Origin: Pilasporangium apinafurcum
Taxonomy: Eukaryota > Oomycota > Peronosporomycetes > Pythiales > Pythiaceae
NCBI GenBank assembly: GCA_001600495.1
Contig: BCKE01000052.1
Location: 88,548 to 152,547 of the forward strand
Length of the DNA stretch: 64,000 nt
Reading direction: 5' to 3'
Below are positions 1 through 64,000 of the stretch, in pieces (position 1 is the first letter of the stretch; each line of letters starts with the position of its first letter). Made by a program: the position numbers and the translations under genes. The notes beneath the pieces are model-generated. The model saw nothing but the letters and a program-made list of their open reading frames with translations. It searched no databases and was not told the DNA's origin.

Positions 1-1665
1 TGTTGTCTCCAAAGAGAATTAAAAAATAATAACGCCGAGTATTCAATGTGACCAGCAGATATACCATTTGTCTTTATCTTTATCAAGTATTGCAAAGTAT
101 TCATGCGCTAACAAATAATAATTACCATCTACGAAAACCAATCGTGGGTCTGCAGTCTTCCTTTTCGCGCCTTACACAGACGTTACATATTTTGCATCGC
201 CTCCTTGAGTGACTGGTAAGTACTAACATTCATTCAAATTCACGTGGACAGCAGGAGCATCGCCAATTCACTTACTTTTCTGCTATTGGTTGTCTAACAC
301 ATCTAGTTAGAGAGTTTTACGCCTTTCATAGCTGTGAACCACTGAAAAAACACCCACATGCTGTGCATAAACAAACATGATATGCGCATCTGGATGTAAG
401 GAGCACACTAGCCGCATGTTGTTACAGAGGTGACAGTAGCAGTCATAGAGTTATGAACGGTATTATCCACGTCAAAATAGCCGTTTGGTATACCAAGTGT
501 AGTTTTCTGTGAAGAAATCCCGAGTTCCAAAGATATGAGCTTCAAGTGCCCACATTTTTAGCTTCTCTTCACACGTTTTGGGACAACTTGTACCGTCTAG
601 GGAGAATAATATTTGGACGCGATGTCTGCATTTCTTTATAATGTTGACCTGCCTTTTTCTGTGACAGAGACAACCCAGACAATTTGTGAGATGGCTACAT
701 TTTATACCAACAAAAGGCAAGTAAACAGAATTAATATCACAGTCTTTGTCATTGTTTTTGACATTCTGATTTAGATCCGATGAGCGAAGATGAACCATTA
801 TTTCCTTGTGTGCATGCTTATTTTTTACTCCTGACACTCCCACCGTATCATGCATTCTACAGTATCAAAAGTAAAGTTCTAGGCGGCTTTGTGTACTGCT
901 GTCCGAGTATCATGGTCGCAGTAGTTTATAGAGGAATCGTGCTGTGTCAGACAGCCTATGCGTCCAATTCTCTCCTCTCCTTCCCAGATGGTGGTGTGAT
1001 GTAGCAGTGCTTCATCCCAATTGTTCTGTGGCACCGTGGTGTACCAGTCGTTCAAAAGTAGACAGAAATATGTAGCGAGAGCTAACTCTTTGTTCTGTCG
1101 ATCGGCTATAGCATCATTTTATATCAAGTACTGAGCCATTTCATTTTTCCTGCACTCGCTTGATATCACGGAAGATCCAATGTTGTCAGCATTTTAAAAG
1201 GAAAGAGCGTACTCAAAGTATAAAGCGTTTATTGTTGCATGGAGAGGCGTGACCAATGTTCAAAGACTGTGTTGCGCTCACGATAATGGAATAAATGAGT
1301 ATGGGAAGTGATTAGTTGTTTGTTGTCAATCACAGGGTTTGAGTCATGATTCAGTAGAGGAATCCAACTTGTAGTAAATTCCTATGAGTGAAATAAAACC
1401 GTTATATTTCATTTTTGGTGGATCCATTCGTAATTTTATGTATTGTATGGATGTGACTTATAAGATATCTAGTAATATTTTGTGGAATATGTGGGTACAA
1501 TGGATTCATTCCTCTGACCATATCTGAATTATGAAACCCAAAGAACATTCATAAAAAAAGCAATCACTACTGGAGATGCTCTGCACATTCACGATTTGAG
1601 TCCTCAGAAGAGAGCGAAAAAACAATAACCAGCAAAGCACCACCATCGTTCTCGTACCGCTGTGG
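1..1665. other. Left-edge intergenic stretch, no supported gene
   Basis: AT-rich sequence with only short open frames. The longest is on the minus strand at 472-855 (127 codons, cysteine-rich, no domain I recognise), and I do not call it a gene. The last part must carry the promoter of the ankyrin-kinase gene, but I see no clear initiator. Confidence 0.5.
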
Positions 1666-4600
1666 ATGGATATGGGAGCAAGATTCTCTACTTGTAGAAA
1701 CAACCGATCGCTGGGTGTCTACTGTATAAAATATGTAGATGTACGAGCACTGCATGAAGCTGTCAGATCTGGAAACGTTAAACGGGTGTATTATTTGATG
1801 CAGAATGGTGCTATAGTCAATTATCACGACATTCTAGGGCAAACAGCATTACATTGTGCCACCGATTCCGGAAACGTTAAAATAGTGCGGTGCTTGGTAC
1901 AGAATGGTGCCGCAGTTAATGATCAAGATAATGAAGGCCGAACAGCTCTGCATTATGCCGCATTCAGAGGAAACATTGAAATGGTACAGTTCTTAGTACA
2001 AAACGGCGCCACAGTCAATGATCAAGATAATGACGGACGAACAGCTCTGTATTATGCCGCATTCAGAGGGAACATTGAAATGGTGCGATGCTTGGTACAG
2101 AATGGTGCCACAACCAATGATCAAGAGATTCTAGGACGAGCAGCATTACATTGTGCCACCGAATCCGGAAACATTGAGATGGCGCAATTCTTAATACAAA
2201 ACGGTGCCACAGTCAATCATCATAATAACGAAGGACGGACAGCACTACATGAAGCTGCTGCATCTGAAAACATTGAGATGGTGCAGTTCTTGGTGCAGAA
2301 CGGTGCCACAATCAATGATCAAGATAATGACGGACGGACAGCTCTGTATTATGCCGGATTCAGAGGAAACATCGAAATGGTGCGATGCTTGGTACAGAAT
2401 GGTGCCGCAGTTAATGATCAAGATAATGAAGGCCGAACAGCTCTGCATTATACCGCATTCAGAGGAAACATTGAAATGGTACAGTTCTTAGTACAAAACG
2501 GTGCCACAGTCAATCATCGTAATAACGAAGGATGGACAGCACTACATGAAGCTGCTGCATCTGGAAACATTGAGATGGTGCAGTTCTTGGTGCAGAACGG
2601 TGCCACAGTCAATGATCAAGATAATGACGGACAAACAGCACTACATTTTGCCATATCCATAGGAAACATTGAGATGGTGCAGTTCTTGGTGCAGAACGGT
2701 GCCACAGTCAATGATCAAGATAATGACGGACGGACAGCTCTGTATTATGCCGCATTCAGAGGAAACATTGAAATGGTGCGATGCTTGGTACAGAATGGTG
2801 CCACAACCAATGATCAAGATAATGACGGACGAACAGCATTACATTGTGCCACCGAATCCGGAAACATTGAGATGGTGCAATTCTTGGTGCAGAACGGTGC
2901 CGCAGTCAATGATCAAGATAATGAAGGACAAACAGCACTACATTTTGCCATATCCATAGGAAACATTGAGATGGTGCAGTTCTTGGTGCAGAACGGTGCC
3001 ACAGTTAATGATTACGATGATAAAGGACGAACAGCATTGCATTATGCCATATCTAGAAAAGATGTTGAAATGGTGCGATGCTTGGTACAGAATGGTGCCG
3101 CAGTTAATGATCATGACAATGGAGGATGGATAGCACTACATTATGCTGTCAGATCTGGAAAGATTGAAATGGTACGATGTTTAGTGCAGAACGGTGCCAC
3201 CGTCAATCATCGCAATAACGAAGGATGGACAGCACTACATGAAGCTGCTGCATCTGGAAACATTGAGATGGTGCAGTTCTTGGTGCAGAACGGTGCCACA
3301 GTTGATCATTACGACAATATAGATCAGAAAACACTACGACATACTGCCGACGAAGTGATGGCTGGAATGGCGAAGTGCTTGTTGAAGATTGGCACACATG
3401 TGGACACGCATCCAAGTTGTGACGATGGACAAGATCTCAAGCATAGACTACCTGATGATCAACATACTGAGACTGTTTATGGCCCAATATCAAAGAAAAA
3501 GTATGGTGCTGAGTGGTTTATTAACCCGGATGACGTCGAGTTTGATGTAAACAAAGATGCTCTAGAAGGTGGCATGTTCGCAACCATTCATTTTGGTAAG
3601 TGGATGGGTGCATCTGTAGCAGTAAAGAAAATGGGTTCAAGCAATCTCAGCTCGTTATTCCATCAAGAGGTGAACACATGGTTTCATCTCAATCATCCAC
3701 ACGTGGTGAGATTATACGGCGGCTGGGATGATGGTACACCATCGTTTGTATGTGAACATCCAAGCAACGGGACACTCGACTCGTATTTGAAACAGCACGA
3801 CCACCGTCGTGTAACATGGACGAAGCTACATGAAGTAGCGTTGGGTTTACAGTATCTTCACGAGCGCAACATTGTTCATGGTGATCTCAGGTGTGGCAAC
3901 GTTCTGATTGGAGGAGATGGAGTTGCAAAGCTCACGGGTTTCGGTTTCAGTTTTGATAACAAGCGAATTGATACTTCACGCGACACACATGTGTTTGGTG
4001 GACTGAGATGGAGAGCTCCCGAATGCTTAGAAGGTGAACGCCCATCGTTTGCTTCGGATGTTTATTCATTGGGAATGACCGTAATCGAAGCTGTGAGTGG
4101 AAATGTTCCATGGGGAAAGGAAGTTAATGAATATTTACTTCGTTGGTGGATCCGACGCAAAGAATTACCTCCTCGACCTATGGGTTTCACTGATGGTCAA
4201 TGGGATTTGGTAAGACACATGTACTCGTTTGACCCCCAAGAGAGATTGAAAATGTCAACAATAGTGCGTGAGCTACAAAACTTTGCCAACCAAGAGGCAA
4301 TGGATAGAATGGATGAAGTTCACGGCTCAACATCGGATAGCTGTATAAATGCGAAAGAATATCGCATCCATGATCTTAACAATATTCCAATTGCGATTGC
4401 ACTGCGAAGGATTGAATCATTTTGCTCGCAATCCAAAACTGTCAAACCAATGAGCCATCGAGTATATGCACGGCTTGCAGACATCTACAATCAAATGCAA
4501 AAGTTAGATAAAATTTCGCACTCATTGTTCCAAAGCTATGTTAAGATTCTCGTTCGCTTCTACAATGATCTGCGAGCAAATACCTCAAAAGCTCCGTTGG

Positions 4601-5742
4601 TCAATTTTGCTGCAAGCCGACAAAGAGCAAATAATTCCTTCATAATCCATGGCGAACTGGATCGACTGATGCAACGACTCGGTTTATTCAAAGTTGACCC
4701 ACTCCACGAGTGGAACGACAACTGGAAGGCAGAGCGACAGCAAGAAATGGAGCGATTTTCGGAGCAACTCAACAAACCCCACGCTTTACTGTGTGACGTG
4801 AGTGGAAACCAGCGAGAGCGAGCAGAAGTTTTGACTTGTTTGCGTTTCGAACTGAGCAAGCACCGTTCGACTTACGATAGGATTGATTCAGCCATTCTTG
4901 ATCGAGCATGTGCAGAGATTGAGACTGTGCATGGTGTATCCGTGGATGGTTGGTTTATTCCTCCGTATGAAGTGAGCTTTGACGAGTTTGATGTGTTTAG
5001 TGAAGGGGGATATGGGTCTGTGCATCGTGGGGTGTGGTTGGACTCGAATGTGGTCATCAAGAAAGTGCTTCCTCAACCAGATGAGGATTCGCATGAATTA
5101 TTTAAGCGAGAGGTGAAAATTTGGTTCGGGCTCTTCCATCCACATATCGTGCAACTATATGGTGCGTGCCATGTCGGTGATAAGCCTTTCTTTGTGTGCG
5201 AATACGCCAGCAACGGACAGTTGGATATGTATTTGCAGAAGCATCCAGAACAAACATGGTCCAAATTGTATGAAGCAGCACTAGGACTACAATATTTGCA
5301 TTACCGTGGTATCGTGCATGGCGACCTCAAGTGCAACAATATTTTGATTGGAAGCGATGGCCTGGGAAAACTGACAGATTTTGGGTTAAGTTTGGATATC
5401 AAGAACAAAAGGAAGCACGACACCCATGGGCCAGTTGGTGCAGTACGATGGAAAGCACCAGAGTGCTTGAAGGGTGAGAACCCAACATTTGCATCAGACA
5501 TTTATTCGTTTGGGATGTGTATTGTGGAAGCTGTGAGTGGAAAGTTTCCATGGGGAAATGCACTTGCTGATGCTACTGTGAAGTTTCACGTCAAGAGAGG
5601 GGAACTACCTGAACGGCCTTCAAGGTTTGAAGATGATCAATGGCGGTTAGTGATACAAATGTCCAAATTTGATCCGAATGAGCGACTATCGATTGACAAA
5701 GTGGTCCAGGAGCTTAGAAGATTCACCGAAGTTGACACTTAA
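1666..5742 (+). CDS. Ankyrin-repeat protein with tandem pseudokinase and kinase domains
   Basis: Single exon, 1358 residues. Residues about 26-587 are some 17 ankyrin repeats of 33 residues, with the TALHxAA...G.IEMVxxLVQNGA pattern. A first TKL-like kinase domain spans about 630-865. It has a VAVKK lysine near 652, but the catalytic loop reads HGDLRCGN (near 738) and the metal-binding DFG is GFG (near 757), so it is probably a pseudokinase. A helical linker (about 870-1090) leads to a second domain with GGYGSVHRG (near 1114), VIKK (near 1130), HGDLKCNN (near 1217) and an intact DFG (near 1238), which should be active. Both keep a P-E-C-L motif and an FPWG/VPWG motif in the C lobe. No signal peptide or membrane segment is visible, so the protein is probably cytosolic. 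Partners are unknown; an ankyrin platform coupled to a pseudokinase-regulated kinase is my inference. Confidence 0.9.
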   Translation: MDMGARFSTCRNNRSLGVYCIKYVDVRALHEAVRSGNVKRVYYLMQNGAIVNYHDILGQTALHCATDSGNVKIVRCLVQNGAAVNDQDNEGRTALHYAAFRGNIEMVQFLVQNGATVNDQDNDGRTALYYAAFRGNIEMVRCLVQNGATTNDQEILGRAALHCATESGNIEMAQFLIQNGATVNHHNNEGRTALHEAAASENIEMVQFLVQNGATINDQDNDGRTALYYAGFRGNIEMVRCLVQNGAAVNDQDNEGRTALHYTAFRGNIEMVQFLVQNGATVNHRNNEGWTALHEAAASGNIEMVQFLVQNGATVNDQDNDGQTALHFAISIGNIEMVQFLVQNGATVNDQDNDGRTALYYAAFRGNIEMVRCLVQNGATTNDQDNDGRTALHCATESGNIEMVQFLVQNGAAVNDQDNEGQTALHFAISIGNIEMVQFLVQNGATVNDYDDKGRTALHYAISRKDVEMVRCLVQNGAAVNDHDNGGWIALHYAVRSGKIEMVRCLVQNGATVNHRNNEGWTALHEAAASGNIEMVQFLVQNGATVDHYDNIDQKTLRHTADEVMAGMAKCLLKIGTHVDTHPSCDDGQDLKHRLPDDQHTETVYGPISKKKYGAEWFINPDDVEFDVNKDALEGGMFATIHFGKWMGASVAVKKMGSSNLSSLFHQEVNTWFHLNHPHVVRLYGGWDDGTPSFVCEHPSNGTLDSYLKQHDHRRVTWTKLHEVALGLQYLHERNIVHGDLRCGNVLIGGDGVAKLTGFGFSFDNKRIDTSRDTHVFGGLRWRAPECLEGERPSFASDVYSLGMTVIEAVSGNVPWGKEVNEYLLRWWIRRKELPPRPMGFTDGQWDLVRHMYSFDPQERLKMSTIVRELQNFANQEAMDRMDEVHGSTSDSCINAKEYRIHDLNNIPIAIALRRIESFCSQSKTVKPMSHRVYARLADIYNQMQKLDKISHSLFQSYVKILVRFYNDLRANTSKAPLVNFAASRQRANNSFIIHGELDRLMQRLGLFKVDPLHEWNDNWKAERQQEMERFSEQLNKPHALLCDVSGNQRERAEVLTCLRFELSKHRSTYDRIDSAILDRACAEIETVHGVSVDGWFIPPYEVSFDEFDVFSEGGYGSVHRGVWLDSNVVIKKVLPQPDEDSHELFKREVKIWFGLFHPHIVQLYGACHVGDKPFFVCEYASNGQLDMYLQKHPEQTWSKLYEAALGLQYLHYRGIVHGDLKCNNILIGSDGLGKLTDFGLSLDIKNKRKHDTHGPVGAVRWKAPECLKGENPTFASDIYSFGMCIVEAVSGKFPWGNALADATVKFHVKRGELPERPSRFEDDQWRLVIQMSKFDPNERLSIDKVVQELRRFTEVDT
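1741..3440 (+). repeat. Tandem 99-bp ankyrin-coding repeats
   Basis: About 17 head-to-tail units of 99 bp inside the ankyrin-kinase gene, several nearly identical at the DNA level. Similar units recur seven apart (4 with 11, 5 with 12, 8 with 15, 9 with 16), suggesting duplication of a block of about 693 bp. Confidence 0.9.
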
Positions 5743-6109
5743 CCAAATGCCAACTTTCTTAAAACCCATCGAGCCCTTTTGCAATATTTGAAATGGGTAG
5801 TCAAGTGGTAGATAGGTGATCAACAAGAAAAAGCATCCCAAAGATCACTTCAAGAATAATTTATATCATTGATTAAGAGAGGAAGAAGAGGAGAACCGAA
5901 AGGATTGCGTTGGCATATAAATATGCATCACATTGCCGGGAATCAAGTCTTATATGCATTCGTGTTGGTAGCTCTTTATGATGCACACTCATATGCTCTT
6001 GGAACCGAAAAGCGAGTTCAATGATTCTAAATTGGCAGCGCTCGTTGCAGCCTAATAAACGATCATGACTTTCAGTGACATCACCATCGCGGGCAAATGG
6101 ACCTAGTGG
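5743..6109. other. Intergenic stretch downstream of the ankyrin-kinase gene
   Basis: No gene recognised. It contains only the 3' flank of the ankyrin-kinase gene and the degraded 3' flank of the Rab-like relic. Confidence 0.4.
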
Positions 6110-6520
6110 ATGTTGGTGATAACCGAGTGGAAATATTGCAACACGTCCTGACTCGTTTTGACCGATGTTTCCATGCATATTATGTGATGTATCATTGGGT
6201 ATTGCTGCACCTCTTCGGTCGTCACAGCATGAATGAAAATCGGCAAATCGCTTTTATTCTAGACCAAAACGGTATGCAGTTCTTGCTCAGCAATATTAGG
6301 TAACTAGTTGAGCCATTCTCAACACCAAAGAGAGTTGGACGATCCGAAACATTGAAGATCAGAATCGCACCCACAGCCTTGCGGTAATAGGCCGAGATCA
6401 TCAATTCTAGCGCTCTTGTTCCGCAATGCCACAGATTTGAACGTTGATATCGGGGTTGTCGGCTTTGATGATGTGCGCGAGGAACTCGACACCGATGGTT
6501 AAGGTAAACACTCCATTCGA
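6110..6520 (-). pseudogene. Decayed Rab-like small GTPase
   Basis: Read on the minus strand in shifting frames, this stretch gives successive pieces of a Rab GTPase: LTIGVEF (switch I/G2 region), an INVQICGIAEQER segment matching the DTAGQER switch II but with the key D and G altered, YYRKAVGAILIFNVSDRPT (strand and helix after switch II), a NKSDL-like guanine-binding piece, TTEEVQQY, an ETS motif equivalent to ETSA, and a helix ending VITNI. Stop codons and frameshifts separate the pieces. No P-loop exon (GxxxxGKS) is found upstream. It is a dead copy whose functional parent lies outside the window. Confidence 0.65.
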
Positions 6521-6742
6521 TCACCTAGTAATGATTATGTGTCATAGTTGTTGGTAGACAGTATGAAAACACTGTCAGTAGTGGTCACTTTCACCGTTCC
6601 GACGACTTAATGGTGTCTTTGGATATGATATCAATCCCATATTTCCGCATAAAGGCGAACGAGATAAAAATGAATGGCAGTACCTACAGTATCGTGTTGC
6701 TTTATGTTGTTATTCCTACTTCAAAAAATCTTCTGAATAAGT

Positions 6743-8754
6743 CTACGCTTTTTGGCCGACAGTCTCGTAGCTGTTGGCAAGTGTTTCCGTTGGTGTCACC
6801 AGCTCCACGGTAGGCGCGGGTCCTGCACTTTTGAGCTTGTGCCATCGATAGGCAAAGAACGCACAAACGATGAGCATGACAGAAAATAGCACCACAAACA
6901 CAATAAAAACGGCCTTGTATGATGTCTCATTGTCGTCATCCCCCGATGTCGTGTTGCCTCCGTTCGTAAGACTTGAGTCCAATGCACCATCGTACGCATC
7001 CGTCGTGCCTAAGAGCCAAGACGCATAGCGTTCTGATGGCGTGAAGCTCAACGCCGGCATCGTATCCACACAGGATTTGTCAATTTGCGAGAGATCACCT
7101 CCGTTTTGCACGTAAGAAATCAAGATCTGCATTGCACATGTTGGCGCTGATTCGTCGGATGTCGGCGTAGTCCACAAGGTCCCATGCGTCGCGATTTTAA
7201 AAGTCACGAGCTCCTTCTCGGTGCCGTTAAGGGAATCCAATAGATACTCGGCGTATTTGTGTGGAGTCTGTGGGTCCAATTTGCTGCTAAAGAGCAACAC
7301 ACTTGCTTGACTAGGGATTTCTGCGGCTACATTCCAATATTTATCCTTGGCGTACAAGATCGGTGAGGCATTGTAGCTCGGAACCGCTGCTTCGTTACAG
7401 GCAGGTGAATCTTCTTGAGAGAATGCACAGTAGGAAGAAAGCGAGTACTGTGTCATGCCGTCTGTGATCAGCGCTCCTTCAAATCGATCGATAAGCGTCT
7501 GCCACGATGGTTCCGGGGTTTCCCACATTTCCGAATACACAATCAGATTGTAGAGAAGGGTTGACGAGAAAGTATCATCTTGTGACGAATACGAGAGCGA
7601 ACTGGACGAAGTGTTGAAATAATATCTCAATACCTCCACGTCGTCATCGTTGCAGCGATTGAGGCGGTATGTGAGCACGGGGATCAACGTGCGTGTGTTC
7701 ATATCAGTAAAAAGCGAACCAAATGTCGTGCGAATAGTGTACGATGGTGGATCGCCATAGTTCGAAAACTCGCCCACGAGCGCAGCGCAGGTCGAATTCG
7801 GGCTGTTATCGAATGAGCTCATGAGGTTGGCAAGCGTATCATGGAGACTTACAGTGGAAAACTTCTCCGCACAACTCGTGTCGTCGCTACATTGAGCGAG
7901 AAATCCATCAGCGACCTCGCCAAAATCCGAGTCCCATGTTGAAAAGTATTCAAATTGCGTGAGGTTCTTGACGCCAGAAGATGTGGCGACACCATCAAGG
8001 ATGTAACCGACTACTTCAGGAGTTTCCAAGTGGATCAATCGCTCCACCAATGCTGTGCCGTAGCTGACACCATAGACAAATACTTCCTTGTCGGTTAAGA
8101 ATGTGGAAATGAAAGTCGATAAATCGCTCGCAGCGCTCGTAACCGAGAACGACGCCAAATCGCCGTACTTGGTTTCCAGATCTTGTGCACACGCGCCAAC
8201 TTCATTTAGGTCGATGGAGGAACCACTAGGTGACCCACTCATCGTGACCTGTGAGGCGATGCAATCCAATTTCGTACTTCTTCCCGTTCCACGATGGTCC
8301 ATCGTGTAAACGTTGACCTCACCATCCATAAGACTCATGAGATCTGTCATGGCCGATTCCACTATGAGCGTATAAAAGAAAAGTACACGTGAATTAACAA
8401 TTGCACAAATTACCAGCAAACCAATAAGTACTCACTGGCTGTAGAACTGGCACCGGGTCCACCTTGTAAGAACCAAACGTTTGGTTTGCTATCCGAGTCA
8501 TTAGCTGCCAGAATGCGTTTGAAGAAAATCTCGACTGTTTGGCTATCACTGTCTTCACAAATGCCAGGATGGCACAATGGGGCATTGAAGATGGCGCATT
8601 CAGCGTCACTAGGCGATGAGCCTTCGTCTGAGAAGGTATAATCCGAGCACGAGTACCATCCATTCAAGACGGACGAGCCAGTAGTACTCGAGTTTTGAGC
8701 AGCTATAGGCAAAGCAAAGAGCACCGCAGCGAGCAACACACTTGGGGCGTGCAT
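6743..8754 (-). CDS. Secreted, membrane-anchored S33-type serine peptidase / alpha-beta hydrolase (intact triad)
   Basis: Two exons, 8754..8436 and 8361..6743, joined across a 74-bp GTGAGT...TAG intron in phase 1; product 645 residues. A signal peptide (residues 1-19, ending IAA) is followed by a cysteine-rich lead-in with a PLCHPGICED motif, then GGPGAS, HRGTGRS and the alpha/beta-hydrolase core. The triad is complete: nucleophile Ser206 in GVSYG, Asp469 in KLDPQTP, His499 in ATHGTLW (tripeptidyl-aminopeptidase-like C-terminal part). A membrane segment near residues 600-625 and a short basic tail suggest cell-surface anchoring. Several N-x-S/T sites fit secretion. The substrate is unknown; the family includes prolyl and tripeptidyl aminopeptidases. 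It is the only one of three paralogues here with all catalytic residues. Confidence 0.88.
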
Positions 8755-9987
8755 GGGTGAGATCGAAAAAAAAAGACTGGGAAATCGTCACGCAGTCAAT
8801 TGAGAAATGAATGAGTGCGTAACGAAAGTAGTGGTCTGTGGATTCGAAAAGAGAGTCAGCAGCTCGGCTTTCATTGCACGCATGTTCGACTATTTTGTAC
8901 CCCTTAGCGATTTCAGTTTATTTCTGGTGGGTACTGCTTTGGCTAATCTGAGCCTTTTGTGACATTTTCAGAAAAGCCGATCTAGGATGAACAAATTGAT
9001 TGCCATATTTCATTATACGATGAATTGTGTGTACAAGTATGCTGAATTCAAACTGCATCGAGCATTGGTTTTTTATAAACCAATTCTTAATCGCATTTAT
9101 GAATATTGGTGGCTGCTGTCTTTCATCAGGACCGAATAGCAGCGTTCTGTACCCAGAAATGGACCCAAAATCCAGCTAACCTCCAAGTAGAGTTTAATGG
9201 GTTTTTCAAAAGTTATCTGAACACCAAACAAAGTTTAAACCAAATAAACTACTCAAAAATGAGGGTTAAATATAAAATTTAATGTGTTTTTTTGAAAATA
9301 TTGCACAGAGAGATGGATTATTGAACTGGATTTTCACAAGATGGGTAGATTACTGCCCATCTCTCCCACTCAGTGACTTTGTGGTGTACAACGAAAGACA
9401 TGGACAGAGATGCGACGTCGTCGACGAATATGAGCCTCTAGTCACGATCAGACCCATGTGAGAAACGGAACCGAATCAGAGATGGTTCTGTTTATGATCG
9501 AATGCATTCAGAGTCATAGTAGTAGTATCATAACCATTCACTACGATTGATAATATCCAATCGATCACCGGGGTGCTCGGGATATTATGCTCATCTTGAC
9601 ATGTGGCTGGTGGCGCTTTGAATATTCATGCGTTTTTTTTCATTGCTTTTTGGTCCTACGTCGCATATCAATCAACTTGATAGCAGATGGAGACAGGCGA
9701 TTGTTTATATTGGGTCCCATTGCCCGACTCAATAAATCATATCAGTGTGTGCATTGGAAGATACATGATTTGCTCCGTCCCAAAGGGAAGAGTTACGTTG
9801 CGTTGTGGTACAAGAAAATACAGTTGATCGGATTCAACCGGGTTGCTAAACTACTTAGACAAAAAGTAGAGATACTTCACATACATTTCATTCCAGTCGC
9901 CTACATACACCCACAATGCTCAACAGGACATAAAAAAGCAATACAACTGCTTATCAGAGCACTCTACTGATTGGGCACTTGGGTTCT
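8755..9987. other. Intergenic stretch between S33 peptidase and LPMO
   Basis: AT-rich with no recognised gene. A 127-codon plus-strand frame at 9587-9970 shows no domain or secretion signal. A small imperfect hairpin (GATGGGTAG ATTA CTGCCCATC) lies at 9340-9361. Confidence 0.45.
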
Positions 9988-10890
9988 CTACGATCTTCTA
10001 CGTAGAGCACGGCAGCTTGGCGTTGTAGTTGGGGTTGGGGCGGGCTGTGGAGAACCACCATTGTCACTATCATTGCCCTCTTCCTCCCCGGTCTCTCCCT
10101 CGTCGGTTTCATCTTCGTCATTGGGTTCAGACGTCGTCTGTGGAGCAGGGGCAGATCCGCCACTGCATTCCTGCACTTGAGTAGGGACGCCAAAGTGGTA
10201 GTACTGTTCATAGCCATCGTTCGAGCCTTTAAATTGCTCAGTCAGGATCTCGGGTTTGTTCATATAGAAACACTGGTCAGCACTCTTGTCTTCCAGTTTT
10301 GTCACACGATCACCACCTACGAACGTTGGACAGGACGGTTCGTTGCCTGAACCATCCGAAGTCAATTTAATATCTGCGCACGATCGAAACTGCGGCTCGG
10401 CCCAGCCTTTGTTTCCGTAGCTTGAACCCACACCGAACCATGTCCATTGCAGCACATAATCACCCGAGGGCAACCAATCAGGCAGCGTGATGGTATCGCC
10501 ACAGCTGATGGTGTTAGCACCGCTGCTGTCCCCTGCAAATCGCTTGTTCTCCCCTTTGGGAACACATGTTGGTCCCGATTCACGGCACGTGTAGTAGAAA
10601 ACATTCTTGTCAAAGCTTTCTTTTGACTCTTCGCCCAATGGGACGATGGCCCAGCGAATGAACCCACCAATGTGGTTGTTCCGCCAGTAACGCACATCGA
10701 TCGTTTCACCTGCAGCGAACGAGGTCGATTCGCCTTGTCTGTCGGATGGACAACCCATGGAGCCATCCACATCCGATTGCGAGTAATTCTCACGAGCCAC
10801 GGGCTTAACCAGCCAGGAATGTGCTTGCACGTAGGTGAGAGACGCCACTGCCAGGATAATGGCAAGGATCATGGCTTGCAATGTCCGCAT
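9988..10890 (-). CDS. Secreted copper lytic polysaccharide monooxygenase (AA17-like candidate)
   Basis: Single exon, 300 residues. A 23-residue signal peptide ends TYVQA, so the mature protein starts at His24 (HSWLVKP). That is the hallmark of LPMOs, where the N-terminal His forms half of the copper histidine brace. His73 in RNNHIGG is the likely second brace residue. Many cysteines and the GWAEPQFRSCADI segment fit a secreted immunoglobulin-like LPMO fold. After about residue 235 the chain becomes a low-complexity, acidic, Pro/Thr-rich tail with no carbohydrate-binding module. Oomycete-specific family AA17 acts oxidatively on pectin; assignment to AA17 rather than another LPMO family is by lineage and the HSW start, not by search. 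An N-terminal His with a signal peptide strongly supports oxidative polysaccharide cleavage outside the cell. Confidence 0.8.
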   Translation of the reverse strand: MRTLQAMILAIILAVASLTYVQAHSWLVKPVARENYSQSDVDGSMGCPSDRQGESTSFAAGETIDVRYWRNNHIGGFIRWAIVPLGEESKESFDKNVFYYTCRESGPTCVPKGENKRFAGDSSGANTISCGDTITLPDWLPSGDYVLQWTWFGVGSSYGNKGWAEPQFRSCADIKLTSDGSGNEPSCPTFVGGDRVTKLEDKSADQCFYMNKPEILTEQFKGSNDGYEQYYHFGVPTQVQECSGGSAPAPQTTSEPNDEDETDEGETGEEEGNDSDNGGSPQPAPTPTTTPSCRALRRRS

Positions 10891-11400
10891 CTTGGTTTGA
10901 AACTGCCGAGGCGGTAGTGTTGCTTACAAGAGAGAAACTTGGGGAATAAGGAGAAGCCAACGAATGCATGAAGCCGATCGACTCTAGTGCGACAACATGA
11001 TGTGTAGAGTCTTGATGATTAGTAAAGGGCGAGAATGAGGAGTGGAAACTACATTTCTGGAGTGACGCAGGAAGTGACTTGACTTTGGTCGTCTGGTTGT
11101 CAAAGCTCATGGATACACCAGTGTGTGGCTTCAAAGCTTCCACAAACAAGCGTTTGAAACGTTTCGTTTTTTAAAATGATTATATAATAAAAGCATAAAG
11201 TATACACGTAAAAAAACATTTAAAATAATCCTTTTTAGAAAAGAACGTTTATTATTCTAATCTCCATATGGGTACAGAAAACTAAAACAGTCGTCGACAT
11301 ATGACGAAGTTGACGGACAGCAGAAGTTTTCAGCTGTTCGTTAATCATGGCTAGTAATCATCGAACCCTCACAGCACTTTACTAGAAATGGTACTCGAAA
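10891..11400. other. Intergenic stretch upstream of the LPMO gene
   Basis: Promoter side of the LPMO gene. A weak initiator-like CTCATTCTCGCC is readable on the minus strand near 11024-11036. Otherwise AT-rich with nothing else recognised. Confidence 0.4.
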
Positions 11401-12619
11401 TCAACTGCTTCTCGCTGGCAGCAGCTCTTCGTGGTCCTGTGGTTCAGTACCATATTGGTTGACGCAACCTTTTGTAATCAGTCCTTTGAACAGATCATCT
11501 TCATCTGCGCATGGTGACTCGCTAATAGTATCGTTAGTAAACTGTTCAGACTCCGAAGAGGTTGACACCTGATCGACATTCACTTCAGCAGATGGACGGC
11601 AGATCTCTGGCATTCGTGGCTGAAGTGATCGAGGGCGATCGACATTGCCGTTAGATTGTCTTTTTTTCGCCAGTTCATCTTGTTTGCAACCCCAGTTCTT
11701 CTCCAGTGCATCTGTCCCTTTGCAGTTAGAAGCGTGCTGACTCCATCGTGATAGATTTTTTTCATTGTTTACTGGTTGAGTTTTGGTAACATTGGAATCC
11801 ATAGTGCAAACTGGTTTCAATAAAATTTGCCTCCCGTTACCACATAGTCCACCAAGGTCCTGTAAACTGGATGGAGCTTTGAGTAGTGCATTCTGCAACC
11901 GTTGTTTCACAATACTGGCGAGCTGCAATACGATGACAATTGGACACACGCTTGTGTCCTGTAAGCTACGATTCCGTGCGGCTTCTTCGCAATATAATTG
12001 TTCAAACAGAACAAACGCTAGCGCAAACAATTGGTAAAAGCTCGTTTCACTTTTCAAAACCTGCCAGTAGAGTGTCTCGGTAACAGGAAATTTTCCTGGA
12101 TGCAGTTCTTCGTCCACAATAAAAAACAGCTCACACACGATGCGTGCTACCGCCACGGCGGCTTTGGCGAACGGATAACCGCTTCGTCCACGCTTCATCA
12201 TCTTAGCTTCCCCTGGAAATGTTTCCACGAAAAACACGAGGCAGCGCAGCCCCAATTCACCGAGAAAATGTAAATCCACCATCGGACTTGTAGTGGAAAA
12301 TCCGCCTTCAAGACGCCATAAAGGACTGATGAGCGCAAATTCTGGCATTTCGTGTTTGTTAGTACCAAAGAAAGCGTCCCAGTAGCGTCGTAATAACGCT
12401 ACATGCTACCGGACGATAAAGAAGACAACGCTGAGTCGAGCTTCTATACATAGAGTACAAAATAGTCGGGCTGGATTCGCTTACCTCTGGGGACTCAGTC
12501 ATGTGCGTCAATGCCTTCTTCTGTAATCCGTAGAGAACGAGCATCTCGGAATCCGTTGGTACACGACCAGTCTCTGCCTGGCTAAGCTCATGACTGTTTT
12601 GATTCCCCATCAAGTTCAC
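11401..12619 (-). CDS. ELMO-domain protein
   Basis: Two exons, 12619..12485 and 12405..11401, with a 79-bp GTAAGC...GTAG intron in phase 0; product 379 residues. The splice is supported because the second exon, read from 12405, adds HVALLRRYWDAFF upstream of a tempting internal ATG and completes an ELMO/CED-12 domain. Its signature is an LW, a DLxFxGELGLRCLVFF stretch (equivalent to DFRGxGxLGLxxLLYF), YPFAKAAVAVARIVCEL, and a late FALAFVLFEQLY. Domain at about residues 48-205. The C-terminal third is polar and probably disordered. ELMO proteins act as GEF partners or GAPs for Rac/Arf-type GTPases in the cytosol; the target here is unknown. Confidence 0.72.
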
Positions 12620-12843
12620 TTCTTCTCACTTTGATCCCCTTTGCTTCAGCACAATTCAATTCTCAATTGACTGGCAACCATTATGATATCCAAGTCAGAA
12701 GATACTCTACGACCTCTCGTCGAAAAATAGAAATTCATCAACTTCCAAGAAAAAAATAACGTGAAATTTAAAAAATAACGTTGGACTTTACCCTGAAATC
12801 CTGAAAATTTGTGATAAAACGAGAGAAATTCAACATGATTTGA

Positions 12844-14118
12844 TTACTGCATCTCGAGTTCGACGGTCATGAATTTCTTGCGACCCAAACGATCCGCAAG
12901 CTTATGACCAAACGCACTAGCTGGTGTGAAGAAACCCCCACGTAATGACAACTTGCCGTGTTCGTCCTTGGCGAGACAAAACGCACATTCTGAGATGACT
13001 TTGGATGTGAACGCGTAACCTGGGTCGCCCACACCAACAGTCTTGGCCTTGACTGCCAATTTCCCGTCTTCAGAGTACCCAGCGGCTTCAGCAATGAAGC
13101 CACCAGTTTTCATAACTTGTTCCGATGGACCCTGACCTGGTTTTGGTGAGAGTTTCTTGACCAAAGCACGTGTCGGTCGGAAATAGAGCATAACACCCAG
13201 TGTCACGAAGAAGCACGTCGCTGCGACCTGATGCAAGAATCCACCAATGGCTAGTCGTTCGCGATAAACGAAATTATCACCATACACCTCCTTCATGAGG
13301 TAATTGCTGCGGTGCACCATCGCTTGGTTGACTGAACCACCGAGAAAGAGCGACGACCATTTCTTCATGGTCTTGTCGTATTGAATTCCAGCGCTGGTAG
13401 AATTCGGTTTGATAAGTGCCTGCGAGGTCTTTTGATTGCGTGTCTTTTCGTCAGTCAGGAAGAACGGGTGTCGCGAGCGCTTCAGTTGATCGGTTGTTGA
13501 GGTTTCCATAATCGTAAACACGCTGGCCATAGTGCCACCACTCGCTTCACCTTTGACTTTCGTGAAATATAGATCGATTTTCGAGGTGGTCGAATTCTTC
13601 TTTTGCATAATAGCATCAGCAATGAGGAACGTCGTGAGGTCTGAGGGCACTGACTCAAACCCACAGCAATTCACAATAATCGCACCGGTTTTTTCGGCTA
13701 TGCTTTGGTATTTCGCGACCATCTCGTCGATCCAGATCACTTCACCGGTCAAATCGCAATAGTGGACACCATTTTCCGCACACGCTTTCACTAGCAGCGA
13801 TCCATAAAGCTTGTACGGCCCCACAATAGACAGCACAACTTTTGTTTGCTTGACCATCGCGACCAACGAGTCTTCGTCACCGCTGTCAGCGACGACAATG
13901 GGGATCGCATCGATCAAATCCGCGTTGACCGATGGCAGTTTTTCCTTCAAGGTTTGCTTCACACTCTCCAATTTCGCTTTGCTACGTCCAGCAATCGCCC
14001 ATTTCAGAGCTGAGGGCGAGCCAAGTGCCGAATCATTCTCGGTTGCAAGGTATTGAGCAACGAGTGCACCGGTGAAGCCCGTTGCGCCGTATACGATGAT
14101 ATCGAAAGGCTTGGACAT
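12844..14118 (-). CDS. Saccharopine-dehydrogenase-like oxidoreductase, copy 1
   Basis: Single exon, 424 residues, close to the length of animal SCCPDH and bacterial trans-acting enoyl reductase relatives. The N-terminal Rossmann fold has a GATGFTG dinucleotide-binding loop (residues 11-17), then AIAGRS, VVLSIVGPY and HYCDLTGE. CCGFESVPSD follows in the mid region. A hydrophobic segment near residues 290-312 may attach it to membranes or lipid droplets. The C-terminus has GVGDPGY. NAD(P)-dependent reduction is likely; true saccharopine dehydrogenase activity is not implied. It pairs with a tandem paralogue at 14527-15807 on the same strand. Confidence 0.88.
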   Translation of the reverse strand: MSKPFDIIVYGATGFTGALVAQYLATENDSALGSPSALKWAIAGRSKAKLESVKQTLKEKLPSVNADLIDAIPIVVADSGDEDSLVAMVKQTKVVLSIVGPYKLYGSLLVKACAENGVHYCDLTGEVIWIDEMVAKYQSIAEKTGAIIVNCCGFESVPSDLTTFLIADAIMQKKNSTTSKIDLYFTKVKGEASGGTMASVFTIMETSTTDQLKRSRHPFFLTDEKTRNQKTSQALIKPNSTSAGIQYDKTMKKWSSLFLGGSVNQAMVHRSNYLMKEVYGDNFVYRERLAIGGFLHQVAATCFFVTLGVMLYFRPTRALVKKLSPKPGQGPSEQVMKTGGFIAEAAGYSEDGKLAVKAKTVGVGDPGYAFTSKVISECAFCLAKDEHGKLSLRGGFFTPASAFGHKLADRLGRKKFMTVELEMQ

Positions 14119-14526
14119 ACTTTAGACTATTGCGGTTCTTGTGTTGGTGGCTGATTCTGTAATGGTGGATGAGAGTAAGGGGGGGAAGGAAAGCGAGTGT
14201 GGCACGTCGCATTCCATGGTCTGCCAGAGGTCTATGTAAACAGAAAGGATAACGACAAAGGATCAGCTAATTTAATTTATTTTTAACCAATGAAATGAAT
14301 TAATTATATATTTTTAACCAATGAACGTAAATGGAAGTAGATAGATCAACATTGACGCAGGCGACGTCACGTGTGTCATGTTGACGTTATTGGATTGCTA
14401 ATGCACAACATCCAAAGAATTTCGATGAACGAACAGTAATGAAAAGGAGTGCTTAATAGAATTTTGAGAGCACATCCATATGCACCGCTCCAGCTCTATC
14501 ACACACGCTTCCGCTCCTTTTACCTC
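14119..14526. other. Spacer between the two reductase copies
   Basis: Promoter side of copy 1 and 3' side of copy 2. A direct repeat of TATTTTTAACCAATGA occurs twice between about 14277 and 14325 in AT-rich sequence. No gene. Confidence 0.5.
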
Positions 14527-15807
14527 TCATTTCGTGTTCACAGCCTCCGTTTGGATCAACAATATCTTTTTCTCTGACAACCGCTTCGCCAGCCCCTGCC
14601 CCCCAGCACTCGCTGGCGTGAGGAATCCACCACCGCCAGCAACACCACCTTCATGTTCGTCTTTCGCCAAACAGAACGCTACCTCTGCTATCATTTTACT
14701 GGTCAGCATGTAGCCTGGATCCCCAACGCCATGGACTTTGGCTTTAGCGATTAGTGTGTTGGTGTCATCGTAAGCCAATGCGATTGCATCCAGAAATCCC
14801 TCCTGCAGTGCTTTATCGGAGGGTCCTGTGCCTGGTTTCGGTGCCAGATATCTCAGTAATGCACGTGTCAGACGGAAATATCCCAATACGAACAGTAGAA
14901 TTGTTGTTATTGTCATGTAACACTGGAACCAGAACCCACCGCCAGCAAATCGTTCGCGGTATGTAAACGTATCCCCATATTTGTCCTTGAGTATATAATT
15001 CGTACGATACACCACAAGCACATCGGCAGCGGCAGCGATGAACATTGATGTCCAATTGCGAATGTCATAATTGTATTTCAAGCAGATCCCCGTTTTGTCG
15101 TGCGACTTGAGCGCTCTTTTCTCGTGTGCGTAGTCTTCACTGGTCAGAAAATATGGATCCGTCAGCCGTTTGAGGTCTTTTGTTGACACTTCGTCCATTA
15201 TGCCAAGCAATGAGGCACATGAGCCTCCGCTCACCCCGTTCAACGAGTTAAGCCAGTAAAATGACACATTCGCGACATTTTTCTGCAGCTTGGAACGCAC
15301 GAATTCAGCCAATACAAACGTTGTGATATCTGCAGGAACTGCCACAAATCCGCAGCAGTTCACCACACGCGCGCCTGTCTTTTTGGCTGTGGTTTCATGC
15401 TGTCGGATAATTTGCTCAGCCCAGATCATTTCGCCTGTCAAGTCGCAGTAGTGGACACCATTGGCAGCACAGAGCTGCACTAGCAGCTTTGAATGAATAG
15501 CGTAGGGTCCCGCGACGGTCAGCACCACTTTAGTCTTTTGGACCATCGCCAGTAGTGCGGCATGGTCGGATGAGTTTGCCACTACTATGGGAATCTGATC
15601 CACTTGATCAGACGCCACCGAATGTTCTTTGGTCTTAAGTGTCTGCTTCAATTGCTGCAATTTCTCTTCACTTCGCCCAGCGATAGCCCATTTCAGTGCA
15701 TTCGGAGAAGTCAATGATGCTTCTTCTTGTGTGAGGAAATAGCGCACGATTAATTGGCCCGTGAAGCCCGTGGCGCCGTAGATGATGATATCGAAAGGCT
15801 TAGACAT
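14527..15807 (-). CDS. Saccharopine-dehydrogenase-like oxidoreductase, copy 2
   Basis: Single exon, 426 residues. The frame is open for 32 more codons upstream (to 15903), but I start at 15807 because the protein then begins MSKPFDII, exactly as copy 1 does, and the lengths match. GATGFTG is at residues 11-17. The GPYAIHSKLLVQLCAANGVH and CCGFVAVPAD blocks align with copy 1, where the second reads CCGFESVPSD. A membrane-like segment near residues 295-315 is rich in aromatic and aliphatic residues (ITTILLFVLGYF). It arose by tandem duplication and has diverged well past recent copy stage. Confidence 0.87.
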   Translation of the reverse strand: MSKPFDIIIYGATGFTGQLIVRYFLTQEEASLTSPNALKWAIAGRSEEKLQQLKQTLKTKEHSVASDQVDQIPIVVANSSDHAALLAMVQKTKVVLTVAGPYAIHSKLLVQLCAANGVHYCDLTGEMIWAEQIIRQHETTAKKTGARVVNCCGFVAVPADITTFVLAEFVRSKLQKNVANVSFYWLNSLNGVSGGSCASLLGIMDEVSTKDLKRLTDPYFLTSEDYAHEKRALKSHDKTGICLKYNYDIRNWTSMFIAAAADVLVVYRTNYILKDKYGDTFTYRERFAGGGFWFQCYMTITTILLFVLGYFRLTRALLRYLAPKPGTGPSDKALQEGFLDAIALAYDDTNTLIAKAKVHGVGDPGYMLTSKMIAEVAFCLAKDEHEGGVAGGGGFLTPASAGGQGLAKRLSEKKILLIQTEAVNTK

Positions 15808-16161
15808 CGTTCTTGCAATCACTTTCAGATTTGTCTTGAGAGTTGGATGTGAAAATGCAAAATGCCACTGGCTGCTGAAGAAAATATGGCAGTTGGCACT
15901 CATTAACGATGTGAAGTAGCAGTATCAAAAAAAAGAGAAAGGGTTTCTACTGCCTTGTCCACATCCTTCACTCCATTTCAATATACAACTGCCACTACGG
16001 TTGTCTCGTTAACGCTCCCATCCCTCAAGTAACTCTTCGTACACTTCCAACGACCCAACACTACGACTATGATCATTTTCATGGCGAAATTGTCAATCAT
16101 ATTCGTCACCGTTATAGACGCAGTCATCTTGTGTGTCCTATCCAATCTTAAAGCAAAGCTT
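15808..16161. other. Spacer upstream of reductase copy 2
   Basis: No gene recognised; only short open frames. It should hold the promoter of copy 2 and the 3' flank of the glutaredoxin gene. Confidence 0.4.
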
Positions 16162-16698
16162 CTACTCGAGCACACCAGCAGCAGCTAGCATTTCTGTGAG
16201 TTTGCCTGACTGATAGAGCGCTTGCACGTCAGTACCTCCACCAATGGACTCCTGCTTTAAAAACACATTGGGCACTGTACGGCGACCTGCTCGCAAATGG
16301 ACACGTCGAGAAACAGATTACAGCCATAAGATTCATTTGTTTCAGGCATGACAGATGCAACTGAGCATCCACACATCGATATACCGCACGCACCAGTTTT
16401 CGTGGCCAATGCGTTCTGAATGTCTGCACCAGACAGCTCGCCTGACGTTTTATTGAGCTCGATGACCTTGTACTTGACCCCAACATCATTCATCACTTCT
16501 TTTGCCTATCCGAGTGTTATTACGCTATTCAAGTACACATACATACACAAAAAGCAAAAAACACACAAAGAACAACCGTACCATATCGCAGTACGGACAG
16601 TACGTCTTGCTGAAGATCGTGATGCTGTTCTCAGCCGTCACGCGGTCGATAAACGCCAGCGCTGCCGCCTCATTCTCCTTCGAACTTGAACCGCCCAT
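16162..16698 (-). CDS. Glutaredoxin (dithiol, CPYC), three exons
   Basis: Exons 16698..16582, 16505..16394 and 16286..16162, with introns of 76 bp (GTACGG...TAG, phase 0) and 107 bp (GTGCGT...CAG, phase 1); product 117 residues. No single open frame covers it. The first exon ends just after the active site TYCPYC (Cys34, Cys37). The second supplies the KYKVIELN strand. The third restores the TVPNVF cis-proline motif and the IGGG loop that bind glutathione. It is a cytosolic-type thiol-disulfide oxidoreductase that uses glutathione to reduce disulfides and mixed disulfides. Its neighbour 193 bp upstream on the same strand is the first gene of the GNAT array; no functional link is shown. Confidence 0.88.
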
Positions 16699-16891
16699 AG
16701 CTACTGATTGTTATTCTCGATTACCTTTAGATGGTCATACCGGCATACTCAATTGTCTTTATAAAATGATATCTAAGCAAAGAAATATAAATTATCATTT
16801 TATATTTTATGCTGTCTAAAATGATGTGGACACACTCTAGTGATAGTCAGCTGGCTTTGAAGATAAGAGCAAGCGTTCTTCGTTCATCTCA

Positions 16892-17437
16892 TCAAGGAAA
16901 GAAATGTTTGACAAATTTGTATCCTTTGATAGGCGGATCCTCGGACACCACAACGGTCTCCGTAATTTGGTATCCAATAGATTGGTAAAAATTGACTGCT
17001 GGCGACATGTTGGCTCCAGTCCCTAAAAACACTTGTGTGTAGCCATTCGTCTTCGCCCACTGTTCCAATTGCGTTGTCAGCATCTTCCCAACGCCGTAGC
17101 GACGATAGTCTTTATGCACAGACATGCGCCGCAATTCACCTTCAGCATTGGGTTTCTTCTCTAGTCCGACAATCCCCACGATCTTATTATTTGAATTAGA
17201 GGCAACCGCGACCCAAAAATTGCCGCCAGGTGCTTGGTAAATGCCTTCGATGTCTGCGAGATCGGTTTCGATGCTTTCGCGGATGTAATCGAGTGTGAAT
17301 CGATCATTGTAAAAATCGTAGGTCTTCCAACCGTCGATAAATAGCTGGATGACTTCGGCATGGTCTTTGTTCCTGTACTCACGCACCTGGATCTTCGGAG
17401 GTGATGGCTCGGTGGCAGGTGTGACAATCGACGTCAT
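16892..17437 (-). CDS. GNAT N-acetyltransferase 1 of the array
   Basis: Single exon, 181 residues. The GNAT fold is read as an N-terminal IQVREYRNKDHAEVIQLF helix region, DLADIEGIY, a strand block GGNFWVA, then IVGIVGLE. Motif A, ELRRMSVHKDYRRYGVGKML (about residues 100-120), carries the RxxGxG pyrophosphate loop for acetyl-CoA. FYQSIGY (motif B) follows. The order DxADI...GGNFWVA...VGxVG...ELRRMSV resembles the NAT8/camello family, whose members acetylate cysteine conjugates or aspartate in the ER. This protein lacks their membrane hairpin and should be soluble. The substrate is unknown. It belongs to the array subgroup ending FVK-x (with copies 3 and 4). Confidence 0.88.
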   Translation of the reverse strand: MTSIVTPATEPSPPKIQVREYRNKDHAEVIQLFIDGWKTYDFYNDRFTLDYIRESIETDLADIEGIYQAPGGNFWVAVASNSNNKIVGIVGLEKKPNAEGELRRMSVHKDYRRYGVGKMLTTQLEQWAKTNGYTQVFLGTGANMSPAVNFYQSIGYQITETVVVSEDPPIKGYKFVKHFFP

Positions 17438-17885
17438 AATTTGTGATTCGTGATGTGGTTGAGCAACTGACTAATATGTGGCAAATGTGCTTTTGTGTGT
17501 GAAGGAAAGGTCGTGTGTGTCTGTGTGTGTTAGGACTGGAGCGAGTGATGTCGTAATCACATGATCACGATATCCTATCAGCTGGCCAGCGACCATCAAT
17601 TGCACGAAACGAGTGAATGATGGCTGATTGGAATAGAAACGATCTGGTTGGCTTTGCATTCTGATCATGGAGCTCTCACGCTCGAAGTCTGCACTCTATA
17701 ACACCCATAGATGACCATTGAGTGCCAATGAAGGAAGCATCAAACAATGATCTTCGGTTTAGCTAGCGACTGTTGAAAGATCTTGGTACAATTAATTTAG
17801 CACTCAATTCATTTAATGTGTTTTCGTACGAAGCAAGCGCCTATTGACAACAGAACGGGATGAATTTCGTTCTACTCTGTTCCTG
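17438..17885. other. Spacer between GNAT 1 and GNAT 2
   Basis: Promoter side of GNAT 1, with a short GT-rich run near 17500-17530 and one AGCAAGCGCCTA 12-mer near 17838 that recurs elsewhere in the window. No gene. Confidence 0.4.
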
Positions 17886-18482
17886 TCATAGATACTTTAC
17901 AAAATTGGCGAGTTTGAAGCATGGTTCTTCGCAGAATTTAGTCGTTGCTGTCTGCATATATCCGTTCGCCAAGTAAAACTGATGCGCTTGGGTCATCGTG
18001 ATGCTGTTCTGGAGGATGATATGCGTGTAATTTTGCCGTTTCGCCCAGTCTTCTGCGTGCTGTAGCAGCTTTCTGCCCAAGCCAAAGCGGCGATGTGTCT
18101 TCTTGACTGACATGCGAAAGAGTTCGCCCTCACCATCTGTTCGCTTAACAGACACAGCGATCGTACCGACAACCTCTTCTTTCTCTCCGTTCTCCTCATT
18201 CACAGCAGTAGCAACCCAGAAATTTCCACCAGGTGTGAGGTATGCGGCTTCAATATCGGCGAGATCGGTTGCTATCGCATTGGCAACATAATCGACAATG
18301 ACCTTATACTGCGGAATGGATGGGTCGGCGTACTCCATCATACCATCACGGAAGAGATCGATCACCGCGGCATTATCTTCTGGTCGGTATTGACGGATGG
18401 TAAGCGTTCGGTTGTTAGTAGAGGTTTTAACGGGAGCAATTCTCTCATCTGCGATGGTCGGAGACATTTTTTCCATATACAA
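17886..18482 (-). CDS. GNAT N-acetyltransferase 2 of the array
   Basis: Single exon, 198 residues if it starts at 18482; Met3 or Met6 are equally possible starts. It has GGNFWVA, and motif A reads ELFRMSVKKTHRRFGLG, so the usual RR before MSV is FR. A distinct SITMT block replaces the STG seen in most copies. It shares these changes and the DGMMxYADxSIPQYKV stretch with copy 5 (20214-20795), so these two form one subgroup separated by two members of another. Same strand as its neighbours, 249 bp from copy 3. Confidence 0.86.
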   Translation of the reverse strand: MYMEKMSPTIADERIAPVKTSTNNRTLTIRQYRPEDNAAVIDLFRDGMMEYADPSIPQYKVIVDYVANAIATDLADIEAAYLTPGGNFWVATAVNEENGEKEEVVGTIAVSVKRTDGEGELFRMSVKKTHRRFGLGRKLLQHAEDWAKRQNYTHIILQNSITMTQAHQFYLANGYMQTATTKFCEEPCFKLANFVKYL

Positions 18483-18731
18483 TGGTTGGCGTTGGATAGA
18501 CCAGATGTAGATAGAGAGCAGTTGTAAGATTCGTAAGAGATTAGAAAATTGGAAAATGATTGATACAATGGATCTGTCGGTTCAACCGCTTTTCTGGATT
18601 TTCTATTTTGTTACGTTATGAGGAGTCGAAGTACAGCCAATCACTGTGCTCGTCATGTCGCCATCTTCATCGGAATGTTGAGTGATCAGTTCAATTTGCT
18701 CGATATTTCTGGGGGGAAGGGGGAGGGGGGT

Positions 18732-19274
18732 CTACTTGAGCTGCTTGACAAATTGCCACGCCTCAATGCGCGGATTCGCTTCACACACCACAACTGGGTG
18801 AGTGCGCTCGTAATCCATCGCTTCATAAAACTTCATCGCATGCTTATTGAGTCCACCAGTCGTCAACACCACGCAGTTTATACCGTTCGCTTCTGCCCAT
18901 TGCTCCAGATGGTTGACGAGCTGTCTGCCCAGTCCACAGCGGCGGTAGGCGGAGTGCACAGACATGCGCCGCAGTTCGCCCTTATCGTCACTCCTCTCCA
19001 GCGCGACCATCCCAACGATTTTACCACTTGATGATTCAGTGTCGATCGCCACCCAGAAATTCCCGCCAGCGGCGAGATATGTGCCGTTGATATCCTCCAG
19101 ATCACCAGAACTACTCTTGGCGATGTAATTGCGGATGAAGGACTCGTTCGAGGTGTTGATGAAGCCATCAAAACCCTCAGCGAAGAGCTTTATGACCTCG
19201 GCATGGTCTTCAGGTTGATACTGACGGATCTGAATCGTATCGAGTGAAGGCACGCCAGTTGTAGTTGCATTCAT
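18732..19274 (-). CDS. GNAT N-acetyltransferase 3 of the array
   Basis: Single exon. The frame is open up to 19400 (222 codons), but I start at 19274 (MNATTTG), giving 180 residues. That puts IQIRQY at the same distance from the start as in the other copies and leaves the upstream part as leader. Motif A is ELRRMSVHSAYRRCGLG, with Cys in place of the usual Tyr/Phe in the loop. GGNFWVA is present. Ends WQFVKQLK. Closest in layout to copies 1 and 4. Confidence 0.85.
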   Translation of the reverse strand: MNATTTGVPSLDTIQIRQYQPEDHAEVIKLFAEGFDGFINTSNESFIRNYIAKSSSGDLEDINGTYLAAGGNFWVAIDTESSSGKIVGMVALERSDDKGELRRMSVHSAYRRCGLGRQLVNHLEQWAEANGINCVVLTTGGLNKHAMKFYEAMDYERTHPVVVCEANPRIEAWQFVKQLK

Positions 19275-19446
19275 TGTCTCTGTCGATTGAAAACGCAAAT
19301 GTGGAAAAATGTAAAGTGAGGCCATGGGACTTGTGAGCCCATCCTCTCTCTGCTCTCTATGTGTGCATATGGGTATTGGTGGGTTTATTTTGGATACCAA
19401 CGCATTAATTTGACATTTTATGTTTTGATCAATATTTTCGCATTAT

Positions 19447-19974
19447 CTAGTTCTCATGGAGATCCTTCACAAACATTAACACTTGGACTGGCGGCTCCTC
19501 TTGAATTGTGATCGTCTTGGTAATAGAGTATCCCATGGAGTGATAGAATTTCACCGGTTGGTCAAACATCGCGCCAGTGGTTAGAAAGATATTACTGATT
19601 TTGTTTTCTGTTGCCCACTGCTCCAAATGTGCGATCAATTTCCGCCCGACACCATATCGACGATATTCTGGATGTACTGCCAGTCTCCTCAATTCGCCTC
19701 CGTCGTCAGGCCTCTTCTCCAGCCCAACTATCCCCACAATCTGCTCTTCTCTTTCATTTTCGTCTGTGAAGATAGCGACCCAGAAATTCCCACCTGGACT
19801 GATATATGTTCCGTGAATATCACTCAAATCGGTCGTAAGACCCTCCTTAATGACGTGATTCAGCACTTCTTTTGGCATCATGTCGGTGTACGTCCGCCAG
19901 CCGCTCTCATAGAGTTGGTGGATGACTGGAATGTCTGTTGCCTGATATTGTCGGATCTTGATTGTGCCTGCCAT
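19447..19974 (-). CDS. GNAT N-acetyltransferase 4 of the array
   Basis: Single exon, 175 residues, the shortest copy, with almost no leader before IKIRQYQATD. Motif A is ELRRLAVHPEYRRYGVG, with LAV replacing MSV. GGNFWVA and FYHSMGY are intact. Ends MFVKDLHEN. Only 172 bp separate its stop from the start codon of copy 3 downstream on the minus strand, so regulatory space between copies is small. Confidence 0.87.
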   Translation of the reverse strand: MAGTIKIRQYQATDIPVIHQLYESGWRTYTDMMPKEVLNHVIKEGLTTDLSDIHGTYISPGGNFWVAIFTDENEREEQIVGIVGLEKRPDDGGELRRLAVHPEYRRYGVGRKLIAHLEQWATENKISNIFLTTGAMFDQPVKFYHSMGYSITKTITIQEEPPVQVLMFVKDLHEN

Positions 19975-20213
19975 TCTGTAGTGAAGCTGATGTTGCTCAA
20001 GGCAAAAATCTACTTATAGAACAGTGAGGGGGGAGAAGCAAAATGGTGGTGATTTGCAATATGATTTGATGGAGAAATGCGTCGCAGTTCATTTTCGTAA
20101 TCATTGCAAGATTAACACCGGGAAACATACGGTATAGAGCTCCGGCGGATACAACTGTTGGGCATAGAATGATGGTGAGATAAGCTGCTTGCTTATCTGA
20201 TCCATTGACAAAG

Positions 20214-20795
20214 CTACTTGTCACCTTCTATGCCATCCAAATATTTGACAAAATTCCAGACTTTGAAGGGCGGATCGAGACTCAATTTTGTTATGATCGT
20301 CTTGGCGTAGCCGCAATCCATGTAGAATTTGTGCGCCGCGGTCATAGTGATACTGTTCGATAGCACCAACCGCGTGTAGCCCTGTTGCGTCGCCCATTGC
20401 TCAACATGACGCAGCAATTGGCGGCCAATTCCGAAGCGACGATGCGTCGCCTTGACCGACATGCGGTAGATTTCACCTTCACCGTCTGGACGCTTGGGAA
20501 TTAGCGCGACGGTTCCCACAACTTCCTCTTCGTTTTCATTTTCCTTCACAGCAACAGCGACCCAGAAATTCCCACCAGGCGTGATATAGGCACCCTGCAC
20601 GTCGGAAAGATCAGTCTTGACGGCGTTCTCGACGTAATCAGTCCACACTTTGTACTGTGGAATGGATGCGTCGGCGTAATACATCATACCATCGGAGAAG
20701 ATCTGAATCACCTCTGGCAGATCCTTCGGTTGGAATTGGCGGATTTGGATGCTTGTTGTGTTAGTATTATTCTCATCCTTGCACGTCGGCGGCAT
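20214..20795 (-). CDS. GNAT N-acetyltransferase 5 of the array
   Basis: Single exon, 193 residues. Sister of copy 2: same DGMMYYADASIPQYKV stretch, EIYRMSVKATHRRFGIG motif A and SITMT block, and the same FVKYL near the C-terminus followed by a short extra DGIEGDK tail. GGNFWVA is intact. The alternation of subgroups along the DNA (1 / 2 / 3, 4 / 5) shows that duplication involved blocks or that copies were reshuffled. Confidence 0.87.
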   Translation of the reverse strand: MPPTCKDENNTNTTSIQIRQFQPKDLPEVIQIFSDGMMYYADASIPQYKVWTDYVENAVKTDLSDVQGAYITPGGNFWVAVAVKENENEEEVVGTVALIPKRPDGEGEIYRMSVKATHRRFGIGRQLLRHVEQWATQQGYTRLVLSNSITMTAAHKFYMDCGYAKTIITKLSLDPPFKVWNFVKYLDGIEGDK

Positions 20796-21407
20796 TTACT
20801 ACGAGAGACCCAAAATAAAAAGCAAAAACAAATGCGGGTGGATTTGCTTTGACTGGTAGCGCGCAAAAGCTGAAGTGAACTAAAACCGTTTGACTGATTT
20901 TTTTTTGTTTTACGAATGGGTGTAGAGGCAGGCGACTTAGGGGATGAGCCGTGAATCGTCGACATACACGAAAACAGAGAATACGATTAGAGCATTCTTG
21001 TGGCAGCCTGATAGGTGAAAAGGGACCAACAGTGTTGGTCTCAATGCTCAAACCAAAACGAAGCAGTTTAAACACTTGGGCTTTGGGTAGTCATTCCAGT
21101 TGTTTATTGAAAACCCGATGAATGATGTCACGAGATGATAGCGATGGCTCATCATTCAGTTCATATGGGAGGATGAGCTCCATTATGAATGTGAAGTTGG
21201 CAGTTGACTCGGATTTGATTTGGCGGGTGACAGGGTTTCGCCTGCATTGACCATTCTCAGAATACACAAACACATAGAAAAAACTGCATTTGTAGACCAC
21301 ATCCTTGCTTTATTCACCAACTCATATGTACGTGCTTGACCGATTTTGGTATCTTGATAGTCTGTATACATCGCTCTGATTGTAGTCACATGTGAATGCA
21401 CACCTCT

Positions 21408-21935
21408 CAGTATCTTGGAATACCAAATTTCCTCAAAGTACGAGTCTTCGTTCACGACTTGGGTCATGGTTTGTGTGCACCTAAACACCTCGTAAAACGC
21501 TTGGGCTATTTCATCGCAATACCAGTCAACAGCAAAATGCTCATAAACTCGTGCGCTCCTGCCCAGTTCTCCAAGCATGTGATCAACAAAGGATCGATAC
21601 ATAACATAGTCTTTACTGGCAGTCATGCGTCACAAGTCGCCGTCTCCGTTGCCATTCACTTCTAACGCTACCATCTCCACTAGGATCTCTTCCTTCTCGC
21701 CCGGCAATTCGTCTGCTGTCACCACAATTGTGACTCAAAAGCTACCACCATTAGCCATGTACATACCTTCAATACCGACCAGATTGGTTTCGATGCAATA
21801 CTGGATGAACTGGGATGAACACGGCTTGGTTTTCATACTCGAGGTAGAGCAGCGTGCCCTTACGAAAAAACACAATGATATCGTTGACATCACTGGCGTA
21901 ATGTGGAGCATGTATCTCTTTGACAGTGCAGTCAA
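21408..21935 (-). pseudogene. GNAT acetyltransferase pseudogene
   Basis: Minus-strand remains of a GNAT copy most like the next gene upstream (22187-22792). TGA at 21735-21737 sits exactly where the invariant Trp of GGNFW should be (GGSF then stop). A second TGA at 21630-21632 replaces the first Arg of the LRRM motif. A frameshift near 21830 separates the N-terminal piece (AVFIPV) from the DLxxIEGMY piece. The acetyl-CoA loop RxxGxG is no longer recognisable (SFVDHMLGELG). The C-terminal part still ends NEDSYFEEIWYSKIL, like NEDPHYEAVFYSKQL of the intact neighbour. This is ordinary decay of one array member. Confidence 0.85.
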
Positions 21936-22186
21936 ATGGAACTTGTAGATAGAAATGAAGAAGCATGATGGGCGTTTGAATGAGTAATCACTACCTCTTG
22001 TTCCTTGAACTATCTTCTTGGAGGAAGACTGTCGTACTTAAAGCATAGCATGTAATGCCAGCTATCCGCAATAACCATGAAGTATATGATCAGTTGTAAT
22101 GTATTCATCTTACAAAGCCACGTGGACGTAATTTTGTAGCGTATGAGCTGCATATTCATGTGCTCCTTTATTTTCTTTCATTCTTC

Positions 22187-22792
22187 TCATGGCACTATTG
22201 CTTTGAGTTGCTTGGAATAGAAAACCGCTTCATAATGCGGATCTTCGTTGACAACTTCCTTCTTAATGTATTTGTATCCAAACGCCACGTAAAACTCTTG
22301 TGCTTTCTTCATCACCCATCCCGTGGAGAGTGAAACGCTCACATATCCGTTCTCACGTGCCCAGTTCTCTAGATGGGCGACCAGCATCCGCCCAATACCA
22401 TATCGTCGGTAGCCTTCTTTCACGGACATACGTCGCAATTCGCCATCGTCATCGGGTTTTCGTTCAATCGCTATCATTCCGACTATCGTTTCTTTCTTCT
22501 TCTCCTCCACGTCATGCTCGTTCTCATCCGTCTTGACTGTCGCGACCCAAAAGTTCCCACCTGGTGTGATGTACGTGCTTTGAATGTCGCTCAAATCGGT
22601 CTCGATGGAGCGCTTAATGTAAAATTCGATCCCCATCGCGCGATGTTCAGGATAATCACGCATGCCAGCTGTAAAAAGTGCAATGACCTCGTCGAGATCA
22701 CTCGGTTTGTATTGACGGATGCACACTTCCGGTGTTGCAGGGGCTGTGCCGGTGGTGAAGGCGGGGATGGCGGTCGGTTCGATCGGCGGCAT
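22187..22792 (-). CDS. GNAT N-acetyltransferase 6 of the array
   Basis: Single exon, 201 residues. A Pro/Thr/Ala-rich leader of about 25 residues precedes VCIRQYKPSDLDEVIALF. The GGNFWVA strand is followed by a charged loop longer than in the other copies (KTDENEHDVEEKKKE). Motif A ELRRMSVKEGYRRYGIG is the consensus form, and FYVAFGY follows. Ends FYSKQLKAIVP, placing it with copies 7-11, which end in x-K-x-L. It is the last intact member before the S33 insertion. Confidence 0.88.
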   Translation of the reverse strand: MPPIEPTAIPAFTTGTAPATPEVCIRQYKPSDLDEVIALFTAGMRDYPEHRAMGIEFYIKRSIETDLSDIQSTYITPGGNFWVATVKTDENEHDVEEKKKETIVGMIAIERKPDDDGELRRMSVKEGYRRYGIGRMLVAHLENWARENGYVSVSLSTGWVMKKAQEFYVAFGYKYIKKEVVNEDPHYEAVFYSKQLKAIVP

Positions 22793-24025
22793 GACTTACT
22801 GGATTCGTAATCTGTCTCTGGTGTCACTGGAGGAAAACTCGAGAATGAAAGAGGACCAGACATCTGGACGATTGAGAGTGAAGGATAGTGATGCCGTAAT
22901 CAATTGCATCACAATGGCTGGTGAAGGCTAGCGGGGTTGGGATGTGGAGTTGAACGGACTGGTAGTCGTGCATGCTTGGAAATGGATATTGATCGAACAT
23001 GGAACTGTCTATCGTTGATTGGTCTGGTCCATGACGTTGTTTTTCTCACCATTAGCTTACGTGGTCTGATGCGATTGATACTTCGCTAAATTTGCCTATG
23101 GATACGAGCGGACGCGAGAGATAACGACACAATCACCAAATATAAATACTAACATGAAGACTCACACAAGGTGCACAAGCGCGCCAAACTGCTTTTCGTC
23201 TATAGTGTAGTTGGTAATAGGTGGTAGAAGGAATTGATTGCATTGAACATCCCTTTCCATCGACATTGCGCGTCATCCCCGACGCTGAGTGCTTCAAATG
23301 TGATTACTATGTGCAAAACAGCAATGAGTGATATGTCGAAATTGGGCAAATTGTGTTTGGATTTCGTGCCAGTGACTGAACGTCACTATATCGAGTGATT
23401 TGAGGTAGTATAACAATGACAGAAAAACGGCTGACGCTTGGACGCTAGTGCGAAAAGAAACACCCCTTCGAGGAACTGCCTTAATGCATCGAAAGTGGGT
23501 GCAGGCTGCGCAATAGTTCTGTGTGCTTGCTTCGTCCTGCCGTTGGACACACCGGAAGATTATAGGTGCATTTTTCCCCCGCCTAAATACAGTCATCTTC
23601 AGGCACATCTTTCCCATTTGGTAGAAGAGTCGAAAAGGACCCATTATGGAGAGACTATTGATAACAGTAAAGCAGCAACAACGATTGCCAATAGTGTCAC
23701 GATTTTCGACAAATAGCAGACAGTAAAGATGCATCTAGTATCCACACTAGATCTTCCTCTTTGGTGTGCCACTTCTACAGCAGTAATACGATCTAAGTGT
23801 TGGATATAGTCACTTTAAACATCTAGTACCTCATCATCCCCATGGGAAGCGATCTGTTATTAAACGACAGCCACCAGCAAATAATCCACCTCCTCAAAAC
23901 CGGGCTGGCTAGGTCTCTTTAATCCATTTACAATAATCGCTCATTTCCAAATTTGCGCTATCAATCAAACAAGTTTTAAGCATCGTCTTCTCACCTTCAC
24001 TGCCAACTTATTTTAAGTTAACTCC
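22793..24025. other. Intergenic stretch between GNAT 6 and the S33 pseudo-enzyme gene
   Basis: Shared upstream region of two divergent genes. The oomycete initiator at 23939 serves the plus-strand S33 gene. I see no gene; frames at 23294-23734 have no recognisable domain. Confidence 0.5.
23939..23954 (+). promoter_or_regulatory. Oomycete core-promoter initiator (Inr)
   Basis: GCTCATTTCCAAATTT matches every position of the published oomycete initiator consensus GCTCATTYYNCAWTTT. It lies 72 bp before the ATG at 24026, a normal distance for a transcription start. Confidence 0.85.
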
Positions 24026-25765
24026 ATGCATTTTCCTCGCCATCTCTTCGCTCTTACCTCATGTCTCGTGTTCGCGCCTGTGGTACACAGTCAAGACGAT
24101 ATCGTGGGGTTGAACGGCTGGTATGCTTGCTCTGACAGCACGCTCATCAGGGGCGCCTATCTTTTCGATAGCCACGAGTGTGCTCAGTTCACGGTGCCGC
24201 TCTGTCATCCAGGAGTATGCGATGACCCAGAGAACCACACAATCGAGGTTTTCGTCAAGCGTCTTCGTGCGATCGATGATCCAGACAACAAGCCGAATGT
24301 CTGGTTCCTCCCCAATGGCCTGGGTCTCGCGTCCTACTACATGGAGCCGCTCATGGAGCTCACATCGATGGATATGAATGACAAGATCAACGTCTACACA
24401 TTCGACTATCGCGGCACGGGGAGGAGTAATTTGCTGTCTTGCGTGGCTGCTCAAGCCGGCGCAGGCGGCTCTCCTGGCCGAGCCACCATCGAGCCAAGTG
24501 AGGTGCCTGACTGCGCGATGGATTTATTTAGGCGATATGGAGGCGATGAGAACAAGTTGGCGGCGTTTTCTGTCACCAGCGCGGCGTTGGATCTCAAGCA
24601 TTTCATCTCCACGTACCAGGCCAATTCCAAAGTGTTTGTCTATGGCTACGACTACGCTTCGTACATGGCAGAGCGACTGATGCATTTGGCAACACCTGAA
24701 ATTGTTGGATATGTGCTGGATAGCGTCCGTACGACTTCAGGGTCCGATGAAGCTAACTTCCCATACTATTCGAAATGGGACGTCGATTTCGATGAAGTTG
24801 CACGTGATTTCCTAGGGAAATGTGCTGAAGATGTGATATGTAATTCTCATTTTACCGACCAAAGTCTTTCCACAACGCTGCAACAGCTTTTCGTGAACAT
24901 GGATGCTGATCCATTCACCATGTGTGCTTCTACTCTGACTATGTGGTTCAGTGAACCACGATTGCCATCTGATGTGCTTCGACACACACTCGGCTCTCTA
25001 ATCCAAGAGATGGAAGGACGTGCGCTGATTCCTGCGCTGGTTTATCGCCTTGACCGGTGTGATGACAATGACGTGGAAGTGCTGACGCATTTCTTCGGAA
25101 CGTTTTATGACTCATCCAAAGAGGTATTCGGATCCGAAGAAGATGGCTATACATCCATGCTCCTGAAGCAATTGATCATATATTCGGAAATATGGGAAAC
25201 ACCGACGCCAAGCACTGCAACCATGCAAGAGCGTTGGAATTCGACACTTATGTCGTACAACTGGACGGATCAAGTGAATGTAGCAGGCTATTGTGCGTTC
25301 ACCCAAGAGCAATCTGCTGCGTGCGAAGACGCGTATGCATTTACTACGGAGCATCCGATCAAGTACATGAAGGATCAGTATTGGAACGTTGCTGCTAAAA
25401 TCCCGAGTAATGTAAGCGTGCTATTGCTGAGCGGGAAATTGGACGCGTGGGCTCCCTACAAGTACGCCGAATCTTTGTATGATGCGCTCGAAAGCGACAA
25501 TAAAGCGCTCATTACTTTTGACAACGCCTCGAGTTTTATTTTGGTGAGCACACCGATCAACTCGACGGACAAACTGGTTCCGACTTGTGGTCGGAATCTG
25601 TTCCACTCGTACCTGGAAAACGGTGGTGATCTCTCGCAACTGGATACATCGTGTGTCGATCAAGTGCTTCCGCTCACGTTTAATGTGACGGCGGATGTTG
25701 CAATGAGCTACATGGGGACGGAAGATATCTACGACGGCAAGTACAATGGCACGTTGGATTATTAA
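24026..25765 (+). CDS. Secreted S33-like protein without catalytic Ser/His (pseudo-enzyme)
   Basis: Single exon, 579 residues. A signal peptide (about residues 1-22, ending VVHS) is followed by the same cysteine-rich lead-in as the active paralogue (PLCHPGVCDD), YRGTGRS and the hydrolase core. The nucleophile elbow reads GYDYA, with Asp209 instead of Ser. The Asp of KLDAWAP is kept, but the His-bearing loop is FDNASSF with no His. Glycosylation sites and the fold-defining cysteines persist, and the frame is open throughout, so it is maintained as a protein. It ends at DGKYNGTLDY, just where the others continue into a membrane anchor, so it should be a soluble secreted protein. The intron found in both paralogues is absent. 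It may act as a decoy, binding or storage protein; that is inference. Confidence 0.85.
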   Translation: MHFPRHLFALTSCLVFAPVVHSQDDIVGLNGWYACSDSTLIRGAYLFDSHECAQFTVPLCHPGVCDDPENHTIEVFVKRLRAIDDPDNKPNVWFLPNGLGLASYYMEPLMELTSMDMNDKINVYTFDYRGTGRSNLLSCVAAQAGAGGSPGRATIEPSEVPDCAMDLFRRYGGDENKLAAFSVTSAALDLKHFISTYQANSKVFVYGYDYASYMAERLMHLATPEIVGYVLDSVRTTSGSDEANFPYYSKWDVDFDEVARDFLGKCAEDVICNSHFTDQSLSTTLQQLFVNMDADPFTMCASTLTMWFSEPRLPSDVLRHTLGSLIQEMEGRALIPALVYRLDRCDDNDVEVLTHFFGTFYDSSKEVFGSEEDGYTSMLLKQLIIYSEIWETPTPSTATMQERWNSTLMSYNWTDQVNVAGYCAFTQEQSAACEDAYAFTTEHPIKYMKDQYWNVAAKIPSNVSVLLLSGKLDAWAPYKYAESLYDALESDNKALITFDNASSFILVSTPINSTDKLVPTCGRNLFHSYLENGGDLSQLDTSCVDQVLPLTFNVTADVAMSYMGTEDIYDGKYNGTLDY

Positions 25766-26579
25766 GAATCAAATCCATAATAGTATAGACTATATTATGG
25801 AATGGGTTTTGCTGAATGGCAGCCAGTGTGTTACATCCGTAAATTCATGAGAAATGATTGATCACTCCAGTTTTTCATCATGCGATCTGGTCTATCATAA
25901 TTTAGTTTTTCCTGTGGCTCAAAAATTGTATACATCAAGTGCTCATGAGCGACAACAAAAACGTACAGATCGTGTCTAAGTGTGTCATGTTGATTATTTT
26001 TGCGGCGACGTCAGTATCACCAAGAAAGGTTAAAAACGCCAAATGCGACTTTTACGTTGCCCTTACTGATCATAAACGTGCAAAATAGTAGTGATGGTCG
26101 AAAGTGAACAAAATCTTGTCTAGTTTCGATGCCTTCGAAATTTCATGAGCGATGACCCAGGTTGGGTTAGTTGTTTTGACATGGATGGTTAGTAACATAG
26201 ACAGTCATAACTGCAGGTCATCTCTTCAAAGCAACCTAATCCAATCCCTTTAACTCATTTCCAGCAACAGCTCATTTCCACATTTGCGTTCTCAACCGAA
26301 CAAGCTTCAAGTCTCACCTTCACAGTATCTGTAGCCTACTAATGAGTCAATTTCATGCACCTTCCTCACCATCCCTTCACACTTGTCTCAGCTCTTGTTC
26401 GCGTCAATTGCCCATCTCAAGACAACAGTGCAGGTAAAAAACAAAACCCATTTCAACATTTTTTATTTTATCCAGTGGAGATATATATTTGGTTTTATTA
26501 TGAAATGCAACACTTCAACATTGCGTGATTTTTGCTGATTCGGAACTCAATCCTATGCCCCAATCAACAATTATGCGCT
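25766..26579. other. Intergenic stretch holding a truncated S33 relic
   Basis: Downstream flank of the S33 pseudo-enzyme gene. It holds the partial duplicate of that gene's 5' end at 26200-26440, listed separately, and no other recognised element. Confidence 0.5.
26200..26440 (+). pseudogene. Truncated duplicate of the S33 gene 5' end (promoter plus about 28 codons)
   Basis: The stretch repeats the promoter and first codons of the gene at 24026: TTTAACTCATTTCC-type leader, a second initiator GCTCATTTCCACATTT at 26270-26285, a similar 5' leader, then an ATG at 26355. The encoded start, MHLPHHPFTLVSALV and then SQDN, parallels MHFPRHLFALTSCLV and SQDD of the intact gene. Similarity stops after about 28 codons and the frame ends soon after. 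A tandem copy was made and its body lost. Confidence 0.8.
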
Positions 26580-27140
26580 TTAGAGCTCTTTGGCGTAGTA
26601 TGTTGTTCTATAAAATGGCTCCATAGGATAAACGCCGAACTTGGTGTGTGTATATCCACATGATTCGTAAAAGTATTGTGCTTGTTTCATCACTTCGCCC
26701 GTCGCCAGCCACACGCGTACAATCCCGTGAGATTTCGCCCAGTCTTCTAAGCACGCGATCAGTAAACGACCGATACCGTAACCTCTGTAGCCACTCTTGA
26801 CAAACATCCGTCGTATTTCACCCTCACATCCAGGTTTTGCTTCCAAGCCGATCATTCCAACGATGGTGCTCTTCTTTTTGTTATCTTCTTCCAAAGTGGC
26901 AACCCAAAAGTTTCCACCATTCTTCTGATAGGTGCCTTCGATATCGCTCAAATCGCTTCTAATGGCGTAATTAATAACATCACGCAGTATATGATCGATC
27001 ATCTCTGGGCTCTTGTGCTCGGGATAACTCAAGAATCCCTCGATAAAGATTGCAATTACTTCTAGCAAGTCTTCGGACTGAATGGGGCGAATTGTGACAC
27101 GACTGTTTGTTCTGGAGGGTGAAGATTCGCGTGGCGACAT
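26580..27140 (-). CDS. GNAT N-acetyltransferase 7 of the array
   Basis: Single exon. The frame opens at 27233 (217 codons), but a start at 27140 (MSPRESS) gives 186 residues and aligns with copy 8, whose leader is alike. VTIRPIQSEDLLEVIAIF, then SDLSDIEGTY, GGNFWVA, and motif A EIRRMFVKSGYRGYGIG, where Arg-Gly replaces Arg-Arg. Ends YYAKEL. Nearest relative is copy 8 (same RPIQxEDL, same RMFVxSGYRG). Confidence 0.86.
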   Translation of the reverse strand: MSPRESSPSRTNSRVTIRPIQSEDLLEVIAIFIEGFLSYPEHKSPEMIDHILRDVINYAIRSDLSDIEGTYQKNGGNFWVATLEEDNKKKSTIVGMIGLEAKPGCEGEIRRMFVKSGYRGYGIGRLLIACLEDWAKSHGIVRVWLATGEVMKQAQYFYESCGYTHTKFGVYPMEPFYRTTYYAKEL

Positions 27141-28239
27141 GGTCGAAGTAGCTGGCTGGTATGTCTTTAGAGGTACAAGGTAAGAATCAAAGTATGTTGC
27201 TTGGATCATTGTGAATATGGTAAAAAGGAGCATTGGTGACCGGTTTTATCTGAAGCAACTATTTCGGTTTTTATGGACAATGTTTTGGTAATCGAGTGTT
27301 TGGATGAGTTATAAAACCCATTTGGGTAAAAAAATATATTGAGTTTTATCCAAATTAATCTGGCTCTATACTGGGTTATTAAATCGTCTTGGATTTGCGC
27401 TAACTCCTCTACACTTTGCTACAAGTAGTCCAACGATGACCTCGCTAGTCAACAACAACGATCCTTTTGCTTTCTAGATGCCTTATCCTGTGCCAATTAG
27501 CTTTGAGGAGTATCCTTCGATTTATACGCCATGTACCATAGCGGATGTGAAAGCGGCAGTGAAGGTTGGTGACTGTGAACGGAAATATAGAGATCAACAC
27601 AAAAGGACAAGGCCATAGATCATATATATTCATAATGGATCCAACAAACGTGTCGGATCATCTAAATGATAAATGCATCGCCTCCTGTAGGTGATAGATA
27701 GACTTGGATTGAGCGATACTTCTTGAATAATACGTGTGCTATTGTGGGCATAAATGTCTGTAGTTATCTATGACTGATGTTCTAGCCTTGATAGAGATTA
27801 TCATCACGCTACATAGATGACCTTTTTCCTAGCTATTCAGCGTTGTATCAGGTCCATCATGTAAAATGATTGAGCGAAGGTGGAGATTGGCATGTGCTTG
27901 CCAGCAGAAAATTCGACTTCGTCGTCGACTATCAAGGTTGAGGACCAGCAAGGAGATGAGCAGCCATTTTTTACTCCAATTGGCGAACAGAGCCAGTCGT
28001 TCACTTGATTACGGTACCGGCGCACTGTGCTGGGTTGGTCTATATGGTTACGCTCATTCTTCGCCATTGCGGCTCTTCCACATCAACGAAAGACACAAAT
28101 GGCACGACGAATATAGTTAGCGATTGTTCAGTTAATGTCGATATTACAGCCGAGCTTGTAGTTATTGGTAGAACAGCACAACGATACAAGGACAGATCTC
28201 ATTACTCTTATAATATATGAATATCTACTCTTACTCATC
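27141..28239. other. Intergenic stretch between GNAT 7 and GNAT 8
   Basis: About 1.1 kb, AT-rich, with a diverged copy of the upstream element at 27297-27319. A plus-strand fragment at 27436-27619 reads as peptide with one in-frame TAG (PYPVPISFEEYPSIYTP after the stop), perhaps a relic of an unidentified gene. Nothing else recognised. Confidence 0.4.
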
Positions 28240-28797
28240 TCATAGCTGCTTGGTGAAATACATCGTCTCATAGAGTGGATCTTTCGAGATCAACTCGCAC
28301 CTGGTTGGTGTGTATCCAAGCGACGCATAGAAGTTTTGCGCTGGCTTCATCCGCTTCCCCGTGGAGAGCCACACAGTGTTGAAGCCATTGGCCTTCGCCC
28401 ATGCCTCGAGGTTGTTGACAAGCAAACGACCGATGCCGAAACCTCTATAGCCACTCTGGACAAACATTCTCCGCAATTCACCCTCACCCTCAGATTTCTG
28501 TTCCAGACCAACGATCCCAACGATCTTCTCTGGTTGGTCCTCCTCCGAGAGGGTCGCGACCCAAAAATTGCCCCCAGGAGCTTTGTATGTGGTTTCGATA
28601 TTACCCAAGTCGGTCTTAATAGCATGTTCGATGATGTCATACTGGACGAAATTGATAATATGTGGTTCATTGTGCTCTGGGTAGGAAAGTACGCCGGACT
28701 TGAAAACAGCGATGGCGTCTTCCAGATCCTCTGGTTGGATTGGTCGCACATTGACGCGAGATGACATATTTGAGGTTGACGAAACGTTTGGGGGCAT
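28240..28797 (-). CDS. GNAT N-acetyltransferase 8 of the array
   Basis: Single exon, 185 residues. VNVRPIQPEDLEDAIAVF, TDLGNIETTY, GGNFWVA, IVGIVGLE, then motif A ELRRMFVQSGYRGFGIGRLL and FYASLGY. Ends YFTKQL. Paired with copy 7 by the RMFV and YRG changes. A well-conserved 57-bp upstream element (28932-28988) lies 135 bp before the start codon and is nearly identical to one upstream of copy 9. Confidence 0.88.
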   Translation of the reverse strand: MPPNVSSTSNMSSRVNVRPIQPEDLEDAIAVFKSGVLSYPEHNEPHIINFVQYDIIEHAIKTDLGNIETTYKAPGGNFWVATLSEEDQPEKIVGIVGLEQKSEGEGELRRMFVQSGYRGFGIGRLLVNNLEAWAKANGFNTVWLSTGKRMKPAQNFYASLGYTPTRCELISKDPLYETMYFTKQL

Positions 28798-29491
28798 GGC
28801 AAATGATGTAGAACCGCTTGATTGGTTGGTTATTTGTCTGTGATTCTTTTGTTTTGCGTTTGCTCGGGAAAATCTTGGAGTGTGGCATTGAATCCATCTT
28901 ACTCTGAAGTTGTGTCTCTTTAGGCGATGCGCAATCCGGTTTTAACGGACTTCATCGTAATCTTGCGTTTGGATGAGCACTAAAACCCGAAACGAAGGAT
29001 GGGTCTCAATATAAAAATCCGGCTTGTAATTGGGTTTAATAAATAAAAAAAGTACCGGAACACTAACGGCTATTGATATGCAACGATTGGCACACTACGC
29101 TGATTCATTGACAGTTTGATCCTGCGCGGATGCATTCGGCTGGCGTATTCAGCCCAAACGAACTTACTCCTTTGGTATTGCTGGGTCTCCATGTTGTCGT
29201 GTTAATTTGCTAGTAGTTGTTTTGTAGCATCTTTCATAGCTATTCGTTCGTTCACAACTATGGTGGCATCATGTGTTCATCGACAACGTAGGCCAGATTT
29301 ATCCAACGAAGCGTCATCAGATTCGCCCAGCTGCATCGATTTGGTTTATAGTGCTATCTGCCCTAATAATGCAACAATAATTTCAGATACCATGAACCAT
29401 AGTTTATCGATACATCCATTACGTGAACCAAGCAGGATGAACAGAAATGCATTTTAAAAAAAGGTATTCAATGAAAACCTGGATGCATGCT
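28798..29491. other. Intergenic stretch between GNAT 8 and GNAT 9
   Basis: Contains the upstream element at 28932-28988 and AT-rich sequence with TTGGGTTTAATAAA near 29030. No gene recognised. Confidence 0.45.
28932..28988 (-). repeat. Conserved upstream element of the GNAT array, copy A
   Basis: 57 bp that differ at only two positions from 30116-30172; weaker similarity continues about 15 bp further out (CTTTAGGCGATGCG against CTCTAGGAGACGTA). Both copies sit just upstream of a GNAT start codon, while the coding regions have diverged far more, so this may be a retained control element or a recent conversion tract. A shorter relative, TGTTTGGATGAG with TAAAACCC, is at 27297-27319 before copy 7. 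Confidence 0.75.
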
Positions 29492-30025
29492 CTATACGCT
29501 TCCAAATGATTTCTTGAAATAGACAGTCGCCCACTCATCTTCGGTTACTGCAGACTCGGTCTTCACCTTCGTATACCCAGACCTCAGGTAAAACCGACAC
29601 GTATCGACGACTTCCGCTCCTGTAGAAAGCACGATCGCATGAAAACCATGGGTGACGGCCCAGTCTTCCAAGTGTGTGATCAGCTGATGGCCAATACCAA
29701 AGCGTCGATAACCGTCTTTCACCGCCATGCGTCGCAGTTCACCTTCGCCACTTTGTCCTCTCGGTTCAAGGCCAACAGACCCCACGACCACCTCTTCACC
29801 ATTTTCGACGACAGTAGCGACCCAGAAATTCCCACCAGTTTCCATATATGTACCATCAACATCACCCAAATCCATTTCGAGGCTTTTCTGAATTGAATGC
29901 ACCCGGTCGAGATGGTTTTGATGCTCGGGATGCTGCAACCACCCGTTCACAACCAGATCGAAGACACTTTGGTGGTCTTTGGATCGATACTGACGGATAC
30001 ACACACTATCTAAGGAAGCAACCAT
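29492..30025 (-). CDS. GNAT N-acetyltransferase 9 of the array
   Basis: Single exon, 177 residues, short leader (VASLDSVCIRQY). MDLGDVDGTY, GGNFWVA, VVGSVGLE, motif A ELRRMAVKDGYRRFGIG, and FYLRSGY. Ends YFKKSFGSV. The most diverged C-terminus of its subgroup. An upstream element nearly identical to that of copy 8 lies 91 bp before its ATG. Confidence 0.87.
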   Translation of the reverse strand: MVASLDSVCIRQYRSKDHQSVFDLVVNGWLQHPEHQNHLDRVHSIQKSLEMDLGDVDGTYMETGGNFWVATVVENGEEVVVGSVGLEPRGQSGEGELRRMAVKDGYRRFGIGHQLITHLEDWAVTHGFHAIVLSTGAEVVDTCRFYLRSGYTKVKTESAVTEDEWATVYFKKSFGSV

Positions 30026-30942
30026 TGCGGATGGAACGTTACTTGAGTTACTCAGAAAGAATTATATCCATTCATCGCATATATGTGAACGGATTATCCT
30101 GCTCTAGGAGACGTACAATCCGGTTTTAACGGGCTTCATCGTAATCTTGCGTTTGGATGAGCATTAAAACCCAAAGAAAAAATGATTTTTAACAAGCAAT
30201 CCGCAAGTCAAGGGAGCCAAAAACAGCCTAATTCTTAGGTTGGCCAAAATCCAAAAAATCCGCTATTCGTGCTCTACGAAAATGTGTGGCAGTTCGAAAC
30301 AGATCCGTCCAAGAAAACTTGTTTCCCGTGATTATTATCCAAGTCGTAGCATCCAGAGAGGAGAACTGGTACGACAAAATTTGCATTTTCTGTCAGATGG
30401 TCATCGATTTTGCGATTCTCAAGGTCGTTCAGAACATAAAAAATACCACAATACCATTTTTGTCCAATGATATACTCTGTAGCACATAGTATGGAACTCA
30501 AGTGCTGAAGAGTGGCTTAAGACACCAACAGTATTGCACCAATAACTCGAAGATTGCCGCCAAATTACTTGGACGACAAACACTCTTGACAATATTAGAG
30601 CTCATTTTATTCAATATGGTTAGGGTAAATGACATATATGAAACGAATTATGAATCAAAAGAAATAAAAACGATGACCATCAAGCTAAAACAATGCCAAA
30701 ATGGAAGCGAATACTCATCTTTGACTGCTAATTACTCGACAACCACTAGTTCGATTTGAACGCTGTTTGCTTTGTTCATCATTACAAATAAAAAACTATC
30801 CTATGCCAAAATATTATGTGCTAAAAGGCAGTTGCGGATTTTTTGAGTTTAGGAAAACAACTGAAAACTGGCACCGTTGGCTCGCGGATTGCTTGTTAAT
30901 ATAAAATCCAGTTGTATGCAATGGATTAAAATATTAAAAAAT
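30026..30942. other. Intergenic stretch between GNAT 9 and GNAT 10
   Basis: About 0.9 kb, strongly AT-rich, with the upstream element at 30116-30172. Several short frames on both strands overlap each other and show no domain. No gene recognised. Confidence 0.45.
30116..30172 (-). repeat. Conserved upstream element of the GNAT array, copy B
   Basis: Near-identical partner of 28932-28988 (55 of 57 positions by eye), including the CAATCCGGTTTTAACGG and CGTAATCTTGCGTTTGG blocks. It lies 91 bp upstream of the start codon of GNAT 9. Confidence 0.75.
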
Positions 30943-31530
30943 CTATGGTTTCAAAGTTCCGGATTTCAGCATCTTGGTGTAATACGCAAGTAAATACGTC
31001 GGATCGTTCGGCACTGGTTCGGTCTTGGTCTTCTCGTACCCGAAGACTTCGTAAAACTGGCATGCCGTGGTCATCACTACTGCTGTGGACAGCGACACAC
31101 GTACAAATCCATTCGCTTTCGCCCATTCTTCCAAGTTTCTGAGCAGCAAGCGGCCGATGCCATATCGACGGTAACCGTCTTTCACCGACATGCGGCGTAA
31201 CTCGCCTACACCATCGGGTTGTGCTTGTAACCCGACCATCCCGACCACGACAGGATTTTCTTGGCCATCCTCTTGGATGGTGGCGATCCAAAAATTCCCC
31301 CCAGAGCTCAAATATGTACCTTCAATGTCGGCCAAGTCACTGTTAAGGCTGTGATTGATGTACCACGTGTGCTTCTCGCGCTGTTCCTGGTGTGCGCGAT
31401 AATGCATCATGCCTTGAACGAAGAGATTTGCCACTTCTTGGCGATCTTCTGGCCGGTATGAACGGATCTGAACGGAAGGAACAATGGAATCACTATCATT
31501 GTTGATGACAACAGACTGGATCGATGACAT
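30943..31530 (-). CDS. GNAT N-acetyltransferase 10 of the array
   Basis: Single exon, 195 residues. VQIRSYRPEDRQEVANLF, SDLADIEGTY, GGNFWIA (Ile for Val), VVGMVGLQ, motif A ELRRMSVKDGYRRYGIG, FYEVFGY. Ends YYTKMLKSGTLKP. The region between the N-terminal helix and DLADI is histidine- and glutamine-rich (HYRAHQEQREKH), a spot where copies vary most and where substrate choice could differ. Confidence 0.88.
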   Translation of the reverse strand: MSSIQSVVINNDSDSIVPSVQIRSYRPEDRQEVANLFVQGMMHYRAHQEQREKHTWYINHSLNSDLADIEGTYLSSGGNFWIATIQEDGQENPVVVGMVGLQAQPDGVGELRRMSVKDGYRRYGIGRLLLRNLEEWAKANGFVRVSLSTAVVMTTACQFYEVFGYEKTKTEPVPNDPTYLLAYYTKMLKSGTLKP

Positions 31531-31808
31531 ATCGGTGTATAGATGCTTTCTGAATCTGTGTGGTTCCTTAGGTAAACGAGAAAGATATTATGAAAGGATT
31601 CTTGAAAAAACAAAGCTTTGATTACCGATGAGTGGGACAGCGAGTGAATGCAAGAGGGAGGCGGTGAAGGTTCTTGTTCTTGATTCTTTAATTTGATACA
31701 TACGGGCAAATTCTCATGGCTTTCCAATGACATCGTGTGGGTAAGAGCTCTGTTACGCCACTAAGCTATCAACTTTTCCTTCCACGTAATTAGAATAACT
31801 TACAACGT

Positions 31809-32348
31809 TCACAGTTGTTTCTCGAAATGGGCGCTTTCATGGTACGGATCAAGTGAAAAGACGGACGTCCGGACGAGTTCATAGCCCACAGATTGATAAA
31901 ATGCACATGCTTGTTGCATTGTCACACCGGTCGATAGTTTAATGTAATGAAAGTGGTTTACTTTTGCCCAATGCTCAAGATGCTTGACTAGAGCTCTGCC
32001 CAGACCCAGGCGACGGTACCCTTCTTTCACCGACATACGGCGAAGCTCCCCAATACGCAGTCCTTCTTTCTCTTCATTCGTTTGCAATCCAATCATGTCG
32101 ATGATATGTTCATCACCAGTGGTGGCGACCCAAAAGCTTCCACCTTTGGCGAAATACGCAGCTTCAATATCAGCGAGATCACTGCTGAGACTCTGCTGTC
32201 GCACACGCTGCCATTGAGCTTTGCTTACTTCGTCTTCATCCTCAAAGGAGTAAGATGCCATGCCATCAACGTACAATTGAGCGACAATAGGCTGATCTTC
32301 TCGTCGAAACGGGCGGATTGTGACGTTTTCCATACCTGCTGTTCCCAA
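31809..32348 (-). CDS. GNAT N-acetyltransferase 11, end of the array
   Basis: Single exon, 179 residues (Met6 at 32333 is a possible alternative start). VTIRPFRREDQPIVAQLY, SDLADIEAAY, GGSFWVA (Ser for Asn), MIGLQ, motif A ELRRMSVKEGYRRLGLG, FYQSVGY. Ends HFEKQL. It is the last member; 378 bp further on the strand switches to PACRG, so the two genes share a divergent upstream region. Confidence 0.87.
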   Translation of the reverse strand: MGTAGMENVTIRPFRREDQPIVAQLYVDGMASYSFEDEDEVSKAQWQRVRQQSLSSDLADIEAAYFAKGGSFWVATTGDEHIIDMIGLQTNEEKEGLRIGELRRMSVKEGYRRLGLGRALVKHLEHWAKVNHFHYIKLSTGVTMQQACAFYQSVGYELVRTSVFSLDPYHESAHFEKQL

Positions 32349-32726
32349 AAGAAAAATGTAGATTGAAAATCAGATTCAAACAGGAGCCAAGGTCGAATAT
32401 GATTGTGTAATCAATGTGGAATGTACTTCGATTCGAAACACGAGGTCTCACATGACAGTAGGGGGTAATTATGTTGAAAAGTCCGACCGTGCAATCCTGA
32501 TATACGCTTCGAGTACCATTTGCGTCATCGAGAAAATGAGCAAACGGATTTGTTCTGCTTGATATATTTAACTTGAAGGTGCAAAATCAGATGCATATTT
32601 ATAGTAAGTTTGCTATAAGACCTTGAAGTAGTTGGTCATCACGACCTAGTTACGAATTGTAGATTGGTCAGTCATTCGCATTACGAGCACCCGAGCAAGT
32701 GGAAAACAGAAAAGACGTAGAGAATC
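32349..32726. other. Divergent spacer between GNAT 11 and PACRG
   Basis: Shared upstream region of two genes facing away from each other. No perfect initiator seen; no other feature recognised. Confidence 0.45.
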
Positions 32727-33772
32727 ATGCCGCTGCAGATCGGCCACGACACAACCACCCGCAACACGTTGATGCCCATTTCCAAAACCAACAGGCGCCT
32801 GATGCAATCCGCTAAAGTCGAGCGAGACCGGAGTAACTATGCTCCATCAGCACATCATCTGCGGCAAATGGCCAAACTCTCTACATCTGCCGGTACCATT
32901 CATCAAAAAGACCGTTCTGATGCGCTGGAGACTCAAAAGCAACTTCATCACGCGTTGAAAGGCATCAATTCTGCCTCACACGCTTCTCCATTAGTGCGAC
33001 CACAGAATTCAGGGGCATTCAAAGCGCGCAAAATCGAGAAAACATGCTTTCGATACTTCTGTAAGTTTCAAAACTGCATGCTTAATACGGCTGTAACAAG
33101 TCCTTTATGATTTCATCCAACTCCTTATCTTCGTTGTTTACTCTCAGATGATCGGGGTGACCTGCCTGTACGGATAAATTTTTGCGGAGCGGTCCGGAAA
33201 TTGCAATGGCAAGTGGAGATCGCCACACTTGACTACAGCCACTATCTGCCGCTTTTCATGGAAGGGCTACGGGAACTGGAGGAACCTTACCACTTCATCG
33301 CGCTTCAAGGGACAATGGATATGCTGGAGCGGGGGGAAACGAGGCCATTGGCATGTCTTCCGCTGCTGGTGCTACCAATGAAGCAGAATCTGATGACACG
33401 CAATCAGCGGGTCGTTTGCTTGCAGATGCGGGTTTTGCAGCAACTCGTGCGATCCTGTCCATTCGTCGGAGAAGCGCTTGTGCCATATTATCGCCAATTA
33501 CTTTCGATTTTCAACTTGTTTATCACGAAACGCGTGAACTGTGGCGACCAGATCGATTATTCGCAACGCAAGCAGGAGAATCTGGGCGATCTCATTGCCG
33601 AGACGCTCAATTTGATGGAGCGACATGGCGGTCCAGACGCGTTTGTCAATATCAAGTAAGTAGAAGGTTGAAGTGGTTTATTAGAATTTTAAACTGACTA
33701 TCTTTTTTGTGTGTGAATACGACGCGCAGGTATATGATTCCAACCTATGAAAGCTGTATGCACCGGCAATAA
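32727..33772 (+). CDS. PACRG: Parkin co-regulated gene protein (axonemal microtubule inner protein)
   Basis: Three exons, 32727..33060, 33148..33655 and 33730..33772, with introns of 87 bp (GTAAGT...CAG) and 74 bp (GTAAGT...CAG); product 294 residues. The joins restore the conserved core without gaps: FRYFYDRGDLPVRI across the first, NIKYMIPTYESC across the second. WQVEIATLDYSHYLP, GEALVPYYRQ, GDQIDYSQRK and GGPDAFVNIK are all diagnostic. PACRG bridges doublet microtubules in cilia and flagella, so the organism should make flagellate zoospores. The N-terminal 100 residues are basic and probably disordered, as in animal homologues. Confidence 0.93.
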
Positions 33773-33898
33773 GAGATACGAAAGAGTCCTTTCCAGGGTC
33801 TGTAGCTAGCCCAGCAAGCGCCTATTTCGCTCGACATAAAATCTGTAACAAATGAAATGAAAAGAGAAATTTGAGGCTCACACGTCACAGATAGACGA

Positions 33899-35467
33899 AT
33901 GAATGATCCGTTTCCACGACCTTTCATCTCCTCTCACATTGTCCTGACAGATGAATTACCTGCTTCAGCCATGAAAAAGCGACCGGTATTGACTGTCAAC
34001 GCGACTGAGCATGCGCTTCGCCCGCCTTCTAAACCCAAACCACAGCTCTCAATCTCTAATGACGATTCCAATGGCAGTGAGGACGAGGACGATGCGCTGG
34101 AAACATCATGTGACATTGGCGAAACGACGTTCCGCAAGGGACAAATGCAAATCAACCGTACTGGTGTAATTTTTACCAAAATCAATCATCACCAATCCAA
34201 ACCGGACGACGCTAAAGAAGTTGAAGACGATTTCGATGCAGAACAACAGCCCAAGAAACGGAGAACACACATCTCGCTGGATGAGCTCGAAGTATGCGGA
34301 GTGATTGGTCGCGGCTGTTCTGGTCATGTGATGAAGGCGCAACACATCGAGACAAACGAGTGGTTTGCAATCAAAGTAGTCAACAATGTCTACGACAAAG
34401 TCAAACGCAACCAGCTGCTGACCGAGATTCGTACGCTCTACAGTGTCGAGAGTCCGTTCCTCGTGGATTTCTATGGCGCGTATTTCAAAGACCATGCGCT
34501 GAGTATCGTCTTAGAATTCTGTGATGTTGGGTCGCTGGACAAGCTCATCCAACAACGAGGGCCAATCCCCGAGAAAGTGATTGCAGCAATGGCGTTCCAG
34601 ATGTTGCAGGGGCTTCATCACCTCAAGAAAACGCACCATTTCCATCGCGACATCAAGCCACAAAACATTTTAGTCCAAAAGAATGGCACCATCAAACTGA
34701 CGGATTTTGGGATTGCAAGGGCATTGGGGAACTCGCAGGACATGGCGCAAACGTTCGTCGGGACGTTCAAGTACATGTCACCTGAGCGCGTGCAGAATGA
34801 GCCTTACGAGCACGTTTTTTGTCAAGTTTTGTGCTGCTGAATTGATTTTGGTGAGTGCTGACAGTTTTGTTCTTGTAGTTACAAGTCGGATATTTGGAGC
34901 TTTGGCCTTGTGTTTATCGAGTGTGCGACCACATTATTTCCCTACCGAAGCGCGAGGAGTTATATCGATGTAAGCAGTTTGCTTCTATCGTCTGGTATTG
35001 CATTTGGGCAGAAAAACAAGATGATTGATGGAATTCTTCCTTCTATGAATTGTTGTTGGCAGGTTGTTCAAAGCATCATCGAGTCTCCCGCCCCAGAATT
35101 GCCTGCAAATGACCGCAAGTGGTCGTTTTCCAGCGAATTTCGTGAATTTCTTGGTGATTGTCTCAAGAAAGACGTATGTGGCCATGCATATTATACCTTC
35201 TGTCTCCAGCTCTGCTTTGGAGTTTCACATTATTCTTCCTCTTACACCAAATAGGCCAAGAAACGAGCTTCGGTTGAGAAATTGCTTAACTCTTCATGGT
35301 TCCAACTTCACCAAGCGACAGATGGCCCAACATGTACGAAACGATGTGCTGCGTGGCTGAAAGACGGGGCGAAAAAGGATGCAGAGGTAGATGATGATGA
35401 AATCTATGAAGATGACTATGAGATTGAAGAAGAAATAGAAGATACGACATACCATGATGAAAAGTAG
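33899..35467 (+). CDS. MAP kinase kinase-like protein kinase (STE7 group)
   Basis: Four exons: 33899..34809, 34879..34969, 35063..35173, 35255..35467; product 441 residues. An acidic, disordered N-terminus (about 130 residues) is followed by the kinase domain: GRGCSGHV loop, FAIKVV lysine, FHRDIKPQN catalytic loop, DFG, and an activation segment with S-QDMAQ-T (the S/T-x5-S/T spacing of plant-type MKKs) before VGTFKYMSPER. SDIWSFGL and WSFSSEFREFLGDCL complete the C lobe; the tail is highly acidic. The first intron is uncertain: a GC donor at 34810 gives EPYDYKSDIWS, which matches the family best, while a GT donor at 34814 with the AG ending at 34885 also keeps frame but drops one residue. 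It should phosphorylate a MAP kinase in the cytosol. Confidence 0.83.
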
Positions 35468-35514
35468 CAAAGTGATATTTGTGTTCAGTTTACAATTAAA
35501 GCATTAAAAGAGCC

Positions 35515-37683
35515 TTATTGTTCACGAGCGAGCAAATACTCACTTGCTGGTTCTTTTGTGCTGCGATGAAACCGTCCCGACTGGCACTTCTTTCCATGAC
35601 GCTTGCGGCCAAACATGATGAACAAACTCACCAACACCACACCAGCCAGCAAAGCAGCACCAAAGATAACCTGCATCATTTGTCGCTGAGGGACGCCTCT
35701 ACTCTCCTGGGCTTCTAAGAGATTGATAGTGTTTCTCGACATCTCTGCTAGTAACGCAGTCTTCTCTTCCTCCGTCATCGCCGGCTGGAAATCGGACGAG
35801 TTAGTTATCTTGGCAACGCATTCATCTAAATCCGCTAAAAATACTGAGAAATTGATGGTCCCCAATCCAGAAGCAGCATCCCACCCTTCAATCGCTGTGT
35901 GACCCTTGCTACAACACTTCATTGAGGGCGTTCCACACGCCGTATCCCCTTCAGTGATATCGCTAAACACATGTGGACACGCTGTCTGCAAATCGTACAA
36001 CAACGGATTGAGAAACCCAAGCACTGGTCGCCCTTTGTCAAGCAAATATTTGTTAAGCAGAACGATCATCGACGCCACTACAGGCGTAGCCACTGAAGTT
36101 CCATCTGTGGGGAACAACGCGCCGTTGGTAAATACGGGGAAATCCCTCCCAATAGCCGTGAGATCAGGATACGCACGTCCTTGAGTGTTAAAATGTGACG
36201 ACAACTGCGAAGAATTCGCAAACGATAAGTACGATTCCACTACAGTACTTTGGTACGCTGGTCGCACAAATAACTCGCTGAATCCACCACCAGAGGTGAT
36301 TAATGCACCATTTTTCGCGGTGGTCACTACTTCTGGAAATTTGCCACCCTTATTGGTAGTTTGGATCCCATTGTTTGTGACAATCGTAGTCGCCCCGATA
36401 CTCGTCACGTATGGTGAAGACGCTGGAAACATGGCGAGGAATTTGGAACAGGACGAGGCATTACAAAACGATTGCGCGATTTCACTGCCTTGAACACCAG
36501 CGTCACCCGCCGAGATTAACACGGAGATGCCTTTCATGGCAGATTTCATCAGCTCACGGTTCACAGCCCGCGCATAATCACGTGGGATGCCACATTCATC
36601 ATCAGTATAGCTGATAGATACAACTGATGGTGACGGGTCCATAGCGTTAATATCCTGGAGAAACGTGAGAAAAGGCTCTTGGTTGTCGTCCGCAAATGGT
36701 CGAGATTGGTCTCGTAGTTGTGTGTAGCAGAGTACTTCGACATTACTGCTGCGTGCGAGGCCAGCGACAACTTGGACATCCAGTGAAGCTTCTCCGGTAG
36801 CGCGAGTGATTCCGGGTGCTTTATCGACTAAGCATTCACCTTGAGTAGATGGCAAGGAGATGGAATCGCGATCCTCTTGATCATATGCTTCGATGAACTG
36901 CTTGAGGTCGCGTTCGCTGTAGAATTCGTGGAGAAACGTGCCAATCACAAGTTTGTTGCGGTCATGTGTGCCGTAAAGATTGTTAGGAATGGTGTATTGC
37001 TTGCGAATGAGTGATGGTGTGGGTCCGTTGTATCGATACGTCGATGTAGAAGAAGAAGAAGGAGGCAGAGATTTTTGTTTGATAGTGAACGGATCGCCAT
37101 CCTGATTGGTACGCTGGTTATTGTTGCGACGTTGCATGATTTGCGCTTGCATTTCTGTGGGGAAGCTCTCTAGTCCATCGATATACAGCACATGTGGTGC
37201 TAATGCACTTGGAATAGTGTACTCTTTTGCTGGGCGAACAAGTCTCAGTCTGTTTCGGAACTTGTGATGCTCAAACTCGAATAGCGTCGTATTGAAGAGT
37301 GTCTCTGCTGTTCGCACATCCATAGTCATATACCAATAGTCCCCCACTCCATTCACCTCAGCGGATAGCCCACTCGGCGCGTACTGGCGCAGCAACGCTT
37401 GCATGGCATTTGTCGCATCTATATGTGGTTGCCAGTGCCGCTGCAGCTGCTCCTGAGTCGTTAAATACTGCCCATACGCTGATGATGCCACATTAGAGAC
37501 GGAGTCCACGATTTGTTCCAGTTCAGCGTCTGTTTTCTCGCTCTGTAGAGCGATTCGGAAGGTTATAACATGATCGGCCTCAGCGCGAGACTTGCGATGC
37601 CAGTTGCTGGGGTGACCACCGTGCACTTGACGTGTTGATGGTCGATGGGGCATGGGAATGAGAGAAGCGACGCACACACACAA
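35515..37683 (-). CDS. Sedolisin-type serine peptidase (S53, tripeptidyl-peptidase-like), membrane-anchored
   Basis: Single exon, 722 residues against about 560 for human TPP1. An S53 propeptide-like region (about 40-200) is followed by the catalytic domain. Glu298 and Asp302 lie in GEASLDVQV, Ser530 in GTSVATP, with the oxyanion Asp in SAGDAGV; all four are present. The calcium-site end ASGLGTINF is also present. A membrane segment near residues 675-698 and a basic tail follow, an addition absent from soluble lysosomal TPP1. The N-terminus (MCVCVASLIP) is a poor signal peptide, so a short upstream exon may be missing. Likely an acid peptidase at the cell surface or in vacuoles. Confidence 0.87.
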   Translation of the reverse strand: MCVCVASLIPMPHRPSTRQVHGGHPSNWHRKSRAEADHVITFRIALQSEKTDAELEQIVDSVSNVASSAYGQYLTTQEQLQRHWQPHIDATNAMQALLRQYAPSGLSAEVNGVGDYWYMTMDVRTAETLFNTTLFEFEHHKFRNRLRLVRPAKEYTIPSALAPHVLYIDGLESFPTEMQAQIMQRRNNNQRTNQDGDPFTIKQKSLPPSSSSTSTYRYNGPTPSLIRKQYTIPNNLYGTHDRNKLVIGTFLHEFYSERDLKQFIEAYDQEDRDSISLPSTQGECLVDKAPGITRATGEASLDVQVVAGLARSSNVEVLCYTQLRDQSRPFADDNQEPFLTFLQDINAMDPSPSVVSISYTDDECGIPRDYARAVNRELMKSAMKGISVLISAGDAGVQGSEIAQSFCNASSCSKFLAMFPASSPYVTSIGATTIVTNNGIQTTNKGGKFPEVVTTAKNGALITSGGGFSELFVRPAYQSTVVESYLSFANSSQLSSHFNTQGRAYPDLTAIGRDFPVFTNGALFPTDGTSVATPVVASMIVLLNKYLLDKGRPVLGFLNPLLYDLQTACPHVFSDITEGDTACGTPSMKCCSKGHTAIEGWDAASGLGTINFSVFLADLDECVAKITNSSDFQPAMTEEEKTALLAEMSRNTINLLEAQESRGVPQRQMMQVIFGAALLAGVVLVSLFIMFGRKRHGKKCQSGRFHRSTKEPASEYLLAREQ

Positions 37684-38523
37684 ACAAACAGAATGACTAA
37701 GTGTTTTTTTACACCGCTAATTCATGCGGAAGCAAGTGCGATGAGTCTCCTGAGTAACGAGCAGCAGACGTCGCTTCGTAACTGGGCAGTTGAGTGTAGG
37801 AAGTCGAGCTTTTCTGATGGGATGTCTTTGCGTAGCTCTTCAGGATTCGATCTATTCGATACCGTATTTTTACGATATTAGCCCGTTAAACGGCAAAACT
37901 CTTTACAGGAAGCAGCTATAACGGGTCTCCAATACATGCAGACCCACTCAAGTCCTAAAATGGGTTGAACCCGTGTAGGTTTACAAAGTACGGTTTTCAT
38001 CGCGAACTTTTGCAAGGTGCGAATCTATATTATTTACGTTTGATCCGTAAACAAGCATGTACTTACATCACTCGCAATCACTGAATGCTTACTCATGTCA
38101 ACTGCGACTAGCTCAGCTCGCCAGCTATCACCTCTAACGCTGTTGCAGCGTTCTCCTCTGTCCATGCCAGTAGCACACTATGCGCTCTCAACGCTGGTGT
38201 TTTGTGTGTGTTTGTGTCCTTTCATTTATTACGAAATATATATTTTTTTCTTACCATACCAAAATACTGTTGGTCTTTGCAATATGAGCACAAGATATAC
38301 AGTACTTACACGATTTTAATTACAAATATCTATCAAGCATATAAAAATCTGCCACTTTAGGGTGCAATTCTCTATACTAACTATACAAATTTGGGTACAT
38401 ATTGTCCAAATTATCCGGATAAACACCTTCCAATCAACAAAAGCAATCTGCGCGCGCAGGCATTCTCCAACCCAACGCAGGTGGGTGGAAACTCAAGGAA
38501 GAGAAGAGAAGAAACGCGACGCG
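37684..38523. other. Divergent spacer between sedolisin and RAE1 copy 1
   Basis: About 0.8 kb with no recognised gene. GGGTTGAACCCG-type sequence near 37963 and an AT-rich block near 38230-38350. It should hold promoters for both flanking genes. Confidence 0.4.
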
Positions 38524-39892
38524 ATGTCTGCATTCGGCGCAGCGGGTGGTGCGTATGCAAACCCCAACAATGACTACACGATCGCTCCAGCCATCAATGA
38601 CGGTATCCAGGATATCGCGTGGAGTCCCACGGCAAACGTGCTGGTGAGCGGCAGCTGGGACAACAACGTCCGATGTTGGGAGGTACAGCAGCAAGGCACG
38701 CAGTTCAACGCCGTACCGAAGGCGCAGATCACGCACGATGGGCCGGTACTTTGTACGGCCTTTAGTGGGGTACGTTGTCTATGGAAATTTAAGTGTATGA
38801 TGGTCGTCTGGTTTGAAAATGATTGATGAGCTGGTGTTGTCTTTGATAGGATGGCAGTGCGGTGTTCTCTGGTTCATGTGATAAAACTGCGAAGATGTGG
38901 GTGCTGAATGGACCTGCGCAGGGTCAGCAGATCGCAGCGGTAGGTGATCATTAAATGGATTAATGGTTGATATTAATGGAAGCCGACCGACTGACTTGTT
39001 TGCATGCGGATTGCTTTTTTTAATGTATTGTTAGCATGATGCGCCGATTCGAAGCATTGCCGCGATTCAAGAAGCGAGCTGTGTGGCGACAGGCAGTTGG
39101 GACAAGACCCTTAAGTACTGGGATACACGGTCGCCTACACCGATGGCGACAGTGCAGTTGTCGGAACGCTGTTACGCCATGGACGTCAAGCACCCGTTGT
39201 TGGTCGTCGCGACCGCAGACCGACAAGTACACGTGTTTGATATCCGTAAACCGTCACAGATCTACAAATCTATTCTATCGAATCTCAAGTTTCAGACGCG
39301 CACGATTGCGTGCTTCCCCGATGCATCAGGATTTGCGATTGGGTCTGTTGAAGGCCGATGTGCGATTCAACATGTCGAAGAAAAGGACAAACGGTGGGTT
39401 ATATCCGCTGCGTGGATGGGTTGACATATGAATAGTGTGTTGATGGTCTCTCTGTATACAGAAATGATTTCGCATTCAAGTGCCATCGTGATGGTACGAA
39501 TATTTATCCAGTAAGCAGCATCGCGTTTCATCCGTTTGGAACATTTTCCACCACGGGTGGCGACGGCACGTACTGCTTCTGGGACAAGGACGCGCGACAG
39601 AAGCTCAAAACCTTTAACAAAGTGTAAGAGAATCACACATACATGGGTATTTTATTTGAAGACTTTGGCTGATGCTTGAGCTGTTTTATGCCAACTTGTA
39701 AACAGGGACCAATCCATTACGGTCGGCAAGTTCAATGCGCGTGGTGATATTTTCGCGTACACGCTTTCGTACGACTGGTCGATGGGCTCGGAGAAGTACA
39801 ATCCAAACCAGCCGAGTGTGATTCGCTTGCACAGTGTTGCTGAGGTCGAGATCAAGCAAAAGAAGAAGCCAGGTACTCGCAATTCGTTTTAA
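38524..39892 (+). CDS. RAE1: RAE1/Gle2-like WD40 mRNA export factor, copy 1
   Basis: Five exons, 38524..38769, 38850..38939, 39035..39393, 39462..39623 and 39706..39892; product 347 residues, the usual RAE1 length. It begins NPNNDYTI, then WD40 blades with [54 protein letters not shown] and [18 protein letters not shown], ending [23 protein letters not shown]1 binds the GLEBS motif of nuclear-pore protein NUP98 and acts in mRNA export and spindle assembly. All splice phases match those of copy 2, and every join continues a blade motif. Confidence 0.92.
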
Positions 39893-40501
39893 AAAAGAGT
39901 TGGAAAAATCTACCAAGCAATTGGTAGGGACTCGCCATCCGCTCACATCTCTGTGTCGTCTTTGTGTGTTATTCACTCGTGTTGTTGCTTCCTTATCACT
40001 TTTGACTCTGTAGCTACTAGATAAACGAAAAATACCGTTGCGGTCATGTAATAGGGACATCCAAGACGCATTTTTCAGGGAGCAATGATGAAAGCAGTCA
40101 GCAAATTGACTTGCACAAATATGGAGAAAAGTAAGTAGTTCATAGTAGTAGTAGTAGTACTAGTAGTTAGTCCGTAGTAGTAAGCTGCCGTAACACGACC
40201 GACCTGATGATGACCAAAATTCAAGTGATTCAAAGTGAGAGAATGAAGGGCGAGAAAGGGCAAGCGTCGATGAGAGTTGCTCTTCTTCTTAGGTATGACC
40301 GGTGGTTGAGTGTTTACGTCATTACTTTAGTGCACATCCCCACACCAATCAACATCGGATCAACCCATTACGTTATCAGCAAGGATCTCTTACACCAAGG
40401 AAAATAGCCACAAGAAATCTATCCATTCACTCCCATATCCAGCTACAACACAATTGGAGTTTCATTGGATCCAGCACACTTGCTAGAAGGGAAATCAAGT
40501 T
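39893..40501. other. Spacer between the RAE1 copies
   Basis: The 3' flank of copy 1 resembles that of copy 2 (for example GTCATGTAATAGGGACA near 40044 against TGTAGTCACCCGATAGGGACA near 41905), so flanks were duplicated with the gene. A TAG/AGT microsatellite lies at about 40143-40192. No gene. Confidence 0.55.
40143..40192. repeat. AGT/TAG trinucleotide microsatellite
   Basis: Imperfect run of TAG units, with one broken block and a short second run, in the spacer between the RAE1 copies. Confidence 0.8.
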
Positions 40502-41807
40502 ATGTCGGCGTTCGGAACTCCTAGTACTGCAGAAGTGTATCCGAATCCCAACAATGACTACACCATCCTGCCTGCTATCAACGACGGAATTCACGATTTA
40601 TCGTGGAGCCCGACAGCGAATGTGTTGGTGGCAGGGAGTTGGGACAACTGCGTACGTTGCTGGGAAGTACACCAGCATGGCAAAGCGCTCAACGCGGTGC
40701 CTCAGGTTGTGATTTCACATGATGGTCCTGTTTTGTGTACGGCGTTCAGCGAGGTATAGTAGATTTCGCCTTCGCACAACTTTAAACTCTCAAGTCTTTT
40801 CTTAAATGTGTTATCGATAGGATGGTAGCGTGGTATTTTCTGGTTCTTGTGACCGAACAGCAAAGATGTGGGTGCTCAGTGGTCCACCACAGGGGTATCA
40901 GATCGCCCAGGTAAACGAAGAAAATGTGCTGAGAAGCTCTCCAAACACTAGTAAACTACTTGCTCAACTTAAACCTTTGTAGCACGATGCCCCAATTCGC
41001 TGCATCGCTTCTATCCAGTCAGCCAGCTGCGTAGTCACAGGCAGTTGGGATAAGACGCTCAAGTACTGGGATACCCGATCTGCTACCCCGTTGGCCACAG
41101 TGCAGTTATCCGAGCGCTGCTACGCGATGGATGTCAAGAGTTCATTGGTGGTGGTCGGTACTGCTGATCGACAAGTCTATGTGTTTGACATTCGCAAACC
41201 TTCCGTAGTATACAAGTCCATCCAGTCGAAGCTGAAATATCAAACTCGAGCGATTGCTTTGTTCCCAGACGCAACAGGGTTCGCTGTTGTCTCGATTGAG
41301 GGTCGCTGCGCGATTCAGCACATAGATGAAAACGGCAAAAAGTGCGGGATTTACTGGGATTGTTTATAATAGCTGGATCTAATTGTGTGTGTGTAGACAT
41401 GATTATACCTTCAGATGTCATCGTGATGGATCGAATGTGTACCCTGTGAGCAGTATCAGCTTTCATCCATTTGGGACGGTTTCAACGACCGGGGCCGATG
41501 GCAGCTACTGCTTCTGGGATATCCAAGCTCGACAGAAGCTCAAGACGTTCGCGAAAGTGTAAGAACTAGGGGCTTGATTGTCATAGACTTTATACTTATT
41601 GTAAACACTTTTTTGAACAGTGATCAGTCCATTACGGTCGGTAAGTTTAATGCCTGTGGAGACATGTTTGCATACGCACTGTCGTATGACTGGTCGATGG
41701 GTTCGGAAAAGTACAATCCAAATCAACCGAGTGTGATTCGTTTGCACAACGTTGCGGAAGCCGAGATTAAGCAAAAGAAGAAGCCAGGTGCTCGCAGTTC
41801 GTATTAG
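40502..41807 (+). CDS. RAE1: RAE1/Gle2-like WD40 mRNA export factor, copy 2
   Basis: Five exons, 40502..40753, 40821..40910, 40983..41341, 41397..41558 and 41621..41807; product 349 residues. Exons 2 to 5 have exactly the lengths of copy 1 (90, 359, 162, 187 bp); only exon 1 is two codons longer. It differs from copy 1 by many substitutions spread along the chain ([51 protein letters not shown]), but all blades are intact, so both copies look functional. The RAE1 name fits both; which carries the ancestral role cannot be told here. Confidence 0.92.
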
Positions 41808-42501
41808 AAACAGCGTAAGTGGATAATTTATTGCCATATATGCATTCCCTTTGCACATTTGTTGTTAGCGTGCTATAACTACTTGATGAATGCAAAATGA
41901 CCATGTAGTCACCCGATAGGGACAAAAAACTGAGGATCGCTCTTCGTGGATATGACTCTACAAACAGCCACTTTCTGTCAAGGCATATTGATCAAATAAT
42001 TTATATGAGTGCATGACAGTCCGGTCACTTTATCTAGAACTCGAAAGCTGCGCAGATTTCAGGCTACTATTAGTCTTTGTATACCAATATGAAACAGCAC
42101 ACATAAGAGCCTCTGCTGTAGATTAAGAAGTTCGTGAGATAACGTATTATTTCAAGCACACATCGAAGAATGTTATGGACACAGGTTGCATATGCGCTGT
42201 TGTACAATCGGACAATGGGTTCAGAGAAGTACAATCCACATCGATCAAGTGCCGGTTGATTGCATAGTGTCAAAGATGACGAGATTGGATGAGAGAAGAA
42301 GTGAGCCAAAGCTGCACAGCTGCTCCAAGATTATCCTAGTAATGGAGGCGGTTGAGGAAGTTGAATATTTTTAACGATTTTTAAGCTTCTGATTTCATCC
42401 CTAGAGTTCCAAAAACTTGCTAGAGTGAAGAGTTTATGCTACCTTTGCCATTCTTCACGCCGAAAGATCTCAAAACCATCCACTTCTATTTGCCTTCTGC
42501 G
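41808..42501. other. Spacer holding a decayed RAE1 fragment
   Basis: 3' flank of RAE1 copy 2, a remnant of a third copy at 42167-42330 (listed separately) and the 3' side of the Sel1 gene. Nothing else recognised. Confidence 0.5.
42167..42330 (+). pseudogene. Third RAE1 copy, decayed exon 5 fragment
   Basis: GCATATGCGCTG, then ATGGGTTCAGAGAAGTACAA, then GATTGCATAGTGTC and AGAGAAGAAGTGAGCCA, follow the order of exon 5 in the two intact copies ([17 protein letters not shown] ... RLHNV ... KQKKKPG), with small deletions and substitutions. No earlier exons are recognisable. It lies 360 bp downstream of copy 2 on the same strand, so the family once had at least three tandem members. Confidence 0.8.
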
Positions 42502-43509
42502 CTATTTCTTATCCTGAGGAGGCTCATGCGGCTCACCCAGCCGATCGAGCGCTTGCTTAGCCTCTTTCAAGCCGTTCTGCGCCGCAAACTGGTAGTACTG
42601 CACTGCCTTCGCTCTATCTTTCCCCACGCCTTCTCCTCGTTCAAAGAGTTGCGCCAGACACAATTGCGCCTCAGCGACGCCACCTTCCGCCGCTAAGAAG
42701 AAAAATTGCGCCGCCTGCTGCAAATCGCGCGTCACACCATGTCCGAGCATGAAACACGCGCCTAAATCGAATTGTGCCTGCGCATGTCCCGCTTCGGCGG
42801 CATGGCGGAAATGCACAGCCGCTTTTGTCACGTTTTTGGTCGTACCCACGCCATTCAAGTACGCTTTCCCCAATGCACGATGCGCTTCAGGCATACCTTT
42901 ACTGGCGGCTTGGTGATAGAATTTGAGTGCTTGTCGGTCATCCTGTGCTACATGCACGCCTTTGGCATACATATATCCGAGATCGTAACTCGCCGCCATA
43001 TGCCCTTTTTCCGCTGCACGCGACCAATACTGAAGCGCCAATGCACGATCTTGCTGAACATGCTTGCCGCCATAGAAGTAAAGCTTACCAACTTCATGGC
43101 AGCTGCTTTCATGTCCAGAGTCGGCCGCCTGCTGCAAGAACTGATGAGCCAACCGCTCGTTCCTCGGGATTTCTTGGTGACCTTTCAAGTAGAGATTACC
43201 GAGAGCACTTTGCGCCTTCACATGACCTTTCTCTGCAGCATTTGTCCAGTGCAAAATGGCGTAATGTACCGATGCCTTGTCGTTTAGAGATTTAGATGCG
43301 ACTTTGCCCATTAGATGCTGCACACCCAGTGCAAACTCTCGATCGGCACTTTTCTTCTTATCTTCATCTTCTTTATCGTTTGTGGAGGTGGAAAGCATAC
43401 GTACAGAACGTCGGATTATTTGACTTTCGCCACTCTGCGTGGGAAATCGATCATGCAATCGCCCATGACGTCCATACGGGCGGGAAAACTGGCGCAACCA
43501 ATGCGCCAT
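42502..43509 (-). CDS. Sel1-like repeat protein, possibly mitochondrial
   Basis: Single exon, 335 residues. The N-terminal 40 residues are rich in Arg, Ser and His without acids until residue 28, as expected of a mitochondrial presequence. After about residue 60 come about seven Sel1-like repeats of 36 residues with the A-x2-YW-x2-AA-x-KG-H-x-A-x2-LG-x-Y pattern (for example ALQYWSRAAEKGHMAASYDLG). Sel1 repeats form a superhelical scaffold for protein binding; mitochondrial members include COA7/HCP-type proteins. No enzyme motif. Partner unknown. Confidence 0.85.
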   Translation of the reverse strand: MAHWLRQFSRPYGRHGRLHDRFPTQSGESQIIRRSVRMLSTSTNDKEDEDKKKSADREFALGVQHLMGKVASKSLNDKASVHYAILHWTNAAEKGHVKAQSALGNLYLKGHQEIPRNERLAHQFLQQAADSGHESSCHEVGKLYFYGGKHVQQDRALALQYWSRAAEKGHMAASYDLGYMYAKGVHVAQDDRQALKFYHQAASKGMPEAHRALGKAYLNGVGTTKNVTKAAVHFRHAAEAGHAQAQFDLGACFMLGHGVTRDLQQAAQFFFLAAEGGVAEAQLCLAQLFERGEGVGKDRAKAVQYYQFAAQNGLKEAKQALDRLGEPHEPPQDKK

Positions 43510-43658
43510 TTTGTCAACGACTACTTATGTTGGCAGCAAAACAAAATGACCAGCAAATAAGCGTAACCGTTATTTTACGCCAATCTAACGGTTACTTTAA
43601 ATAACGTTTGTTTGATTGACCCAGCAAACACCAGATGAATTGATTCGAAAGGACAAAC

Positions 43659-44514
43659 ATGACAAAGCAGCGCGATCTGCTCAAGGTCTGACGATGGAAA
43701 GCGTTCGCAAGCAATAAAGAGACTGTAGGACCCTTTTGCATACTAAAAATTCATTTTCTTGGTACTGCCTAGGGCCGTGTGAAGCGACTCCTGCGCGATC
43801 AGAAGGAAATGGGACAGCTGGGTGAACCGACACTGCTCTGTTGTGGTGAGTGCATTTGCCACCAAGAATGAGATCATCATCATGAAATGACGAGGAGCCT
43901 CATCATTGTTTGGCAAAGAAAGTGTCGGTTGTGGAGGCATTTGTACGTGATTTAGGTGCGAAATTGAAGCAACAAGCCCAAGAAAGTGGCGTGACGGTTG
44001 TGACGCCTGTTGAATTGTAAAAAATGCGCAGTTATTGGCTGATGGATTGAGTATTGCATATTTCAATGGAGTTCTAACACTTTGGTTTGCCTGTGGGCGA
44101 TGTAAACAGGAAGCAAAGTGTGCTGGCGAATGCAAGCTTGGCGTTTCTAAAAGATAAAGTCGAGACGATTGACGAGAGCGATCGGAAATACCATCGTGTG
44201 CAGAAACAGAAACGATCAACAAAAGGTGATCAGAAGAGGTAAAAAGGCAAATGTAACCGTTCATTTTCTAACCATTAGTGACGCACAATCTGACTGACGG
44301 AGATAATTGGAACGATGTTTTTAGCACCGATGCTCAAAAGAAAAGGCCAACGAAGAAAGCTAAGGCAACTTTAGCAGACACAACCACTAACACTAAGATT
44401 GCAGCAATACCTCGTCCATCTGATAGCCAGGAAACCAGAATACCAAAAACGCAGGTCTTGAACGAAATACAGATCGATGAAGACGACAATTACGACGAAA
44501 GTGATAGCGACTAA
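43659..44514 (+). CDS. DRAP1: NC2-alpha (DRAP1)-like histone-fold transcription repressor, five exons
   Basis: Exons 43659..43685, 43773..43845, 43923..44016, 44110..44225 and 44279..44514; product 181 residues. No long open frame shows it. Spliced, it gives RVKRLLRDQKEMGQLGEPTLL (helix 1 and start of helix 2), VVEAFVRDLGAKLKQQA (long helix 2), VTPVELKQSVLAN (loop and helix 3), then FLKDKVETID. This is the histone-fold order of NC2-alpha, with the HLKQ...FLKDLV hallmark conserved as ELKQ...FLKDKV. A basic stretch and a Ser/Asp-rich acidic tail follow. NC2-alpha pairs with NC2-beta (Dr1) to clamp TBP on promoters. The nine-codon first exon is the weakest part; the 53-bp last intron (donor 44226) was chosen because it alone keeps frame. 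NF-YC or CHRAC relatives are less likely. Confidence 0.72.
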
Positions 44515-44631
44515 TTCACTAAGGACTACAGTAAAACTGTTTTCTCATTACAAACACTGTATACTGCTGTTTTCATTTCTGTTCTATTACATTCTCGCTC
44601 TCTCTTTCTCTTAACCCGCTTTGCTTATCTT

Positions 44632-46311
44632 CTAGGCAGATTTGTATGCACCAAGCAGTGATTGCCATGTTGGTCCCAAGAGCGAATCACGCGACGATGT
44701 GCGTCGAATAGGTAACGCCGCCGACGGTAACCCAGAGGGGTGCTGACCAACATCAGTAGACGCAGCCGCTTTCCCGTTTATCTCTGACTCATCCGTAAAG
44801 AAATACTTGTGCATGCGCGCGACAATCTCATCAGCGTTTTTCTGCTGCAACACGAACGACAGATTCAGATCTTCCGCCGATTCACTCAGCAGAAGAACAT
44901 CATAACCTTCTAATACTTCAAACACACGACCCAGCTCTGCAAGCGATTTACGCAACCGCCGTCCGACGATCGACACCACCGAACATTCTTCAAAGACCTG
45001 GACATTGGAATGCGCATCCAACGCTTCCAGGAGCTGCTTGAACGGTACGCCATCCACGCCACCAGGGATGTGATCCAGGGTCACTGTAACGGAGAACTGG
45101 GACGTTGCGATCAGATCGACTGAAATACCAAATTTTTCAAACGGTGCAAACACTTTGGAGAGAAACCCGGACGTGCCACACATATCGAACGCCGTGATAC
45201 TGAGAGTCGTCATGTTCTGCCGACGCACGACTGCCAAGATCTTGGGGCTCGCCGTGTCTTCTTCATCACTTGGGCGAATGATAGTTTTTGCACCTTCTGG
45301 GTCATTCGTATTGCGAATTTCGAGTGGAATTTTCGCAAATTGTGCTGGTGCGATACATCGTGGATGCAACACTTTGGCGCCCATCGCTGCCAATTCCTGC
45401 GCTTCTCGATAGTCCAAACTCTTGATGAGTCGAGCATCGGAAACGTACCGTGGATCGCTGGTAAACATCCCATGTACATCCGTCCAGATCTCGTATCGAC
45501 TCGCATTCAACATGGCCGCAAACAATGAACCAGAGGTATCACTTCCTCCACGACCAAGCACACACGTGGACCCGTCACTCGTGCTAGCGATGAACCCTTG
45601 GGTTAGGACCACGCGTTTCCCATTGCTCAGCGACGTCGCAGTTGCCAGATCCTCTTTAGGAAGTACTTCTGCCTGAAGGAAGCGATCTTCTTCTGATTTC
45701 GAGCTAGCATCGTCACTCACCAGCAGTTCCCGTGCATCCACGCGCTGAACATCCGTCAATCCATTCTGTGCCATGATGCACACGCCCAAATGTGTCGACA
45801 AGAGCTCGCCAAACGCCAATACTCGTGCTTGGATACGAGGAGACGCTTCCTCGGTAAGCTTAATACCTTCGAGAATACGCACGAGATTCTTGAGTTCCTG
45901 TAGCAATGGATGGAAACACGCAGGAATGGTCGGGTCAATCACGGTCGGATGGAACGAGTCTTCGCTTAGCACCGACTGGAGCCACTTTTGCTGCCATCGC
46001 TCATACACAGCGACACTTCCTGTCACACCATCGCAGGATTCGGGGAACAAACCGACTTCATACGCCAAGTCAAAGTGCTGTTGAATGATTTTGGTCACAA
46101 CCGGCACATGAGACGCGTTTAATTCACTCGCATCAGCGATCGCCTGTTGGAGCTTGTTGGTCACTTGTGTCAACGCCGAGATGGTCACCCAGACGTTTGG
46201 TTGCGCCTCGGCTTGCAAATGTGACTGCACTTGCTGGCAAATGCACCGCCAACGCGCCGCCGTTGAGACACTAGTACCACCAAATTTGAGCACCACCCAC
46301 GACGTCGCCAT
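44632..46311 (-). CDS. Aspartate kinase
   Basis: Single exon, 559 residues. The KFGGTSV motif at residues 9-15 opens the amino-acid-kinase domain. RVDARELLVSDD, GRGGSDTSGSLFAAML and EIWTDVHGMFTSDPR complete the ATP and aspartate sites. Two ACT domains follow from about residue 370 (ILAVVRRQNMTTLSI and VSIVGRR). It catalyses the first step of the aspartate pathway, L-aspartate to 4-phospho-aspartate, feeding lysine, threonine and methionine synthesis. The ACT domains imply feedback control by an end product. Monofunctional: no homoserine dehydrogenase domain is attached. Confidence 0.95.
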   Translation of the reverse strand: MATSWVVLKFGGTSVSTAARWRCICQQVQSHLQAEAQPNVWVTISALTQVTNKLQQAIADASELNASHVPVVTKIIQQHFDLAYEVGLFPESCDGVTGSVAVYERWQQKWLQSVLSEDSFHPTVIDPTIPACFHPLLQELKNLVRILEGIKLTEEASPRIQARVLAFGELLSTHLGVCIMAQNGLTDVQRVDARELLVSDDASSKSEEDRFLQAEVLPKEDLATATSLSNGKRVVLTQGFIASTSDGSTCVLGRGGSDTSGSLFAAMLNASRYEIWTDVHGMFTSDPRYVSDARLIKSLDYREAQELAAMGAKVLHPRCIAPAQFAKIPLEIRNTNDPEGAKTIIRPSDEEDTASPKILAVVRRQNMTTLSITAFDMCGTSGFLSKVFAPFEKFGISVDLIATSQFSVTVTLDHIPGGVDGVPFKQLLEALDAHSNVQVFEECSVVSIVGRRLRKSLAELGRVFEVLEGYDVLLLSESAEDLNLSFVLQQKNADEIVARMHKYFFTDESEINGKAAASTDVGQHPSGLPSAALPIRRTSSRDSLLGPTWQSLLGAYKSA

Positions 46312-46908
46312 TGCTTGATTTGATTTGCCTGCCGTGTGCGTCGTTGGTTACGCTTCACTCGCTGCTGGAGTGACGTGACGATCCGATGGGATGAGCGCCT
46401 TTCGATACTGATGTTGGGAGTGATTGTTGTTGGCTGGCAAAGGGCTACAAAGCTATCTGATTGGCCAAAAATACTGTATTTTTTAACACTCGGATAGTAT
46501 TGAATTAACACTGTCGAGATGTGGTTATCCAAGCATATTCGTTGGATTTTCTTGGGTTTGAACAAGGGTTTAATTGATACCCAAAACACTTTTTACATTT
46601 TGGGAGGAACCGTTTTACGGAAATGGATGCGTTTTTGTTGGGTTTCTGGGAAGAATCTTGTGGGGAAATGCGACGTTCTTCGCTGGGAAAATCTGGAAAA
46701 TAGATGAGCCCCGTTCCTGAGCTGCTGCCGCTGCCTGGCTCGTGGGGGATGTGTGTGTTTTTCTCTTCGTTTATGTACATGGCGACTGTGCACTTGGTTT
46801 TTGTCTCTGTGTTTTGTCGGTCGATGTTGCTTCTTGAAAAATGCATGCGACGTTTTTTGTGTTTTTCTTCTGCTTCAGATAGCCGGTCAACTTTCTCCAT
46901 GCACTTTA
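46312..46908. other. Spacer between aspartokinase and PX-domain gene
   Basis: Divergent side of aspartokinase and 3' side of the PX gene. GGGTTT-type AT-rich runs near 46550-46640; no gene recognised. Confidence 0.4.
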
Positions 46909-47769
46909 CTACACATGGACTTGCTGCTGCTTCTCTTCCGCTACTTGGGCTCCAAAGATGTCGAGCATGAAGAAATCACGCACTAGTGGCAAGCGGCAGA
47001 TTTTACCGTCGTCCTGTAGTAACAGCTCTTCCACACAGGATTCCAGTCGACTACGTCGCTCTTCGATCGCAGGCACCTGCGTCACTGGGAACCACGTTTT
47101 TGGTGGTAGTTCCCACTGGAAGCACGGCGATAATTGCTGTTGTTGGTCATCCTTGGCTTCGTTCTCTATACTATCACTACTATTTCTACTATATACACCA
47201 TCATGATTTAGCTGCAAACACTGATTCAGACTTGTAGCAAACGCCACAAACTCGGAAAAACGCCGCTCCAACTGGAAATGCTTCCGCGGCTCCGCACATG
47301 TCGAAAGCGCAATCGTGTACGTGATGAATCCGTCACGGGTCTCTCGAAACGCCGGTAAACGGACCGTAAAGGTCTTCATATCGGGAGAACCACCGCCGGC
47401 ATTCGAATTCGTCCGCTTACTGCGTGCGAACGCGCATTCGTTCTTGGCAGGAATGAAATCGGTGCAAAAATCCGGCATGGTAGGGCGACAGACAAACACC
47501 AATTCGTCTTCTTCGTCGTAATCAATTTCTTCTTCTTCTTCTTCTTCCGCTTCGCTTTGTGTCGTTGACTTGTCCGAAGTGACCGATTCGCGATTTTCTT
47601 CCACTAGCACGGCCTTCACTACAATGTTAGGTGATCCACCGTCGCATTCAGGCATTGGTGAAGCAACAGCAACATCATGCAGTTGTGCGTTGGCCAACTT
47701 TTGCGCAGCGCGACGACGGCGACCGCGTGCGCGCTTGCTGGAGAGAATCGTGCGCTTGTCACTACCCAT
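46909..47769 (-). CDS. PX (phox homology) domain protein
   Basis: Single exon. The frame is open to 47985 but I start at 47769 (MGSDKRTIL), giving 286 residues, because the upstream part is low-complexity leader. The N-terminus is strongly basic (KRARGRRRRAAQK), a possible nuclear or membrane-binding signal, then a run of Glu (GA-rich on the coding strand, 47521-47550). The PX domain spans about 135-270: YTIALST, HFQLERRFSEFVAFA (the R(R/Y)F-SEF phosphoinositide motif), a PPKTW proline segment, then ERRSRLESCVEELL and LVRDFFMLD. PX domains bind PI3P-type lipids on endosomes. Function beyond membrane targeting unknown. Confidence 0.85.
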   Translation of the reverse strand: MGSDKRTILSSKRARGRRRRAAQKLANAQLHDVAVASPMPECDGGSPNIVVKAVLVEENRESVTSDKSTTQSEAEEEEEEEIDYDEEDELVFVCRPTMPDFCTDFIPAKNECAFARSKRTNSNAGGGSPDMKTFTVRLPAFRETRDGFITYTIALSTCAEPRKHFQLERRFSEFVAFATSLNQCLQLNHDGVYSRNSSDSIENEAKDDQQQQLSPCFQWELPPKTWFPVTQVPAIEERRSRLESCVEELLLQDDGKICRLPLVRDFFMLDIFGAQVAEEKQQQVHV

Positions 47770-49226
47770 GGTGTTTTGATAGATTAGTCGAGAGAGGTTG
47801 GATGAGGGGTGAAGATTAGTATCTGAGACGTTGTGGAATGGGAACTGAGAGAAAAAAAATGACGTCGTCGGCCAAATGTGTACAGTGGTCGTTGTTTTTG
47901 CTTCAAGGAAGCGGAAGAACACGGAACAGCCACCTTTCGCCGACGGAAATAGATACGATTTGCATTCACTCACACGTTCACCCACACCCCAAGAAGAGAG
48001 GCAGCCATCGTATAGAGAGAGAGAATCACCAGCAACCGTGCCATTAGAGTGGCCAGGTGTGGGTTACGAAACGACCAACATGCAGATAGACAGAAAACGG
48101 CCTATGAAAATATCTATAAATTTATATTCGATAGAGAACAATTTCAAAGGTATACAAATATCAAGAGAATCAAATCTTTGGTTTTTTAAATTTGATATTT
48201 AAGAGTTTGCGTTGTGACAACCATGACGTCAGTGGGGTGACGCAATCGACCTCACTCGCTGGCTTCAACCAGAGAATCTCATTGCTCACACGTCACAGAT
48301 GGCTACCCTTGGGCTCGGATACGTTACCTGTATCTCATGAGGCTGAATTACTTTCTTTCAAAAAAAAAAAGCTTGTGGGTAGAGAATCATGTCACTACGG
48401 CAGCAAGCGCCTAATTTTGTTTCTTCCAGTTGGATTATTAAGATCAAATCGCTGTGAATATGTATGCACGAGCGAGTGTGTTAGTTTAGTGTTGGAACCA
48501 CGGTAGACAATTTTTTTGTAGACTCTAACGAAGAATGTGCAAAGCGATGAGATTTCCAGTTGAAGAGCCGATATAGGATACTATACACGCCATTGTTTTC
48601 CATAAACCGACTTTGTCACATGTTCAAAAGGGTCATTAGTATATATATCTGCTTATTTTGTTGATCTTCCAACTTGAATTGGTCCTAGCCGAGCTGGCGT
48701 CATACAATCATTCTATCCTTCGGGTCAAAACTGTCAGACATGGATCCGCAATGCCGCACGACTGTGACGATAAGATCGGATCACCAATCACTCGATCGCG
48801 CGATTGTGATCGGTCGACACGTTATAGATGGATTCCTTTTCGCCTCCCAGTATTCAGTACGGACATTGATCAAATCGCTCACAGGGGCTTCCTCGGCATG
48901 CATATGGCTCTGCGAGGAAAAGATGGGAATCGAGACTAAATTTGACTTGTCATAGCTATTACCTACAGTGGAGAGAGAAAAGTACATAAAGGGTAGGTAA
49001 ACCAAACGATATACCTACTGAGGTCAATTACGATCCAGTGTTTGGTCATTTGATGGCGGTTAGTTCTATGCGACATAAAACTCAGAATCTTAAATTTTGT
49101 TTATGTTGAAGTTGTCGCGTTTCCAGTAGTCGACAAACATCAAGACGAATCTCAATGTAGATTCTTATAGGTTCTTGCTTGAAGATTCATTCATTTCTAT
49201 TCAATGATTTATCTCCTCTCCTTCTT
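47770..49226. other. Spacer between PX-domain gene and glutathione reductase
   Basis: About 1.45 kb without a recognised gene. It holds a CRE-like TGACGTCA at 48221 and two short sequences, CTCACACGTCACAGA (48287) and AGCAAGCGCCTA (48402), that recur near 33.8 kb. Probably intergenic with repeat fragments. Confidence 0.45.
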
Positions 49227-50958
49227 CTATGCCTCACCGCTGAGTCCCCACGGCGCCATAGTTACGAGCTCCTCCGCTGCTGTGGGGTGAATCGCTACGC
49301 AATTATCGAAATCTGCTTTCGTGGCGCCCATTTTGACTGCCACCCCAAAGCCCTGCAGCATCTCATCGGCACCCATGCCGATCACATGGAGCCCCACAAC
49401 TTTCTCTTCTTTGCCCACACACACGAGCTTCATGGCTGTCATCGCCTTGGGCTTTGGTTGACCCGTGGCGTCATCAACTTCGTTGATAATTCCGTAGTAC
49501 ATGTTGACGAACCGACTGGTGTAGATTTTGATTTTCTCACCCTGTGGTTCGTATTTCTTACGCGCTGCTTCTTCGGTCAGCCCCACTGTTCCGATCGGCG
49601 GGTGGCTGAAGACAACCGTTGGGATGTTGTCATACGTGATTTTGGCGCCTTCACGACCACCAAACAAACGATCCGATAGTCGTCGACCAGCCGCAATAGC
49701 TACAGGTGTCAACGCTGCCGTGCCACAGACGTCACCTACGGCAAACACGTTGGGATTCGTGGTGGTTTGGTATTCATCCACTTTGATGAACCCATGCTCG
49801 TCAACTTTAACACCTGCATGCTCCAAGTTCAGTGACTCGGTCAATGGCACTCGTCCAGCTGCATAGAGAACACAATCGAAATCTTTGTGTATGGAGCCAT
49901 CAGCCAACACGAGGGTCTTCTTGCCGTTATCTTGGAGCTCAATGCGAGTGACCGTGCTGTGTGGACGCAGTGTGATGCCATCTTTCTCCATTGCATCATG
50001 CAGATTCGTGCGAATAATTTCCTGTTAAATTGACGATAAAGAATGGATGGGGTTAAGAACATATACCTAAAATAGCAGCTGGATGAGCTGGAACGTACAT
50101 CAAACGTGCGCAAGACGGCTTCTTTCCGATAGAAGATGGTCGTGTCCGAGCCCAAGCTGTTCAACACACCAGCCAACTCGACCGCAATGTAGCCCGCACC
50201 GACGACAGCCACCTTCTCCGGCAATTCTTCCATATCAAAGAATCCATCCGAGTTGATTGCGAGCTCTTTGCCTGGAATGTCCGGGATTAACGGCATTCCT
50301 CCCACTGCGATCAGCACGTTTTTCGCACGGATCTCTTTTCCATCGACTTGCACGTTGCCATTAGTGTTAAACGACGCAGTTCCACGGATGAGATCCACAT
50401 TTGCATTCCCTAGGTTTCTATAGGAAGAATCATAGCGAATTTAACACTCCATTGACTGCACCAAACGCATATTTACAAGCGCGCTTACCTTTCGTAGATA
50501 CCATTCAGACGCTCCACATACGCATCACGTCGATCTTTCAGCGCCTTCCAGCGGAACTTCATGTTTTCACTTATATGACCACCACTTTCATTCTCGAAAC
50601 CATAGTAATACGCTTCCCGATCCAGTGTGTGATGCATGTTCGCCGCGAGGTACATGATTTTCTTGGGCACACATCCCACGTTTACACAAGTGCCACCTAA
50701 TCGCGCTTGCTCCACGACCGCTACGCGGGTGTTCTCATAGGTTGCAGCGCGACGTGAACTCGCGACGCCACCGCTGCCGGCACCGATGACCAAGTAGTCG
50801 TAGTCGAATTCATCGGCGGTCGATGAGATGGAATTGCTACTGAATGCACGAAGCCCGGAGACCACACGCCCCGAAAATCCATGGTCACAACCAACAAGAG
50901 CGTTTATATAGCGTGCAGACACACTAGACGATGGAAGCAAGCGGCGAATGGGCAGCAT
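49227..50958 (-). CDS. Glutathione reductase, probably mitochondrial
   Basis: Three exons, 50958..50489, 50417..50099 and 50021..49227, with introns of 71 bp (GTAAGC...TAG) and 77 bp (GTACGT...CAG); product 527 residues. I start at 50958 (MLPIRRLL) because the following 45 residues are an Arg/Ser-rich presequence; an ATG at 51024 is also in frame. [11 protein letters not shown] binds FAD, the redox disulfide is Cys91/Cys96 in CVNVGC, and [11 protein letters not shown] binds [23 protein letters not shown] and the C-terminal HPTAAEE with the catalytic His follow. It reduces glutathione disulfide with NADPH, supporting glutaredoxin-type chemistry such as that of the gene at 16.2 kb. Confidence 0.92.
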
Positions 50959-51281
50959 TTTGGTCCGTTGACACGTGTGCTTCTCCTGCCAATATCGCAA
51001 ATGAGAAGCTCCAGTACAAGTCAATGCAGAAATGGACGAATAACTGTGGAGAATGGACGCAGGTCATCAAAACTATATCCATTATCGTAATTATAAGAAA
51101 ATAATAGGCTATAACTTGTAATAATGAAAATTAACGCGGTTATTTCCAATTAAAATAATAAATACCTAGCTACACCTGCTTAAACATCCATACTTCAAAT
51201 TCAATTCAACTCATGCAAAAAGCCTCTATCATTTACTTACATTCCAAACGCCGACATCGTCATCAAATTTCCATCCATGGT

Positions 51282-54190
51282 CTACAGTGTCAAGTCTGGA
51301 GGTTCTTTGGTTGGATCAGACGTGGTTTTCTGTACCACTTTCGGACTTGGAAGGACACTGGACTCAGTAGGAGTCGATAATTTCCGTTTCGAGGCAAAGG
51401 AAGCAGTATACAGTGGAGAGGACGATAACATGAACGAATCGCCTGAATTCGTGGGTAGAGAACTTGACAGTCGACTCGGTTTCCCATTCATCGGCGTCAT
51501 TCCAGTCATCGCGGCTTGCAGCGTTGCTTGCTGGGCATAAAACGCGGCAAACCCCGCAGCTGCCGCACTCAGCAAATATGGAGGCAATGGTGACCCTGAC
51601 TCGGGAGACGACAAACTACCGCTCGCTGGCGATCCAACGGTGCTGTCCATGGCATTGGTGTTGTTGTTTTTACTGTTGGCAGTCGCCCAGCTATACGCTT
51701 GCATGTGAAAATGTAACTCCCGCTCAAGTTCTCCCAACACAATTGTTCTCGCCTCGGACCTGAGATCATCCAGACTGCGTAGTCGTGTCTTCTTGTGCAT
51801 GTGCTGAATCAAATCTTGGCCAGCTGCAGCGGTCACGCGCTTCTCGACTCGAGCTTTCACTTCTGCACGGAATGGCATCGACGTTTGCTCCAAGTACAGT
51901 GACAGGGAGTATCCAAAATGAGGAAACGAACGTATGAGTCCCATCGGATTGGACGCAGTCGGCAGTGGATTCGGCTGAATCGGCACATGTTTCGATGAAG
52001 AAGAGGTCCCATTGCTACCGACGCTGCTAGGACGAAATTGTGGCGACAGATATGCCGATGGCTGGGGAGCGATGGCAATGGAGCTGAGCCCAGCGGGGTG
52101 GCTCATGGAGCGAGGCAAAAATGCAGGAGGAGACCGGGAAGGGACTACTGGAGGAGGGGAGTTGCTACTCAGTGCATTGTGTGCTTGGTCGATCTCCTTC
52201 AAATTCCAGCACACTGTGCAATTAGTCGATTGACTACGTCCTTGACTACGACAGGAGCCATAGTGGAACAACATCGCTTTGGCTTCATTGCATGGGGTTT
52301 TGCAGCTGCCCACAACCAGTTCACACCCCATGCAATGACGCAGCACACGGCTCATCACATTACAACCAGAGATGGAGCACCCAGCATTCTTGCATCCGGC
52401 AACATGCAGTAGCAGCCAGAGAGAGCCTGCCGTTTCCGGAGCTTTTCCCGGTGCAAACAGCGGTGATTTGTCGATATATTCTTGCTCTACAGGAGATAGT
52501 TCTGTACTAGGTGATTGAGTTGAGTTTCCTCCGTTTGCTCTAGTAAGAATCTGTTGTAATCGCATGCGCATGGGTATTTGACCTGGATGATTTGCACCGT
52601 TTATGGTCGCTGATAATGATGCTTTCGAGTCGGAAGAGGCTCGAATGAGAGGTCTTTGAGGATGCAACGGCGGACTTCTACACGGATTTAGTGCTTCTTT
52701 TTTCTTCTTGGCACTCACAGTTAGTTCTTCGGTCGTAATCAATTCTTCTTGCGGTGGTGATAACTCTGAAGTAGTGTCATTTGGTGCTTCAAAATCACGA
52801 ATGGCATCAAAGAGACTCGACATGTTGGCGCGTTCCGAGAGCAACAGATCAATTTCCAGTTGACTCTGCGCTGCGTTGTTCAAATTCGTCAAATTTTTGC
52901 CTTCGTTCAATAATGTTGCCGTCTCTTGTTGTTTTTGCAGCGGTTGTAGCGATCCATTCGTGATTTCTTCCAGCAGATCCGCTGAATCTTGACTGGCATT
53001 GTAGGCTTCAAAAGGAATACCACCCGCCAAGTTTAGTGGCAATGGCCATGCACCATCGGAGGCAAAGGCGTTCGGCAAATCATCCAACGAGAAATCCATT
53101 ATTTCACTATCTGGGGCTCTACAATACAATACAGCACAAATTTATAAGTACGCAACTTCTCAGAATATTCAGATATAGGAGAAAGCTGGGAACGTACTCT
53201 ATAAACGGTGCATCTCCATTGGATTCAAACTGCCCATTTGTAGTAGTTGTAAACGATGGAAGATCCATCGATGTTGTCGAAGTTGGTGTTGTGACTGCGC
53301 TCGTACCAGTGGAGTCGACTATCGAAAGATAAGTCACGGCATCGTGAGTGAAGTGGGATTAACACATGTACACCTATGGTGTGTGAACTTACATGACTTG
53401 TGTCGCTGCAGTTTGAGCCATCGCTCACCACCTTTCTTTCGCTTACTCGCTACAGAAAACAAGAAAAATGAGTCTTCTATATCCTGTGTTACTCGACTAT
53501 TCACATACACAGCTTACCACTCTGACGGCGGTACTCCGTTTCCATACTGGATAGACTGGTGAATGACGCTGAGCCTTGCAATTGGCGCCGACTCTGACTC
53601 AGTAGAGCAGTGTGGTCGCTCTGAAAGTGCACTTGCTGATGAGGATATTGGCGCATCATCGAATGCTGGTGTTCTTGTTGATATTGAAGGAGGTAGTCAT
53701 AGTTCTTCTCAAAAGGGAGGTGGTTTGGAATACTCGAGTGCAGTGGTGAAAAATCGTGCAGAGGTTCCTGAAGTTGCAAGTGTTGCAGACTCCCATTGGA
53801 GTGGCTCATCAGACCGTCGCGTGGGTTTGATGGCGTTCCTTCTTGAATATCGCGCATCAGATCTTCACTGGAGACGCCATACATGTCTGTGAATGACGGA
53901 CATGATGCCGAGTATGTCATTGTGGGTTGTTGTTGGTGTTCTGTGGAATGATGCGGTGGTAAGTTAGGAGGATTGCGAGTGGGCGGAGGAGGAGATGGAG
54001 AAGGTCTTGTCATGGGTGTAGTGCGTCTCAACCTTTCCTGATTCTGATTCGAGTAGAACGGAACGTTCATCGTAGTAAGGTCGTCCGGTGGGTGAGTCGT
54101 AGCACTGCGATTGAAAAATCCGAGCTCCGAAGAGCCAAACTCTTCCAAGGCAACATCCCAGTCATTTCCTTCAGCCTGAGGCCACGCCAT
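51282..54190 (-). CDS. TAZ zinc-finger transcriptional adaptor, four exons
   Basis: Exons 54190..53518, 53449..53393, 53318..53198 and 53118..51282, introns 68, 74 and 79 bp; product 895 residues. The second exon is only 57 bp and encodes a basic KRKKGGERWLKLQRHK segment, a possible nuclear signal. The N-terminal 225 residues are Pro/Ser/Gln-rich. A TAZ zinc finger lies at about 513-590: LWLLLHVAGC, HCMGC, CNEAKAMLFHYGSC, CTVC, in the spacing of CBP/p300 TAZ domains. A helical region with EQTSMPFRAEVKARVEKR lies further on. TAZ domains bind transactivation peptides, so this is a nuclear coregulator. No bromodomain, acetyltransferase or ZZ domain is attached, unlike full CBP. The start at 54190 was chosen at MAWPQAEG; frames upstream are low-complexity. 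Confidence 0.85.
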
Positions 54191-55460
54191 CGTCTGCTTT
54201 TCTGAAGTGCGATGATCATGATGACAGAAAAGAAGAAGGAAAAGGAGAGGGGACGGACGGGCAAAAAAGGAGGAGGAGGAGGAGCTCTCCGCCACTCCCA
54301 GAAGCTCTGCTTTATACCCCCATCCCCGGCCCAAACCCGTGCATAAAACCCAGCACCACCAAAACCAATGTAAACCCACACCACTTTTTAACTTGGATTA
54401 AGTATAGTAATTTAATATTCGGGTTAGCGGGTTTCGAATGATAAAATGAAAAAAATGGGTTTTGTATTTTTTTGTCGAGGTGATACACGTCATACATAAA
54501 AAAGCCTTCTCCGCCGTTTTGGATGATCTCGTTAGTGCTTCCAACGATTCTTCTTTTTTGGGAAATATATTGTTGTACAGGTAGATAATACAACACTGTA
54601 CACGTGGTACACAAGCTTCAAAGACAACCATAAAGTGTATATTAATTATATAAGGATACTTATTATAAAGGGGTTTTACTTCAGATTTGTAGTCACTCCA
54701 AGCAGCAAAAAGTTTCAGAGATTTTTGTTGAAACTTCCACAACATCCTTGGTCTAATTCACTTGGAATCGAAAGATTGATACGAGACACGTGTATTATCG
54801 CTACAACAATAAAAATCAATGGAACAATACATTATCCTTCCTTCTCATAGAGTTGTATCCAACGTCAGTATGTAATTTGGTATCCATCCCTACATCTCTG
54901 TATGTACGCTTCATTCTTCCTTCTCCTCCTCCCCAACCCCCTCCACACCAACTCATTGTCCCTCTCTCCCTCAGAATCAAAACACCAGTAACCAGATGAT
55001 TCCTCAGTTTATGTGTGGTAGGGTTGTGACATGATGGCTAAATTCTGCTGATAGAGTTGAGTCAACATTTTCTTATACATTAATCAAGTGAAACCAGATG
55101 GTTATGGCCATCAACACAAAAAGGTTACAGTCTTTATGTCCAAGATACTGGATGAATCAAGTGAACACATAGGTTAGCTTGACACGTGCAGGTTCTACGA
55201 CACAGAGACTCTACGGTACACACAATGCAGATGCCCATCCTATCTCTTGACTCATCTTGGACGTGGATGGACGAAGGAGAGTACTTCCTCTCCCCTCCGC
55301 TCCTCTCCATCTCCCACGACATCTTGCGCCTCACAAGAGATGGCTAACCTTCTGCGAAAGGATCACAACATCTCAGACAATCTCTGCAAACATTAGCAGC
55401 AATCTCATCACTGTTTGCAACAAAAACCTATTTATGCTACCTAACTTCACCTATTATTGC
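54191..55460. other. Spacer between TAZ gene and third S33 gene
   Basis: About 1.3 kb. AT-rich from 54360 to 54900, then CT-rich near 54920-54980. Short frames only, with no domain. It should hold the TAZ gene promoter. Confidence 0.45.
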
Positions 55461-57765
55461 CTATACTTCGCTTCTAAACTCCTCACTTTCCTCGCTACGC
55501 CTCTCAGAGGACTCGGAGCCGTAGATCTCACTTGATGAGGGCTGTACAGGAGACAGGGTGGGCACCCAGTTCTCAGAGGACGACAGGAGCAACTCCCGCA
55601 GCAGCATCAGATCATCCACTTCCTCTCCACGCATTCGCCGAAGTTTCTGCTCTTCGTCATACAGCTGTTGTTTCCTCCACCAGCAGTAGCCTACGACCGC
55701 GCTCATCAATAGCACAGCAACCAGCACAATCAAGGTGACGATCAATGCCACTTTATACCGATGGACTGATGCTTTAAGATCCTCGATGGTAGAAACAGTC
55801 TCGTTTGTGGAAGAAGATGTTGAGGAGTCAGACTTGACATTTGACTGGTTGCTTTCTGTATGATTTTCAACCTCGTCAAGTACCCCATTGTACGCATCTG
55901 ATACATTGAACAGTACCAGGCTCATCTCCTCTGTCACAGCTAAATTGATTTCTGCAATCTTTTCCAGGCACGAAACGTCGTAATTTATCAGTGCACCTGC
56001 ATGCTGAATGTACGAAGCCACAATCGCACGTCCACATGCAAATGACGATACTGAGGAGCGACTACTTTCTTCTATTGAAATTTCAATGGGGAAATCAGTA
56101 TTGAGAATATTGTATGATCCGGTATCAAATACCAAAAGTGCCGCGGCTTCTCCGTCCAAGTTCTTCATGAACGTCTCGGCGTATTTTAAAGGGGAGCGAC
56201 CATCGAACCGACCGTTTAATATCAATACACTTGCGTTCGCAGGGATTGAAGCTGTGGTGTTCCAGTACCCATCTCGCTGATATGTGATGATCGTATTCCC
56301 ATCATCGGCGTCTAATGTAGTTAATGATTGGTTCAGAAACGCACGATAACGTCGCCATTGTTCCCATACCTTGCCATCACTAATCAGAGCGTCAGTAAAC
56401 CGAGTCTGCACCTCATCATCACTTGGTATAGGTGTTTCCCACAACTCAGAAAACGTTTGAAGCGTGTACGCCCACTTGATTTCGTCACTAGAAGGTTGTT
56501 CGGTATTCTGTAGATGTTCGAAAAATGTTTGAAGCACTTCAACATCTTGTGTAGCACATCGATTCAAACGATAGATTACCGCTGGAATGAATGCGCGGAT
56601 AGTAGCGTTTTGCAGGAGAGTTCCCAGAGTCTTGCGGAGTTTAAACGATGCTGGTAAAGGCGATACATTTGCTTGCTGTGGCTCATCTGTTGCAAGAATG
56701 GAAGCACATGCACTATCGCTGCTGTCATTCCGATCAAGCTTGCTCAGAAGGTCACGAAGCGTATTCGTAATGTTTTGCTTGGTGAAAATTGAGGCACAAG
56801 ATTCGTTCGATGCACATAACGCTAAAAACTCGTCTGCAATTTCTCCGAATGTTGCGTCAGCTTTGGAAAAATAGTCAAAGTCTCCATTAGCTGCACCAGG
56901 TGTTGCAGCAATCCCATCTAGCACATAGCCCTTGATCTCTGGTAATCCGAAATGCATTAAACGCTCAACTAGGGCAGTGGCATATCCTAGCCCGTAGACG
57001 AACACGCTCGAGTTGGCTTGGTATTGCGTGATAAAGGACGCCACGTCGTTTGCAACACTTGTGATAGAAAAAGCTGCCAGTTGCTCTTTGTTGATAGTCC
57101 AAGAATTAATTATGCATTCGAATGTTCGTTCTGTGGATAATTCGGTACTTTCAGAGTTACTGGTTGTATTGGACTGGTTCATCGAGTCATCAAAGAAACA
57201 ATCGAGCGTATCACCTGCTCCTGTGCCGCGCGTATCTAGAGAATACACATTGGCCTTCCCGAGCAGTTCTTGGTATAAAAGAGTCATTTGGCTCTCCACT
57301 GCAGATGGAGATCATAATGCAACAGCAAAGCAAAATTTTAATTTCGATCCCATTGATAGTTACTTGAATAACATCAAAGAGAAACTGACCTGCTGACGCA
57401 GACGCTGTATCTGTCTGATCGGAGATATACCAGACATTTGTTGTTGCTGAGTTGGAGTTGTTGCTGGCCATGATACGCTTCACCGCCAGCTTTACGGTGT
57501 GATTGCTGCTGTCTTCACATATTCCTTCGTAGCAAAGCGGGGCAATCGCAGTGGTGCATTCAACATCAGCCGGTAGATCGGAGTTAAAAGCACACGAGTT
57601 CCAACTCTTTAGCTCCAATGCATATGCGCAACATCGATGATGGCCAGAAAGCAATATCGACCACCACAAAAAGGCGATGCTGAATAATCTCAGAGGAAGA
57701 TGGAATCCCGGTGTTGTTCTATTTTCAGAACTTTCCACAACTGCACGACGTGTTTGCATTTTCAA
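55461..57765 (-). CDS. Membrane-anchored S33-like protein without catalytic Ser/His (pseudo-enzyme)
   Basis: Two exons, 57765..57390 and 57298..55461, with a 91-bp intron (GTCAGT...CAG) in phase 1 at the same place as in the active paralogue; product 737 residues. A basic N-terminus and hydrophobic stretch (LFSIAFLWWSILL) form a signal peptide or anchor. The cysteine lead-in is kept (PLCYEGICED). The nucleophile elbow reads GLGYA, with Gly230 instead of Ser. The Asp of RFDGRSP remains, but the His loop is FDTGSYNILN with no His. The GGPG oxyanion motif is also gone. A membrane segment near 640-665 and a 70-residue cytosolic tail rich in Ser/Glu follow, longer than in the active paralogue. A surface-binding or sensor role is possible but inferred. 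Confidence 0.83.
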
Positions 57766-58732
57766 TGATCTCAGTCAAAAGAATGCCTTGATGTCACTGG
57801 CGTCAAAAGACGAAGGCGAGGCGAAGAACAACAAGATAGGGGAAAATATCATCTGGTGCTGTTTCTTATTCCCAGTTGGTGCGGCAGCTGCCTCTGCCAC
57901 AAAAAAATAAAGTAGCAATGGCACTGCCATCCAGTGATGATACTTCACCCAAAAAAACTTGATAAACAGGCCGCAGCAGGTGGCGGTGAAAAAAATGAGA
58001 GTGAACTCATTCTTCAACAAGGTTTAACCCATCGTTCACCAAGGTTTTTCCACGTCTTTGATGGGTACGAAGCGAAAATGAATGGCTGCTGTTGGATGAA
58101 TGGGGGAAATCAGGATGTGTTTGAGCGTTTTGCACACTCGAGCAACACTAGATCTTCAAAGCAAAGCAAATGGGTTGATGTGGTTTGCAACATGGCTACA
58201 TTTCCATGATAGTAGTACCTCAATAAGCACATGTTGTTTTGTTTGCCTCGTCTGTTTCTTTTTCTCCTTGGTTGATGTCTTTTTAGTTGCCTATAATGAG
58301 CATTCGTTGGTTCATATGCAGCTACATATCATCACATATTGTGGCGTTGCTGGAACCTTTCACCCTCTAAATGTGGGTTTCCTTTAAAGTGACATTCTTT
58401 TTTGGAGCCATCAAAGCAAAGGGAGTAAAGTGATTCATGTATTACAAACTTCCAATCGCACGTGATCCCACTTTCAGACTGATCCTGGTCGATACGCCAG
58501 TGCGGTCGTCACCTCAGTTCTTCTTTTTCTTGGTCATGTCTCCAAGTAAAAGGATAATGAGGTTGAACATTTTTCTTTTGTGGAAAAAAAAATAGTTGAA
58601 GTGGATACAGCGATCATAGTATGTCGCTTAAACACGCCAACTATCGTAGATTCTCGTGATCGTGATAACACATGGACATGTCGAGCGTGTACCTTTTCAT
58701 CTTTTGTGTTTGCCTTTTAATAACAATCGTTT
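57766..58732. other. Spacer upstream of the third S33 gene
   Basis: About 1 kb, AT-rich with poly-A and poly-T runs. No gene or clear initiator recognised. Confidence 0.4.
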
Positions 58733-58993
58733 TTAATGGTCGTGGAACTGATTATCGATATCTCTTGAATATACATGCGCGACTACCTCCATGACTTTTT
58801 GCTGTCGTTGTTGACGCTGCTGGCAAGAGGAGCGAGTGGGCTGCGCATGATTTTTTTTAAAGAAAGAAGCGTTTAACTTCCCATCAAACATGGCCAGGCA
58901 CGTCAGTGCGTGAACTGGAGCGTTGGGATCTTCTGCCCATTCTCGACCAGAAAGTTCACCATTTTGTAGATGAGAGAATGGCTTTGTAGTCAT
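58733..58993 (-). CDS. Possible small hypothetical protein
   Basis: An 86-codon frame. The first 55 codons have plausible coding composition (TKPFSHLQNGELSGREWAED...), after which Gln- and His-rich sequence suggests either an intron starting there or no gene. No domain recognised. It may be an exon of a small gene or chance. Confidence 0.25.
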   Translation of the reverse strand: MTTKPFSHLQNGELSGREWAEDPNAPVHALTCLAMFDGKLNASFFKKNHAQPTRSSCQQRQQRQQKVMEVVAHVYSRDIDNQFHDH

Positions 58994-59925
58994 TTTTTAA
59001 TGGTTGAATGGGGGAGGGAGGGAGGTGATTTTGTTTTGACTTGTCTTATTTTTTCTATTGGCGAGAAAAGTGGGTGTCTCGACATTGCGACGTGGCTTCT
59101 CTTCTCTCTGAGTGCCACAAAAAAATGGCGAGTTTCTCGAGTTTTCTCTGAGGAATGTGGCCGTTGAACAGAGGGAGAAGAGAAGAGAGTGAGAAAGCGA
59201 AGTGACGGTGCGACTCCAGTTTCGGCAAATCAGGCGAACCCGTTTCAGGGTGACTCTTGGGGTCTCTCCATGCCATCTTATCCCTACCCACATGAATATT
59301 TCGTCTGTTTTACCTCACTATCTTGTAGCACTTAAGCTGTAATTGGCTACGTTTTACTCGTGTCACAGCTGAGGAATGAACATAAGTCAGCCCTTTCAGG
59401 GTCCTTGAAGCGTTTTTCCTCGTTTTTGTTGGCGAATTATTTTCCAAGAAAAAGATCGGATTTCGTTTTGTTTGCAAGGCTCCTCCTCCTCCTCCTCCCT
59501 CCCTCCCCTAAACGGCTCCGGTGATGGACGTCTGCCACACCTTTTAGCTAATTTTTGGCTCGCTCGAAAGGAAACAGTGGCGCTGAATAGGCGAGGAAAG
59601 CGAGCGCAAAACTCCGTGGGTGCGCCAGAGAAGGCACGCACGCTTTACGAAAGAAAATATCCCGGCAAGAAAGGCGGAAGGGAGAGGAGAAGAAGGGATT
59701 AGTGGAGCGAAGAGAGGTGGAGTATACAGTAGCGACTCTCCTCCATTGCAATTACGGTACGGTGGTAGTGCAGTATAATAGAAAGTGTTGTATCTATTGC
59801 TCCTGAGTTTCGAGATCTTCGTATAAGAAATTCACTTAAACGTGGACGGAAGCACCACATTACATCAAGCGCTTGGATAAACGCACGCTACCAGTCAGTC
59901 AAGCGCGAGACCCGAAGACCATCGA
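58994..59925. other. Spacer upstream of the RWP-RK gene
   Basis: Purine/pyrimidine-biased sequence with a CTC/CTT microsatellite-like run at about 59481-59509 and GA-rich blocks. Probably the promoter and 5' UTR of the RWP-RK gene. Confidence 0.45.
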
Positions 59926-61878
59926 ATGGCAGCTACGAACCCCAGAGATCGCAACGACTTGTCTGGTATCCTGAGTTATGTTGGCCAAGGCGCAAGAATT
60001 CGGAGGAATAGCGAATTCCATAATTCACGACTGCCCAACCCTATCGATGAGGTAGAGGAGGAGGGAGTAGAGCCCTCGAGACTACTCCCTACTACCACTG
60101 CACTCTCCGTTAGATATCGAAACGCTCCTGGTGTTTCAGCGAACACCCGTGTAGGATACCAACACCCACCGCTGGCACAACATCTGCATCCAGTTCCATT
60201 GCTCCCAGTGACATCAACGCATACATGGCCGTGCAAAACACTTCATCCGCTAAAGATCAAGCCATCTTCAATCGCGATCCCTTCCTCCAGTCCAGAACTT
60301 CAAGATGCAGTTGATACAGATGTGAGAATGACCCCACGAGACCAGCAACAACTGCAACCATCGGGAGGAGGTGTGTTGCGGTCTCCACTGAAACAGAATA
60401 TGAGACTACAGGTGAAACCAGATCACAGTCATGTGCGTGTGAGTGAAGCGTTGCCAGTGTCATCATCACAACCGACAATGATGAAGGGCATCCCGTTGGA
60501 TGCCCGATATCTCGCTGATGCTTGGGTATCGTATGAGTCACCAAGTTCAGTCTACGCCATGCTAGCAAACCAGCAGCTTGATTCGAAATATCAACAGGGT
60601 CCTGGAGCTCCACCGAAACTCGTGACACCACTCATGCAACTCCAGCAGCAGCAGCAACAACAACAACAGCAACATCACCACCAGCAACAAGCACATCAGC
60701 TGTTGCAAGCACAGCCATTCACGTTTGGATTACAACCACAGACATCGATGACTTCACAGCTCCAGCCATTTTACCCGCAGCAAGGACCACCCATACTCTC
60801 GACCAATCCACATGCAATAGCGCTTGCATCCCCACACCCAGCGCTGCCGTCTATTTTCCCGTCGTCATCGACTCATTCTATACCAGATTTAATGACCATG
60901 GGGGTAGCAGATCCATCGGTGTTTCTGCCTCAGGGAAGTCCAACGCACATCATGAAGCACTTGTTGCCGCCCATGGTACCCTATCCTGCTGGGATCAACG
61001 TGAAGGACCTGACACTGAACGAGTTGCGTCCGCATTTCAATAAACCGATGGCAGTCGTTGCCAAAGAACTTGGTGTGTGTATCACGCTCATGAAGAAGAT
61101 TTGTCGAAAAAATGGCCTTGTACGATGGCCACATCGACGTATCCGGAGCCTCGTGAACCGAATCACATCGCTGCAGGTGATTGCCAGTAATTCGACCGGC
61201 GCAGAGCGGAAGCGGTTCCAGACGCAGATCATGGCATTGCGTGAGGAATTGTCGGCTGTGATTCAGAATCCCAATGAAAAGAGTAGGAAGGCACAGGCAG
61301 ATGCCAAAGCGAGGAGTCCATCAGCGGCGGCAAAGAGAAAGGATGATGAAGGTAGCAGCATAGCAGATGGCGAGGAGAACGATGCTGAAGAAGAGGAGGA
61401 GCTAGTAGAGGAGGCCGTAGATATGTCTGTTGACGGTGGTGCGAGTGGTGATGCGGATGCGTTCTCACCCAGAGTTTTGGAATCGGGTCAATCAATCAAC
61501 TCTATCATCATCACAGACGCAAAAGAGAGCAAGGAAGATGAAGAAATGCGCGATGATGATGAGTTTAAAGAATTAAAACTGGATGACAACGCTGGGGGTC
61601 GGAGTGGACAGTCCAATAAAAAGCGCAAGGACTTTTTTCATCGAGGCACACTTCATCCACCACCCCCAATCAAAATTCCTTGCCATCGTGAGCACAGGCA
61701 AAGAAGTTATAGCGCCCCAGAACGACGGATACGCCGTGGATTGGCGGGAAAAGCGGATGACAACGAGGACCAACGAGTGTCGGATGGCGATTTCGAACGA
61801 CCGTCCAGTACGACGAACTCCAACAGCAACGGGAAGCGCGGCTCAATCTCATCCATTCTTTGCAATATTATGGAATGA
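59926..61878 (+). CDS. RWP-RK domain transcription factor
   Basis: Single exon, 650 residues. The RWP-RK domain lies at about 355-405: LTLNELRPHFNKPMAVVAKELG, then CITLMKKICRKNGLVRWPHRR. The name-giving motif reads RWPHRR with a further Arg-Ile-Arg; plant proteins have RWPYRK. A helix with heptad-like spacing follows (about 410-450), as in the family, for dimerisation. A Gln/His tract lies at about 238-258 and acidic Glu/Asp runs at about 485-500 and 535-560, typical of activation regions. In plants the family controls nitrogen responses and gamete development; oomycetes have an expanded set of unknown targets. A basic stretch near 565-570 (KKRKD) may be a nuclear signal. Confidence 0.9.
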   Translation: MAATNPRDRNDLSGILSYVGQGARIRRNSEFHNSRLPNPIDEVEEEGVEPSRLLPTTTALSVRYRNAPGVSANTRVGYQHPPLAQHLHPVPLLPVTSTHTWPCKTLHPLKIKPSSIAIPSSSPELQDAVDTDVRMTPRDQQQLQPSGGGVLRSPLKQNMRLQVKPDHSHVRVSEALPVSSSQPTMMKGIPLDARYLADAWVSYESPSSVYAMLANQQLDSKYQQGPGAPPKLVTPLMQLQQQQQQQQQQHHHQQQAHQLLQAQPFTFGLQPQTSMTSQLQPFYPQQGPPILSTNPHAIALASPHPALPSIFPSSSTHSIPDLMTMGVADPSVFLPQGSPTHIMKHLLPPMVPYPAGINVKDLTLNELRPHFNKPMAVVAKELGVCITLMKKICRKNGLVRWPHRRIRSLVNRITSLQVIASNSTGAERKRFQTQIMALREELSAVIQNPNEKSRKAQADAKARSPSAAAKRKDDEGSSIADGEENDAEEEEELVEEAVDMSVDGGASGDADAFSPRVLESGQSINSIIITDAKESKEDEEMRDDDEFKELKLDDNAGGRSGQSNKKRKDFFHRGTLHPPPPIKIPCHREHRQRSYSAPERRIRRGLAGKADDNEDQRVSDGDFERPSSTTNSNSNGKRGSISSILCNIME

Positions 61879-63158
61879 CAACCACACGCAAAAGTATTTT
61901 GTGTCATTGTATCCTTTCAACAACACGAAGAAGAAACAAGAAAATACCTACGAATGAAAAAGAAAATGTACAACGCGTCAACACAAAGAATGAAGGAAAC
62001 TGTATCAAGGAAACGCGACTACAAGAAGAAAATCCCAAAGAAAGTTGTGAAATTTGAAGAGAAAACTGAGATAATACAGTAGTAATATACGCTTTGTAGT
62101 ATTGGCATGTCATTAATGACTTTTGGTGGTGCATCTGAATTCCATTGTCAGTGGTAACAGACACTGATGAACATGTGGAGCGTTATGATCCCATGAGAAA
62201 TGGGTGGATCAAAAGCATTCGATGAGTAATTGCAAAATGAATCTCTAGATATAAAGATGTGTAGGATAAAAAAGCAGCCACCATAACAGCTCATTACGAG
62301 ATCTGTGAAACACTTGCGTACTTGAAGTATTAGGCATTCAGTTTCATGCTCTTTGAGTATGAATGGTATATCATTGGGTACATTTTGTTGTTTAGCTACT
62401 AGATGAGACGCATTCGTTGTGTGAGAGAGAGCACTGTGGACATGGTAATGCACAATTTTGATGAGACAGTAGTTAGAGCTACTCACTCATCTCTTATGTG
62501 CTTTTTTTCCTTTCTCTCTCTCCAGCCACTTGGCGTCCCTCTCCCAATTTTGCAGTCGACAAAGCTTGACAGCATATGCAGACAGGGCATAAATTTCTTT
62601 AATTGCCAGCGATCCTTGGAATAAGAATCGTTTGCTGTCATTTTAACCTTTTTACGTGTCTTCACTTCTCGAGTATGTGATCGGTGCATGAGAAACCGCG
62701 TTGCTCTAGGTTCATTCTATTTACCCATGAGCACAAGCCAAAGACTCCCCACGCTTTTCCCTTCCTTCCTTCTCCATTGTTCCATAAGGTCTCCTCCACC
62801 ATTTCGTGATTGGAGGGCGATGCGCCAAGTACCACGCACTGGCCTTCGCATCTTCTGGGTCAACCGAACAGCCTACAACCATCGCATACTGACAAACCAA
62901 ACCCTACGTCAATCATTTCTTTTAATAATAACATAAAAGAATACTGCAGTGGCTACACTCAACCCATTAGTCTCCATGAACCCATTGCATCCCACGAAAT
63001 GTACTGAAATATGATACCATCTAACGGATTTTTCGGCTGAGTACTATGCAAATTGGCCAAATGCACTTGTTTCGTCCACTTAAGCTTCAAGCATTTCCCG
63101 CATTCACGAATTTGACCCTGCACACCCCATAAAGAAGACAGCTGGAAAAGCGCAGAAC
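61879..63158. other. Spacer between RWP-RK gene and the mucin-like gene
   Basis: About 1.3 kb. A-rich 3' flank of the RWP-RK gene, then AT-rich sequence. An initiator-like CGCATTCACGAATTTG lies near 63099, 60 bp before the next ATG. No gene recognised. Confidence 0.45.
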
Positions 63159-64000
63159 ATGCGGCTTCTCAATTCAGCCGCCGCTGTACTAGCCGGCTCC
63201 GGTCTATTAAGCGTACATGCGCTTCCAGTGAGTGTCTGTAAAGATGCCACGTACGAAATTCCATCGTCGCGGGGCGTGATTTGTTCGGGAGCGGGTACAA
63301 AACCTGCAGGCACAGCATGTCCATTGAAAGGCGATACATCGAGTCAGGATTGTCACGAGAACGTCTCATCGTTTACTTCAGCAGGTAAATGTGTCGCAAT
63401 AGAAGACGCCGTGTGTGCAATTGTGATCGGTGACACATGGGGATGCATATTCCCATCGATTGGGTGCCCTACTGTGAATTCTACGATATCCGTAACACCG
63501 GCGCCGACACCCGTGGTTGATAATGATGAATGTCCAACGTGGGAGTATGATCAGAAGGATATCGTGGATCTAGATGGTGGGGTGAGACGATTTTTACAGG
63601 AAACGGACGGTGGAGAGGAATATGATGAAAGCTGGTTTGTGCAGATTGATGATATCACCCCTCTGTACAGCTGTGATGATGTACCCACACCTTCAACGGC
63701 TGCGCCGACATCAGCACCTACAGCATCCCCAACGTCAGCGCCGACTCAAGCACCAACATTAGCGCCGACTCAAGCACCAACATTAGCGCCAGTAACGGAA
63801 ACACCGACGTCTGCACCAACCCCAGAACCTACTGTAGCGCCGACGTCTGCACCAACCCCAGAACCTACTGTAGCGCCGACTCAAGCACCAACTGCAGCAC
63901 CAACGCCGGAACCAACTGCAGCACCGACCCCAGAACCAACTGAGGCACCGACCCCAGAACCAACTGAGGCACCGACCCCAGAGCCTACTGAAGCTCCAAC
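63159..64000 (+). CDS. Secreted PTxAP-repeat (mucin-like) protein, truncated by the window edge
   Basis: Open from the ATG at 63159 to the end of the window (280 codons, no stop). A signal peptide of about 22 residues (LNSAAAVLAGSGLLSVHA) is followed by a compact domain with ten or more cysteines (residues 27-180), in which VCKDATYEIP, ICSGAGTKPAGTACP and WGCIFPSIGCP stand out. The rest is a tandem repeat of PTxAP and PTPEP units (from about 63684). Oomycete secreted wall and cyst-surface proteins have the same layout: a small Cys-rich head and a Thr/Pro-rich, heavily O-glycosylated stalk. The head family was not identified. The 3' end lies outside the window. Confidence 0.8.
   Translation, partial: MRLLNSAAAVLAGSGLLSVHALPVSVCKDATYEIPSSRGVICSGAGTKPAGTACPLKGDTSSQDCHENVSSFTSAGKCVAIEDAVCAIVIGDTWGCIFPSIGCPTVNSTISVTPAPTPVVDNDECPTWEYDQKDIVDLDGGVRRFLQETDGGEEYDESWFVQIDDITPLYSCDDVPTPSTAAPTSAPTASPTSAPTQAPTLAPTQAPTLAPVTETPTSAPTPEPTVAPTSAPTPEPTVAPTQAPTAAPTPEPTAAPTPEPTEAPTPEPTEAPTPEPTEAP
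63684..64000 (+). repeat. Tandem PTxAP-coding repeats
   Basis: Units of 12 to 36 bp, for example GCGCCGACTCAAGCACCAACATTA twice in a row and a longer ACGTCTGCACCAACCCCAGAACCTACTGTAGCGCCG-type unit repeated. They run to the window edge and encode the Thr/Pro stalk of the secreted protein. Confidence 0.9.

Follow-up and report, generated by a model that had tools for sequence, protein, structure and literature searches.

Tandem growth is a known route for the expansion of gene families like the one described here. The vertebrate NAT8/Cml cluster, for instance, consists of clustered GNAT genes whose products are membrane-anchored and carry a D-I...Y...FWVA stretch similar to that of the proteins in this study. 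A GNAT-family expansion with broad amine substrates has also been reported from amphioxus, where two of seven AANAT genes were tested and displayed broad amine specificity; this expansion concerns the AANAT family and is a precedent by description (PMC2897805). In oomycetes, the term "GNAT acetyltransferase" as used in PMC4030286 refers to GCN5- and HAT1-like enzymes. Judged by title and the opening of the abstract, no paper listed in our searches of open-licence literature describes an array or family such as the one analyzed here.

Among solved structures, the best match to the array is S. aureus GNAT NP_373092.1 (PDB 3d8p; profile, 7.9e-21; Foldseek, 3.5e-12), with which it has in common a D-L-x-x-I...Y...GG-x-FW-x-A stretch and the fold. 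However, 3d8p is 24% identical, has an alanine aligned where the array has a beta-4 glutamate, and bears a title that names no function. Two Rhodobacterales plasmid GNATs, WP_149615748.1 from Pukyongiella litopenaei and WP_089423461.1 from Pseudosulfitobacter pseudonitzschiae, group with the array at 100/100. Like the array proteins, both have the putative catalytic beta-4 glutamate, here in AELRRM, and a canonical RRRGIG loop, and WP_149615748.1 shares the long variable segment (22 residues). They differ from the array in that they are 31 to 32% identical to copy 10 and read GGQFFVA in place of GGNFWVA. Moreover, each occupies a single place on its plasmid, adjoining carboxymuconolactone-decarboxylase- and pyridoxamine-phosphate-oxidase-family genes.

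An old tandem array with oomycete-type promoters

Eleven intact GNAT genes lie on the minus strand of Pilasporangium apinafurcum contig BCKE01000052.1, between positions 16892 and 32333 of the window (the whole stretch of 64,000 nucleotides analyzed). They encode proteins of 174 to 201 residues, counted from the likely ATG. The features of the locus are as follows.

16892 to 17437, minus strand: copy 1, GNAT, 181 residues; subgroup {1,3,4} by trees; PF00583 E 1.2e-17
17886 to 18476, minus strand: copy 2, GNAT, 196 residues from ATG; subgroup {2,5} by trees; PF00583 E 8.5e-15
18544 to 18559, minus strand: 16-nt INR+FPR core promoter, 83 nt upstream of the copy 2 ATG
18732 to 19274, minus strand: copy 3, GNAT, 180 residues from ATG; subgroup {1,3,4}; PF00583 E 2.6e-18
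19304 to 19319, minus strand: 16-nt INR+FPR core promoter, 45 nt upstream of the copy 3 ATG
19447 to 19974, minus strand: copy 4, GNAT, 175 residues; subgroup {1,3,4}; PF00583 E 2.4e-16
20214 to 20795, minus strand: copy 5, GNAT, 193 residues; subgroup {2,5}; PF00583 E 3.5e-17
20863 to 20878, minus strand: 16-nt INR+FPR core promoter, 83 nt upstream of the copy 5 ATG
about 21399 to 21894, minus strand: decayed GNAT copy (pseudogene), nearest to copy 6
22187 to 22792, minus strand: copy 6, GNAT, 201 residues; PF00583 E 1e-13
24026 to 25765, plus strand: unrelated gene interrupting the array between copies 6 and 7
26245 to 26403, plus strand: truncated copy of that gene's promoter and first codons, between copies 6 and 7
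26580 to 27140, minus strand: copy 7, GNAT, 186 residues; pair {7,8}; PF00583 E 3e-17
28240 to 28797, minus strand: copy 8, GNAT, 185 residues; pair {7,8}; PF00583 E 8.3e-17
29492 to 30025, minus strand: copy 9, GNAT, 177 residues; PF00583 E 7.2e-16
30943 to 31530, minus strand: copy 10, GNAT, 195 residues; PF00583 E 4.2e-16; AlphaFold2 model
31809 to 32333, minus strand: copy 11, GNAT, 174 residues from ATG; PF00583 E 3.5e-15

The array had been described in an earlier note as eleven genes on one strand; all 11 frames do have this orientation, but the plus-strand gene breaks the series between copies 6 and 7. This gene has no Pfam match of its own. Its N terminus resembles a signal peptide by eye, an INR+FPR lies at 23941 to 23956, and a paralogue at 6743 to 8419 matches S33/TAP-like hydrolases. 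In tblastn searches within the window, every copy matches all others, and at an E value of 0.01 the only further match is the pseudogene. The same note's "one dead copy" is borne out: the pseudogene retains 32% identity to copy 6 across 143 columns (about 21399 to 21809), contains two in-frame stops, and has lost the P-loop. A piece resembling copy 6 residues 31 to 55 lies upstream in another frame (about 21820 to 21894; 1 of 500 shuffles reached its score), and a frameshift must therefore have occurred too. Rfam returned no matches in the window.

For copies 2, 3, and 11, the listed open reading frames begin with TTG, and the likely ATGs are at 18476, 19274, and 32333, respectively; that of copy 3 is backed by the promoter 45 nt upstream. 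Copy 7 may start at 27140 instead of 27233, judging by its likeness to copy 8. Its open frame extends to an ATG at 27233, and the longer frame would start with a hydrophobic stretch.

The INR+FPR element is reported to occur in 8 to 15% of oomycete genes and, where a small number of other eukaryotes were compared, to be unique to oomycetes (PMC3599244). An exact 16-nt INR+FPR precedes 3 of the 11 array copies, against 0.09 expected and 0 of 500 shuffles, and is absent from the other eight. Overall, 4 of 21 genes examined carry one near the start codon (again 0 of 500 shuffles), where the 10 nonarray genes were hand-picked among long ATG frames with introns disregarded and the start taken for copy 11 was a non-ATG codon 3 nt off. 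These exact core promoters provide independent support for the oomycete assignment.

Third-position identity among the copies averages 35%, and in each of the 55 pairs of copies dS by NG86 either has no defined value or is 1.66 or higher; the duplications are therefore old. Gene conversion in coding DNA was considered and rejected, as the longest exact run common to any pair is 23 nt and no tract was seen. The array is an old multicopy family retained as intact genes. At such dS values, diversifying selection is indistinguishable from relaxed selection, and dN/dS cannot show the former.

A conserved GNAT core and a variable segment

All 11 copies match PF00583 (E values of 1e-13 to 2.6e-18; scores of 52 to 66.8 bits, where the gathering score is 20.7). 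The acetyl-CoA loop of GNATs is defined as Q/R-x-x-G-x-G/A (PMC4964394), and the earlier note rightly called it intact: it reads RRxGxG throughout, except for RGxGxG in copies 7 and 8. Twenty-seven alignment columns are invariant in all copies, including a beta-4 glutamate and a tyrosine (E110 and Y160 in copy 10). E110 precedes the first P-loop residue, R121, by 11 residues, which is the spacing between general base E570 and first P-loop residue Q581 in hPCAF (PMC4964394). An AlphaFold2 model of copy 10, the one copy of the 11 modeled, displays the GNAT fold with a pLDDT of 90, and its best PDB match by Foldseek is 3d8p.

The copies are probably soluble, as a crude hydropathy scan from the likely starts found no membrane-like stretch in any of the 11 (top 19-residue means of 0.43 to 1.17), a scan that is not sharp, given that the presumed secreted protein encoded at 24026 reaches only 1.21. 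Pfam scans returned acetyltransferase families only and no adaptor domain. Among the matches listed, all 11 copies stay below the curated cutoffs of NCBIfam equivalogs (ArsN2, RimI, AAC(6'), PaiA, and others), as exemplified by copy 3 with 49.8 bits of 124, and so the substrate is not assignable from these models. A search for antiphage defense families with three of the 11 copies matched none.

The earlier note saw the family's diversity concentrated between helix 1 and the DLxDI block, and this holds in part. This stretch is the least conserved 21-residue span of the core (18% versus 41% identity), the core's conservation minimum falls at residues 41 to 63, and the segment, 22 to 27 residues long, differs in all 11 sequences. 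In the model of copy 10, residues 51 to 62 of this region form a helix. Thus, our analysis supports the view that the greatest core diversity falls in the likely acceptor-site lid. However, variability is just as high in the N tail (0.098) and in the 6-residue beta2-beta3 turn (0.169), leaving room for relaxed constraint, and pair 2/5 reverses the trend, with 18 of 25 positions conserved in the segment against 89 of 148 elsewhere. In the seven other pairs examined, of 55, the segment is less conserved than the rest.

Relatives and the origin of the array

Relatives were sought among prokaryotes, viruses, and plasmids, and the lineage-specific expansion proposed in the earlier note is accordingly a candidate interpretation. 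Copy 1 has matches in 57 plasmid records; the plasmid relatives examined were three plasmid matches of copy 10. One phage record was matched, over 42% of the query, and viral contigs yielded one relative (the same contig twice). In Bacteroidota, the phylum of bacterial genome G001, a match at an E value of 1e-18 occurs in 2 of 198 genomes. Five genomes searched, from among those of the 11 bacterial loci used, contain 1, 2, 1, 1, and 1 copies at an E value below 1e-30 and 5, 4, 1, 1, and 1 at 1e-12; these copies are scattered, the exception being G001, where two matches, weak or strong, lie 50 kb from each other. The combination of a beta-4 glutamate with a long lid, found in 11 of 11 array copies and 0 of 11 bacteria, was a candidate for a trait unique to the array, which the two Rhodobacterales plasmid genes rule out.

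Four trees were built: the array alone, the array with 11 bacterial rows, the same without the long-branched L005 and L006 (kept in the 11-row tree only), and the last with the Rhodobacterales rows added. L010, which is partial, and L012, whose match falls outside the motif, were left out of all alignments and trees, and in one alignment copy 11 carried one extra residue. The subgroups proposed from the letters alone fared unevenly. Subgroup {2,5} is well supported (100/99 to 100/100 in the array-only, 11-row, and Rhodobacterales trees), and {1,3,4} is nearly so (92/95 to 95/92 in all four). Pair {7,8} is recovered at 99/98 in the array-only tree, is weakly broken up in the 11-row tree, and falls to 78/62 with the Rhodobacterales rows, because bacterial rows attach beside copies 7 and 8. 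Group {6-11} reaches 46/74 in the array-only tree, is missing from the best trees with bacteria, and is nevertheless not rejected by the AU test (p of 0.148); it is thus neither supported nor refuted.

It is quite unlikely, in our judgment, that several founder genes gave rise to the array, for example, if genes had passed between bacteria and the lineage of the oomycete, instead of its growing as one expansion. The best tree does put the two Rhodobacterales relatives inside the array, and with them added a single clade for the 11 copies is neither shown nor rejected (AU p of 0.054). However, these rows make up a single long branch (2.46) with unusual composition, their placement is weak (83/75) with a likelihood difference of 1.58, and without them a branch at 88/96 (11 bacterial rows) or 100/100 (two long rows removed) has the 11 copies on one side. 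Multiple seeding concerns origin and is compatible with the function proposed below.

Proposed function and its rivals

We propose, with a probability of roughly 0.55, that the copies are soluble amine N-acetyltransferases of an old oomycete tandem family that differ in their acceptor pockets. Each copy would act as a separate gene whose protein binds acetyl-CoA via the RRxGxG loop and acetylates a primary amine, E110 being the putative general base and Y160 the putative general acid. The variable segment would form a lid that contributes to acceptor choice, and the copies would make up a panel whose substrates, in all likelihood small amines, differ or overlap. Amine acetylation could serve detoxification or the inactivation of the organism's own or external amines.

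An alternative, which we regard as doubtful, is that the copies acetylate various proteins, on lysines or at the N terminus. The beta-4 glutamate sits at the position of the PCAF general base, HP0935 (titled protein acetyltransferase) and an archaeal Ard1 are among the PDB matches found by sequence and by fold, and there are sequence matches to Naa50, Naa30, and Naa20. Yet the Pfam results contain no adaptor domain, and ArsN, tabtoxin-resistance, and phosphinothricin acetyltransferases appear among the best 50 of 704 fold matches (E value of 0.001). In general, a set of eleven diverged, free-standing copies whose lids vary is also commoner for metabolite enzymes. Somewhat less probable still is that tandem duplication left mostly redundant copies whose lids relaxed without substrate diversification. 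The copy that is already dead and the variability of the N tail and beta2-beta3 turn fit this account, and the lid common to copies 2 and 5 points to redundancy for that pair. Against it, the 11 open frames, with their 27 invariant columns, have outlasted such dS values, which we count in favor of a functional family, and the lid is the less conserved part in the other pairs compared.

Amine N-acetylation with differing acceptor pockets remains our preferred reading. We further suggest, tentatively and with more doubt than confidence, a long-lived panel in which the catalytic core stayed fixed while the lid helix diversified in one copy after another, providing a standing repertoire against many amines. 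If the substrates do differ, these genes would offer eleven natural variants that share a core and differ in their lids, making acceptor choice in GNATs directly testable, and would suggest that amine acetylation is an overlooked part of oomycete metabolism.

GNAT genes and the gene between them

Along the minus strand from 16892 to 32348, the ORF listing and a within-window comparison yielded 11 mutually similar open frames, all of which match the PF00583 profile. Pairwise protein identity between these copies, numbered 1 to 11 by rising coordinate, is 35 to 59%, and 27 columns are invariant across them. NCBIfam named none of the copies, all listed scores falling under the cut-off (top score, 49.8 bits versus 124). 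With a decayed copy on the same strand, the count of eleven intact genes and one dead one in an earlier note holds, as does its claim of an intact acetyl-CoA loop in each copy (RRxGxG or RGxGxG in 11/11). The same note called the array head-to-tail. All the GNAT genes do share the minus strand, but a plus-strand gene at 24026 separates copies 6 and 7, and the GNATs therefore form two runs: copies 1 to 6 with the pseudogene, and then copies 7 to 11.

Features of the array (window positions)
18476, minus strand: likely ATG start of copy 2
19274, minus strand: likely ATG start of copy 3
~21399-21809, minus strand: decayed GNAT copy, main part (32% identity to copy 6 over 143 columns)
24026-25765, plus strand: gene between copies 6 and 7
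26245-26403: truncated copy of the 24026 gene's promoter and first codons
28918-28996 and 30102-30178, minus strand: near-identical sequence shared by the upstream regions of copies 8 and 9
32333, minus strand: likely ATG start of copy 11

The main part of the pseudogene carries two in-frame stops and lacks the P-loop. A second piece (~21820-21894), upstream and in a different frame, resembles residues 31 to 55 of copy 6, with a score matched by 1 of 500 shuffles. The ORF listing also holds a 147-residue frame at 21183-21626, which overlaps the pseudogene and is probably not a separate gene.

No Pfam family matches the 24026 gene itself. Two paralogues, within 6743-8763 and 55461-57561 of the window (both minus strand), complete a three-member family with 36 to 46% identity to the 24026 copy; the first, at 6743-8419, matches the S33 and TAP-like hydrolase families, and the second, at 55461-57299, matches none. 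Judged by eye, the N terminus of the 24026 protein looks like a signal peptide.

Relationships and age of the copies

In a tree of the 11 copies alone, most of the subgroups proposed earlier were recovered, namely {2,5} (100/99), {7,8} (99/98), and {1,3,4} (93/90), but {6-11} reached only 46/74. When 11 bacterial relatives were added, the array occupied one side of a branch (88/96, rising to 100/100 on removal of the bacterial relatives L005 and L006), and the bacteria attached beside copies 7 and 8, separating them weakly (58/44). In a further tree with three plasmid relatives, the two from Rhodobacterales fell inside the array, again weakly (83/75); a one-clade test for the array in this setting gave a p of 0.054 and a likelihood difference of 1.58, values that neither establish nor reject a single origin.

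The duplications are old: none of the 55 pairs has a defined NG86 dS below 1.66, and the copies agree at 35% of third positions on average. That 11 frames persist with a conserved core shows purifying selection. Copies 1 to 5 lie in the order A-B-A-A-B, where A is {1,3,4} and B is {2,5}. This order would follow if a block of two genes had been duplicated and a further A copy added; we offer this as a suggestion, because the pair that it requires, 1+4, has weak support (71/57) and neither alternative, 1+3 or 3+4, is rejected.

Upstream of copies 8 and 9, 74 bp are 89% identical, including 57 bp at 96.5%, in contrast to the proteins, which are 39% identical with an undefined dS. The stretch has no match longer than 15 bp elsewhere within the window, and a search of the viral collection with a 25-base piece of it gave no exact match. 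A recent insertion (possibly a small mobile element) or a conversion could account for it, as could a control element conserved to an unusual degree.

Other duplications occur in the window. Tandem saccharopine-dehydrogenase-type domain genes (12844-14118 and 14527-15903, minus strand; 49% identical) lie about 1 kb from the array. A 1.3-kb duplication (38553-39895 and 40537-41810) is 69% identical in DNA, with frames 77 to 83% identical in parts and a WD40 match in its first stretch. Ankyrin repeats at 1738-3337, in steps of about 99 bp with DNA 71 to 85% identical, sit within a 1358-residue ankyrin-kinase frame.

Promoters and flanking genes

Two oomycete core-promoter motifs are described in PMC3599244, INR (YCAYTYY) and FPR (MWTTTNC); their combination is reported there as unique to oomycetes in comparison with a diatom, Arabidopsis, and yeast, and as present in 8 to 15% of oomycete genes. 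To test the assignment of the window to an oomycete, we scanned 200 nt upstream of the start in 21 genes (the 11 copies and 10 hand-picked others), permitting a gap of 0 to 4 nt. The combination was found in 4 genes (3/11 copies and 1/10 others) versus 0.13 expected, a count equalled in none of 500 shuffles, and all four sites are exactly 16 nt long despite the permitted range. Either motif singly is less informative: INR occurs in 6/11 copies (expected, 5.1) and 12 of the 21 genes (expected, 8.0; 19/500 shuffles), and FPR occurs in 9/11 copies (expected, 5.2; 9/500 shuffles) and 10 of the 21 genes (expected, 8.1). Both strands of the entire window hold six combined sites; the fifth, at 26272, is inside the truncated copy of the 24026 gene's start, and the sixth, at 1136, is 14 nt long and more than 200 nt from any tested start. 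The flanking genes (ankyrin-kinase, ParcG protein, RWP-RK protein, and an AA9-like match under its cut-off) would fit a flagellate stramenopile.

Fold, putative lid, and the wider subfamily

AlphaFold2 predicts a confident GNAT fold for copy 10 (pLDDT, 90), whose closest match by both profile and fold is the Staphylococcus aureus GNAT 3d8p. In copy 10, E110 lies 11 residues ahead of R121, the first P-loop Arg; the same spacing separates the general base E570 of hPCAF from Q581, its first P-loop residue, according to a GNAT review (PMC4964394). Y160 is invariant in all 22 rows of the alignment of copies and bacterial relatives and is likely the general acid, an analogy drawn from the Tyr of GNATs that the review covers.

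The stretch between G40 and D65 spans 22 to 27 residues in the array copies versus 13 to 15 in the 11 bacterial relatives. The copy 10 model places helices 45-49 and 51-62 here; in the model of bacterial relative L001 the stretch consists of the last part of helix 1, a loop of six residues, and a turn of three. This variable, putative lid is located in the beta1-beta2 loop, to which the same review assigns the acceptor site together with helix 4 and strand 6; the lid may contact the acceptor. Diversity was earlier said to be concentrated between helix 1 and the D-x-x-D/N-I block. The lid is indeed the least conserved 21-residue window of the core (18% versus a core mean of 41%), but the N tail and the beta2-beta3 turn are just as variable and copies 2 and 5 have their lid in common (18/25 identical), which counts against a simple lid story.

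Growth of GNAT families by expansion is already known, as in the seven AANATs of amphioxus described in PMC2897805. The pairing of the glutamate (E110 in copy 10) with a long lid, present in 11/11 copies and 0/11 bacteria, was considered as unique to the array and was overturned by two Rhodobacterales plasmid genes: both have the glutamate, and the lid is 22 residues in the one measured. The glutamate and long lid therefore mark a wider subfamily that extends beyond the array.
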